Below, one piece after another: positions 1 to 64,000 of a stretch of 64,000 nt of DNA. Below the pieces are notes generated by a model. It was not told the origin of the DNA. It saw only the letters and a list, made by a program, of their open reading frames with translations, and searched no databases. The translations under genes were made by a program, and so were the position numbers. Position 1 is the first letter of the stretch. The number at the start of each line of letters is the position of its first letter. Source of the stretch: Chamaelirium japonicum (lineage: Eukaryota; Streptophyta; Magnoliopsida; Liliales; Melanthiaceae); the NCBI GenBank assembly GCA_947650365.1, contig OX393549.1, positions 92,754,956 to 92,818,955 of the forward strand. Direction: 5' to 3'.

Positions 1-271
1 TAATAATCAGGACATCCAACCTAAGTTCCATGTCAAACAGTGAGAAGTCAAAATGATACAGGTAGGTAGCCAAGTCTGACTTAGTAGCCTTCGTAGCCCG
101 AGCTAGTAGGTCCTTAGGGTTGTCTCCATACCTAATACCTTGAAGCCATCTGGCTAAGGAGTTATTAACCAAAAAACATGATAAATGGGTTGTATAAGAT
201 ATATTAAATATAATTATATAGTTATATATTTGTGAACCTGATCCGTTCACTATTTTAATTAAAGATCAAGG
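1..271. other. Anonymous flank of the first LINE
   Basis: I see no gene, RNA or recognisable element here. The last 12 bases (260-271, TAAAGATCAAGG) are the left target-site copy of the LINE that follows. Confidence 0.5.
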
Positions 272-1392
272 AAGGAGGTCTTGGCATTCAGAGTATATCT
301 GATATAAGCACAGCTAGCTATTTGAAACTTGGATGGATTTTCCTCATGGGTAAAACAGATATTTGGTCTTCATGGATGAAAGCCATGTACCTTGGAGACC
401 AATCTTTCTGGGAGGCCATACCTAATCATTCATCATCAAGTGTGTGGCAAGGTATTCTCAACTGTAGAGATGATCTGGCCTTAAATATCAATTTCTGCAT
501 TGCTGATGGCAGAGACATTGACAAATGGCGAGACCCTTGAGTAGATGGTAGGAGCCCAATGCAAATTGTAGGGATTCACGCCATCCCGAACCGGCAACTA
601 GGCTGAGCAAAGCTCTGCTTTAGGATTGATAGGGGCCAATGGCGTCTCCCGCATCCAGCTAATCTGGCCTTGGCCGATCTGTTTTCCACAATTCGGGAAA
701 TCTCAATTTACCCTACTATACCAGCAGACACCATCTTATGGAACAAAACCAACAATGGGAAATTCTCTCTTCAGATGGCTTGAGACTCAGTTAGATCGGC
801 TGGGGCTTATGTTGGTTAGGCCAAAGTTATTTGGAACACTTATTCTCCCACGAACCACAGTTTTTGTACTTGGAGGGCAATCAGAAATAGGCTTCCTACT
901 TTTCCATGGGTTCAAAGGAGAGGTACATCCCTTTCTAACATGTGTTTTCTATGTTGCTAAGAGGAGGAAGATGTAAGCCACCTTTTTTCAAATGCCCGTT
1001 CTCTAAGGAGGTTTGGTTGAAATGCTGCGGGAAAATGGAATGAGTGTTGGAAGCTACAGGTCTATCCATTAAGAAGGTTTGCAAATTTTCCTCTTCCCTC
1101 TCACTCAGTACCACTCGTCAGCTGGCAAAGATCTTGCTAACCACTGTTGTCTTCTCTCTTTGGGTTGAGAGGAATAATCAGGTTTATGAGGATATGTATT
1201 GCACTGTTTCTGAGATTTTCTCTAAAGTGGCTTCCAGGCCGGTTTGTGGAGATTCTCAATTCTACTGCCAAAAGGGATGCTATTCCAATTGTCGGTCGGT
1301 ACATTTTGATATGGGGTACAAGTGCTGCTCATGACTTTCCCCAAGGGACATCTTTTGAATACCCTTGAGATGGGCAGTTTGATTCTGGTAGG

Positions 1393-1917
1393 CACTACAA
1401 GAAATCGGTTTATTACCGACGGAATTTTAAATTACCGTCGATAATAATATATATTTTACTGACGATAACGATATTTTCCATCGGTAATATGATTTTAATA
1501 TTTTAATATTTTTTTACATATTTATTACCGATAGTCATTTACTACCCGTCGGTAATATATATTTACCGACGGAATATATTATTGCCGTCGGTACAGTGTG
1601 TCATTACCGACGGTAATAAAAGAACCGTCGCCAATAAGAGTATAAATTTTTCGCCGACGGATATAATTGAAACCGTTGGTAATAATCTAGTATAAATTTT
1701 TTAAATATTCAAATATTACCGACGGAGAAAAAATATCCATCATTATTAATTTTTAATACCGACGGAAATTTATATCCATCGCAGTATTTTTCCCGACGCC
1801 TTTTTTCCCGACAGCCTAACGACGGAAATTAGTTTCGTCGCCATAAATCATTATTGACGGAAATTCAATATTACCGACGGATATATTTCGTCGGTAAAAA
1901 ATGTTTTTTTTGTAGTG
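1393..1917. mobile_element. Non-autonomous CACTA (En/Spm) element
   Basis: The 525-bp element begins CACTACAAGAAA and ends TTTTTTTTGTAGTG, a CACTA-type terminal inverted repeat. The 3-bp target duplication AGG flanks it (1390-1392, 1918-1920). The inside is packed with direct and inverted copies of a TTACCGACGG motif, like the subterminal repeats that CACTA transposases bind. It has no coding capacity. It sits inside the LINE tail. Confidence 0.9.
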
Positions 1918-2529
1918 AGGGCTTGGCTTGATCCGAAAGGGCAACTGCCATTCTTGTTCCTTACCTCCTGTTTGTTTGGGTGGCTGGAGTAGAGATTATG
2001 GAGGGACAAAATGCTCATATTGTTCAACCCTTTCTTCGTTCTGGGAGGAGTTGAGACATGAAGGGGATGGCTGGGTTTTCTTTATGGGGGTCACTTGACA
2101 GTCTTGATCCCCTGTCTTTCAATTGAGCTTCTGGGTGTTTGTGTGTGGTTCTTTGGTGGCCTTTCCGGACTTCATATTTGGTTTGCTGAAGTTTGGAAGA
2201 TTTCTTGCTCCTCTAGCCACTTGTCTGTCTTGGAGCTTGAAGGTGAGGGAGCTTAGTTGTTTTCCCAGCCTCAGGAATTGGGCATGCTGGAGCTTGGGTA
2301 ATTTTCTAGAGGATGGAAGCTGCTGCTTGTGCCCATGTATCATCCTGCGATTATGGAGGGCCAAGCCCTTCGTGCTCCTCATCTGCGTACGTCTTTGTGC
2401 TGGCGAATGGGTCTGAGTGCAGAATTCTGTTGCTCGGATCTGGAGCTTGGATCTGTGGAACATGGATTTTGGAGATTGGACTTGTGGATTCTCGTTCGAC
2501 TATTGAGAGCAGAGTACTTTCTTTCATTC

Positions 2530-2715
2530 TGAAACGATGATCACCTAGCATGGTGAGAGAGAGAGAGAGAAAGGGGCTAGGTTTTGGGAGAATGGATTAA
2601 GCCATCTCATTAGGCCAAGGGCCAAATATATATAGAGATACAAGAAAAGAACAAGGGTATCCTATACAGGTATCTACGGGTATCTGTATCTCAATGCTAC
2701 ACACTATCACTAACA
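2530..2715 (-). repeat. 3' LTR of the Copia element
   Basis: A 186-bp LTR with a short GA tract after its first 25 bases, otherwise almost the same as the right LTR. The pyrimidine run just inside it (2716-2723) is, on the minus strand, the polypurine tract. Confidence 0.9.
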
Positions 2716-5700
2716 GCCCCCCTTAAACTCAAGGTGGGTCATGCACCATGAGTTTGCTAAGCAGAAACTGAAAACGTGGAGCAGGATGTGATTTCGTGAA
2801 GAAGTCAGCAATCTGTTCTCCAGCGAAAACAAATGGGAGAGGGATGGTCCCGGCCTCATACTCCTGGTGAGAGTAGTAGCAATCGAGCTCGATGTGCTTC
2901 GTCCTCTCGTAGAAGACCGGGTTGGTGACAATCTGTATAGCACTCCGATTGTCACAGTGAAGGGCTGTAGGTTCAGAGATCTGAACCCCTAGATCTCCAA
3001 GAAGTCGTCACAAGTGAACGATCTCTTTGGTAGTAGAGGCCATGGCTTGAAACTCTGCTTCAGTACTGGAGAGAGAGACAACGCTCTGCTTCTTGCTGCG
3101 CCATGAGATAAGAGAATCTCCAAAAAATAGGCAATAGCCGGTAGTCGATCGACGAGTGGTCGAATACCAGCCCAGTCAGCATCCGAGTAGGCACATAGGA
3201 CCAGAGGAGAAGTCGATGATAGGAGGAGCGATCAGGTGATGGACACTAGATCGCGTGTTCCGAAAAAGGGCAGCATAGTAAGCAGAGCGAGGGGCTTCGA
3301 CAAACTGGCTGATGATGCTAACGACATGAGCGATGTCGGGCCCTGGTGATGCAGAGGTAAACCAACTAGCCAACGATCTATCAGTACCGAGTAGGATCTA
3401 AGAGAGGCTCACTATCGGTGGGACGAAGCTTCACGTGAAGCTCGAGAGGGGTGACGGCAGAACGATCATCGGAAAGGGCAGCTCGGCTAAGGATGTCAGC
3501 CGTATATTTCTGCTGGGATAGCAGAATTCCTCGTTCACTGTGGGCAATATCTAGCCCAAGGAAGTAGCGAAGAGGACCTAAATTCTTCATTTGGAACCGG
3601 CACCGAAGATGCTGCTGAAGGGAAGTGATGGTAGCGGAGTCATCACCTGTGATGATCATATCGTCGACATATAATAGGAGAATAGCCCTGCCTTGAGGAG
3701 ATGACCCGCACAAAAAGCGACTGGTCCTACGAGCTCTCAATATAGCCGATCTCGGTGACAGCTCATCGGAAACACTCAAACCAAGCTCGAGAGGCTTGCT
3801 TGAGCCCGTAGATGGCACGACGGAGGCGACAGACATGCTGGGGAGGAGTATGCATATCAGGGGATGGCTGCATGTAGACAACCTCTGAAAGATCGCCATG
3901 GAGAAAGGCATTCTTCACGTCCATCTGGAGAAGAGGCCATCGGCGGACTGCTGCAACTGCCAAGAGTGCACGAACGAAGGTCATCTGAGCTACGGGTGTG
4001 GAAGTCTCCTCGTAGTCTATTCCGTATGCCTGAGTGAAGCCACGGGCCACCAATCGAGCCTTGTACCGCTTGATGGAACCATCAGGTCGCGCACTTGACC
4101 TTGTAGTAGACCCACCGGCAACTAACAGGCTCAATGCCAGCAGAAAGGGGGACGATATACCAAGTCTGAGTTTGCTTGAATACCTGAAATTCCTCGCTCA
4201 TGGCCTGCCTCCACTAAGGGGACTAGACGGCCTACCGGTACGATTGAGGCTCCTGGTCTGTGTGAAGGGCTGCAAGAAAGGCTGTAAACTGAGGCGAGTA
4301 AGAGGTGACCTTGGCAAAGCCAAAACGGTTAGGTGGGCCAGAGCTAAAGCTGAAGCAATCAGGTAGGTGGTGCTCGCGTTGAGGATAGCGGGGCGGCGGG
4401 AGAGGATCCACGACCGGGGATGTCTGACTGGGCATAGCAGGCGGAGTACCATGAGTATCGGGAGTATAAGGAAGGTTGACGGAATTAATCGGTGACGGAG
4501 GAGAGGAGGGGACGGAGGAAGACTCCGTGGAAGAATCACTGGAAGTAGGGGGAGAAGTAGTGCTGGACGAAAGGGGTGATGGAAAGGGCTCGAGAGTCGG
4601 AGGCAGGGTGGTAGGAGTCTCCAAGAAGGTAAGGTCCTGAGCTGTAGTGGAGTAAAAAGGGACATCCTCGACGAAGGAGACGTGTCGAGAGATGCGAAGG
4701 CGATGAGTCAAAGGGTCATAGCAACGATAACCCTTGTGCTCGGCACTGATTCCTAGGAGGATGCATTTAACTGCACGTTCGGACAACTTTGTGCATTCAT
4801 GGGGTGGAAGGAGGATGAAGCAGGTGCACCTGAAGGTGCGAAGCGGACGGTAGTCAGGAGGGGAAGATAAAAGATGCTTGTGGGGAGATGCACCACCCGA
4901 AAAAATAGAAGAAGGGGTGATATTGATGAGGTTGACTGAGGTCAAGACAGCCTCAGCCTAGAAAGTGCGTGGAACAGAAGCAGAGAGAAAAAGAGCACAC
5001 GTCGTCTCAAGGATATGACTGTGCTTTCTCTCGGCTACTCCATTTTGCTCGTGTGTGTGAGGACATGAGTGCTGAAATAAAGGTGCACCCGAAGGTGCGA
5101 AGCGGACGGTAGTCAGGAGGGGAAGAGAAAGACGCTCATGGGGAGATGCACCATCCGGAAAAACAGAAGAAGGGGTGATGTTGATGAGGTTGACTGAGGT
5201 CAAGACAGCCTCAGCCCAGAAAGTATGTGGAACGGAAGCAGAGAGAAGAAGAGCACGCGTCGTCTCAAGGATATGACGATGCTTCCTCTCGGCTACTCCA
5301 TTTTGCTCATGTGTGTGAGGACATGAGTGCTGAAATAGGGTCCCATGGGACTGAATAAGTGTCCGCATAGCAGTGGAGAGGTACTCGAGGGCGTAATCAG
5401 ACCGAAATGTCTTAATGCGACAACCGAACTGTGTGTGGACCATCGAGGTGAAAGTCTGGTAGACCTGAGGAACCTCAGAGTGGTGCTGAAGAAGGTAAAC
5501 CCAAGTGTATCGGCTGAAATCATCGATGAAAGAGATATAGTATCGATAGTCGAACATCGAAGGAAGAGGTGAAGGGCCCCAGATATCGGAGTGTACTAAG
5601 TCAAAAGGAGCAGAACTTTGAGAGATATTAGAAGGAAAAGATAGAGTTGTAGCTTTGGCAAGCTTACAACCGGTACATGTAGATAAAGAAGAAAAAGAAC

Positions 5701-8058
5701 AATGACCTAGAGCTCCAGTCTGCAGTAAGCTCTTAAGTCGAGACTCAGAAATGTGACATAGTCTTCGGTGCCACAAGTCGGCATCAGGAGAAGCTAGGCT
5801 ACAGACGCCAGGAGGGGAAATGATGGGAAGATAGAGATGCTCGAGGTGGTACAGCTCGCCTGATCTACGACCAGCGCCAATTACCCGTCCGGTACGTGGA
5901 TCCTGTACAACACAAGAAGAAGGGGAGAAGGTCACGACACATCCAGAGTCACAAAGGCTGCTAATGGAGATGAACTGCATGCGAAGTTGGGGGACATGCA
6001 ACACAGTGGGTAAAGAGAGGCGACCGCTCGGTTCTGTAGTGGCGGTAATCGATCCACACTGCGAGATGGTTAAAGAAGAGCCATCTGCAGTATGTATCGA
6101 TGAAATGTGCAGTGTTGGTCGGCAATTGGTAAGCAAGGAAGTGTTGGAAGTCATGTGATGGGGCCCCAGAGTCCAGAATCCAAGTAGCGAAGGTACCGAT
6201 AGTAGCTAAGTGAGCAGAGGAACTGGAGGCGTTGGAAGCCTCGACGGGGCTGAAGCTCGCCTGCTGGTCTAGGCAGAACTGAAGCTGTGCAAGCTGCTGC
6301 TGAAGGGGATGAGTAGTGTCAGGAGCGTCCAAGGAACCCCGGGGTGATGATGGAACTGTGCGAGGAGAGGACGGAGCAGTAGCAGTAGAGCCAACAGGTC
6401 GACCACGTCCTCGGGGTCCCTGCCTCTTCTCGGGATGCAGCTTCCAACAGGTAACGACAACATGATCACCTGGTTTGTGGTAGTGAGTGCACACAAACCG
6501 ATCACGACCAGGAGCAGAAGTATAAGAGGCAGCTGGGGCTGCAGCAAGGACACCCGTGTGGCTGGAAGGGGGAGGAGTAACCCTGATGGCGATGGTGCGC
6601 TGCCTGGTCTCTTCAGCGACGAACTCTGCAATAGCAGCATCCAAACGTGAAAGTGGGTCTCGGTGGATCAGTGCGCCAGCAAGTGGGCCAAATTCTGGTC
6701 GAAGGGCCATCAGGAACTGATAAAGCTGACGGTGCTCCCAGAAGGCTTGGTGGGCGGCACGGCACTCGGGAGAGACGGGAGGTAACAGCGACTGAAGCTC
6801 CTGCCAGTAACCACGCATCTGCGCATGGAATTGCTGGATCGTATGATCACCCTATTATTCGGACTGGACCTGGGAGAGGAAAGCATACTCATGGGCACCG
6901 CTAGACTCCACAAAATGCTCAACTAAGGAGCACCATATAGTTGCAGATGCTCCAAGAGCGGCGAGGTCAGCATGCATCGTCCGATCGACCGAAGCGACAA
7001 GGTAGGCGGCGACCCATGCATCACAAGGACGCCACATTTGAAGGGCAATGGGGAAAGCCTGACTCGGTGCCGTCGAGTAGTCCAAGAAGGCTACGTCCGA
7101 GAAGGGTGGTCTGAACGGTTGCTGCCCATGCTTCCCAGTCGGCGGAGGAGGCGAGAGAGAAATCCATCGAGCTCGGCAGGAAGTCACGAGTATACTCGAA
7201 CGGGAGGCTCTCAGAGTGCAGTGGCACGGGCGGAGGAGCATCTACGGAGGAGGAGTCGGCCATGGCAGCTCAATCGGTGGAATTCGTCGGAAGACGAGCT
7301 CAAGGCGAGTAGCTCTTTGCAGCGAAGAACCATAGATCTGGATCGGTGCCGAAGTGGATCCTCGGTGTGGATCTGGATTGGTGACGGACGATGCAGGAGA
7401 GGATCACCAGTCGGATCTGGTGCAGGGCTAGAGGTTGGAGGATCTGGTGCAGGGCTGGAGGTCTTCAGATCTGCCTTCAGATTAGCCTTCAGATCTGCTC
7501 ACGCAGATCTGACTTCAGATCTGCTCACACCGGATCTGGTGCAGGGCTGCTCACGCGATGATCTGGTGCAGGGCTGCTCACGCGAGGGGAAGATCTGCTC
7601 ACGTCGGAGGCCAGAGGAGCTCAACCAGATCCGCGATCTGCCTTCAGATCTGCTCACGCCGGATCTGGTGCAGAGTTGCTCACGCGAGGGAGGATCACCG
7701 GTCGGATCTGGTGAGGAGCTCGACGATGCCTTCGGATCTGGTGAGGAGCTCGACGATGCCTTCAGATCCGGAAGTGGAGGAGACACCGGGAGTGGAGGAG
7801 ACGCCGGGAGTGGAGGAGACGCCGGGAGTGGAGGAGATCCGGAAGGGACGATGCCCGCGAGGGAGAACAATGCCTTCAGATCTGCTAGGCCCGCGAGGGA
7901 GAAGATCCGGGAGGGACGACGGCCGGTGGAGGAGACCAGATCCGGGAGGGAGGACACCGGAGGAGGTTGTCGGATCTGTAGATCCGGATATCGCCAGTCG
8001 GGATCGGCGAGCTCACGCCGGAGGAGAAGATGGCCTGGTGGAGGAGAGACGGAACGAA

Positions 8059-8070
8059 GCTCTGATACCA
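8059..8070 (-). promoter_or_regulatory. Primer binding site, tRNA-iMet type
   Basis: On the minus strand the bases next to the 5' LTR read TGGTATCAGAGC, the usual Copia primer binding site complementary to initiator methionine tRNA. Confidence 0.9.
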
Positions 8071-8090
8071 TGAAACGATGATCACCTAGC

Positions 8091-8122
<32 letters not shown>

Positions 8123-8262
8123 GCTAGGTTTTGGGAGAATGGATTAAGCCATCTCATTAGGCCAAGGGCCAAATATATATAGAGATACTAGAAAAGAACA
8201 AGGGTATCCTATACAGGTATCTACAGGTATCTGTATCTCAATGCTATACACTATCACTAACA
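8071..8262 (-). repeat. 5' LTR of the Copia element
   Basis: A 192-bp LTR, the partner of 2530-2715, with a longer GA tract. The target-site copy CATTC follows directly. Confidence 0.9.
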
Positions 8263-8545
8263 CATTCCTTGGGACAAGTGGATGTACTATCTCTCCCTTG
8301 GTTTGGCCTCGCTTGGCTTGGCCTTTGTTGCTTGTGTTGTTGTCTTGGATTGTGGTCGCCAGGGTCTCCCTTTTGTTTCTGTTGGTTTGGCGAGGGTCAG
8401 ACTGAGGTGCTCTTTAGGAAATAGAATCCATATGTAGCGACCATGTCGGTTGCCTACCTGTGGGATCTTCTCTCTGGTTTTGTTTTATTTGCCTTTTGTA
8501 TTTTTTTAATAAATCTATTTACCTTTCAAAAAATAAAGATCAAGG

Positions 8546-10900
8546 TATCCTAAGCATTGCCCAAAGTTATGATCATGCAGAGACAACCCAATTCATGATT
8601 TGATTTTAGAATAAATGATACATAAAGTTTGGAAAATTTCTATTTCGACATAATTTGCTACAATTAAAATTGTCTCATAAAACAATATTGGTTATGTGAT
8701 TCTGTACAGCACTGATATGCACATGTCCCTACACTTACACATTCTCAATGATGAATTTTATTTCTTACTTTGATTTTACTCGAGTACGATCGAGTAAAGT
8801 TCTTGTTTTTATGATTGACTGGAAAATAGCCACTTATTGAAAAAACAGTATAAATAAGTGCATTGACGAAAAGAAAGGCTGTGGATAACCCACAAAGAAA
8901 GCAACCTCCTAAAGAACCCTCATGGCCATCCCCCCAGAAGGCCGAGGAATTGCATCGATCGATCGATCGTGCTCGAGCACCAATTGATCGACCGTTGCCA
9001 ATCTTGTAAACAGAGAAATTACCATGACTGATCGATCGGGCCCGAATGCTGATCGATCGACCATGGCAATCAGAGCACCCGACGCCATAAATCGGACGAT
9101 CGAGATCAAGCTGCGGGATGAATACTACTCTCTTACGCTATGAGGCTTATATAAACACCATCTCTTTTGAAGAGATAGATCCGAATTTTGGTTTTCGAGC
9201 CACCATCATCGAAGGAGGTTTCAGAAGAGGATAAGAAGAAGAGTTGCCATGGATCGATCGTTCGCCTTCATCAACACTTTCATCGTCATGTTCACCATAA
9301 GCGGCTAAGCTTTATTCTAGGACTTCGATGAAGCTCTAGCTTTCATTCTAGCTTTAGTTTATGTACTTTTAGGGTTTTTGTTATTTCAATTAGAGACAGC
9401 TCGACAGAGCTTATTAAAATTTTCTTATCTGTTATTCATTCCTCTGTCTTGCATGATCATTATTGAGATATCTATGTCAACAGAATTGCATAGATCGTAT
9501 CTTTGTTTTGCTATAATTTTAACGTAACTTACCATTACACAAGAGATATACCATGCTTAGGAAGATGGTCCGTACGCTAAAAAGATAGACCAAGCTAAAC
9601 TAAAGATGGTGCATGCCATGTGCGTAATGGTAAGACAATATATTTTCTATCTATTTTTCTTTCATGAGATGATTTGTGCTAAAAAGAGATGATTCGTGTC
9701 CCAAAGAACAGATCATGCCGACCAAAGGCAATTCATACCATCGAAGGTAATAATCCTTGTTGAGATTCCGTTATTGATATAGGCAAGGGCATGGACCTAC
9801 TCTAGGGTTTCGGGGTGAATTGAGAAAATCTGGAAACCGGACAATAAGGGGTACTTTTGCCTTTTTTGAGTGATCCGGTGGTTCGATCTTGATAAAAATT
9901 AAGGGGATGGATGGGCTTTGTGTGAGGGGGGACTGATTTAAATTTCAAGACGATCGGGTCACTAGATCTAAAGTTATTATTAAAATAGTGTACAGATTTT
10001 ATAAAACAGCATGCAGATTTTTAGTTTTAACAAAACAATAGGTATTAGATTTTCAATATAAAATGGTTAAAATATACTTGCAAAGATACTAAAGATCGAC
10101 TAAGCACTAATGATAGTTTTGACTTTTATTAGGACTTCAACTAGAGGCGAAACGGATACGATGATGGCTATATTACGATGCGGGAGCGATGGGGAACGAG
10201 CAACGGATGCAGAAGCGAAGAACAAGAAATAAACAATGAGGATAGATAATGCCTGAATGATTCCGCCATGGGTCGATGCGAGGATGTGTCGGTGATCCCT
10301 CTTACGGTGCAATGCCGGACGTTGAACGAAGCTGGATACTTCGAAAAGCGATATAAGGCCTTCTCGAGGCAAAGTCGAGAAACTTCTCGAGACGAAGACG
10401 AGGCGTCAGCGAAAATCAGGGACATGCGTCTCTCTAGGAAGCTCTCACACGGAGGCACAAATTTCAGCAAACCAAGATATCTGAATTTTCTTCTTTCTTT
10501 TCCCTTTTGTAGAGCTAGGGTTTCATATTGAACGGTAAAGATCAAGGAAAAATAAAAGGGAATGGTGGGGATGTGTTTGTCTGGAAAGGAAAGAAAAAGA
10601 GAGAGAAATAAGGGAGAGATAGAGATAGAGAAGACAAGGGACGACAAAGGGGTTGGGTGCCTCAGTTTTCACACAAAAAGAGGATGGACGAGGGGCGTTC
10701 GCGCGGGTAAGACGTGGAAAGAGAGAGGGGGGGAGCGGTACTTTTGTGATGAAGCCCTATTGGGCTTAAGATAAACCCAATTAGATATCTAATTAAAGCA
10801 CAATATGCCACGTTGTCCAAAAAGATTTGGCCGTAAGCAAGCGCAACAAATGAATCGGGTAGCAAAAGCGCTCTTTAAAAGATGGAGCCAGAGAGAGGGG
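8546..10900. other. Anonymous intergenic DNA, possibly old LTR sequence
   Basis: I find no supported gene. The stretch 8950-9080 is rich in CGATCG palindromes. A TATA-like TTATATAAAC lies near 9148, followed by a T-rich region, which could be the promoter and tail of a decayed LTR. A stretch near 10590-10650 is purine-rich. The short frames here have no recognisable domain. Confidence 0.4.
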
Positions 10901-10916
10901 ACTCAGTCACTCGGTG

Positions 10917-10933
10917 CCCCCCCCCCCCCCCCG

Positions 10934-11006
<73 letters not shown>
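10917..11006. repeat. Poly-C run and (CT)n microsatellite
   Basis: A run of about 15 C is followed by about 35 CT dinucleotides. Short frames read through it on both strands are low-complexity artefacts. Confidence 0.95.
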
Positions 11007-11008
<2 letters not shown>

Positions 11009-11376
11009 AACTAGTCCGCTCTTTTGGCAAGACAAATGGGATGGAAAATTCATTTGCTTGAGAGATTCGTGGGCAAGGACAATGATGTCTCGGCAAATTC
11101 AGTGTTCTTGTGATCGTCTCCGGTGTATCTCAGTGCCCATGATACCAGCTGCGCTGGTATGGGCTGGTATCATATCATAGTTATACCAAAGTTTTTCTCA
11201 ACATGGGACCAACATTAGATTCAACTGCTTGATGAGGCTTGGTCGAAAAGTTTGGTTGAACCAAAGCTATGATACATCCTTAGAATGTCAGACTAATTAA
11301 GTCTTATTCTCACCGAAGACAACGCTGGGAGTTACAACAAAGCTCATGATCAAGGTCTGCAGTTGCTGCAACTTCT

Positions 11377-12503
11377 CTATTCAAGGCAGGGAACCGCCGG
11401 GATGACCAGTCCGTCTACGCTTCCGCGGGCGTTGAGGCAGTAGGATCTCGGTGGATCTTGACTGCCCTCCAACGTGAAGCTCACGTCCTTGAGCACGATT
11501 CCGCTGCAAGGGATGCTATGGCTGCATGCGAGCTTAATGGCCACCTCACGGGACGCCGAACCGTGTAGGTTAATGAACCTTACGTCGCTCACAGACACCG
11601 ATGATGTCTGAGCCATCGATCGAAACAAATTTAAAGCAAAAATCATCACTTTGTATATGTGTGTGTATGTATGTATGGAGGAATGTTACAGTGAGCTACG
11701 AGTTATGGAAGGAGAAAATGAGCTACAATCATTTTGACCACCCTAGAAGTTTTGAAATTTCATGAAAATTGGTGGGTGTGTTATCTAGGGTAACATGATC
11801 ATCCTCACCAATTTTCAAGGAATTCCAAAACTTCTAGGATCATCAAACGGTAGAAGTTTTATCCACCATCCGTAGTAACCGTTAATTTTGCTTCTACCAT
11901 TTGATGAGACTAGAAGTTTTGGAATTCTTTGAAAATTTGTAAGGATGATCATGTTACTATAGACAACACACCCATCAATTTTTATGAAATTCCAAAACTT
12001 CTAGGGTGGTCAAAATGATCATAGTTCATTTTCTCCTTCCGTAGCTTATAGCTCACTGTAACATTCATATATATGTATGTTTGTTGCGAGGGCTTACTTT
12101 ATTAGGGCAGCCCCCCTGAGGGCAGTAGAATTGATCGATAACTATGGGGGTCATGACTGATGTAAACTTGATATTCTCGAACAGGATATCTTTGGCAAAA
12201 CCAGACCCTCCCTGCATCGCACGGCAGCAGATTTGTGCATCAGGATTGGTGCTTGTAACAAGATGAGGCCGACGAGTCTTTGTTTTACCTGCCATGTCTT
12301 GATCCTCACACCAGTCAGGGCCTGGAAAATGTGGCTGTCGGAGACGTGGATCTGTTCGACCATGGCTGTGGAGTCGGACCCTCCCAAGCTTCCAATGCTG
12401 TGAACCAACTCAAGAAGTTAGGTTAGCTCAATCCGAGGACCACAAGCCAACTAGGATGTGATTGGGTGGGATTCTGGTTTACCAGAATCCCATAATCCTT
12501 GTT

Positions 12504-12555
<52 letters not shown>

Positions 12556-15500
12556 TTTGAGGAGAAAAACTCGTTGTATTATCTCATCGAACTCATTGTC
12601 ATTACATAAGACTACCCTCCCTATATAGAGAAAGAACACACACCTTTACATTACCACAACCGAGGTGGGACTAATAGAATACTAACATACTACATCTAAT
12701 AATCCTAAACAAACCTACTCCGGAACCAAGGTCTTGATTTTGGGCTTCAAAAAAATGGCTCCCGTAGTATATATATTTTGGACTGTACGAAGAAACACGT
12801 TTTGGGATCGGACTATATCTAAATGGACTCTCCGTCTCCTTTAGGGATTCTGGGCTTCCAGAATCCAGGATCCGGTATGGATACGCTCCGATTCCAGGAT
12901 TCAAGGATTCTGGAAGCCCGAAATCTCTAAAAAAGATAAAGAGCCTGTTTGGAACAACCCGATCCCAAAAAGTGTGGAGAGCCCAAAATTTGCTTTTGAG
13001 AGTCATTTTTCTAGAGCCCAAAATCGAGGTTCTAAGCTTCAGAGCTCTTTTTTGAGATTTTGTGATTCCGGGCTCCTAGAATTCCAGAATCAGAATCGTA
13101 TCCAACTAGAAGCCTTAAAATTCTGGAAGCTAAAAATCCCCAAAAAATTGTATAAAGCTGTTGTCAATGAGTCAAAAAAAAAAACCAAAAAACATGCTCC
13201 TGTGAGCCATTTTATTGGAACTCAAAATCGAGAGAATTTTGTGATTGGGAACTTGAAGAATCCCAAAATCAGAATCCTATCTAAACGGGTTGTCCACCCC
13301 GAACTAAATCAAACACTATGAACTAGGTTAGTTGAATTTTTCTGGGCAAATTAGACTTACCCCCCAAAATTGTATGTTAATTAGTAAGTCAACCCCCTCT
13401 TAATCGATATTAGACTTACCCCCCTAAAAATTAAGCTTATACTCCCATAACAATATAATATTTAGACATACACCCCCATAATTAAATGATATTTAGGCAT
13501 AACCCTCCATTCTGACTAATTATCAAATAGTAATTTAGTGGTGTAAGCCAAATTGGAGGGATAAGTCTAATAATGATTAAAAGGGGGGTGACTTACTAAT
13601 TAGCATATAACTTTGTGGGTGGGGGGGGGGGAGGGGTAAGTTAAATTTGCCCAATTTTTTTTCAAACAATGAAACCAGTGGCTAAATAATTTGGCGGATT
13701 CGATAAACCTGATGCCGTGGCCGGGCCCACATGTGATGCCACTGATAGTGACGTCGGAACTTCCAGGCCCAATTGCTATACAATCATCTCCTGTAATATA
13801 TAGTAGTAATTGCAGAAATGAAATAGGTTAGTTACAATCCAATGAGCCCTGATTACTAGAATGATTTTGTTGGCCGTCATGACAGGATGGTGAGTCATTA
13901 CCTCCCAATGTGGACCGTTGGATGCACATCACTGGTGACATATCATACATCACTATTCACGTTCATACGGCTGTGTTGTCATATCATATGCATCCAACGG
14001 TCCACATTGGATGGTAATGCTTCACCACAAGTTAGGATGGTGAACAAAATCCGTCTCCCCTAATTACCTCTTGCTAGTACTCCTACGAGTACAAATCAAA
14101 ATATTATCACAGCAGTTATCTGATTGGTAACATAATATATGAAAATTATCAAAGCATAAAACAATTTTTTGGGTTTTTGTACAAATCAACCCCTAAAATC
14201 TTTTCTATTTACATATAAACCCCTATAAAAATGATATTTACACATAAACCCCTCAATTCATTCAAACAATACATATTGACCCTGTAGTTAGTTGACATCC
14301 AAAACGAGAATGTGAGAACTCTTCGAATTAGATCCAAATTAGATTTGGATTATGTCTGTGTTTGTTTTGGATTAAGTCCATGTTCAATAAAGATATGTCA
14401 ATTAAATTAATTAAAATCATGAGTAAATTAGTTATTTCCCTATTAGATTAATGAAATAACAACCGAATGAATGAATATTTTGGAAAAATTCCTTCATTTT
14501 GGATGCCAACTAACTAAATATTTGATGATTTAAGGGGTTTATATAAATATTGACTTTACAAGAGCTTATATGTAAATACATAAGATTATAGGGATCAATT
14601 TGTAAAACACCTCTTTTTTTTGGCTAGATTAGCCAGGCGGTCAGAAGACAATGCGCTAGAGTAGGGGCTCAAGATGGTCTGAAGATCGAAACGAGGGGGG
14701 AGCTAGGCAGCATTAGCTGTTTATTAATTCCATACTCCCATGAACATGACATCAACGATCAGGATTTGCACGTGCAAACAAGGCACAACGACCTTGAGTG
14801 AAAGTTCGCTCCACGGTGTCCATATCCAGAGTCCAACAAGAAAACTCTCCAACATTCGAAAGAGAAAAGATATTTAAAAAAAAAAACCTAGAAAGAAGGA
14901 AAGAAAGAAAGGTTTGAGACTATCTCATTACTGACTCTACCTGTTCCAATGATGGAGTTGATCACTTGTACGTGCTGGGACTCGGTGATTAGCATGCCAT
15001 CCGTGTTGGGGCTGTCCTCTGGCGCCGTTATGGTTACACCGGCTATGCGGACCCCAACGCACTTGTATACGGTCAGCTGCTTGCCCGGGCTGTCCTTGAT
15101 CTTGATGCCACTCACTTGAAGATCGTTGCAGCCCAAAAACCCTAGAGTCTGATTCATCACGAACAAGGTGATATATAGGATCAATAGTTGTGTTCATGCG
15201 CTTAGGTCGAACGTCATATTTCGTTCGATATTTTACAAAATATTTTGATTTTTACAAAATCCTATGTTACTAGATAGAAAAAATATTAAAAATAAATATA
15301 AATTTTGACATGTAGGTTTTGTTTTGGCGTGCTGAGAAAAGGAGTTCGCAAAATTTCGCAGTATTTCATTCCCTAGTCCGAACTTAGGATGCGTAAACCT
15401 AACTCGAGTCGTATCGTATACGCTAAGCTTGATTGAGCCCGAGCTGTCCTAGTCAAACCCAATTATTTATCAAGGAATAGACCTAAATCCTTTTTTTTTT

Positions 15501-17630
15501 CTAAATTGTTTATATAAAGCATAATCTTTAAGTATGGGACATTGATGTTAGTAAAGTAGAAACATATGAAGCTTCAAATCTGTTGTACTAAAAGAAAAAA
15601 ACCCTAAAACAATTTATTTGTGAGCGTTTGTAACTCTCATTTTCTTTTTCTTTTTCTATATAATAAACCGGTTGGGGTCCATGCCTAACCCACCTCACCT
15701 TGAGGATTCTCAAAAAATTAAAAATAAGGGTTATTTGGACTTTGCCCCCCAAATTTTGCCTTGAATTAGACTTTACCCCCCCATCTTTTCATTAATTAGA
15801 CTTTACCCCCAGAACTAACAGAACGGTTAGTTCTGGGGGGTAAAGTCTAATTAATGAAAAATATGGGGGTAAAGTCTAATTCAAAGAAAAATTTAGGGGG
15901 CAAAGTCAAAATAACCATAAAAATAATTATAATTGGTGTAAGAGAGAAGATGGCGCTTACAGTAGGGGCAGGCTTGCATCTCTGCATAAAAGGAGGGGAA
16001 ACAAGAAGAATAAAAAATGAGTTATCGCGGTTAGATCACCGATAAACATCGGATAAAAGAAAACTAAGAAATATATATAAAACAGAGGAGAGGATCGAAG
16101 GGTGCACACTTTTTGAGCCAAGCAAGCCCACCAGATCTGGCCACTGCCGTCAATCAGGCCCGACCCGTCCATTGTGAGCCTATCTATATTGATGAAGGTG
16201 ATTAAGTTAGTCAAAACGTTCGTCCAGATCTCGTTTGGCGCCACGATATTTCCACTGACCTGCATGACATACTTCCACATCATCGTTGTTATCAAATTAT
16301 TTCATGTCAAGCTAATAGTTGGTCGTAAAATTCTCCTCAACACTTGTATAGAGGTTTCTTGAACAATACTTGGCTACCCCACCTAGGGCATGCAGGAGCC
16401 TCCTGCCTCAGCTGATGTGGCAGTAAAGTATTGGTGAAGAGATGTAAGGGGAATGTTATTCGAAGGATCGATGCCCTGATGATTGGCACCCTCCGGCCTC
16501 TCACGAAAAAGATTATGGATTCAGAGTCTCAGTATGGAATCCGGACTCAAATCTCCGTTATAGGAGTAAGAAATAATAACAATTATAATAAACATGATAA
16601 TTGCAATTAGGAGGATGATTTTTTTTTTTTTTTTTTTGTAATCGGATGATGATGATGATGATATGAAGTCGGAGGGGTTGCTTAATACCTGGATGTGCAG
16701 ATCGGACCTGCAGGGGCCTCTGAAGTGTATTTGACTCAACAAAAATGTCCATCCAGAAGGGATGAGAAAGGTCGAAGGCTGAGAGCTTGCGCAAGCATAT
16801 CTCCAAGCGCTTAGAAATGCCTAAAAAATCAAACATCATGATTAATTTGGGAGTAAAATTGGCAGAAAATCAAGTGGATTCGAATAGGATTTTTAGTAGA
16901 GCAAAGTGCATGCCATTATATAAGGAAATGATTAATTCTAGTTGTTTCAGTAGGTTTCATATATTAAAGTAAAAGAATAACTTTTTAATTACAAGTAATT
17001 GTTATATACCCCCTCGCTCCAAAACCAGGGTCAGAACACAACAAGGCTAGGGCTGGACCGACGGCACCTCTCTTGTGCGGAATGCAGGAAGAGGGGTGAG
17101 ATTTCCTCTATCTCAAAACCCAGGTATTGAGATGAGGTCCCATCATACATATAAGGATCATTTTCGCCCTCTATTTTACCGAGGTGGGACTAATCATTCA
17201 ACACTCCTCCTCATGTGCAGGCCAATCTTTTTTTGGTCCTTGTCACGTGAATGATATATAGATGTGTGGGGACCACACCCGGCATGTGAGTGATACGGCT
17301 AGGCTTGCTACAATGTGAGATTTCCTCTATCCCAAAACCCAGGTATCGAGATGAGGTCCCATCATACATATAAGGATCATTTTCTCCCTCTACTTTACCT
17401 AAGTGGGACTAATCCTTCAACAAGAGGCATAACCTAGCCTGAGCCAGGGCTGCGCACAAGACGGTTTAGGATCACATATTATGGTTTCATCCTTAAATCT
17501 GAATTTGTCCCCATACCTCTGTGTCATCCGTGTTGCCATTTCCAGCGGCGCCATAGTCGACGACATTGTAGACCGGAGGGCCCCCTTGAACCAAGTGAAG
17601 AGCTACAATCCATAACAGGACCAATCTCAT
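11377..17630 (-). CDS. Polygalacturonase, glycoside hydrolase family 28, nine exons
   Basis: A secreted pectinase that hydrolyses alpha-1,4 galacturonan in the cell wall. Minus-strand exons: 17517-17630, 16689-16820, 16110-16259, 15961-15981, 14941-15148, 13709-13790, 12289-12397, 12098-12211 and 11377-11607. All introns are GT-AG. The exons sum to 1161 nt, giving 386 residues plus stop with no internal stop, which is normal length for the family. A short hydrophobic leader ([16 protein letters not shown]) precedes the VYNVVDYGA start of the mature enzyme. The family motifs are all present: NTD (187-189), GDDC (209-212, both aspartates), GPGHGIS (230-236) and RIK (267-269). Exon 4 encodes just seven residues (RCKPAPT). 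An in-frame ATG at 17744 could add 38 residues. I placed the start at 17630 because its leader ends close to the mature domain. Whether it is expressed cannot be seen here. Confidence 0.92.
11681..12066. mobile_element. Foldback MITE in polygalacturonase intron 8
   Basis: The ends are inverted copies (GAATGTTACAGTGAGCT at 11681 and its complement ending at 12066). Much of the 386 bp folds back on itself around a centre near 11870. It has no coding capacity and I found no clear target duplication. It makes up most of the 490-bp intron. Confidence 0.8.
12508..12550. repeat. (GA)n microsatellite
   Basis: About 21 GA dinucleotides inside polygalacturonase intron 6. Confidence 0.95.
12554..12686 (-). 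mobile_element. Possible small LTR related to the TRIM family
   Basis: The segment ends in ..ACTAACA and carries, on the minus strand, TAGTCCCACCTCGG followed 33 nt later by TATATAG. This is the motif pair seen in the other small LTRs of the window. The left boundary and target duplication are not clear. Confidence 0.4.
12725..13310. repeat. Diverged inverted-repeat sequence in intron 6
   Basis: Several partly inverted copies of a GGATTCTGGGCTTCCAGAAT-like motif, the clearest facing pair at about 12840-12930. It is probably an old foldback element. The borders are uncertain. Confidence 0.4.
13344..13652. mobile_element. Foldback MITE in intron 6
   Basis: The ends GGGCAAATTAGACTTACCCC and ..GGGGTAAGTTAAATTTGCCC are inverted repeats about 309 bp apart. 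AATTTTT occurs just outside both ends (with a 2-base offset on the left) and may be the target duplication. An internal G run has expanded. Confidence 0.7.
13863..14051. mobile_element. Foldback MITE in intron 5
   Basis: The arms GTGGACCGTTGGATGCA and TGCATCCAACGGTCCAC face each other across about 70 bases. Outer parts (ATTTTGTT and AACAAAAT) extend the inverted repeat to about 189 bp. Confidence 0.7.
14170..14612. mobile_element. Foldback MITE in intron 5
   Basis: The left arm (TTTTGTACAAATCAACCCCT) and right arm (AGGGATCAATTTGTAAAA) are inverted. The similarity continues inward past TATTTACATATAA and GTTAGTTG(A/G)CATCC on the two arms. No coding capacity. Confidence 0.7.
15729..15916. mobile_element. 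Foldback MITE in intron 3
   Basis: An almost perfect inverted repeat of about 188 bp. Each arm begins GGTTATTT(G/T)GACTTTGCCCC and contains TTAGACTTTACCCC twice, with the centre near AACTAACAGAACGGTTAGTT. A half copy of the same family lies at about 61278-61390. It lies 45 bases from the micro-exon. Confidence 0.85.
17097..17422 (-). mobile_element. TRIM-like miniature LTR retroelement in intron 1
   Basis: Two 107-bp direct repeats (17097-17203 and 17316-17422), each TGAGATTTCC...TTCAACA, flank 112 bp of unique DNA. On the minus strand the internal part ends in a purine tract (GAGGAGGAG) next to a TGTTGAATG LTR start, as expected for a polypurine tract and 3' LTR. The flanking 5-mers AGGGG and AGAGG match at four of five bases. 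It has no coding capacity. The size fits terminal-repeat retrotransposons in miniature. The LTRs differ at about six positions. Confidence 0.8.
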
Positions 17631-18595
17631 AATGTCCTGCCACCGCCGACAAATATTAACCCAAAATCGTTTAATAAATTTCACGAAGATATTAAAAATT
17701 ATGGTAAATAACCCTAGAAGTGAGAGAGAGAGTAAAAAATTCATAGAAGAAGAAAAAGCTAACACCAAGAAGAAGAAAGGTGAGTGATGGGTTCTGACCA
17801 TTTTTGACTATATATGAAGGAATCGGTCGATGTCGGGGTGTTGGTTCAAGACGAGGACTTGTCCATTATATAGGGCCCAAGGGTGCATTTAAGTACGTTA
17901 GCGTAGAAAAGATGCATGCATGGATCGCCAATCCAGTCACGTCCAGTTACATTTCGGCTGATTTCATGAAATCTTCGAAGATCTTATCGTCGTCGGATCG
18001 TATAATCGGCATGGCAAGCTGCATGCTTTGTGATGCATTCATGGCGATATTTTTGGGAATGGAGAGATGCATAGCATGGCGCAGGCAAAAACAACGGCCA
18101 ACAACCGACCAAACCACAAACTGCGCCATACCGGCGGAAAAACCCCTATACCATAGTCCAGCGGGAAGCATAACAACAACAGACAACACCGCATATCGGC
18201 GGAGCACACCCATGCGCCACACCGGCGATGAAGATGGAGCATCTGGCTCGAAACATAGACACGAAAACCAAAACAAACCAAGAACACGACAGCGGATGCA
18301 CATCGCACCGTATCTTTGGTAAACAATGGAAATAAGGAAGGTGAGTTATAACTTCTTTTATCATGTTAGGGCTGAGCAAATCAAAGTGGATTTCATGGTT
18401 GGATCACCTATGATCCACTATATGAATCATCGAATGTTTTATGTTTGTTCTTGAGGAACTAATGGAAAGATGCATGCATGGATAGCCGTGAAGAGAGAAA
18501 GAGAGACGCAGAATTGGGGTGTTACTATACGGAAAGAGATCATAGCGGGCGGTCAAAAATTGAAAATTATCGATGTCTTTTTATTGATAATATTG
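17631..18595. other. Upstream region of the polygalacturonase gene
   Basis: It holds the candidate TATA box and two copies of an 18-base direct repeat, AAAGATGCATGCATGGAT, at 17908-17925 and 18466-18483. The ~540 bases between them may be an insertion. No gene is supported. The long opposed frames over 17800-18330 have no known domain. Confidence 0.5.
17809..17815 (-). promoter_or_regulatory. Candidate TATA box of the polygalacturonase gene
   Basis: The minus strand reads ATATATAG here, about 180 bases before the chosen start codon. That would put the transcript start near 17780 and leave a 5' UTR of about 150 nt. It is a motif match only. Confidence 0.45.
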
Positions 18596-21440
18596 TTTTT
18601 TTTTAGAACCCTCGTGGTGAGGGGGGTTATGCATGGACCTCAACAATTTATTAGAATAATAAAAGAAAAGGAGTTACAAACGGTCACAAAACAATTTAAA
18701 ATTGGCATTTATGGCGCTCACACGCATGACACAACTCTAAAATAGAAAGACGTATATGATGTACAACATCCTCGACCGACCGTACACATCCACGAAAAAC
18801 TCGCAAATTGCGTTCCCGCCAGATGTGCCAACAAACGGCTAAAGCAGCGATGTCCCATTCTCGTTACCATGAACTACAGATATGCCTCCGACTCCATGAA
18901 GTCCAAACTGAGATCAGGGATGGTGATCTCCCATGAACCTCCAACTGAGCAAAACCGCCACCAAACATCAACAGTAAAGGGACAATGAATAAGCATGTGA
19001 GCAGTAGTCTCCTGTGAACCCTAATCGGCATCCATCACACCTGGGTAATAGCAACATAACAGATTCACCCGAGTCAAAATTCGGTCCTTCAACGCTATCC
19101 ACATAAAAATCATAATGTTGAGAGGGACCTTAGCTTTTCAAAGCAAACCCGCCATAGGGCAGATCAGACCACCGCCATTGATAAAGCGATAAAAGGAGCG
19201 CACCGAAAAGTTTCCACTCGGGTCCCACTGCCAATGAATAGCATTTTTACCATCCGAGATCGAAAAATGGTTAAGAATGGTTTACAAATCTTCTAGCGTA
19301 GGCTTCAGATATTGCAGAACCACCATGTGAAGGGAGACATGCCAAGTGGTGTGGCTACCACGAACCTCGCATTGGGACCAAACCGTGGCAAGCGGGTCCC
19401 AATCCATCCTAAACAACTCATAGAACAAGGTCTTTAGTGGCAACTCGCCCATCCAGATATCCTGCCAAAATCTGGCCTCATATCCAGAATGAAGTACAAA
19501 TGAGCAACCATGCTAAAAAATCAGAAAAATGTGACCGACACCCTTCCACAAGGGGGACATCAAGCCAGAAATGTGACCCCTCGATTAGATGGGGGACTGA
19601 TGCCTGAAGTAGCGATCGTGCACAATCGAACTCCAAATATCACAAATGTCATTTTATACAATCTCCACCACCACTTTCCTAGCATGGCCTTGTTGAACTC
19701 CGCCAAGTTGAGTACACCTAGCTCACCTTGGTCACCAGATTTGCACATGACCGCCCAACTAACAAGCTTGTACGAGCTAGAAGAGCCATCTGCGCGCCAC
19801 CCGCCAAAGGAAGTCCCTCCAAATCATTTATCGGGATGCCTCCTTCTTCAGTGCGCGCTCGGTCATTTATCGGGATGCCCAATTAACGCAACGATATGTT
19901 GCTCGTCCAATTTGCATTCCAACAGTCTAGCAAATAAATGACCCTCCTACTGGTTACCTCCCAACAAGAACAATGTGCTCTTGGAGAAATTAATCTGCAA
20001 CCCCGAGACCAACTCTAACCATAGAAAAACAATTTGAGAGTAATAACTTGAGATGGTTCTGCCTCACAAAATATGAGAGTATCATTGGCGAAATGAAGGT
20101 TCCAAAGCTACCAATTGTCGTGCCCAACGCCTCGGATGTTGCATTTCAATGTCAACCGTCGAAGAATGCCATCAAACGCATCCATGATGAGTAGAAAGAG
20201 GAAGGACGAAATGGGACACCCCTGCTTGAGACCCCTCCTCATCTTGAAAAATTGACCCACCTCGCCATTGATGAAGCAAGCAAGGTGTGAAAAAAAAGGC
20301 ACGCCTTGATCCGACCCCTCCAAACCGTGGGGAAGCCTTTGGCCGCCATGACCTCGAAGAGGAAATCCTAGCGCACATGATCAAAGGCCTTTGCAAAGTC
20401 AAGCTTGAGCAGGATCCCTCACTGACTAGACTCACGCAGGTAGAAGATGACCTCTTGGGCAGAGGTGATACCATCCAAGATGTTACAATCCCCAATAAAA
20501 GCCGTCTGGGAGCTCTAAATGACGTCGTCAAGCATCCCGACGAGTTTTGCTGGTGACGACCTTCACGATGATCCTATAGTCACAATTGGTGAGACTAATA
20601 GGCATGTAGTTAGATAGAAGAAACAGAGAGTCAATCTTGGGAATCAGAGATTCTATGTAGGCATGTAGTTAGATAGAAGAAACTGAGAAGATGGACTTGA
20701 ATGCCACCAATGCCGCATCGATGATCCCCACGGTTGAAGCCCATCTTGTCCCGTTCAAAGACAATTGCTGTATAAAATTACTCCTCCGTTTCGCATTCGC
20801 AATGCGATGGAAAAACTTGGTGTTGGCATCTCCTTCCTTTATCCACTGCTTTCTAGCACGTTGTTTCCATATGACTTCCTCAGCAACAAGTATTTATTGG
20901 AAGCGCTCCCTTGACTCTAAAAGGGTCTCTCGCTCAGAAGAAGTCAACAATCAATGCTCCTGAACCTTTACCAGACCATCAATCGTAGCAAGCATTGCCT
21001 GATTCTGCTTGATGACGCTCCCAAAAGAAAGTTAGGCATATGTAGTCAGCTTCTGCCATAAAAACCGAAGCTTCCTTGCCAGGTTGGCATAAGCAGATCG
21101 ATTTAGTTGCTTCCGTCCACCACTCCAACACCCGAGTACCCAAGTCCTCTTACAGTAGCCACATCACTTCAAAACGAAATCGTCTCGGCACAATAGGCAA
21201 GCATGATGTGTCCAACAAAATGGGTGTGTGGTCAGAGACTACTGCAAGCACAATAGATTGGGAGCAACCCGGGAAGAGGACTTCCCATTCCAGAAAAATG
21301 AGAAACCGATTGAGTCTAGCCAATGTCGGCTGATCTCGGTGATTAGACAAGATAAAGCAATGACAGGAGAGGGGTAAGTCCACTAACCCACAAGTGTGAA
21401 CGAAAGCATGAAAACTTCCGAAGGTCACAAGTTCTAGTTA
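18596..21440 (-). mobile_element. L1-type LINE remnant (minus strand)
   Basis: The minus strand carries, from high to low coordinates, the end of an L1 endonuclease domain (21150-21428; DLPL, SDHTPILL, FRFEVMWLL), reverse transcriptase pieces near 20110-20530 (RRGLKQGCPISSFLF) and a C-terminal piece near 19560-19748 (FNKAMLGKWWWRL). A T run at 18596-18604 is the poly(A) tail on the minus strand. Many frameshifts and stops make it inactive, and the 5' end is truncated within the endonuclease. I found no target duplication. Confidence 0.85.
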
Positions 21441-21526
21441 GCACTCTTGCCGCTCCTCAAGAAAAGTCAAATTCTCTTTATAAAGTCGTGTTTCATCCAT
21501 AAACTCAATTCTCTTCATAAAGTTGA

Positions 21527-21937
21527 CATTAGTTTTAAGGGTCGGGATCCATAGATCTATCATTTTTTGACTCATACTTTTACCTATCATCCAAACAGTT
21601 GGATAGAAGTTTTAGAATTTACTGATTTTTTGCGAGTAGGATCACAATGACTTAGATTGGACACCCACAAAAAATCAGCATATTCTAAAACCTCTCAGTG
21701 TATCAAATCTAATAAACTTTGTCGACCGTCCATTTCAACCGTTAACATGAGGAGCACATTTGATACACCTAAAGGTTTAGAATGTGCTGATTTTTTGTGG
21801 GTGTGTAATCTAAGCCATTGTGATCCTCATCGTAAAAGATCAGCAAATTCTAAAACTTCTATCCAACGGTTTTGAATGACGGGTCAAAAAATGAGTCAAA
21901 AATGACGAGTCTACAGATCCTGATCCTAATTTTAGTG
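21527..21937. mobile_element. Foldback MITE
   Basis: A 411-bp inverted repeat. The arms share GTTGGATAGAAGTTTTAGAA and its complement, and the inner arms repeat a TGCTGATTTTTTGTGGGTGT motif. The outer ends are TTAGTTTTAAGGGTCGGGATCC and ..GATCCTGATCCTAATTTTAG. No coding capacity. Confidence 0.8.
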
Positions 21938-22777
21938 TTTCTCTAGTGTTATGAAATATAGGATATGGATATCATTCATGTAGTTTGTCCAAGGATATCT
22001 ATATAATATGACTGGATGAATGGATAAACAATGGCTAGGATTTATTTGGCGAAAGGATAAGGATCAAGAAGGACTAGAATTTTACGGGGAATTTGAATGG
22101 TTGTTATCATGGTTTTTGTTCGAAGGAAACTTCAAAAAATCTCTCTCTCCATGTACAGTGGATAAAAGGGAAGGGGGAATTATCAATTGTGCGCGTGCAT
22201 TCGACAGGGGTGGTAAAAAAGGGATGCAGTTACGACTAAAAACCTGGCTTTATTATGGGTCGGGTATGGGTAAGCATTAACTCGGCCCAAAGACTGAAGT
22301 GAAGCCCAACTTACATATTTTGCACACATCTACTTTACAAGCTGATATGTCTCAGACTTTAGTAGCATTATTTCACTTATATCATTTAATTTTTTTATAA
22401 TAATCAATGCTACTTTACAATTGGGCTTTATAAACAAGTTTCGGGCCGAGTTAGGGCCGAGTAGTGGTCCGAATATGGCCCATTTACAGACCTCGTCCCT
22501 CAGATTTTGAAATATTGGCAAAACTCTTCCCCTCCACAACCAATTTTGCATGATGTAATTAAATAAATCCAAAAATACCCATTTTACCCCTATTTAAATT
22601 CTTTGAAAAACAAATGCTTTTCTTACAAGATATCTAAAAATGTAAGTAGTCATCCTTTGTATCAAATCCATGCTGCGCCTTTCAAAATAATTTTAGGATT
22701 TTTTTTGGATTTGTTTTTCAAACTTTTTTAATTAAGGTAAAATAGGTATTTTTGCGAATTTATTCAATGACATCATT
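21938..22777. other. Anonymous AT-rich intergenic DNA
   Basis: No gene is visible. Two facing GGCCGAGTTA-type motifs near 22280 and 22450, with the same spacing to CTACTTTACAA, suggest a small decayed inverted-repeat element. The rest shows nothing I can name. Confidence 0.35.
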
Positions 22778-22973
22778 GAATTTATTTTGGTGAGTGTCCC
22801 GAAAGCTTTCAGGTAATGACCCACTTCCGGCTCGGACTAATCCCTCCGGGAGTGAAGCTCGACCCACGCAGAATTCCCACTTCAGTCCTGAAAAAATCAA
22901 GAGGAGGATTTGAACCCTAAACCTTCTCACCAAAGCATCAGTTGCTTTGCCAACTCTCCTATCCCCTAGTGGG
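22778..22973 (-). mobile_element. tRNA-derived SINE
   Basis: A 196-bp insertion flanked by the 10-bp target duplication TGACATCATT (22768-22777, 22974-22983). On the minus strand it opens with an A-box-like GGAGAGTTGGCAAAGCA. About 35 bases later comes the B-box GGTTCAAATCC, the spacing of an internal Pol III promoter. It ends in CACCAAAATAAATTC. The 3' body (CTTCACTCCCGGAGGGATTAG) recurs at 42716-42905. Confidence 0.75.
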
Positions 22974-22983
22974 TGACATCATT

Positions 22984-23230
22984 AATTGATCTTTTGAAAC
23001 TATTTGTTTAGGAGAGTGCCAATTAAACAAAATCTTATGGAAGGTCAGTGCAATATTTCAAAAATGAGGAGGTGTTACTACATTTCCCCCAAGTCTCGAG
23101 GGTGGACACTGTAATTTTTCTTAGATTATGTGAAGTTTAGACTAATGACACATCGAAGGATTTGGTATTCATCTCTAAATAAGAATCTTTTCATTGGATG
23201 TTAACAGCTAGCCATCTAATGACTGATTGT
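22984..23230. other. Anonymous spacer
   Basis: A continuation of the sequence that the SINE entered. No gene is visible. A TTTGAAATATTG motif occurs inverted near 22505 and 23055. Confidence 0.3.
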
Positions 23231-24958
23231 CGAAAAGTTGGTAATGATGCGCGTATAGCGGTTATGTGTTTCTTCTGATTGGGAGCCATCCGACTAACCG
23301 GAAGGATACCTTTATCACCTTTATCCTTTAAGACAACGGACTCAGTCAAACCGGAATACTTCAGGCCAATTAGCTTATGCAATATTCTGTATAAAATCGT
23401 ATCCGAAATCCTGATTAATCGCCTCAAAAATAATTTTACCTTAATTGATCTCGCCTGAGCAAGCTACCTGTGTTCAAGGGAGAAATATCTCGAACAATAT
23501 CGTTCTTGCCAAAGAACGTCTGCATTCTATATTGAACGTCAAGAGAGAGGAGAATTCCATGGCCATTAAGCTGGATATGGAACAAGCCTATGATATGATG
23601 TCGTGGAAAATCTTATTTGATGCCTTAAAAAGGTTTGGTTTTGTTGACAATGGATTAACTGGACTGATGGGTGCATCATAATTTTTTTTCTTTTTTGGTA
23701 GATTGAAAGGGGAGGTCACAACCGGACCCCAGGTGGCGCCACCGGTGCAAACAGAAAAGCCCAACTCTTTGCGGGAACCACATACCACCGCCATCACCAG
23801 CGGAGAAAACCTAAGTCCAAAACCTCACCAACAACCAAGATCCCAACAAAGAGAGGACACCAACATCATACAAAGGGGGCAAGCAAACCTTAAAATTTAA
23901 AAAAACAAACAAAAGAAACCCAAAAACTCGATCTTGCCGGATTCGGAGAAGAAACCATCATCATCAGCGACGCGACAGTAGAAATTTGAGTCGTCGATGA
24001 ACCCCGATCAGCCGACCTGAACACCGCCGCCACGAGCCACTGGGATTATTGTCGCCGAGCAGCGGAGGGGACCAAGAAACCCTTGAATCGGAACATCCGC
24101 CAAACCAAATCTCCACCATGACAGGCCAGCCCAGATCTCCACTCCGGAGCCACCGGCGACCACCACCACCCTGAAGCCAAACGAAAGGCGCGAACCGAGC
24201 AGATGAGGCAGCCAGCGACGCTGGAAATCACTCAAAAACGCTGTCCGCCGAGGAAAGAGAGAATCTCTATCTACACAAGGAAGGAGGAGGCCACCGATCC
24301 CACCCGAACACCAGCTCCACCGAACCCCTAGCCTCCCCGGAGCCGCCGCCGGCAGCCGGGGATATATGCATCAGAAATCTTGCTTCTGTCATTTTTGTTG
24401 AATGGATCCCCCTTTAAATGGTTCAAGTCCTCCCATGTGCTTAGGGAAGGTAGCCCTCTTTTGTCCTAATTGTTCATCTTAAGCTCCAAGGAGCTGAATA
24501 GGAACTTGGTTAATCTTCAGAAGCGGGGGATCTTGGTGGGATCAAGTCATTTATCTTGGGCAGGCCGGTTGGTTGTTAGGTTTTGCAGATGACTACTTGG
24601 TGTTTTTACTCAGGCTAGCATAACCCAGTGTGAAGTCCTTGACAATACTTTTAAAGATTATTGTAGAGTGTCAGACCAAAAGGTTAACCCCACTAAGTCA
24701 TCTATAATTTTTGGTAAACCTTTTGCTAATTATGAGATCCTTAGGGTACCCGGAGATCACTAGCTCTTTTAGGTATTTAGGGGTTGAAATTTAGGGCAAA
24801 AGAATTAAAGTTAGGGAATGATAGGAGACTATGGATAATGTGGTCAAGTGGATGGAGGGGTGGAAAGTTAATTGCTTGTCATTTGAAGGGAGAGTTACTT
24901 TAATCGAATCTGTGACGAATCCAAATCCTTGGATACTGGCCCCCTTACAAAACTGGCT
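23230..24958 (+). mobile_element. L1-type LINE reverse-transcriptase fragment, interrupted
   Basis: Plus-strand frames show plant L1 reverse transcriptase. ISPEQATCVQGRNISNNIVL and AIKLDMEQAYDMMSWKIL lie in 23445-23660. After the insertion, the C-terminal part appears as FGKPFANYEIL and the stretch ending GWKVNCLSFEGRVTLIESV near 24860-24920. Frames are broken and both ends are missing. A second retroposon (about 23682-24366) splits it. Confidence 0.8.
23682..24366 (-). mobile_element. Poly(A)-tailed retroposon inside the LINE
   Basis: A T-rich run at 23684-23697 is an A tail on the minus strand. TGCATCA occurs just outside both ends (near 23672 and 24368) as a probable 7-bp target duplication. 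The body is GC-rich and resembles the UTR of a plant LINE. It has no intact coding sequence and is probably a 5'-truncated LINE of another family. Confidence 0.55.
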
Positions 24959-25060
24959 TGTAAGAGGAGGTCCAAGACGGGTATATAAGAAGTCAATCAT
25001 CCGCTCCCATTATCGATGTGGGACTAACCCGTATAAGGAATGACCGGCCATCTCTCAACA
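24959..25060 (-). mobile_element. Small LTR of the TRIM-like family
   Basis: The 102-bp segment runs TGTAAGAGG...TCTCAACA. On the minus strand a purine tract (GTGAGGGGGGG) abuts its TGTTGAGAG start, like a polypurine tract and 3' LTR. It carries AGTCCCACATCG and TTATATAC 25 nt apart. No partner LTR was found, so the element is incomplete. Confidence 0.6.
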
Positions 25061-25619
25061 CCCCCCCTCACGCGGGACACGTGTGGCAAAGACACTATTG
25101 GGAGGAGCTCCTGTGGGGGATGATCTTCGCGTCGACCCGAAGACTCCACCCAACCAGTCAATCGAATCGAGTCGAAAGTCTGATCGAAAATCCAATTTCA
25201 GAAAAGAGATCGAAAGGTTGGGATGTCATAGCTCTGGATTTTCGAAAGTCCAATTTCAGAAATTAGATATCCAGTCCATTATACTTGTCGGGTCTGTTAT
25301 TTATAGAGTTTTTTTTTGGGAAAGGAACCAGGGCAAGGGGTTGTTTCTGCAGCTGTCGTCTGGATCTAGGCGGGGCTGGTGGATCCCGTCGTCATCTCTG
25401 TGGACCCCCAGGCGGGACTGGTGGGTCCCATCGTCATCTTTGCGAACCCCCAGGCAGGGCTAGCAGGTCCCGTTACTGGGCGTTGGCCAAATTTTGCACC
25501 CACAGTTACCCCCTCCAAGTTAGCTGGAGGCTGATCTGGCTGACTTGGAACCCAGGAGCAAAACCCAAACCCCCTGTCTAAGGTTTGGTGTCATCAATTC
25601 CTCGTCAAGTGTTTTCCAG
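25061..25619. other. Possible internal part of the broken LTR element
   Basis: A non-coding stretch that begins with the presumed polypurine tract. Near 25370-25460 a motif with GGCGGGACTGGTGGGTCCC is repeated about three times. No gene is supported. Confidence 0.35.
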
Positions 25620-27290
25620 CAACTGATAGGATATTGGCGATCGGCCGACCGGTTGAGTTCAGCTGATCGGGTGTGGACAACCGATCAGTTAAAATCGACC
25701 GACTGGGTGTTGATGACCGATCGGTTGAAATTAACTGATCGGGCGATTGTAGCTGGTGGGATTTGACTGATCGGGTGAAAAAAAATATGTTTTTTGCCTG
25801 ATCGTTCGGAAATTTACCTGATCGTCTGCCTATCGATCGGGTGAAGTCTTCGACCGATCGGGTGTCCTTTACCGATCGGTCAAAGATCACCGATCGGGTG
25901 TTTTCAACCGGAGGGACTTTGGGTGATCAGGTAAAAAACTATGTTTTTTGCCCGATCGTTCGGAAATTCACTCGATAGCCTGCTTGTTGATCGGGTGAAG
26001 TCTTCGACCGATCGATCAAAGTTGACCGATCGGTGTCCTTTACCGATCGGTCAAAGATGACCGATCAACCGGTGGGACCTTGGGCGATCGGGTAAAAACC
26101 TATATTTTTTGACCGATCCTTTGGAAATTCACCCGATCGTCTGCCTGTCGATCGGGTGATGTCTTTTTGATCGATCGGTCAAAGTTGACTGATCGGGTAT
26201 TTTCAACCGGTAGAACTTTGAGCGATCAGGTAAAAAATTATGTTTTTTGCTCGATCATTTAGAAATTTATCCAATTGTCTGCCTGTCGATCGGGTAAAGT
26301 CTTCGACCGATCGGTCAAATATGATCGATTGGCTGTCTTTTATCGATTGGTCAAAGTTGACCGATCGGGTGGTTTCAACCGGTGGGACTTTGAGCGATCG
26401 GGTAAAAAACTATGTTTTTCGCCCGATCCTTTGGAAATTCACCCGATCGTCTGTCTGTCGATCAGGTGACGTCTTTTTGACCGATCGGGTATTTTCAACT
26501 GGTGGAACTTTGGACGATCGGGTAAAAAACTATATTTTTCGCCCGATCCTTTGAAAATTCACCCGATCGTCTGCTTGTCGATCGAGTGAACTCTTTTTGA
26601 CCGATAGGTCAAAGTTGACCGATTGGATATTTTCAACCAGTGAAACTTTGGGCGATCAAGTAAAAAACTATGTTTTTTGCTCGATCCTTTGGAAATTCAC
26701 CCGATCATCTGTCTATCGATCGGGTGAAGTCTTTTTGACCGATCGGGTATTTTCAACCGGTGGAACTTTGGACGATCGGGTAAAAAACTATGTTTTTCAC
26801 CCGATCCTTTGAAAATTCACCCGATCGTCTCCCTGTCGATCGGGTGAAGTCTTTTTGACCGATCGATCAAAGTTGATCGATCAAGTATTTTCAACCGGTG
26901 GAACTTTGGACGATCGGGTAAAAAACTATATTTTTCGTCTGATCCTTTGAAAATTCGCCGGATCCTTTGAAAATTCACCTGATCATCTGCCTGTCGATTG
27001 AGTGAAGTCTTTTTGACCGATCGGTCAAAGTCGATCGATCGGGTATTTTCAACTGGTTGAACTTTGAGCGATCGGGTAAAAAACTATATTTTTTGCCCGA
27101 TTATTTAGAAATTCACTCGATCGTCTGCCTGTCGATCGGGTGAAGTCTTTTTGATCGATTGGTCAAATTTGACCAATCAAGTATTTTCAAATGGTGGAAC
27201 TTTGAGCGATCAGGAAAAAAACTATCTTTTTCGGCCAATCCTTTGGAAATTCATCCGATCGTCTGCCTATCGATCTGGTGAAGTGGAGTT
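25620..27290. repeat. Degenerate tandem array rich in CGATCGG
   Basis: About ten units of irregular length (roughly 115-175 bp). Each carries CGATCGGGTGAAGTC, GACCGATCGGTCAAAGTTGA, TTTTCAACCGGTGG, a GGGCGATCGGGTAAAAAACTAT block and GGAAATTCACCCGATCGTC. The GATC palindrome is extremely frequent. Units are diverged, so the array is old. Reading frames within it have no domain. Confidence 0.85.
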
Positions 27291-27294
27291 GGCA

Positions 27295-27435
27295 TTTCGT
27301 CTTTTCCGTCGCTTCGTCTAACCTGTCAATTTGTCTGGCCTGTCGATTCATCTGGCATGTCGATTCGTCTAGTTTATTGATTTGTCTGGCCTGTCGAATC
27401 ATCTGGCCTGTCGCTTCATCATCTGCCAGTCTGGT
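27295..27435. repeat. Short minisatellite with GTCTGGCCTGTCGATTC units
   Basis: Six or so imperfect copies of a ~20-base unit (TCTGGCCTGTCGATTCA) sit directly beside the CGATCGG array. Confidence 0.65.
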
Positions 27436-27489
27436 GTTGCCATGTGTCATATAGAGTTTCCCGCCAAGCTTTTTTGACATATAAATCCT

Positions 27490-28436
27490 GTCTTGGAGTT
27501 CATTTTTTTCATGCTGTCAGAAAAATTCTTGCCTTCTCTACTCTCTACTCTCTGTTCTTCGATCAGTCGTGATAGCCTCTGCAAGCCGCACCAGGAACAT
27601 TGTCCCCCCGAAGGTGAAGCCTTCACAGTGGGATGGGTGAAAGAAGGGGAAAGTCACTGCTAAGCCTTCATCACCGAAGATCGCATGAAAGGGCAAGGCG
27701 AAGGGTAGCCTCGGCAAGAGGCACTTAGGCGTCGAATTTACCTCTGTTCCTACTAAGCCAGAGCACATCCCGAAGTTTGACATCGTGCTGGGACCGTTGA
27801 AGCCTCTATCTGAGGAGTCTGTCTTCGAGTATAGGATCGGGAGGAAGCCCATTGATGCAAAAGGGGAGAAGTGGAAAAGGCTGATGGGGTTCTTCACTGA
27901 AGACGCCCATCATCCAGCGCTCGCGGGGGTAAAGGCTGCCTTTGGGATAGATAAGCGAGCTGTATACGCCGAGGTGGCCAGCAAGGAGAAGATAATGGGC
28001 ACCATCGTCATGATCGGGCAGCTCAACTGCGGGGTCTGTCTGCCACTGCCCCGGGCAGCTGACAGGAAACGTCTGGAGAATCATCTATGCCTTCTGCAGG
28101 GCTATAACAAATTACCAAGATAAGCTGAGGGCATGCTACTCAAACATTCCTGAAGGCGAGCAGGCTAGAATCGAGTTAAGGTACTTTTTCTATCACTACC
28201 AATGGGTATCGAGAAAGGATAGTCCATTCTTCAACTTGCATGGTGTCTCTACCCTCTACCCCGTCACCGACATAGTCACCTCAGATAAGCTCTACACAGA
28301 TTGGCGGATCTCCATTGGTACTCCATCTTCATAGCACAACAGATGCTGATCATGTTCAACAAAAAACGAGAAAAAGAAGGAAAGTAACATCCTAACCTCT
28401 AATAAAGAGGTAGGGCCGAAGAAATCGGGTGCATGT
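27490..28436 (+). other. Decayed coding-like stretch of unknown, probably transposon, origin
   Basis: A 112-codon open frame (27785-28123) lies in a longer region with codon-like composition, which continues in another frame as a YFFYHYQWVSRKDSPFF-like stretch near 28180-28235. I do not recognise the family. The region stops where the Gypsy element inserts at 28437, and the same host sequence resumes at 41411. A related direct repeat of the 28310-28436 part occurs at 42345-42690. Confidence 0.35.
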
Positions 28437-30681
28437 TGTAACACCCCGGTATTTTACGGATTTAGGCAACCCGTATAACATTGGGATGTTAGAAGAAAAA
28501 CTTGATATTAAAATAATTTTATCAAATATTAAAAACATTGGAGCTTCTTTTATTTATAATCATGTATTATATATATAAAAGTTTGATACATGTCTTGATA
28601 TAAAAACTTAAATGCCCATCTAGAATCTTTAATGCTTTACATCTCCGCCCCCACATCCTCGTAGTAAGGGGTGTATAGAGGATCTTCAATTCCCTCCGGA
28701 TCCTTCTCTTTTCACTCTTCCTCTTCCTCTTGTCCTGTACTGTAGGGTCAGTCTTTGTAGAAGGAATAAAACCTGTAGGGGGGTGAGTCTAATCCACTGA
28801 CTCACCTAATAAACCTAGTTTATTCAAGGTAAGATGAATGTACTGATAAGAACTAGTAAATATGATTATGGATAGCAATTTAACAATTATTAATCATCTG
28901 ATTCCCTTTTTGGCTCAAACTAGGGTAGGAATCTCAATCTTACCCGGGGACTTTTTGTCTAAAATAAGGCTAGCCCCAAACCTAGGTTTCTTTTAGTCAT
29001 AAGACTAGGCTAGCCCCATACCTAGGTTTCTTTTTGGCCTCAGCAAAGGCTAGCCCCATACCCAGGATTATCTTTTAGGCCCACAAGCCAGGGACAACCC
29101 CACATCCAGAATTATCTTTTAGGCCGGCAAGCCAGGGACAACCCCACACCCGATTAAATGATCAATATATCTTATAAATTCCACTAATGTATATCATATT
29201 ACCATCATTTCAATGATAAATACTTATCAAGAATTTACTAGGTTTAGTCCCCTACTTGAAGAGTCGTAGAATCTTTCACCCGATGAAGATGCCTTAGTAA
29301 GATCACGATCTGAAATATATATTTTTTATCTTTTTTTAGTTTTACATTTTATTTCACAAGGATCAAATGGAATCAAATTCCGATGTTGAATGTCTTAGGT
29401 TTTTAAAATTAAACTATTTTATTTAATACATTTTATCTTATAGGAGTATTTATGTCATTTTTAAAATAGTTTGAATTTATACCCATGTTGTAGGGTTTTT
29501 TATTCTGAAAACTTAGCCACAAACGGAACTCAATTTGGAGTTCGTTTGCTCTAGTTATGGCCAAAATAGCCAGGTTTTGCGTATTTAGAATGGGTGGTCT
29601 GCCTTTAGTAAAAAGGGTTGGTTGCATTTACTAATTGGGTTCAGTTTAACTATTTTCAGAGTGATTCTATCATAATGATAGTGGCTAGTTATTGGGCTTC
29701 AGCCCAGAACTGTTTTAGTGAGCCCAGCCCATAACTAAATGGGCTGGCCCATTTGTTTTGTTGGCTTTGGCTTAAAGCTGTGATTGTGAGCCCAGCCCAT
29801 AACTTAATAGGCTGGCCTATTTATTTTAATGGGATTCGGCCCAAAGCTATGATTGTGAGCCCAGCCAATAACTTAATGGGTTGGCCTATTTGTTTTAATG
29901 GGCTTCGGCCCAAAATAAAATAAATTGGCCTACTTTTTCGACCAATAGGCTGACCCGTGGAGCACGGTGGCGGTCGGTGGCGATTGTGGCGGCGACCGGC
30001 GCCGGCGACAGTGGCGACCGGCGGTGGGCATCGGTGGTGTACGGCGGTGACTGTAGCGGCGGATGCCGGTGGCGACCGATGACGGAAGGCTGCGACCAGT
30101 CAGATTGCGACGGCGACCGGCGACGAGCAGCGGTGAGCGACGACGGCGGGTGGTGGCTGTGGGTGGCTGGCAAGAGGGGCACGGTTTTTGAGGTAGTGGG
30201 CTTGAGTGCATAATCATAGAGGTTAGGGGGGTTATATAGGCCTTTTTTCGGAATACCAAGAGTCTAGGGCTTAATTGCAAACCGGCCTATTATTTTATTG
30301 ATTACTTCCGTTGAGCCACTCCAATTTTTATCGTTTTTATCTGGTCAGAACCCAAAGGGCTACAGCTGGTTGTTTCTTGGTCTTTCCCCCCTCCCACTAT
30401 ATATATTTATTTTCTGAAGTTTATAATGAATAATTACAAGGACTTTCTGATTAGAGAGGGAAGGTATAAAATTTTACGAATGTCTATAGTTCAAACCCTA
30501 CCTTGTCCATTTTTATTTCTTTAATTTTTAAATATTCTAAAAGTATTTAAAACATAAAAGTTTGTATACGGTTTTTGATCGTTTCAACAAGCCGGATGCA
30601 ATGGTCCTTAGTTGTATAAAAAAATTTGTATAAAAAATTATTATCTTAGGTTAGAATCATTAATATTTTTGGGATGTTACA
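28437..30681 (-). repeat. 3' LTR of the Gypsy element
   Basis: It contains a GGCCCA-rich minisatellite of about 68 bp at 29690-29920 with three copies and part of a fourth. The matching LTR has fewer copies. Confidence 0.88.
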
Positions 30682-30749
30682 TCCTCTACGCCTAATAAAA
30701 ATTTCATCCTCGAAATTTAAAATACAGACCTTAGTTGTCGAACAAGTGC

Positions 30750-31629
30750 GGATATTACTTTCGTATTTTTGACTCCAATTTCCAAGTGACTTCTTGCTCA
30801 TTGTGATGTTGCTATAGCACTTTTATCAATCGTATAGTTTTGGTTCGCAGTAATTTATCTTTCGTGTCTAACACTTTCACTGGTACTTCTATATAAGATG
30901 CATCTGCTTGAATACTGATGTTTTCATCTTCTTGAACATGAAAATGATCAGGCTCATATTTGTGAATCATGGATACGTAAAAGACTGGATGTACATTAGC
31001 CAAACTTAGGGGTAATGCTAAACGATATGCGATTGGTCCAACTTTACTCAATATTTCATATGGCCCAAAATATCTGGGATCAAGTTTACCCTTGAGCTCA
31101 AAACATTGTATATCTTTCTTAGGAGAGATCTTTAGAAAAATAAAATCTCATATCTCAAATCCAATAGGTCTTCTTCGATTGTTTGCATAACTCTTCTGTC
31201 TGCTCTGAGCTTTTAATAAGTTGGCCCGAATAATTTTTATTTTATCTGTAGTTTCTTGAATCATTTCGGGTCCCATAATACTTTTCTCTCGAACTTCTGT
31301 CCATCAAACTGGTGATCTACAGGGTCTTCCATACAAAGTTTCAAAAGGCGCCATTTGTATGTTGGATTGATAGCTATTGTTATAAGTAAATTCTATCAAA
31401 GGTAGATAGTTTTTCAATTACCCTTGAAATCCAGTACGTAAGATCTTAGCATATCCTCTAAGATTTGTATTGCTCTTTCTGATTGCCAATATATAGAAAA
31501 ATTTTAATCGATGACCTTATGGAGTTTCAATATTACTTTGCTGACCTTGAAACGTCTAATAGTACATCTTTCCATTATAATATTAATCTTTTCTTCTAAG
31601 AGGTAATTATTAACTTATCTGAATGTCTT
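30750..31629 (-). pseudogene. Gypsy pol remnant: integrase end and chromodomain
   Basis: The minus strand shows the typical chromovirus end, with VGPIAYRLALP, HPVFYVSMI and the chromodomain region near 30812-30900. Only this end of pol is recognisable. It is a fossil. Confidence 0.85.
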
Positions 31630-31634
31630 ATTTA

Positions 31635-33767
31635 TGTTGGAAATTAATCCATGGTAGAGGCTCGCAGCGGAAGCGATTTGGCGGTCGAAAGACCGTTCAT
31701 GGTGCACGTTACACCATTTAACTTTCATTAAAACTAAACTACATATATGTGCATGTGTATGTACGTGAATCGAACACACTAACGACAATCTAGCGCAATG
31801 ATTAACTAGCATACATGCAAATCATAATACTCGCTAGATCTACATGTTAGAGTACACATACCTTTCGACGGATCTTTTAACCGCGGAGAATTATCTTCTT
31901 TGTCGATGGAGACGGAAGATCGTTCGCGAAGATGCCGATGGTACGAATAGAGACGTTGCCTTCTTGTTCACCCGATCTCACACGATGCACGGAACGTCGC
32001 TCTCGGATCTCTGAGTGCCTCCGAAGAACGACCCTTCTCCTTCTTCAGAACTCCACGCGAGGAAGACGAAGTTGTAAGCGGGAAACGGGAGATGGATTCG
32101 GGAGAGAACTAGAGAGATGAGAGGGGAGGGGGGTTCGGTTTTTTTATCAATATGGCCAGCCCCCTATAGCCCTTTATATAGGGCCGGCCTACCCCCTTCG
32201 ATAAGGATCCAAGGGGATAAAGACCTCCCACAATTATCTCTCTATTATCTCCTTTTTTATCTCTCCTTGTATTTATCCGTTTTCCTACTTTTTATGGCTC
32301 GACTTTATCCGTTTCAAAGCCCTATCCCTATCTATATGGTCGGCCCTATAGATGAGGGATTCTCATCCCTACATCATAGGGCCGGCCCTAGCAAGGTGCC
32401 CCACTACTAGGATCGGCCAACAGTGAGGTCCGACAGAGTGAGGTTTTTACCAAAACGCCCTGACACCTCATTTTGACCATTTCTAGCGTGCGATACCTAG
32501 CGGCCATTACTTAAGTGATTTCTACTAGTTACCTACTATTAACTGAGGTCATCGAAGGGTGCCTCTAGAAAAGTCAACTAGTCAACTCGCAGCACTTCCC
32601 GGTGCATCGCACCTGTGCAGCGAAGTTCACTTATGGCTAGGGATTACTACATGCGACTCTGTACTAGTCTCGGGCATAACCCTTAGTACTCGTATGTAGT
32701 TACACATCTACCGTGCTCTAGTGCCAAGCACACACGGAGCGTATACTTCTTTCTTCCTCTTAATGCTAATGATGTTCCGAGGAGATGGTTCAAGAACCGT
32801 ACATAATGTTGATAAGGTGGAACCATCAAGGACCGGGGTTCATGGCTTCCAACTCAAGCTCGATCGACACACTACCCGAGTGTACCATCGATCCTCTGAG
32901 CTCGAGTTAACCTACGTAGCCACCCAGAGTGCGACGCAGGCTGCACTCCAATTCACCCAGACTTACTATGTTCTCCATCATACCCCTGCTCTCCGCTTAG
33001 TAGTGGTAAACCCGCTGTCCCTCCACTTGATGCCATGATTCACTTCGAGCGGTGGAGACTACCGTCAGACTCGAATGATCATATGACTTGGTTCCTTCCA
33101 GGTTGACCTATACATCATACCTCTGATTACCCCGTCGAGTAATCTAACCCGGTCAACAGTCAAACTGATGACCACCAGACCTGGGTTTGGTACAGTGTAA
33201 GTCACACCAAGGAACGCACCTCCCTTCAGGGGTGTGGATGGCCTGCAGGAGTGACACGCTAATGCAACGCCAGCCGGGTAACCCGGTACACCGTGGTTTT
33301 GGATCACTGCATACGGATCCTCACACATTGGTGCGCCAAAGCACCACGCAACTGGTTAGTCCATCAGACGTGGTTCCTCAGGGTTTAGGACCGTTTTACC
33401 CTAAGCAAAAACACGGCTTAGTGTACCAGTGTCTGCTCACTGATCTGTACACCGTATTAGTTCCGTTCAGCCACAGACACTGTGCCTGGTGATGACCATG
33501 GTGAAGACATCCCATGAACTGTCATCGCCAACAGCTTAACATGATGAGGCGACCAACCTGATCATAGCTGCGAACTGATTTAGATTATATGGGACCAATC
33601 CACTCAGTCTTCAACTCAGTGGACTACCATATAACCATGGCTCTCTGTTCTTAAAAGAACACGTGACTATGTTACGCACCTATATGCATCTCATATAATA
33701 ATAACTATCAATCTTTATTAGACCAAAACATAAAGTTTTACAAGCTTAGAACACATCAATCCTAACA
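31635..33767 (-). mobile_element. Solo LTR, 2133 bp, inside the Gypsy element
   Basis: TGTTGGAAATTAATCC...AATCCTAACA with a perfect 5-bp target duplication ATTTA (31630-31634, 33768-33772) and no internal region. The same LTR family appears at 62250-64000 (very similar) and 46742-49049 (diverged). Only the last of these keeps a primer site and internal sequence, of Copia type. Confidence 0.9.
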
Positions 33768-33875
33768 ATTTATAGGATCCAAGAACTGAGTCAGTAAATA
33801 AGACAATAAATTCTCAGGTTTGAAAATAAAATTTTTCTGACTTTCTATACTCACACATCAATTGTACCTGGCTAC

Positions 33876-36590
33876 TGTAGCACCTAAGGCTTTTCATTTA
33901 AAATTTTACAATTATATGGGGTGCTTATCCGAGGTCAGGTGACCTGGTATTTTTGTTATTTGGTTTTGGTAATTGTAGCCGATCCTTTATTGTTGTTTTC
34001 AGCATAAGGTTTGGGTTCAAACTTGTTTTGGACCGGGCCTTTTTGTAAGGTGGACCCTAACCCCTAGCAACCTTTTTCTATTGTTTGGTTCACGTCAAGG
34101 GAGGGAGGCCCGGTTAGGACCTTTTTCCTCTTTATTAGGCTGTTTAGATTGTTGATAGATCGTTTGGAGGTAACTGATCATGCCCCATAATCTCGCTCCC
34201 ATTATCATCGTTAACTACTCCATAACCGTCATCGTTTTCCCCCTAGTTTTCCTTTGTCTGGCCACTACCCTATTAGTTGTATAGCTGAAGTTAAGATTGA
34301 GAAGAAGAGAAAGACCGAGAAGAGGTAGAAGTGGAGGCGGGATAGGAGTAGCAGCCGAGCCGTGACCCTTTCCCCCGGCCATCTTTTTCGGCACCGCTAC
34401 CCCTTTGGCAGCTTCCATCGAGGTAGGCCACGACCCACGTTCTCTTCCTTGTCTTCTCCCTCAAAGCACACCATCACCATTCGCAGCCGTACCACAAGAG
34501 CACAACCCCGTGACCCCACTTCACCACTTGAGGCACCACCCGAGTCCCCCTTGAACCCATCAACCCAACATCTATATATCGTCGGTCACACCACCACTGC
34601 ACGACCACCACCTTTATCCCCGGTCACCCGGAGATACACATCGGCACCATGTCGACATGCCGAACCCCACTGAATCTAGCGGTGGCTTTACTGATCTATA
34701 GCAACCACCCAAGCTTCTGATCTTCCTATAGCCAGAGAGACCGGCCATGTACCCACACCCACCTCCGGCGCAAAATTAGTTGCTCCGGTGGAGCTGAAGT
34801 GCTGGCCAATGGACAAGGCAAGTGGCCAAGTAGGGCGCCGCCCACTCAGTTCGCGAGGTTCTCTGAAACCTGATAGCAAGAGAAAGGATATGCAAGTCTT
34901 TTAAGATTTGTTATACTCCTTATTGCCACCCTAACTTTATCAGTTTGTACCCCATTCTAAAACTCAAACCTTTGTCCCATGTGCACCCCTTCAGTCCACC
35001 CCACTAACCGTGTTGCACCCCTTGATCAACCTACCTCCCCATTGAATGCATATAACCTTAGTATTTTATATGGGCACACCATCACTTTGCAAATCGATTA
35101 GAACTAACCCTAGGCTAGGTCTGACCCAACTTGGATCAGATGGGGTTAAACCCAAACTCTGAGCCTGAACCATGAGACCGGCCCAACATGAATTACACCG
35201 ATCCTAACTAAACCAAACCCGGTTTGATTTTGGATCCAAACACCTTAGCCTTAGTTTCTTATACAATTCCTTGTTTTGTTCAGACTGTTCCCAGACTAGG
35301 AGTGGAGCGACTCAAAATAGTTAGCCACGCTCCAATAGGTTAGTCGTACTGCATGTAAATATTTTTTTTTTAAAAAAAATGTTATTTGTTTAATATGTTG
35401 CATGCTTAGTTAAAGATCATAGGCATATACCTTTTGATTTGTCGAGTTGGTAGATATTATCATTTTGTTCTATTTATTTAAATGGATATTGTTTAGAGAC
35501 TGGTCGATTAGGAGAGAATTTGATTTATATGATTTTATGGGGTTGTAGCAACTTCTGAAATGTCCTGGCGTCGTGGCAACCTAGTTGTCTGACTGGCTCT
35601 CGGTATAGATCCGCGTGCATATCGTAGGTAAGTGAAACCCTAGCTATGCACAGACCGAAACGAGTAAGGAGGATCACGGGGTTAGGCCACAGGTTATTTT
35701 TCGTTGGAAAATTGAGGTGGAGTGACCTAATCCTGGGGTTTGGACCCCATAGAAAGCAAGTTGGGTGACAGTGCCCCGTGGTGAAAGAACAAGCCCCCTT
35801 TTTGGCCACTAAGGTAGTATGTCTTGAGGCTGTATCTCGAGCATAAAGAATGGAGTGGTTCCCCTGTTGCGAAAAAGGAACCCAATAGTAACGCCACCAA
35901 GTCGGGAGCCTAGCTCAAACTTAGGGTTCACACTTGTTTCCCCTCCTTCTTTTCTTTTCTGTTCTTTTCCTTAGCCTAGGGCTTTGCTTCACTACGCACG
36001 ACCTAAAAAATGGGTTCTCTCATGAAGTAGAATGGGATGCCTTATGAGGGAATTGTCGGTTAGGACATTGAACGTATAATATAGGATTTCTGGACACAGT
36101 AGAATATATCATTTAGTATAGACTTGTAGTAGTTGTAGTTCTTTTGTTGGTTACTCAGTTATGGTTGCAGTTTTACTTTACTATAGAAGTATATTTCGGT
36201 TTTATACCTTTCTCGCGTTTTCCTACTTGTTCTTTAGGACCATTGAGTTTTATACTCAGGGGGAGTTGTTTCGTTATTTTTCCTCTTCCCCAGGTTCTTT
36301 TTATCGGACGGAGCGTTAGGAGCTCTGTGGCAGTTTCAATTGGAGTAGCAGTTCTTTACCGGATTTGTGAGGGTAGGAGTGATAACTGGACTTGCCTAGT
36401 TTTTACCATTTCTTGTTATTGTATTTAGACTATATACGTTGTAAGAATATTATCAATGGAATTGGTATTTAAAGTATTAGTTATTGCTTTCGTATTGTGT
36501 TATCTCTGTAATTATATTTTCCTCTATCTCAAAATATCACCCTCGAGTTTTGGACCCTCTCGTCTTAGTCCAGAATTTGGGGCGTGACAA
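33876..36590. mobile_element. Solo LTR, 2715 bp, of another family
   Basis: TGTAGCACC...GGGGCGTGACA, with flanking 5-mers GCTAC and ACTAC (four of five match). The border style is that of plant Gypsy LTRs. Opposed Pro/Arg-rich frames near 34360-34670 are not genes. This is the second insertion into the Gypsy internal region. Confidence 0.75.
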
Positions 36591-36595
36591 CTACT

Positions 36596-39282
36596 GTATT
36601 CACCAGGAACCACAGTGATAAAAAAATAGAGTTGGCCCGAGAGTCGGGGAAATTTCATTGATTTAGTTTGGACGGTTCAAATATTGGAATCCGAAAAAAA
36701 AAACTTGATCTTCTTATCATACGAGGGTCTAAGGCGTTAACTCTAAAAATTTAAATTGAGAACAATCATTGAAAATCTCTTGGTTCTGACAGCCGTCGAG
36801 AAACTTATTACTGGCTACATAAACTTTATTCCTAAAGGAGGTTGCAAAAGGTAGATGTTCATAACTTATAATTAGTGTATCCCTTGGTATTTAATATAGA
36901 GTTTTAGGAATAACACTAAGCGTTGCCGTGATGACCAAGGTGTATCCTGTTGGTTCTGTCTTCAGTTGAATATGAACGTATGATTTGTGCTGGGGTCCAA
37001 AGTAATTCATGCAAAACTTTTAAAAATTGAGAATTGATCCTACAAATTTAAGTCTTTTCGTAGTTACTGCTATATTATTTGAAAGAAAAATAGTTCGTAC
37101 CTTTGATGACATCATTGTCAGTCGATACAGCGAAAGTCTTGCCAGGTACTCTCTGAGCAGAGTGATCCACATATCCTTGTTGGACAGGACGAAAAGAAGG
37201 CCTAGATTGTTGATTAACCTCCAGACGAGGACAATAGTGTTTGAGATGATCTAGAGCTCCACATGTAAAACAAGCTTGAGGTCTAAAAATATTAAAGGGC
37301 CTTCCCTTGGAGTTGGGAACTCTTGAGTTTTCAGTTTTTTGTTTTCTTTCACCGGATGAGAGTTCCTCTTGGTCTTATTTTTCTCAATTATCTTTCGGGT
37401 ATCTTCCCATTCTCGTTCTGCCACTTGCGCGGTTTGAACTAAATCCCCGTAAGTACGGATACGAAGTATTGCCAGTTTTGTGCGAATCTGGGGATTCAAA
37501 TCTTGCTCAAATTTTTTGGATTTTAATTCTTCTATAGCTACCAAGTAATGAGCGAATCGGGGTAATTCTGTAAACTTTGCCTTGGTACATCATTTTTTTT
37601 TTCATACCATCCCACCAGAAGTTTCGTTTAAGGTCTTGATACATCTTATTCCCCCCCCCCCCCCCCGGTGAATAGGAAATAATTTTTGACCGATGAGCTT
37701 CTGTTAATATATCTTCTCGTAGATGGGAGCATTAGTGACTGCTTATCTCCCCCGAAATCTCAGTCCATTGTCTGTGCCAAGACTCCAGTTCTTTATTGCA
37801 TTGTTTGTGCCAATACTCCAGTTCTCTATTACTTCCCCTTTTCTAACTTGTATCGGATTTTCTAAAGTTTTGAATTTGACATCTGTACTTCGATTACCCC
37901 TTTTTATCATATCTAGTTAAACTTTAAGTAAGCTTGTGATGAGTATTTTTGTATGACCAGGTCAAAGCATTCTAAGGTGCAAGTCCACTACCACTTATCA
38001 ACTCTAACGTTGGCCCGAGGGTAAAGGTAATTTAATTAATTAAGTTTTTTTTCCCAAAAACTTCAAACTATTTGACTCTAATCATTTAGGATGCAAAGGT
38101 AAACCATCATGATCTCGAAGTCAAAATCCTAGGTGGCTCTACATTGGCAGTTGGCAGCCCTTTTTCCCATGGGATGGTTCCACCTAACCCTAAGCAACCC
38201 ATTCCTAGGTAGCCCTTTCCTTTGAACTCGAATTCGAGATGTGATGATTAATCCCGATCTTAATTATCACCGAACATGTTGTAAATTCTAAGCCAACTAT
38301 ATACTTGAAATTAGACCTCGATGCACTAATGATTCAACCCAGATCTTACCATGTTTTTGTAAAAATTAATTACTAGGAGATAACTTAGTATTCTACATTC
38401 AGCTCGACTATATTTAATACTTTAATTATTTGTGTCAATCATTTGTATGTTACTAATCGTTTGAGGTTGGAGTCCGTTGGACTTCTCAACTATAGCTTTC
38501 ATCTGAGAAGTATTTTAATTTCGTAGGGGCTATCATGGATGCTTTATTTTTTCGAGTAATTGGCGTATATAAATCTAATTCTTGAGTTAACTTACTCTTA
38601 TCAAGATTGATTAACCTAGATATGGTCCTAATACTTTGGATAGGTTTCAGATTGTACAGGAAAGGGGTCTTAGTCTTTGATACACGATTTTTTTTTCCGC
38701 TAAGCTTACATTAATAAAAGGTTTAAGAATAGGTTCTTTCTGATGATCATTGAACATTATTTCTGCTCAGATACTATAGTAACGTGTTCTCAAAAAGAGG
38801 TCTTAGGAGATAGGAACTTAAATTAAGTTACTCCTTAGAGATTTTTTACCCTAATCGAGTTACTATGAGGGTTTATAACACCTTCTTATATTTCAATATC
38901 GTTACGAAGTAGCATCCTAAAATTCTAGCTAGTTTCCAATTCTATTTAGGTGATCATATGTTCTAATTTTGATACACCTATATTGTCTTCTAGGTTGACT
39001 AACTCCTCAGCGTCTAATGTTATTGTCTCAGGCCTATGCAACGAAGGCTATTATAACATATTTAAAAGAGAGATCCTAAATTTAAGTTCAGGTATATATA
39101 CTTTGTTCTAGCGATCAAGTGTCTTAGGTCATCAATGTCACAATCATCTAGGGCTAGGTGTACCTAGATCTAATTCACATGAACCTAACTTGTGCTCTAG
39201 GTTAAATGACTATCATACTGATATCGTTCTTGCTAATAAATTTTAATTCCTAGGACCTATTACCTAGGCTCTGATACCAAGT
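36596..39282 (-). pseudogene. Gypsy gag remnant and leader
   Basis: A gag fragment near 37250-37560 (minus) shows a retrotransposon-gag pattern (LNPQIRTKLAILRIRTYGDL). The rest up to the primer site is leader or decayed gag sequence. It is a fossil. Confidence 0.6.
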
Positions 39283-41410
39283 TATAACACCCCAGTATTT
39301 TACGGACTTAGGTAACCCGTATAACACTGGAGTGTTAGAAGAAAAACTTGATATTAAAATAATTCCATCAAATATGGAAAACATGGGAGCCTCTTTATTT
39401 ATAACCATGTATTATATATATAAAAGTTTGATACATGGCTTGATATAAAAACTTAAATGCCTATCTAGAATCTTTGATGCTTCACATCTCCGCCCCCGCA
39501 TCCTCGTAGTAGGGAGTGTATAGCGGATCTTCAATTCCCTCTAGATCCTTCTCTTTTTGCTCTTTCTCTTCTCCTTGACCTGTAGGGTCAGTCTTTGTAG
39601 AGGGTATAAAACCTGTAGGGGGTGAGTCTAATCTACTGACTCACCTAATAAACCTAGTTTATTCAAGGTATGATGAATGTACTGATAAAAAATAGCAAAC
39701 ATGATTATGGATAGTAATTTAACAGTTATTGATCATCCGATTCTCTTTTTGGCTCAAACCAGGGTAGAAATCTCAATCTTACCTGGGGACTTTTTGTTTA
39801 AAACAAGGCTAGCCACATACCTAGATTTCTTTTAGTCATAAGACTAAGCTAGCCCCGCACCTAGGTTTCTTTTTAGCCTCAGTCAGGACTAGCCCCACAC
39901 CTAGGATTATCTTTTAGGCCCACAAGCTAGGGACAACCCCACACCCAGGATTATCTTTTAGGCCCGCAAGTCAATGATAGCCCCATACCCGATTAAATGA
40001 TCAATACATCTTATAAATTCCACTAATCCATATCATATTACCATCATTTCAATTACAAATACTTATCAAGAATTTACTGGGTTTAGTCCCCTATTTGAAG
40101 AGTCGTAGAATCTTTCACCCGATGAAGATGCCTTAGTAAGCTCACGTTCTGAAATATATTTTTTATCTTTTGTTAGTTTTATATTTTATTTCACAAGGAT
40201 CGGACAGAATCAAATTCCGATATTGGATGCCTTAGGTTTTTACAATTAAACTAATTTATTTAATATATTTTATCTTATAGGGGTATTTAGGTTATTTTTA
40301 AAATAGTTTGAATTTATACCCATGTTGTAGGGTTTTTCATTCTGAAAACGTGGCCGCAAACGAAACTCAATTCGGAGTTCGTTCGCTCTAGTTATTGCCA
40401 AAATAGCTGGGTTTAGCGGATTTAGAATGGGCAGTCTGCCTTTAGTAAAATGGGTCGGTTGCCTTTACTAATTGGATTCAGTTTAACTATTTTCAGAGTG
40501 ATTCTATCATAATGATAGTGGTTAGTTATTGGGCTTCGACCCAGAACTATTTTAGTGAGCCCAGCCCATAACTAAATGGCCTGGCCCATTTGTTTTAATG
40601 GGCTTCGGCCTAAAGCTGTGATTGTGAGCCCAGCCCATAACTTAATAGGCTGGCCCATTTGTTTTAACGAGCTTCAGTCCAAAATAAAATAAATTGGCCT
40701 ACCTCTTCGGCCAATAGGCTGATCCGTGGAGCACGGTGGCGGTCGGTGGCGGACGGCAGCAACTGCAGCGGATTGCGGCGGAGATCGGCGGCGGGTATCG
40801 GCGACGTACGGTGGCGACTGCAGCGGCGAATGTCTGCGGAGACCGACGACGGCAGGCGGCAGCGACTACAGCGATGACCGGCGGCGAGCGCGGCTATGGG
40901 TGGCTGAGGTGGCTGGCAAGAGGGGCACGATTTTCGAGGTAGTGGGCTTGAGTGCAGAATCATAGAGGTTAGGGGGGGTTTTATAGGCCTTTTTTCGGAA
41001 TATCAAGAGTCTAGGGTCTTAATTACAAACCGACCCATTATTTTACTGATTATTTTCGTTGAGCCACTCCAATTTCTATTGTTTTCATCCGGTCAGAACC
41101 CAAAGGGCTACAACTGGTTGTCTCTTGGTCTTTCCCCCCTCCCACTACATATATTTATTTTCTGAAGTTTATAATAAATAATTACAAGGACTTTTTGGCT
41201 AGAGGGGGGAAGGTTCAAACCCTATCTTGGTCATTTTTATTTCTTTAATTTTTAAATATTTTAAACCTGCTTAAAACATAAAAGTTTGTATACGGTTTTT
41301 GATCGTTTCAATGAGCTAGATGCTATGGTCCAATCTGATTTTTGTTTTGAAATTTGTACAAAAAATTTATTATCTTAGGTTAAAATCATTAATATTTTTG
41401 GGATGTTACA
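39283..41410 (-). repeat. 5' LTR of the Gypsy element
   Basis: The partner of 28437-30681. The internal GGCCCA minisatellite (40530-40690) has two copies and a partial one. The primer binding site lies directly to its left. Confidence 0.88.
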
Positions 41411-42031
41411 CATGTAGGAGATCGACGAGATGTGGCCAATCACAAGCTGAGGTGCACAATTATCAAGGGCATAGTGGTGATGACATTGATTTAATTTAGA
41501 AAGAACAACTGGGCATATTATTGAATGGTAAGTGAAAACAAATGAGGCCCTCCTGATACCTTGAAGGCAACCCTGATTTTGAAACTCCTACTTTATCGTT
41601 GGGATTGTGCAATGATCAACGAATGATTGATTGTCAATGAAGGACTTCAATCAAGTGCCAAATCTTTATGCTCTGATAGAGAAATGAGCCATGACAACAA
41701 ACATTGATGAGATAATATTATTTTACGTGATGCATTTGTGTTGAGCTTTTATAATTATTCATAGAGTATGAATGTGATCTTTCAATATCTCATATTAATG
41801 CTGTCAGATCTAACATATCGAATCACATCCCCAAAATCCCTTAAATTTCATAATTATCTAAATCACATAATTATGTCAAATCTACTATCATAGCTATATT
41901 TTCTAATACTTCCCCTCAAACTGAGCACGAGGGAAGTCATGTTCAGTTTGCATAGAAGACAAACTACTTCCCCTACTTTGTAGTTGGATCTTACTCTTCT
42001 TGATGCTCTAGCACCAGCTTAGCTTTGGCTC
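41411..42031. other. Host sequence resumed after the Gypsy element; probable Copia LTR
   Basis: The first part continues the sequence cut at 28436. ATGCTCTGATA near 41677 resembles a primer site read on the minus strand. On the minus strand AGTTTGAGGGGAAG followed by TATTAGAAAATATAGC (about 41890-41930) resembles a Copia polypurine tract and LTR start. A decayed LTR of about 225 bp may lie between (41686-41911). Confidence 0.4.
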
Positions 42032-42141
42032 TGTTAGATACCCTCACATCTCAAAACCCGGGTTATAAGGGGAGGTCCACAGCGGGTATATTAAGCGGGT
42101 GATGGGTGCCTCCCTTACCGATGTGGGACTATCCGTTAACA
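42032..42141 (-). mobile_element. 110-bp solo LTR of the TRIM-like family
   Basis: TGTTAGATAC...CCGTTAACA with a perfect 5-bp target duplication GGCTC (42027-42031, 42142-42146). On the minus strand AGTCCCACATCG is followed 24 nt later by TTAATATACC, and then by a GGGTTTTGAGAT motif also seen in the TRIM LTRs. Confidence 0.85.
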
Positions 42142-42715
42142 GGCTCATACATTGGTTTTATTTTTGGCTCAAGCTATGGATCTGACTTAGGCTTTAGCTC
42201 CAGCATTGCCTTTGACTGTAGCTTCGAAAGATAATCTGCTTGCTATTCCAAGTGGTGATGCAGTACTCATGGACACTTCAGGAGGATCAAAATTGTAGGT
42301 GACATCCCATCGGATGGCAGCACCAAATGATGCGGTAGCCTTTGATCTTGCTGTGGTACTCCATCATCACAATGTGGCAGATACAGATCATGTCCAACCA
42401 TAAAAGGAGAAAAAAAAAAAAGGAAAGCAACACCCTAATCTTTAACATAGAAGTACAACCGAAGAGAGTTGGTGCATATGGGAGGGGATCGATGGGATGT
42501 GACCAATATCAAGGGCATAGTGGTGATGACATTGGATTTAGATAAAATAGTTGGACATCATGTCGAATGGGAAGCATAAACAAAAGAGCCCCACACGATA
42601 CCTTGAAGGCAACACCGATCGACGATCAATGAAGGACAATCGGTAGCAAAGGAACTTCGACGAAGACCAGATCTTCATGCTCTGATATCAAGAAGAAATT
42701 CACCAACACCTACCA
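42142..42715. other. Repeat of the sequence around the Gypsy insertion
   Basis: 42345-42690 is a diverged direct copy of 28310-28436 plus 41411-41690. It too ends in ATGCTCTGATA, a primer-site-like motif, so both copies may be leader regions of an old LTR element. There is no gene. Confidence 0.4.
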
Positions 42716-42905
42716 GTGGATATTAGAGTAGGCAAGTAGTCAATGCTTGGGTGAGGATGTTGTGTGTTCGACTCCTCCCCCCCTTGATTCATCTAGGATT
42801 GTGATGGGAAATCCCAAGTGGACCGGGCTTCATTCCCAGAGGGATTAGTCTGTTCATCGTAGATCTAGCGATTATCCTCCTAAAACTCTGGATTAACTAT
42901 CGAAG
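42716..42905 (+). mobile_element. tRNA-derived SINE, second copy
   Basis: It aligns with the SINE at 22778-22973. The parts are an A-box-like TTAGAGTAGGCAAGTAG, a B-box-like TGTTCGACTCC about 35 bases later, and the tail motif GGGCTTCATTCCCAGAGGGA. The copies are clearly diverged. The borders are approximate and no target duplication was found. Confidence 0.6.
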
Positions 42906-45900
42906 TTTCTCCATGTATTTATCAGGAGCTCTGATGGTCCCATAACAATGAGATAGAAGTGGTACAAAAGTGAATCATTTCTACAGTATCTGGTATAATA
43001 GTTTTTGAATCATCTACTCCCACTATGTTTTTGGATGCACATTCTCTACCAGTACCCAGTAGTTCACCCAGAACTACCTTACCAGTAAACTTATGGTCTA
43101 TAATATAATCTTGATCTAGGTAGATGGTATTCGTAGAAATGATTATCTTCCAAACCTTAAGATCTTAAAATAGTCCACCTTATGCCTCCTTAGGATAACC
43201 TATAAATAGATATACTTGGAACTTTATCTCCATCTTATCTCTCTTATCCTTTCTGCACAAGTGCAGAACAACCCTATATCTCGAGACACTATAGATTAAG
43301 CTTTTGCCTAAACCATAGTTCTCTATAGGTTTGAGGCACTGATTTAGATGAGAGATAGTTTCAGTTATAAACTATTGTTTTAAGGTACGATCTCACCAGA
43401 AGGTGAGTGGTGCACTTGACAATATTCATTATACTACGAACCATGTTTAATAGGGGTATGATTCTTTCTCTCAGAGACATTATTCTGATGTGTTATCCTT
43501 AGAGCATTTAACTAGGAGTTAATCCCATGTTCCCTTAGGACCCCATGGAACCCGTCCGATAGGTACTCATTCTCTTGATTAAATCAAAGAGCCTCCTATA
43601 GTTTGGGCGCTCTTAGAACCACATACGTCAAAATCAACTAACGCCAGTACCTTAGTGATCCTTTCAGTATTCTGCCTTCTAGATAACACTCATAGTTCAG
43701 AAAGATCTCCGAAGAATCTGTGAACAGAAACTCGACCTTCTATAACCTTTGAACTTATCTGAGCCAAAGTATATAAATCATGGGGGTCACAAATGAATTA
43801 GCTTCTCCGAAGGATTTAGATGAATTTAAAACAAATGTTGCAACTATAATGAGATCTATTTTCGAACAAGGATTAAACATAAAAAGATCATTATGAACTA
43901 TTATTCTAGCAATGAAGATATCCATTCGGTTTGAGAGATACACCAATGGTGCCGTCTAAAACTGAAAACTTCATTTAGCGAAGAGGAATCAGAACTTAGT
44001 CTCTAAAAAACAAAATCCATATTTTGGAAAAACTAAGATAATCATATCTAACAGTTTCTACAATGGCTTATGGCATCAGTATCTATGTTAGGATTACTTT
44101 ATCATAAAGTAGTCTTTTGCTTTTCTTGAATCCCTGTAGACCCGAAGTCTATATTCCAAGAAGCAGAAAAACTGCTACTAGATAGTGACTCAACCCCTAA
44201 CACTCTGAGGCCATACATTATCTTCCAATACCCCCTCTACTCGCCATATCGAAAATACTTTCATCATTGGCATTACCAGACTTCGTAGTCCATACCAGTT
44301 CCTGTACTGTTATAGTTTTAGTTTCTGATGAGTTACTCCCTTAGGCTCTTATAGAGAAGTCCTACGTTAAGCACTAAAGGTATTGCTTTTAATCTTGATC
44401 CCATCTTTTGTCTCCTGAAAAGCTTCTCAGAAGTTCTGCATTTGTCATCTCTAGCTTGTTAAAGCTAAAGTCTCTAACAATGCCTTCAAAGGTTCTAGAC
44501 AAGGATACAAGATAGACGTCTTCCACCACCTCGTTATTTAGCACTATGTCTTTGGAATCTAGTTCGATCTGGAACTCAAGGATATATTCCCGAATAGGCA
44601 TACCCTCAGACATCTCGGTACCGACAAGTCTCTTGATAGAAAAGAGATGAGTCTACTAACCTCACCTCTCTGACATCTAATGCAAGTAAAATTTTATTTC
44701 AGATGACATAGCTTATCTCCGATTTGTACTTCTAAAGAGTTGTCCATAAGTCTGCTGAGACACAGCACTTGAACATCTCCTCAGATTCTCGCTAGTCGTC
44801 ATATGCCCTAGTTAGTGCCCTAGTGACATATAGACCCGTTAGTTCTAGTACAGGGATATTGAGATTGAAAACCAATGTACTCTTACAACTCTAAGCATAA
44901 TCTAAAAATGGCACATCCGTTCTACGTAGTTAAAGACCCGATAACTAGTTCTCTTATGGGATAACGGACAGAGAAACTATATGGTTGAATAAAAGAATGC
45001 AAAAAAATTATTTTATGAATTTTGAAAATAATCTAATTATATCCAAATGTCATCGCTACCCTCACAACAAAGACACCATTATGGATTAATTAACTATGTA
45101 TGTGAGATATCGGAATCGGATACACCTGCCTGAGGGGGTAGTGTGCAGTATCATCCGTTCATACGAGTCTTTCCTTGACCCAATCCAAATTTGCCAACAA
45201 AGGGCTTTGATGGACCATGGTTGTCCTTTTGGCCAATGCAACGTGATCCCCATATGAAGCAATGAAAGCCTCAGGTCCACTTCGGATGCTTACCCACAAG
45301 TCTAGGCAAATACGACACGGGAGTTCATGTGGCCCCCATAAGGGTGGAAAAATCCCTTCTCTCCTGGCCCTGAAACTACCCTATCTCGAAGGAGACCGCT
45401 AAGTTATCTGGCATAGAAAAACATAACTCTCACCCAAGAGGGCTATTAAGTTACGCCCTCCTACCCAGACACAAAGCAGTTGGTTGCGGAGGCCAGAGGA
45501 TCTCAACGAGTCCTCTTACACATCCCTTATTTGAGTTGAGGGTTGTTTTAATGTAAGTATGAGTGTAAACTAAGGTCACGACAACCTATACACTAGACCC
45601 TAGTCATACCGCACTCCTACTAGCGTTTTAAGCCTTTCGCCTGGCATTAATTGATCTCGGAATATCATAGTCCATACCTCAAGTAGATTTTTCCACTCAA
45701 TGGTCACTTTGTATATTCCAAGAACGTCGATGCTCCTAAATCTTACTATCATGCTAATACCCTGGAGCTTAGCCTAAGGTCAGACTGACAGGAAAGGCCT
45801 CCCACTACCATGATACCTTAATTATAAACTTGACAATTGATGTTATAGTAAAATTCATCTCATTCTATGTTTCGATACTGGCCAAATAGGCACACCCGAC

Positions 45901-46741
45901 TAATTAGTTGTTGACCTAATATTGGCATAACCAAATGTGAGAAATTCATACTATCATTAAGGGTCAATTAAATAATAAGTGCTACTAGTGGAATCTTATT
46001 CTAATAAGGTTGCTTCGACCCAAGAAAAAAAGGCATCCCTCTAAAACACTGATAATCTAATTATCTCATCGGGATTCTCTACAGAAATATAAAGAACAGT
46101 AGAAAGAAATAACCACACAACTGAATCAAGTTTAGGGTCTGACCCTTGAACCTGACTAGCACAGCACAGGCTATCTGTCTCCTTTGTAAGGTTTCTTGAT
46201 CTGGTGCAATCCTCTGTATATGACCTTATGATGCTCTTGCCATTTGTCGTTATCGTGTACACTTCGTCGGATTACCATCGTCCTCCAAGGTTCCACTCAT
46301 CCACCGGTAGTGGATCTCCGCGGCAAGTCATCCTCTTCAATTTGTAACCAAAAAGGATCTAGTATGCTTTGATCAAATGCTCGCTCATACATAATTTCTT
46401 AGAAAGAAAAACAAAACAAGACTAGCAAAAATTCTGGGAATCAAGGGTGGTCAACTTTCACCTCTTGCCTGACTACGACTCTAAATCTATCCACACATAC
46501 ACAGAAGAAAACACATTCAGACGTATGCTAGCACGGGGTCCGACCCCCAGTAGCAAGCAATTACATATCCAGATAATTTCACAGTGGCGCCCTGCAAGAA
46601 CAATCCATAGAACACACCATATCTACAATATGCATGATCTACCTGTAGAACACCCATGGCGGCACATACAAATCATGCACGCTCATACTGGTTTCATGAA
46701 AATCATTAAATGCACACTATAAACATGGCTCTGATACCGAT
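42906..46741 (-). mobile_element. Copia element remnant, 5' half (minus strand)
   Basis: The minus strand shows a Copia gag fragment near 44389-44613 (REYILEFQIELDSKDI), a protease or pre-integrase stretch near 43755-43946 and integrase traces near 43480-43570. The primer site (GGTATCAGAGCC on the minus strand, 46725-46736) abuts the LTR at 46742. The reverse transcriptase half is missing. Many breaks; an old fossil. Confidence 0.75.
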
Positions 46742-49049
46742 TGATGAAAATAATTCTATAGTAGACGGCCCACAGTGGAAGCAATGGGTAGGTCCGAAGA
46801 CCGTAGGTGATGTGTGTTACATATCAAAAATTTTATCGAAACGATCTACACGTGTGTGTATAAATTTAGCATGGCAAAAACGCGAACCCCTAACGTCGAT
46901 CTAGTGCAAAGAACAATCTATCATACATGCATATTCTATCTACACTAGATTTATAAGTTAGAAGTCATACCTCCGTGCAGATTCTTTCACCGTGACAAAT
47001 TTCTTCTTTAACGATGGAGATGGTCTCGGATCTACTCGATAAAGATTCGGTGCAACAGCCATAACTTTTCACCCTGAACTCCGATTGAGTTGAAATTTAG
47101 ACTAAAGTTAGATGACTTCGAGACACAACTTTTGCAATATGTTTCACCTCGTTTGGACTTCTGCAACTCCCGAAATAACAGAAACAATATTGATCTACAC
47201 AAAATCTGGACAGTAAAAGATTATGGGAAACACCTTCCAGTTCACCCGATCTCGCACGATGCATGGCACCTCGTTGATGGATCTCTGAGTGATTCCATAC
47301 GACGAGCCTTCTTCATCTTCGATTCATCACACAAGGAAGAAGAATCCATATCCGAACTCTCACGCACACGCGAGAGAGAAACAAGAGGGGAGAAGACAAG
47401 ATAGGGGCGGCTAGGGCATCATCAAGTGTGGCCGGCCCCCCTCTCCTCATCCATATATAGAGCTGGCCCTCCCATACCTTGTGTATGGGAGTTGTGACCA
47501 GCCCCCCTTTTGTCTCCCTTTTGCCTTGCGTGTAGCACAAGGTCGGCCCCTTGCTGCCATACATGACCGGCCCCCTAAAGGTCAAAGCTTCCTTAAAAGA
47601 AATCCCTCTCCCCTACATGCTTGCTAGTAACTCCTAGAAGCTAGGGAGAGGGCGGCCCATGTGTGTCCCCATGTGTTAGGGGCGGCCAACCTAACGCATG
47701 GTGATATTTTGGTTTCCCAAAATACCCCCATGCCGCTAGTTGGTTGCCCCTTTCTCTTAGGAACTCACATGGCGTACTTACGTGGGTTATGACTAGTTAT
47801 TCCACTATTATCGAGGTGCCCTTAGTAAACATCTAAGGTGCCCCTAGTGAAGTCAACCAGTCAACTTGCAACATGAACCGGTGCATCGCACCCGAGTAGC
47901 GAAGCCCACTAAGGTAAGGAGATAACTGTGTGTCTTTGTACTACTTCAGGATTTTCCCTAGCACACACACATATGTACGCATTTACCGTGCACTAGTGCG
48001 ATGTACACACGGAGCGTAGGGTTATTAGGATTGGACTAATTACTTCCTTCAACTACGTCCTATGAATTGAGGAGATGATTCAAGGACCGTACATCATATG
48101 GATAAGGTAGAACCTTCAGGGACTAGGGTTCATGGATTCCAACTTAGACTCGATAGATATCCTACTCGAGTGTACTGTCGATTCTCTGAGTCCGTGTTAA
48201 CTTGCGTAGCCACCCAGAGTGTGATGCAGACTGCAGTCCAATTCCCCTGGACTTACTATGCTCTCTCGCATACCCCTGCTCTCTGCTTAGTAGTAGTAAA
48301 TCCATTGTCCCTCCACTTAGTGCCATGATGCGACTCGAGTGGTAGAGAATATCGTCAGACTCGAATGCTCATACGACTCAGTTTCTTCTAGATTGACCAC
48401 GTACGTCGTATCTCTGATTACTCTGCCGAGTAACCGGATCCAGTCAACAATCCAACTGATGACCATCTGGTTAGGGTTTAATACGACATAGATCAGACCA
48501 AAGAACGCACCTTCCGTTAGGGATGTGGATAGCCTACAGGAGTGACACGCTGATGCAATGCCAGCCGGGTAACCTAGTACACCATGGTTTTGGGTCACGT
48601 AATTAGACCCTCGCACATTGGTGTGACAAAGCACCACACAATTGGTTAGCTCACCAAACGTGGCTCCTTAGGGTTTAGAACCATTTTACTCTAAGCAGAA
48701 ACACGGCTTAGTGCACCAGTGCCTACTCATCGATCTATGCATCTTGTTGGTTTCGTTCGATCACAAATACTGTGCTTGGTAATGACCTTGGTGGAGATAT
48801 TCATGCTATGCCATCCCAACAGCTTATCCTGATAGGGTAACGAACCCTAGTCAGAGCTGCGAATGTATTTAGGTTATATGGGACCAATCCATTGAGTCTC
48901 CCACTCAAGTGATTATTATGTAGCCATGGCTCTCTGTTTTATAATCTGAACACATACTATAGTACATACCAAGATGCAATTCTAAGCTATCAACTATATA
49001 CAGCTAAACTATAGGTTTTTACGAGCTGTGGACCTCACAAATTCCAACA
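46742..49049 (-). repeat. 5' LTR (2.3 kb) of the Copia remnant
   Basis: TGATGAAAATAATTC...AATTCCAACA. It is diverged from, but collinear with, the LTRs at 31635 and 62250. Shared blocks include ACACGGAGCGTA and AATGCCAGCCGGGTAACC. Short frames inside are shared by all three copies and are not genes. Confidence 0.8.
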
Positions 49050-50506
49050 ATCCCATAATTTTGAAGTATGGAAAAAAAACCATGGAATAAAGAAGAAGAA
49101 ATTCAAGTCTGGTTCAACTGGTTATGGTTTAATTTTGCCGCTTCGGGGAATTGTACTAGTTTAGCCTTGTACTATTCGGTCGATCCGGATCTGGACCAGA
49201 GCAAACCAGATCAAACCAGATCTGAATTAGGCCGAACCGGATACGAATTGGAGGATATTAGTGGTTTGGTTCGGATTGGCCAAAACCAGTATAGGGCCGA
49301 ATGGACCAGGAAATGTAAGAGAAACAACCAGTTGACATCATGAACCAATCCGCACAGGGCCGACCGAGCCGAACGGAAATAAGCCGAACAAAGCAAGACG
49401 AGCCAATGCAAACCAAACCAAACGGAAGCGAAGTGAACCTAACTGAGTTGAGGTGAGCCGAGCCGAACCAAAGCGAACCGAACTGAGTCGAACCTAACTG
49501 AGCTGAGCCGAGCCCAACCGAACCGAGCCAAGCCGAATCGAACCGAATCAAGCCAAACCGAGCCGAACCAAACCGAGCCAAGCCGAACCTAACCTAACCT
49601 AACTGAGCTGAGCCGAGCCCAACCGACACTGGCTAGAAGGGGACTCTTTGTCCCCTATCCAAAAGCTTCAAAGAGGATATTCATACGATGTCTTGTTGTA
49701 CTGATTCTCTTATCTGGTTTAGGGATGTGAAGATTTCTCATAATCTCCGTGAAAGCAATTAGTTAAAGCTAAGTCTTTGGAGTCTGGCTTCTTTAGTATG
49801 GAAAGTTTTGAACACCGACAATCTTAGATATTGACAGGGTAGACGTCAATTATTGTAATTTTGTGCATTAATGTTATTAACATTTTTAAAAAAAATATAT
49901 ATACAGAACGCAAAAAAAAAAAATTAAACAATATTTTAAAAATATTTAATTCAATAGCAGGTGATCAGAAATATTTAATAGACTAGCGCTTTGACAGCCA
50001 CGTTGCAGGCCATGGTCGAAAAGTACTTGCCACATCGGTTTTGTTTCCTTGCATTCTGGACGCCGAGTTTAATAGAAACTATACAACACGTTCTAAATGA
50101 GAAATGTTATTCAGCCCAAAGGTTTTCCCGATTATGTTTAACCCAATTAACGTGGCACCTCATGAGTGGTGGTTGAACCTCACTAGTGAGATTTAAATGT
50201 TGCTAGTGGGATTCAACCACGACTCATGCGCTCCCATATCAATCGGGCTAAAGCAGAATCTGGAAAACTAGGGGTGGCAATGGGCCAAAATTCGGCCTCA
50301 TTTATACTCTGTTGGGCTGGGTTTTCTTGCTCTAAATAAAATATGGGTGCTCCAACACTTAGCATTTTTGGGTGAAACCGGATGCTCGGCATCCTGAATG
50401 CAAGGTTTAAATCAGGATACTAGGGGTGGCAATTGGTGTTTATCGCAGATGAAGAAAAAAAAAGTATGATGTGGCAAGTGCTTTTCAATCGATGCCATCA
50501 AGATAC
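49050..50506. other. Intergenic DNA with a pentamer repeat and hAT end fragments
   Basis: No gene. It holds the pentamer repeat at 49360-49625. Two isolated hAT-type ends, TAGGGGTGGCAAT, at about 50269 and 50421 precede the complete hAT MITE. Confidence 0.5.
49360..49625. repeat. Degenerate GAGCC/GAACC pentanucleotide repeat
   Basis: About 50 consecutive pentamers of the type RAGCC/GAACC/TAACC. On the minus strand they give a periodic FGSAR/LGSVG-like low-complexity frame that should not be called a protein. Confidence 0.85.
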
Positions 50507-50959
50507 TAGGGGGTGGCAATGGGTCGTGTCGGGCCGGGTTCGTGTCGTGGCTAGTTTCGGGTCATGTCCAAAACCCCTAGACCCAGGCCCGATCCGTTTA
50601 ACTAATCATGTCTAGATTCTAAACCCGTACCCGACCCGTTTATAAACGGGTAGACCCGATAAGACCCGTTTACCACACGGGTTTATTCAGTTGACCCGAT
50701 CCGACCCGATCCTACTCGACCCGACCTAATCCGATAGACCCGCTGATACTATATATTACAGTATCGGATTGCGGGTAGACCTGACCCGACCTGTTGAATA
50801 TTAAACAGATCTTCCTGGGTCTACCGTGTCCAGGCCCTAAACTCGGACCCAACCCGTTTATTAAATGGGTCTATCGTGTCGACCCGTTTACGACCCAAAC
50901 CCGTTTAGCCCTGACCTAGACCCGCTAACTGCGTGTCTGGTCCGAAATTGCCAGCCCTA
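50507..50959. mobile_element. hAT-type MITE, 453 bp
   Basis: The ends TAGGGGGTGGCAAT and ATTGCCAGCCCTA are a hAT-like terminal inverted repeat. The flanking octamers CAAGATAC (50499-50506) and CAAGGTAC (50960-50967) match at seven of eight bases, the target-duplication length of hAT elements. The inside is rich in GACCCG motifs. There is no transposase. Confidence 0.85.
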
Positions 50960-51227
50960 CAAGGTACATGTGTATGTCAGAATGCTAGATAAATGTTTTT
51001 TGTTTGTTACTCTCCTGTTAAATATCTTTTTTAAAATATTTTATTTTGAAAAAAAATTCTAAAAAAAAGCACTGCTATTTGAACATACCAGAGATTTACT
51101 CAGACATACTGCTGACGTGGGGGGCATCGGCCCACTTGCCCACTGCATTGGCCATTGCACCAAGCGCTGGCCGATGCCCCATGTCTGCCTATGTCCGCGA
51201 TTATGTCCCATTTTATGTCTAAATAGC
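50960..51227. other. Single-copy flank upstream of the exon-1 array
   Basis: No gene is visible. An inverted pair, GGGGCATCGGCC and GGCCGATGCCCC, lies at 51120-51181. The original promoter of gene 2 may lie here. No clear TATA box was found. Confidence 0.4.
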
Positions 51228-51339
51228 GTTTCCCCCCAAAAACAGAGTTGAGGGAACGAAGCTCCACTCCCCTGTGGCCTCTATCCATTCCTCCGCCCCC
51301 AGTCGTTTACCACCCGCCACTCATTCTCTTCCGCTTCAC

Positions 51340-51519
51340 ATGACGAACGCCCTGTGCTTCAGCTGTGTGAATTCCATCAGCTGCCCCGCCAAATCATGTA
51401 TTCCCCCCTCTGTCCTCTCCCCTGTATCCAGCATCTCCTTCCAAAACCCTAGCCCTCATCTCCATCCCCCAAAACCCGCAGCTGGTCGCGCCTCGAGCTC
51501 CAGGTTTCATTCCCTCAAG
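51340..51519 (+). CDS. Exon-1 copy of unit 1 (transit peptide)
   Basis: 60 codons starting MTNALCFSCVNSIS and ending FHSLK before a GT donor. It lacks the hairpin upstream and lies about 7.3 kb from exon 2. This may be the ancestral first exon, since its upstream flank is single copy. Confidence 0.55.
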
Positions 51520-52293
51520 GTCGATACCTTCATTTCTCGGCACTCTCTTATGAATCTCGACCTATTTAAAGAGAAAATTGTGCTGCTTTTATGTTAAATT
51601 TAGTTTGTGGGAATTGGCCTTAAAAAAAGGATCGAATGAGAATTTAGTTTTGCAAAATCGGATTATTTATAGGTTTGCTCACAAATTTATTAGCATCTTT
51701 TTTCAGTGTAGATTTTTATTTCAACAATTTGGAAAGAACGGACCCAAAACTTTTAATTTATCAACAACGGACTTATACGGCAATTTAATTACCATATAGA
51801 CAGTTTAATTGATACGTGCCCCGATATATGGCAGTTTGACTGTCATATAACCTTATACAGTAGTTTGATTGTCTTATAAAGACCAACGACTATTTATACG
51901 GCAGTCTGTCTGATTGCCGTATAAAGATCCCAATGACTAATCTTGACTTTATACAGCAGTCTCGCGGGAAGTAAACAGAGTTTACCCCCCCAAAAAAAAT
52001 TGAGGGAAGAAAGCTCCAAAAGTACGATTTTGTTCCAACCTTATTAAAGAGGTTGGATGTTCCCGGTCTCTCTCATTGGTCCATATCGAGGGCTTTTGGT
52101 CATTTCATACTGGTTATCATGGTGAAATGACCAAAAGCCCTCGATATGGACCAATGAGACAGACCGGGAACATCCAACCTCTTTATGGAGGTTGGAACAA
52201 AAGCGTACTCGAAGCTCCACTCCCCATGTGGCCTTTATCTTTTCCTCCGCCCCCTGTCGTTTACCACCCACCTCTCATTCTCTTCCGCTTCAC

Positions 52294-52473
52294 ATGGCGA
52301 GCGCCCTGTGCTTCAGTTGTGTGAATTCCATCAGCTGCCCCGCCAAATCATGTATTCCCCCCTCTGTCCTCTCCCCTGTATCCAGCATCTCCTTCCAAAA
52401 CCCTAGCCCTCATCTCCATCCCCCAAAACCCGCAGCTGGTCGCGCCTCGAGCCCCAGGTTTCATTCCCTCAAG
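52294..52473 (+). CDS. Exon-1 copy of unit 2
   Basis: 60 open codons. It differs from the majority by MASAL at the start and SSPR before the end. ATG and donor are intact. Confidence 0.5.
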
Positions 52474-53247
52474 GTCGATACCTTCACTTTCTCGGCACTC
52501 TCTTATGAATCTCGACCTATTTAAAGAGAAAATTGTGCTGCTTTTATGTTAAATTTAGTTTGTGGGAATTAGCCTTAAAAAAAGGATCGAATGAGAATTT
52601 AGTTTTGCAAAATCGGATTATTTATAGGTTTACTCACAAATTTATTAGCATCTTTTTTCAGTGTAGATTTTTATTTCAACAATTTGGAAAGAACGGACCC
52701 AAAACTTTTAATTTATCAACAACGGACTTATACGGCAATTTAATTACCATATAGATAGTTTAATTGATACGTGCCCCGATATATGGCAGTTTGACTGTCA
52801 TATAACCTTATACAGTAGTTTGATTGTCTTATAAAGACCAACGACTATTTATACGGCAGTCTGTCTGATTGCCGTATAAAGATCCCAATGACTAACCTTG
52901 ACTTTATACAGCAGTCTCGCGGGAAGTAAACAGAGTTTCCCCCCCAAAAAAAATTGAGGGAAGAAAGCTCCACGAGTACGATTTTGTTCCAACCTTATTA
53001 AAGAGGTTGGATGTTCCCGGTCTCTCTCATTGGTCCATATCGAGGGCTTTAGGTCATTTCATACTGGTTATCATGGTGAAATGACCAAAAGCCCTCGATA
53101 TGGACCAATGAGAGAGACCGGGAACATCCAACCTCTTTAAGGAGGTTGGAACAAAAGCGTACTCGAAGCTCCACTCCCCATGTGGCCTTTATCTTTTCCT
53201 CCGCCCCCTGTCGTTTACCACCCACCTCTCATTCTCTTCCGCTTCAC

Positions 53248-53427
53248 ATGGCGAACGCCCTGTGCTTCAGCTGTGTGAATTCCATCAGCTGCCCCGCCAA
53301 ATCATGTATTCCCCCCTCTGTCCTCTCCCCTGTATCCAGCATCTCCTTCCAAAACCCTAGCCCTCATCTCCATCCCCCAAAACCCGCAGCTGGTCGCGCC
53401 TCGAGCTCCAGGTTTCATTCCCTCAAG
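53248..53427 (+). CDS. Exon-1 copy of unit 3
   Basis: 60 open codons with the majority sequence (MANALCFSCVNSIS...). ATG and donor are intact. Confidence 0.5.
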
Positions 53428-54201
53428 GTCGATACCTTCACTTTCTCGGCACTCTCTTATGAATCTCGACCTATTTAAAAAGAAAATTGTGCTGCTTTTA
53501 TGTTAAATTTAGTTTGTGGGAATTAGCCTTAAAAAAAGGATCGAATGAGAATTTAGTTTTGCAAAATCGGATTATTTATAGGTTTGCTCACAAATTTATT
53601 AGCATCTTTTTTCAGTGTAGATTTTTATTTCAACAATTTGGAAAGAACGGATCCAAAACTTTTAATTTATCAACAACGGACTTATACGGCAATTTAATTA
53701 CCATATAGACAGTTTAATTGATACGTACCCCGATATATGGCAGTTTGACTGTCATATAACCTTATACAGTAGTTTGATTGTCTTATAAAGACCAACGACT
53801 ATTTATACGGCAGTCTGTCTGATTGCCGTATGAAGATCCCAATGACTAACCTTGACTTTATACAGCAGTCTCGCGGGAAGTAAACAGAGTTTCCCCCCCA
53901 AAAAAAATTGAGGGAAGAAAGCTCCACGAGTACGATTTTGTTCCAACCTTATTAAAGAGGTTGGATGTTCCCGGTCTCTCTCATTGGTCCATATCGAGGG
54001 CTTTTGGTCATTTCATACTGGTTATCATGGTGAAATGACCAAAAGCCCTCGATATGGACCAATGAGAGAGACCGGGAACATCCAACCTCTTTAAGGAGGT
54101 TGGAACAAAAGCGTACTCGAAGCTCCACTCCCCATGTGGCCTTTATCTTTTCCTCCGCCCCCTGTCGTTTACCACCCACCTCTCATTCTCTTCCGCTTCA
54201 C

Positions 54202-54381
54202 ATGGCGAACGCCCTGTGCTTCAACTGTGTGAATTCCATCAGCTGCCCCGCCAAATCATGTATTCCCCCCTCTGTCCTCTCCCCTGTATCCAGCATCTCC
54301 TTCCAAAACCGTAGCCCTCATCTCCATCCCCCAAAACCCGCAGCTGGTCGCGCCTCGAGCTCCAGGTTTCATTCCCTCAAG
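54202..54381 (+). CDS. Exon-1 copy of unit 4
   Basis: 60 open codons with two replacements, CFNCV for CFSCV and QNRSP for QNPSP. ATG and donor are intact. Confidence 0.5.
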
Positions 54382-55156
54382 GTCGATACCTTCACTTTCT
54401 CGGCACTCTCTTATGAATCTCGACCTATTTAAAGAGAAAATTGTGCTGCTTTTATGTTAAATTTAGTATGTGGGAATTAGCCTTAAAAAAAGGATCGAAT
54501 GAGAATTTAGTTTTGCAAAATCGGATTATTTATAGGTTTGCTCACAAATTTATTAGCATCTTTTTTCAGTGTAGATTTTTATTTCAACAATTTGGAAAGA
54601 ACGGACCCAAAACTTTTAATTTATCAACAACGGACTTATACGGCAATTTAATTACCATATAGACAGTTTAATTGATACGTGCCCCGATATATGGCAGTTT
54701 GACTGTCATATAACCTTATACAGTAGTTTGATTGTCTTATAAAGACCAACGACTATTTATACGGCAGTCTGTCTGATTGCCGTATAAAGATCCCAATGAC
54801 TAATCTTGACTTTATACAGCAGTCTCGCGGGAAGTAAACAGAGTTTACCCCCCCAAAAAAAATTGAGGGAAGAAAGCTCCACGAGTACGATTTTGTTCCA
54901 ACCTTATTAAAGAGGTTGGATGTTCCCGGTCTCTCTCATTGGTCCATATCGAGGGCTTTTGGTCATTTCATACTGGTTATCATGGTGAAATGACCAAAAG
55001 CCCTCGATATGGACCAATGAGAGAGACCGGGAACATCCAACCTCTTTATGGAGGTTGGAACAAAAGCGTACTCGAAGCTCCACTCCCCATGTGGCCTTTA
55101 TCTTTTCCTCCGCCCCCTGTCGTTTACCACCCACCTCTCATTCTCTTCCGCTTCAC

Positions 55157-55336
55157 ATGGCGAACGCCCTGTGCTTCAGCTGTGTGAATTCCATCAGCTG
55201 CCCCGCCAAATCATGTATTCCCCCCTCTGTCCTCTCCCCTGTATCCAGCATCTCCTTCCAAAACCCTAGCCCTCATCTCCATCCCCCAAAACCCGCAGCT
55301 GGTCGCGCCTCGAGCCCCAGGTTTCATTCCCTCAAG
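55157..55336 (+). CDS. Exon-1 copy of unit 5
   Basis: 60 open codons with SSPR near the end, as in unit 2. ATG and donor are intact. Confidence 0.5.
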
Positions 55337-56093
55337 GTCGATACCTTCACTTTCTTGGCACTCTCTTATGAATCTCGACCTATTTAAAGAGAAAATTGTG
55401 CTGCTTTTATGTTAAATTTAGTTTGTGGGAATTAGCTTCTAAAAAAGGATCGAATGAGAATTTAGTTTTGCAAAATCGGATTATTTATAGGTTTGCTAAC
55501 AAATTTATTAGCATCTTTTTTCAGTGTAGATTTTTATTTCAACAATTTGGAAAGAACGGACCCAAAACTTTTAATTTATCAACAGCGGACTTATACGGCA
55601 ATTTAATTACCATATAGATAGTTTAATTGATACGTGCCCCGATATATGGCAGTTTGACTGTCATATAACCTTATACAGTAGTTTGATTGTCTTATAAAGA
55701 CCAACGACTATACGGCAGTCTGTCTGATTGCCGTATAAAGATCCCAATGACTAATCTTGACTTTATACAGCAGTCTCGCGGGAAGTAAACAGAGTTTACC
55801 CCCCCAAAAAAAATTGAGGGAAGAAAGCTCCACGAGTACGATTTTGTTCCAACCTTATTAAAGAGGTTGGATGTTCCCGGTCTCTCTCATTGGTCCATAT
55901 CGAGGGCTTTTGGTCATTTCTATGAAATGACCAAAAGCCCTCGATATGGACCAATGAGAGAGACCGGGAACATCCAACCTCTTTATGGAGGTTGGAACAA
56001 AAGCGTACTCGAAGCTCCACTCCCCATGTGGCCTTTAACTTTTCCTCCGCCCCCTGTCGTTTACCACCCACCTCTCATTCTCTTCCGCTTCAC

Positions 56094-56273
56094 ATGGCGA
56101 ACGCCCTGTGCTTCAGCTGTGTGAATTCCATCAGCTGCCCCGCCAAATCATGTATTCCCCCCTCTGTCCTCTCCCCTGTATCCAGCATCTCCTTCCAAAA
56201 CCCTAGCCCTCATCTCCATCCCCCAAAACCCGCAGCTGGTCGCGCCTCGAGCTCCAGGTTTCATTCCCTCAAG
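56094..56273 (+). CDS. Exon-1 copy of unit 6
   Basis: 60 open codons with the majority sequence. The upstream hairpin has a shortened 3-nt loop. Confidence 0.5.
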
Positions 56274-57034
56274 GTCGATACCTTCACTTTCTCGGCACTC
56301 TCTTATGAATCTCGACCTATTTAAAGAGAAAATTGTGCTGCTTTTATGTTAAATTTAGTTTGTGGGAATTAGCCTTAAAAAAAGGATCGAATGAGAATTT
56401 AGTTTTGCAAAATCGGATTATTTATAGGTTTGCTCACAAATTTATTAGCATCTTTTTTCAGTGTAGATTTTTATTTCAACAATTTGGAAAGAACGGACCC
56501 AAAACTTTTAATTTATCAACAACGGACTTATACGGCAATTTAATTACCATATAGATAGTTTAATTGATACGTGCCCCGATATATGGCAGTTTGACTGTCA
56601 TATAACCTTATACAGTAGTTTGATTGTCTTATAAAGACCAACGACTATTTATACGGCAGTCTGTCTGATTGCCGTATAAAGATCCCAATGACTAATCTTG
56701 ACTTTATACAGCAGTCTCGCGGGAAGTAAATAGAGTTTACCCCCCCAAAAAAAATTGAGGGAAGAAAGCTCCACGAGTACGATTTTGTTCCAACCTTATT
56801 AAAGAGGTTGGATGTTCCCGGTCTCTCTCATTGGTCCATATCGAGGGCTTTTGGTCATTTCTATGTAATGACCAAAAGCCCTCGATATGGACCAATGAGA
56901 GAGACCGGGAACATCCAACCTCTTTATGGAGGTTGGAACAAAAGCGTACTCGAAGCTCCACTCCCCATGTGGCCTTTATCTTTTCCTCCGCCCCCTGTCG
57001 TTTACCACCCACCTCTCATTCTCTTCCGCTTCAC

Positions 57035-57214
57035 ATGGCGAACGCCCTGTGCTTCAGCTGTGTGAATTCCATCAGCTGCCCCGCCAAATCATGTATTCCC
57101 CCCTCTGTCCTCTCCCCTGTATCCAGCATCTCCTTCCAAAACCCTAGCCCTCATCTCCATCCCCCAAAACCCGCAGCTGGTCGCGCCTCGAGCTCCAGGT
57201 TTCATTCCCTCAAG
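57035..57214 (+). CDS. Exon-1 copy of unit 7
   Basis: 60 open codons with the majority sequence. The upstream hairpin has a 3-nt loop, as in unit 6, so units 6 and 7 are sisters. Confidence 0.5.
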
Positions 57215-57989
57215 GTCGATACCTTCACTTTCTCGGCACTCTCTTATGAATCTCGACCTATTTAAAGAGAAAATTGTGCTGCTTTTATGTTAAATTTAGT
57301 TTGTGGGAATTAGCCTTAAAAAAAGGATCGAATGAGAATTTAGTTTTGCAAAATCGGATTATTTATAGGTTTGCTCACAAATTTATTAGCATCTTTTTTC
57401 AGTGTAGATTTTTATTTCAACAATTTGGAAAGAACGGACCCAAAACTTTTAATTTATCAACAACGGACTTATACGGCAATTTAATTACCATATAGACAGT
57501 TTAATTGATACGTGCCCCGATATATGGCAGTTTGACTGTCATATAACCTTATACAGTAGTTTGATTGTCTTATAAAGACCAACGACTATTTATACGGCAG
57601 TCTGTCTGATTGCCGTATAAAGATCCCAATGACTAATCTTGACTTTATACAGCAGTCTCGCGGGAAGTAAACAGAGTTTACCCCCCCAAAAAAAATTGAG
57701 GGAAGAAAGCTCCACGAGTACGATTTTGTTCCAACCTTATTAAAGAGGTTGGATGTTCCCGGTCTCTCTCATTGGTCCATATCGAGGGCTTTTGGTCATT
57801 TCATACTGGTTATCATGGTGAAATGACCAAAAGCCCTCGATATGGACCAATGAGAGAGACCGGGAACATCCAACCTCTTTATGGAGGTTGGAACAAAAGC
57901 GTACTCGAAGCTCCACTCCCCATGTGGCCTTTATCTTTTCCTCCGCCCCCTGTCGTTTACCACCCACCTCTCATTCTCTTCCGCTTCAC

Positions 57990-60900
57990 ATGGCGAACGT
58001 CCTGTGCTTCAGCTGTGTGAATTCCATCAGCTGCCCCGCCAAATCATGTATTCCCCCCTCTGTCCTCTCCCCTGTATCCAGCATCTCCTTCCAAAACCCT
58101 AGCCCTCATCTCCATCCCCCAAAACCCGCAGCTGGTCGCGCCTCGAGCTCCAGGTTTCATTCCCTCAAGGTCGATACCTTCACTTTCTCGGCACTCTCTT
58201 ATGAATCTCGACCTATTTAAAGAGAAAATTGTGCTGCTTTTATGTTAAATTTAGTTTGTGGGAATTGGCCTTAAAAAAAGGATCGAATGAGAATTTGGTT
58301 TTGCAAAATCGGATTATTTATAGGTTTTATCACAAATTTACTAGCATCTTTTTTCATGGTAGATTTTTTTTTCAACAATTTGGAAAGAACGGACCCAAAT
58401 CTTTTAATTTATCAACAACGGACTTATACGGCAATTTAATTACCATATAGACAGTTTAATTGATGCGTGCCCCGATATATGGCAGTTTGACTGTCGTATA
58501 ACCTTATACGATAGTTTGACTGCCTTATAAAGACCAACGACTATTTATATGGTTGTCTGTCTGATTGCCTTATAAAGACCCCAATGACTAATCTTGACTT
58601 TATACGGCAATCCGGATTGCCGTATAAAGGCTAACGGGTAGTATCGCGGGAAGTAAACAACTTTTTTTTTTTTTTTTCTGATACTGCAGTTGAATTGCCA
58701 TGTAAGTCTGTTGCTGCTAAATTAAAAAATTTGGGTCCGTTACTTCTAAATAAATTAATTTTTAATCTATTTTTTAAAAATTGGTTTTTTTTTAAGTCGT
58801 GTTTTTCTTAATGACAGGCCACGGACAGTGACCAGAGCAAGAGTACAAAAATAAATACCATTGTTTGTGCTGATTGTGAGGGAAATGGTGAGTGAATTAT
58901 GCTTTTATATGTTTTTTTTTGTATTGTTTTCTTTTGAAACACGGAAATCTTATAGTTCACAATTTTTTTTGGGCTGTTAAATTTCATCCCAATCGGCTAT
59001 GTCTCTTTCTTTAGTATTTTGTAATAATTAGAGGAGCTGAAAGGTGAGAGTTGCGCATGTATGGTAATGGGATAATCTCTGTGTTGGTTTTGCTTTCGCA
59101 TAGAGGCTGATATTTCATTGAATAGTGTGTATTGATGATATTAGGTCCAACATCTAAATATCTATATCAAAATTATTGGATAGCCCTTTTCAACCTTTTC
59201 CGATCAGAGTGGAATTCGTTAACTATATTCACATCAAGGCACAGATCAAAATACGATTTTGGTGTAAATTTTGAAACCCTCAGAAACAGTTATTCACGCG
59301 AAAATATCATGGCTTTTGCCGTTGCCGGGGGGGGGGGTTAGGGGGGTTGAGGGAAGCATATGTGAACCTTGCTATACATGCAGCTCCAATACATGTTTTG
59401 TCTAATTGTTTCTTAACTGCACCTGCCTTTAATAACTTTCATGAAGGTTTTTCTTTGTGATTTCTAACTTTACTAGAAGAGAGATTTCTTTAAAGTTATT
59501 CACGTTCTGCTGAATAAGAGGGAGGGGTGTCACTTTCTACCACATAGGAGGGGGGGCTTCGCGTTCTGTTGAGTAGAAAGGAGGGGGTTGTTTTCTGCTT
59601 AGTAGGAATTGGGGGGGGGGGAGGGCACTTCACTTTCTACTGTGTAGGAGGGGGCATCATGTTTTGCTGAGTAAGAGGGAAGGGCATTACTTTTTGCTCA
59701 GTAGGTCCGAGAGGCCTCATGTTTTGCTAAATAAGAGCGGGGGGATCCACTTTCTCCTGAGTGTGATCTTTTCCGATGTAGAGGTTCTCGGCAATCTAAT
59801 CCGCCTTGCTCTCGAGCTTTTTCGGGCAGTTGATTGTGGCGACAAAAATGATACACTCGATCACTTCGATGATGTCGGAGTTGCAGCAGCAGAAGAACTT
59901 CCTCTAATAATTAAATGTTCTAGATGAACTTAACGTGTCGACATCTTTCTTACTTCTCCCTTCTCTTTTCTCTCTTTTTCCTCTCTCCCCTTAAATAGGC
60001 CGGGGGGGATCCATTAATAAAACCCATGAGTCCACATGTCAACTCCACTCAATCGATACCAAGCCGTATGGGCTAATACCGGTTTGACTCGGCCGATACG
60101 GACCGATACTGACAGGTATGGGTTGATATGGGTATGGTTTCGGTTAAAGGAGGGGTATCGGTTCGGTTTGGCCTAAACCCGAGTCGTACCGGCTGGTATG
60201 ACTCGATATCGGTCGAGTTTTAAAACCATGCTTTGGAAACAACTGCTATGAAAGCATATTTGGTCATTTTGGTCTCCTCAAATGCAAGGGTCCGATGGTG
60301 CATTTTGGTTTTGTTCCTTTAAAATATGATTTTATAGAAATTTTCCTAATCAAAGGGTGTGCTGCTTTTTTTTTTTTCTAGGATAACCCACCGATTTTTT
60401 GCTCTTTTTTAATATAGTTTAAGGTTTGGTCCCTTCCCCTTATGAATGTTGAGGACATTAATGATCCTCATTTCTTGGAATATTTTATTTTGGTTATTTA
60501 CTTGTTTTCTTATGTAGGTTCAGCCCTCTTGAATTCCATCTGGGATTATTTAATTTTTGCAGATTAATTTTTTTGTCGGGCCTAAATGCTTCTTTTTTTT
60601 TTGGGCTGGTGGGAACTAGAAGTCAACCAAAATGGGGGGGGGGGGGGGGGTGAAATTTCCTTCTTTTTTTTATTTTGGTGCATGCAGTTTTTAATGAAAA
60701 TTATAAGAGATAAAACTTGTTTACTATTTTTTACTATTATAAATTGTGATTTGTTGAATTACCTAAAATCTTGTCAAGTGCACTACTACACTGGGTGCAT
60801 GGACTCCCACTGATGCCGCCTAAGATTATGAGAGGGAGTAGCTACCGATGACAGCCTGATCGCCTTGATAGCCTTTGCTCTGCACGGACACCCAATCACT

Positions 60901-61632
60901 AGCCAAATGATATCAGTATGTTACATAGCCATCCAAGCCACAAAGGGCAAGCTGGTTGGATTAGTAAAAGATAGTAAGCCATTCCATTAAACATGGTAAA
61001 TAGTCGCTTCAATCGGAGTGAATAAGTTATTATTTTCCTGCCTGAAAAGTGGCACCACATGTGGTAATTTAGCTCATGTATGTGGAAAAGAAATACTATC
61101 CATATTTTGATGTTGCAGAAAAGCCTGCTTGTAATATTACCCAATGATGATGATTAGGAAATGGTCCTAAAAAGGACTTCTAGATGAACAGGAGTAATTA
61201 ATACCGAGTTAAACATATAATAGGTCGAAGCCTCCGGTTATGATTTTGGTTGTCATTTCAAGCAAGAAAAAATTTAGGGTTATTTTGACTTTGCCCCCCA
61301 AATTTTGCCTTGAATTAGACTTTACCCCCCATATTTTCATTAATTAGACTTTACCCCCCAAAACTAACTGTTCCGTCAGCTCACCATAACCCAAAAATTT
61401 ATGAGGCTTATTTCTATTTTTCAATCAAACTCATTCCTACTAAGAGCAACATTATTCGTTAGCCCATGTTTTAGTTATATTAGTATTTTTTACACAATAT
61501 GTTACCATTACTGACTATGTTGCCTACTTTGATAGGTGCAATTTTGTGCACCCAATGTAAAGGAAATGGGGTGAATTCGGTCGATCACTTCAATGGCCAA
61601 TTCAAAGCCGGTGCATTATGTTGGCTTTGCAG
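57990..61632 (+). CDS. Small plastid DnaJ-type zinc-finger protein, exons 1-3 (3' end beyond the window)
   Basis: Exons 57990-58169 (or any of seven upstream copies), 58818-58887 and 61536-61632 join in frame through GT-AG introns. Residues 1-60 (MANVLCFSCVNSIS..., rich in Ser, Pro and Arg, almost no acidic residues) look like a chloroplast transit peptide. The mature part has CxxC pairs at 77/80 (VCADCEGNG), 88/91 (LCTQCKGNG) and 112/115 (LCWLC), the cysteine-rich zinc-binding fold of DnaJ without a J domain. From memory, it closely resembles the plant 'chaperone protein dnaJ-related' group, whose members end in a further CxxCxGxG exon; BSD2 and LQY1 are more distant plastid relatives. That last exon is not in the window, because an LTR fills the next intron from 62250. 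The likely role, by analogy, is thiol or chaperone work in plastid protein assembly. Confidence 0.8.
58598..58629. repeat. Perfect 32-bp palindrome
   Basis: CTTTATACGGCAATCC is followed directly by its reverse complement. It is the best preserved of a series of TATACGGCA/TGCCGTATA inverted motifs in the intron part of every unit. Confidence 0.9.
59505..59762. repeat. G-rich minisatellite
   Basis: About six degenerate copies of a 35-45-base unit (TTCTGCTGAGTAGGAGGGGG.. type), with G runs of 4-10 in each. It may form G-quadruplexes on the sense strand of intron 2. Confidence 0.7.
61278..61390. mobile_element. Half copy of the GGTTATTT foldback MITE
   Basis: It matches the left arm of 15729-15916 (GACTTTGCCCCCCAAATTTT, then two TTAGACTTTACCCCCC blocks) but lacks the right arm. 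Confidence 0.75.
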
Positions 61633-61811
61633 GTATACAAATACAAGTCAATAGATTGATTCAAAATTCATTCTTTACACATGAATTGACCTTTATTTAA
61701 TCACTTGCCATGCCATTTCCTTAAATGGGCTGTTGAAAAAATTTCAGAACTTGTCTACTTTTAGTGGTTGTTTAAGAGAGATGTTAAGTTACCTCAAATT
61801 TCTCACAGAAT

Positions 61812-61847
<36 letters not shown>

Positions 61848-62249
61848 ATCATACTATCTCTTGACTTCATGAAATCATCAGGCACATCTCTTATAGATTG
61901 CAGACCGCAAATTGCACAGAAATAGTGTAACGCCGACATCAAATAAGTTTTCCATTATCCCCTTGCTCATTGGTGCTGTCCAAATGCGGTTGTCATACCA
62001 TTCCAGAAATTCCATGATTCTAGTGTCCAATTCATCCGTCATGTCCATCTTCCATGACTCCATGGTCCATGGTTGCATCTAAACATTTTTATGACATCTC
62101 GTTGGTCTACGATGATCTATCCATGGTGCGAATCTCTTTGATTTATGGGTATACCTCACTCATTCATGGATCATATCACAGGAGTTACCTTGATCTTGAA
62201 TTGTATTGGCCATCGCCTTTTCATAGGCGCTTCTCTTCTCCCTTAGTCC
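61633..62249 (+). other. Intron 3 of the zinc-finger gene, left part
   Basis: It begins with the donor GTATAC after exon 3. It has a (TC)n tract at 61815-61843 and no sign of the expected last exon before the LTR starts at 62250. Confidence 0.6.
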
Positions 62250-64000
62250 TGTTGGAAATTAATCCATAGTAGAGACTCGCAGCGGAAACGATTTTGCGGT
62301 CGAAAGACCGTTCATGGTGCACGTTACACGATTTAAACTTTCATCGAAACTAATCTACATATGTGTGCAGGCGTATGCACGTGAATCGAACACCCTTACG
62401 GCAATCTAGCGTAATGATTAACTAGCATGAATGCAAATCATAATGCTCGCTAGATCTACATGTTAGATTACACATACCTTTCGTACGGATCTTTTAACCG
62501 CGGAGAATTGTCTTCTTTGTCGATGGAGACGGAAGATCGTTCGCGAAGATGCTGATGGTACGAATGGAGACGTTGCCTTCTTGTTCACCCGATCTCACAC
62601 GATGCACAAAACGTCGCTCTCGGATCTCTGAGTGCCTCCGAAGAACGACCATTCTCCTTCTACAGAACTCCACGCGAGGAAGACGAAGTTGCAAGCGGGA
62701 AACGGGAGATGGATTAGGAAGAGAACTAGAGAGATTAGAGGGTAGGGGGGTTTGGTTTTTGCCACACATATGGCCGGCCCCATATGCCCCTTTATATAGG
62801 GCCGGCCTACCCCCTTGGATAAGGATCTAAGGGGTAAAGACCTCCCACAATTATCTCTCCAATCTCACCCTTTTATCTCTCCTTGTATTTATCCGTTTTT
62901 CCACTTTTTAGGGCTCGACTTTATCCGTTTCAAAGCCCTATCCCTATCTATATGGCCGGCCCTATAGATGAGGGATTCTCATCCCTACAACATAGGGCCG
63001 GCTCTAGCAAGGTCTCCCACTGCTAGGGTCGGCCAAGAGTGAGGTCCGGCAGAGTGAGGTTTTTACCAAAACGCCCTGACGCCTCATTTTGACCATTTCT
63101 AGCGTGCGATACCTAGCGGCCATTTTTTAAGTGATTTATACTAGCTGCCTACTATTAACTGAGGCCACCGAAGGGTGCCTTTAGCAAAATCAACTAGTCA
63201 ACTCGCAGTATATCCCGGTGCATTGCACCTATGCAGCGAAGTTCACTTATGGCTAGGGATTACTACGTGCGCCTCTGTACTAGTCTCGGGCATAACCCTT
63301 AGTACTCGCACGTAGTTACGCATCTACCGTGCTCTAGTGCCAAGCACACACGGAGCGTATTCTTCTTTCTTCCTCTTAGTGCTTATGGTGTTCCGAGGAG
63401 ATGGTTCAAGAACCGTACATAATGTTGATAAGGTGGAACCTTCAGGGACCGGGGTTCATGGCTTCCAACTCAAGCTCGATCGACACACTACCCGAGTGTA
63501 CCATCGATCCTCTGAGCTCGAGTTAACCTGCGTAGCCACCCAGAGTGCGACGCAGGCTGCACTCCAATTCACCCAGACTTACTATGTTCTCCATCATACC
63601 CCTGCTCTCCGCTTAGTAGTGGTAAACCCGCTGTCCCTCCACTTGATGCCATGATTCACTTCGAGCGGTGGAGACTACCGTCAGACTCGAATGATCATAT
63701 GACTTGGTTCCTTCTAGGTTGACCTATACATCGTACCTCTGATTACCCCGTCGAGTAATCGAACCCGGTCAACAGTCAAACTGGTGACCACCAGGCCTGA
63801 GTTTGGTACACTGTAAGTCACACCAAGGAACGCACCTCCCTTCAGGGGTGTGGATGGCCTGCAGGAGTGACACGCTAATGCAACGCCAGCCGGGTAACCC
63901 AGTATACTGTGGTTTTGGATCACTGCATACGGATCCTCACATATTGGTGCGCCAAAGCACCACGCAACTGGTTAGTCCATCAGACGTGGTTCCTCAGGGT
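62250..64000 (-). mobile_element. Large LTR of the 31635-33767 family, cut by the window end
   Basis: It starts TGTTGGAAATTAATCC after the flank AGTCC and stays collinear and very similar to the solo LTR at 31635 for all of its visible 1751 bp. Whether it is a solo LTR or part of a full element cannot be seen. It sits in intron 3 of the zinc-finger gene. Confidence 0.85.

Follow-up and report, generated by a model that had tools for sequence, protein, structure and literature searches.

Structure of the locus

The window, the whole stretch of 64,000 nucleotides analyzed, holds the 5' part of one gene, with its first exon repeated in eight head-to-tail, in-register units between about 51228 and 58659, as seen by repeat comparison within the window. 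Exons 2 and 3 follow as single copies. The features are:

51060..51235, no strand given: old dispersed repeat bordering unit 1 on the left, its identities to related copies being mostly 70-78%
51228..51977, + strand: unit 1, with a diverged 5' part where the MITE site is empty (AAGCTCCAC), followed by exon 1 copy 1 (51340-51519, N-terminus MTNALC), the start of intron 1 and a truncated intron TE
51978..52932, + strand: unit 2, with MITE and exon 1 copy 2 (52294-52473)
52933..53886, + strand: unit 3, with MITE and exon 1 copy 3 (53248-53427)
53887..54840, + strand: unit 4, with MITE and exon 1 copy 4 (54202-54381)
54841..55791, + strand: unit 5, with MITE and exon 1 copy 5 (55157-55336)
55792..56732, + strand: unit 6, with a MITE carrying a 14-bp loop deletion and exon 1 copy 6 (56094-56273)
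56733..57673, + strand: unit 7, with a MITE carrying the same 14-bp loop deletion as unit 6 and exon 1 copy 7 (57035-57214)
57674..58659, + strand: unit 8, with MITE, exon 1 copy 8 (57990-58169) and a diverged 3' part 31 bp longer than in the other units
57710..57906, + strand: MITE copy in unit 8, delimited by a repeat match that takes in a few flanking bases; its dispersed family has 9-bp target site duplications
58378..58780, no strand given: dispersed element in intron 1, whose left end is set by repeat matches and whose right end is placed by inverted arms (58349-58448 and 58681-58780, 72%)
58818..58887, + strand: BSD2 exon 2, single copy, taking exon 1 in phase 0
61536..61632, + strand: BSD2 exon 3, single copy
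73271-73349 in window numbering (L012:9271-9349): BSD2 exon 4, outside the window, 9.3 kb past its end

The start-to-start spacing of the units is 955, 954, 954, 955, 937, 941, and 955 bp, and a chance or misread repeat was ruled out by eight copies standing in register at regular intervals. The ATG of each exon 1 copy is the first position of its range above. All eight copies are 180 nt long (60 codons), in phase 0, open, and end in CAAG/GTCGAT. When joined in phase 0 to exon 2 and then to exons 3 and 4, every one of them gives an uninterrupted protein of 141 aa. The arrangement described in the earlier note, with eight open transit-peptide first exons, all with intact donors, ahead of a single downstream exon set that accepts them at 58818, was thereby confirmed.

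Gene identity

The gene was identified from its sequence as BSD2, a plastid zinc-finger protein and Rubisco-assembly chaperone. The joined protein matched PDB 9ci1 across the whole query, transit region included (E 2.1e-23), and PDB 6ekb (E 1.1e-21), and the 116-aa part without exon 4 reached 80.1 bits against Pfam PF25436 BSD2_CRD (cut-off 27). Four CxxC pairs (CADC, CTQC, CWLC, and CGNC), that is eight zinc-binding cysteines, occur in all eight joined translations; AtBSD2 binds two zinc atoms with four Cys on each (PMC5859369). This evidence supports and narrows the previous description as a zinc-finger protein with a plastid-transit-like first exon. Another zinc-finger gene was ruled out, as six weaker Pfam matches (DnaJ, ZZ, and others) fell below their own cut-offs.

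Exon 1 encodes a putative plastid transit peptide that precedes the mature domain. The match to 6ekb, the solved mature BSD2 chain of 81 aa, starts at query residue 66 (chain residue 6), near the exon 1/2 border at residue 60/61, and the exon 1 product aligns with N-terminal residues of 9ci1, a longer chain than 6ekb, in a stretch preceding the one that 6ekb contains. BSD2 of Arabidopsis (At3g47650) and of maize (Bsd2) belongs to the same family over the full length, including the transit region, and a review table names one gene for each of the two species (PMC5859369).

Across the assembly, where all 52 candidates were scored, exon 1 was found in the eight copies of the array and in one diverged relative on C10. 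The C10 locus consists of one exon 1-like and one exon 4-like part, and its exon 1 lacks the GT that serves as donor in the array copies on C1, retaining only the upstream CAG/GT. No credible match to exons 2 and 3 was found there in 30 kb without N, neither as protein (best E 1.1 and 2.2) nor as DNA (best E 0.017 for 19 bp on the opposite strand, and 0.31). A complete second BSD2 gene on C10 was ruled out by these missing exons, which leaves the array gene as the one complete BSD2 gene identified in the assembly. A retrocopy proving the exon 1-exon 2 junction was not seen, with genome matches falling exon by exon. TE insertions, among them an LTR element in intron 3, have enlarged the introns of the C1 gene. 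This would fit a decaying gene in a plant that depends on another BSD2 gene absent from the assembly. The chance of this is minimal, since the four exons are intact, the mature domain is conserved, and the sole other locus lacks exons 2 and 3.

Edges and history of the array

Both edges of the array fall in DNA derived from transposons. On the left, the boundary of the repeated unit matches the right end of the old dispersed repeat, and the right edge (58659) falls inside the dispersed element of intron 1. Units 2-8 share one MITE insertion (filled in 7 of 7), and unit 1 keeps the empty site. The genome rows scored for the MITE family included the copies of units 2-6 and 8, not that of unit 7. 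While TE-derived parts of the units are dispersed elsewhere in the assembly, the non-TE part is unique to the locus: among the 40 scored of 324 candidates for the intron probe, its first ~160 bp matched the eight units of the array only.

Divergence is concentrated at the outer ends. Comparing unit 1 with each of the others gives 11-14 differences among 121-122 upstream sites, and comparing it with the consensus gives 3 among 638 sites from the ATG onward. In unit 8, 2 of 300 sites differ at +1 to +300 versus 22 of 339 further on. Units 2-7 have a mean pairwise divergence of 1.16% with four-gamete conflicts, which together with the homogenised interior are the mark of unequal exchange. Exon bases that distinguish the copies, counted from the ATG, are +4A in copy 1; +8G, +24T, and +160C in copy 2; +23A and +110G in copy 4; +160C alone in copy 5; and +11T in copy 8. 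Copies 3, 6, and 7 share one exon 1 sequence and the same 60 encoded residues; a base at -55 is private to copy 6.

Near-identical repeats of 0.95 kb are a known cause of copy-number error, and the identity of exon 1 in copies 3, 6, and 7 would suit an assembly with fewer true units, expanded or mis-joined by the assembler. Such an artefact is nevertheless highly improbable, because most units carry private substitutions, the adjacent units 6 and 7 share the 14-bp deletion, and the outer edges are the old, diverged ones, not something an assembler would invent. Stray exon-1 copies on other contigs were absent among the 52 candidates, all scored, and the window holds zero N. Judged on these variants, the array looks real, and its copy number in the assembly is eight.

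The array looks to have evolved stepwise, with unit 1 retaining the old left edge, unit 8 the old right edge, and the interior homogenised. The 5' end of BSD2 would have been tandemly duplicated between two breakpoints in transposon-derived DNA, in a segment made up of exon 1 with ~118 bp of DNA before it and ~460 bp of intron 1 after it. Later growth to eight units probably proceeded by unequal exchange and gene conversion, a mechanism suggested by the anatomy, the edges, and the mosaic variants.

Substitutions and selection

Variable sites in units 2-7 amount to 5 of 180 in the exon versus 15 of 453 in the intron (P = 1.0). With all eight units, the counts are 7 of 180 and 36 of 452 (P = 0.079), and the lower value of the exon counts against neutrality. 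Six of the seven exon changes are non-synonymous (expected 530:190, P = 0.68). Open reading frames were rejected as a sign of selection, as eight open copies are expected by chance at the age of the array: without selection, seven exon changes would cause zero damage with P ~0.70. The substitutions thus bear no apparent sign of constraint, though with just seven exon changes the neutrality test has little power. The array may well be neutral.

Transcription starts and splicing

The upstream region noted earlier for each unit is present, but its native gene-proximal part is at most ~118 bp, the remainder being TE sequence and intron. This native DNA is split by the MITE in seven of eight copies, with about 84 bp lying 3' of the MITE in units 2-8. 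The claim of eight alternative promoters is consequently not supported as stated.

It is unlikely that transcription begins separately in every unit and that all these transcripts are spliced to the one exon 2, with copy number setting BSD2 dosage or robustness. An ATG, an open frame, and an identical donor in all eight copies would allow this, and in Arabis alpina PEP1, which uses both of its first exons, 5' ends map 61-190 bp before the ATG (PMC3527215), so that ~118 bp might hold a core promoter. TATAAA-like and CCAAT words were present in the TE/MITE part of units 2-8 (420 bp scanned per copy), but the TATAAA words sit 360-419 bp upstream of the ATG in TE-derived DNA. The TATA-like word of the C10 relative, at about -239, lies beyond the span retained by the array units, and the lack of a constraint signal in the substitutions also argues against eight promoters. 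A copy-number rheostat on the only complete BSD2 gene, in which several first exons would start transcripts and the number of units and the seven hairpin MITEs would set Rubisco-assembly capacity via start sites or small RNAs, is doubtful to the same degree.

By analogy with maize b1, seven hairpin MITEs in a tandem array in and before intron 1 might give rise to small RNAs that methylate the BSD2 promoter region in a copy-number-dependent, paramutation-like manner. The MITE of unit 8 (57717-57913), the sole copy folded, forms one long hairpin (-157.5 kcal/mol, z -24.3), and the array resembles the b1 hepta-repeat of seven 853-bp repeats in size and unit length (PMC3798267). However, the b1 repeats lie ~100 kb upstream and not within the gene (PMC3798267). 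Maize seedlings die without BSD2 (PMC5859369), and selection should thus act against strong silencing of the sole complete copy. Silencing is accordingly rated as very unlikely.

The locus is probably best explained as a genuine BSD2 gene that underwent tandem duplication of its 5' end followed by amplification. Each copy has a 5' splice site but, as a first exon, would be expected to lack a 3' splice site. In any given transcript the first copy transcribed should therefore be the only one to persist, joined to exon 2, and downstream copies would be spliced out as part of intron 1. As exon 1 is almost wholly cleavable transit peptide, judged by the alignment with mature BSD2, any copy should yield the same mature protein, which would make the array nearly neutral for the protein and leave the number of units free to change. 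Most likely, transcripts arise from a single copy or from a few, and not from eight equal promoters.

Some observations count against this explanation. The exon-1 donor, AAG/GTCGAT, bears little resemblance to the textbook consensus. Splicing at another GT, 16 nt further upstream (CCAG/GTTTCA), in combination with an alternative AG in exon 2, would also keep the frame. A candidate cryptic 3' splice site, in which CTTCAG (+18 to +23) comes after a 5' leader rich in pyrimidines, is intact in seven of eight copies and could allow later copies to serve as internal exons.

Comparison with known systems

With open first exons, each followed by a donor, ahead of one constant exon set, the locus has the layout of a variable-first-exon cluster. 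In UGT1 and the protocadherins, each first exon encodes a different substrate- or adhesion-specifying part. Such protein diversification was not found among the eight copies, with 7 of 180 sites variable and copies 3, 6, and 7 encoding the same residues; here the first exons hardly differ from one another, and what they encode is a transit peptide that can be removed. The likeness to vertebrate UGT1 and clustered protocadherins is that of a tandem array of first exons before one constant set (PMC3325998, PMC1885805), where each first exon has its own promoter (PMC3325998).

The closest likeness among plants described in the literature searched is a two-copy first-exon duplication, PEP1a/PEP1b, in the FLC orthologue PEP1, proven by 5' RACE (PMC3527215). 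There, too, exon 1 was duplicated in tandem along with portions of the promoter and intron 1, ahead of a single exon 2 onward, and either first exon can be spliced to that exon 2, giving near-identical products (PMC3527215). PEP1 differs in having two copies of a ~2 kb segment, 6.3 kb apart, with diverged upstream regions and separate starts by 5' RACE (PMC3527215), compared with eight copies at ~0.95 kb with only ~118 bp of native upstream DNA; PEP1 is a transcription factor and BSD2 a plastid chaperone. The assertion that no plant plastid-protein gene amplified in this way had been described is to be set beside this two-copy precedent in another kind of gene; no eight-copy or plastid-protein first-exon array appeared among the papers listed by the literature searches.

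The maize b1 hepta-repeat is similar in having seven to eight gene-linked head-to-tail units of ~0.85-0.95 kb (PMC3798267). The whole b1 repeat is unique to its locus, as opposed to the non-TE part only in the BSD2 array (40 scored of 324 candidates), and the b1 repeats, ~100 kb upstream, mediate expression and paramutation (PMC3798267), while the BSD2 unit is the gene's own first exon.

The locus illustrates a route by which a cassette of leader and first exon becomes a tandem repeat with the mature protein unchanged. To our knowledge, it would be the largest plant first-exon array known. It sits on a gene whose loss kills maize seedlings (PMC5859369). Whether duplicated 5' ends become extra start sites or silent passengers is directly testable at the BSD2 array, where the diagnostic bases in several copies mean that ordinary RNA-seq can tell much about first-exon usage.

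An array of eight first exons before one set of downstream exons

The window corresponds to C1:92754956-92818955 in a 1.52-Gb assembly of 3253 contigs. Between 51.2 and 58.7 kb, eight direct repeats were found at spacings of 955, 954, 954, 955, 937, 941, and 955 bp. The earlier note had described eight open first exons with intact donors, and all eight copies indeed start with an ATG, stay open for 60 codons, and keep the donor CAAG|GTCGAT. Its single set of downstream exons was likewise recovered, as exons 2 and 3 were matched once each in the whole-assembly search. Exon joins are homology-based predictions, and the predicted downstream exons are:

58818-58887, BSD2 exon 2, acceptor AATGACAG
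61536-61632, BSD2 exon 3
L012:9271-9349 (window position 73271-73349), BSD2 exon 4

Each of the eight exon 1 choices, joined to exons 2-4, gave an uninterrupted translation of 141 residues. The zinc-finger plastid protein of the earlier note was identified as BSD2: a 116-aa query (exons 1-3) matched the BUNDLE SHEATH DEFECTIVE 2 chain of PDB 9ci1 over its full length (E 2.1e-23) and that of PDB 6ekb from query residue 66 onward (E 1.1e-21), both chains presumably from Arabidopsis, while BSD2_CRD scored 80.1 bits in the Pfam search against a cut-off of 27. Since the 6ekb match starts close to the junction of exons 1 and 2, exon 1 should encode little besides transit peptide.

The exon 1-3 query gave 11 matches in the whole assembly (52 of 52 candidates scored), namely the eight first exons, exon 2, and exon 3 on contig C1 and one diverged exon 1 on contig C10 (56% over 50 residues). 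Five matches came from a further query made of the zinc-finger part plus a presumed C-terminus: exons 2, 3, and 4 on C1, a stretch resembling exon 4 on C10, and one at chance level (E 8.9). The C10 locus is:

C10, L014:5452-5660 and L015:754-834, further BSD2-like locus, with a single exon 1 and a single exon 4

No credible match to exons 2 and 3 was found in the 30 kb surrounding this locus, which are free of N, and it is apparently a broken paralogue. Because the full exon set was recovered at C1 alone, the assembly yielded just one complete BSD2 gene, that on C1; another could lie in unassembled sequence.

Unit edges and history of the array

Left of the array, an old dispersed element stops at the unit start (matches to query 276, ~51235, mostly at 70-78% identity). 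The right edge, at 58659, falls within another dispersed element of intron 1, whose left end is placed by most repeat matches beginning at intron-probe query 195 (among the matches listed) and whose right end would be set by the inverted arms 58349-58448 and 58681-58780. As both unit edges abut or enter dispersed elements, the native content of a unit amounts to ~118 bp preceding the ATG, together with exon 1 and the beginning of intron 1. In this upstream part, BLAST matches the C10 relative only as far as -45, and in global alignment likeness is traceable by eye to about -80.

A hairpin MITE occupies the identical site in all seven of units 2-8. Counting the target copy, the inserts measure 201 bp, except for 187 bp in units 6 and 7. 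It is flanked by copies of AAGCTCCAC, the left copy in unit 2 being AAGCTCCAA, while the target site in unit 1 is single and empty. The unit 8 MITE, the only copy folded, reached -157.5 kcal/mol, whereas 200 shuffles averaged -50.5. The family is dispersed in the assembly, and at least six of the seven array copies were among the matches listed (40 of 1869 first-look candidates). Among 25 copies outside the array with flanks displayed, target-site duplications of 9 bp were read by eye in, for instance, L046, L050 (one mismatch), and L051; this length would place the MITE in a Mutator-like class.

From the ATG on, 3 of 638 sites set unit 1 apart from the units 2-7 consensus; upstream, with the MITE excluded, 11-14 of 121-122 sites separate it from units 2-8. 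Unit 8, with 31 bp extra, departed from the same consensus at 2 of the 300 sites in +1 to +300 and at 22 of the 339 further on. Pairwise divergence among units 2-7 was 0.43-1.58% (mean 1.16%); as a yardstick, the LTR pair of the intron 3 element shows 96.9% identity over 1750 bp. The most similar units are 6 and 7 (4 of 941 sites), which have a 14-bp deletion in common. All four combinations were seen at several site pairs in units 2-7, and recurrent mutation could lie behind single pairs of this kind. Unequal exchange and conversion leave this kind of pattern, with the interior homogenised and the outer edges old. The array probably arose by an initial duplication, then MITE insertion into the right-hand copy, then amplification of the MITE-bearing unit.

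Neighbouring elements in the window

BSD2 intron 3 holds an apparent LTR retrotransposon, which occupies 62250-64000 and runs on into L012; its ~2.1-kb LTRs span 62250 to about 64385 (in window coordinates) and L012:6156-8286. The family is abundant (4623 first-look candidates in the assembly, 40 scored), and a further LTR copy lies at 31635-33768. Other elements are:

3381-6205 (-), Copia-type retrotransposon remains (gag_pre-integrs, rve, RVT_2), containing a 258-bp tandem duplication (4822-5337)
2530-2715 and 8071-8262, 95% alike, possibly the ends of the Copia-type element
25695-27284, degenerate tandem array with nested periods of ~120-258 bp and many GACCGATCGGTCAAAG-like words
28432-30681 and 39278-41410, a pair of direct repeats of ~2.1 kb at 82-90% identity, ~11 kb apart

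Predicted use of the first exons

Because each copy has a donor and no acceptor of its own, later copies would be spliced out within intron 1 if transcription started further left; a start at copy 8 would leave an intron 1 of just 648 nt. A possible acceptor complicating this removal is CTTCAG, which follows a pyrimidine-rich leader at +18 to +23 in seven of the eight copies (CTTCAA in copy 4):

51357-51362 and equivalents in units 2, 3, and 5-8, candidate cryptic 3' splice site CTTCAG within the first exon, abolished by A at +23 in copy 4

In our reading, its use would add 157 nt and shift the frame.

The earlier note had raised the possibility of eight promoters. Promoter words, scanned within 420 bp per copy, are weak evidence: units 2-8 carry TATAAA (-360 to -419) and CCAAT words (-143 and -350 to -364), every one of them within TE-derived DNA, with an additional TAAATA at -308 in unit 7. 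TAAATA occurs at -120 and -321 in unit 1, and TATATA lies near -239 in the C10 relative.

Across all eight units, 7 of 180 exon sites were variable versus 36 of 452 intron sites (P = 0.079), a contrast due in good part to unit 8 with its old right edge; in units 2-7 the counts were 5 of 180 and 15 of 453 (P = 1.0). Six of the seven exon changes alter the protein (expected 530:190; P = 0.68). With a 4.9% risk that a random change harms the start, the frame, or the donor, seven changes would leave every copy open with P ~0.70; the open frames are therefore no evidence for use of all copies, and none against it.

Relation to known systems

The Arabis alpina PEP1 gene is described with two tandem first exons together with promoter and intron parts (PMC3527215; PMC7927791), both joined to the same exon 2, with transcription starting separately for each at 61-190 bp before the ATG (PMC3527215). 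BSD2 likewise has a single exon 2, but eight first exons instead of two. Many first exons also precede constant exons in the UGT1 and protocadherin clusters (PMC3325998; PMC1885805). In the barley HvFT1 copy-number variants, promoter and exon-1 numbers vary (PMC4047512); there, in contrast to first-exon arrays, whole transcribed regions are reported as multiplied. The maize b1 repeats serve as a further comparison system (PMC3798267). The words "duplicat" and "tandem" are absent from the text of a systematic study of plant alternative first exons (PMC2174465), and among the papers listed, mostly from outside subscription journals, no plant gene with more than two such tandem first exons was apparent from titles and abstract openings.

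The eightfold first-exon array is real and unusual. The amplification may have no function, and any role for it is putative; with exon 1 predicted to be nearly all transit peptide, the mature BSD2 should be the same whichever copy is used.
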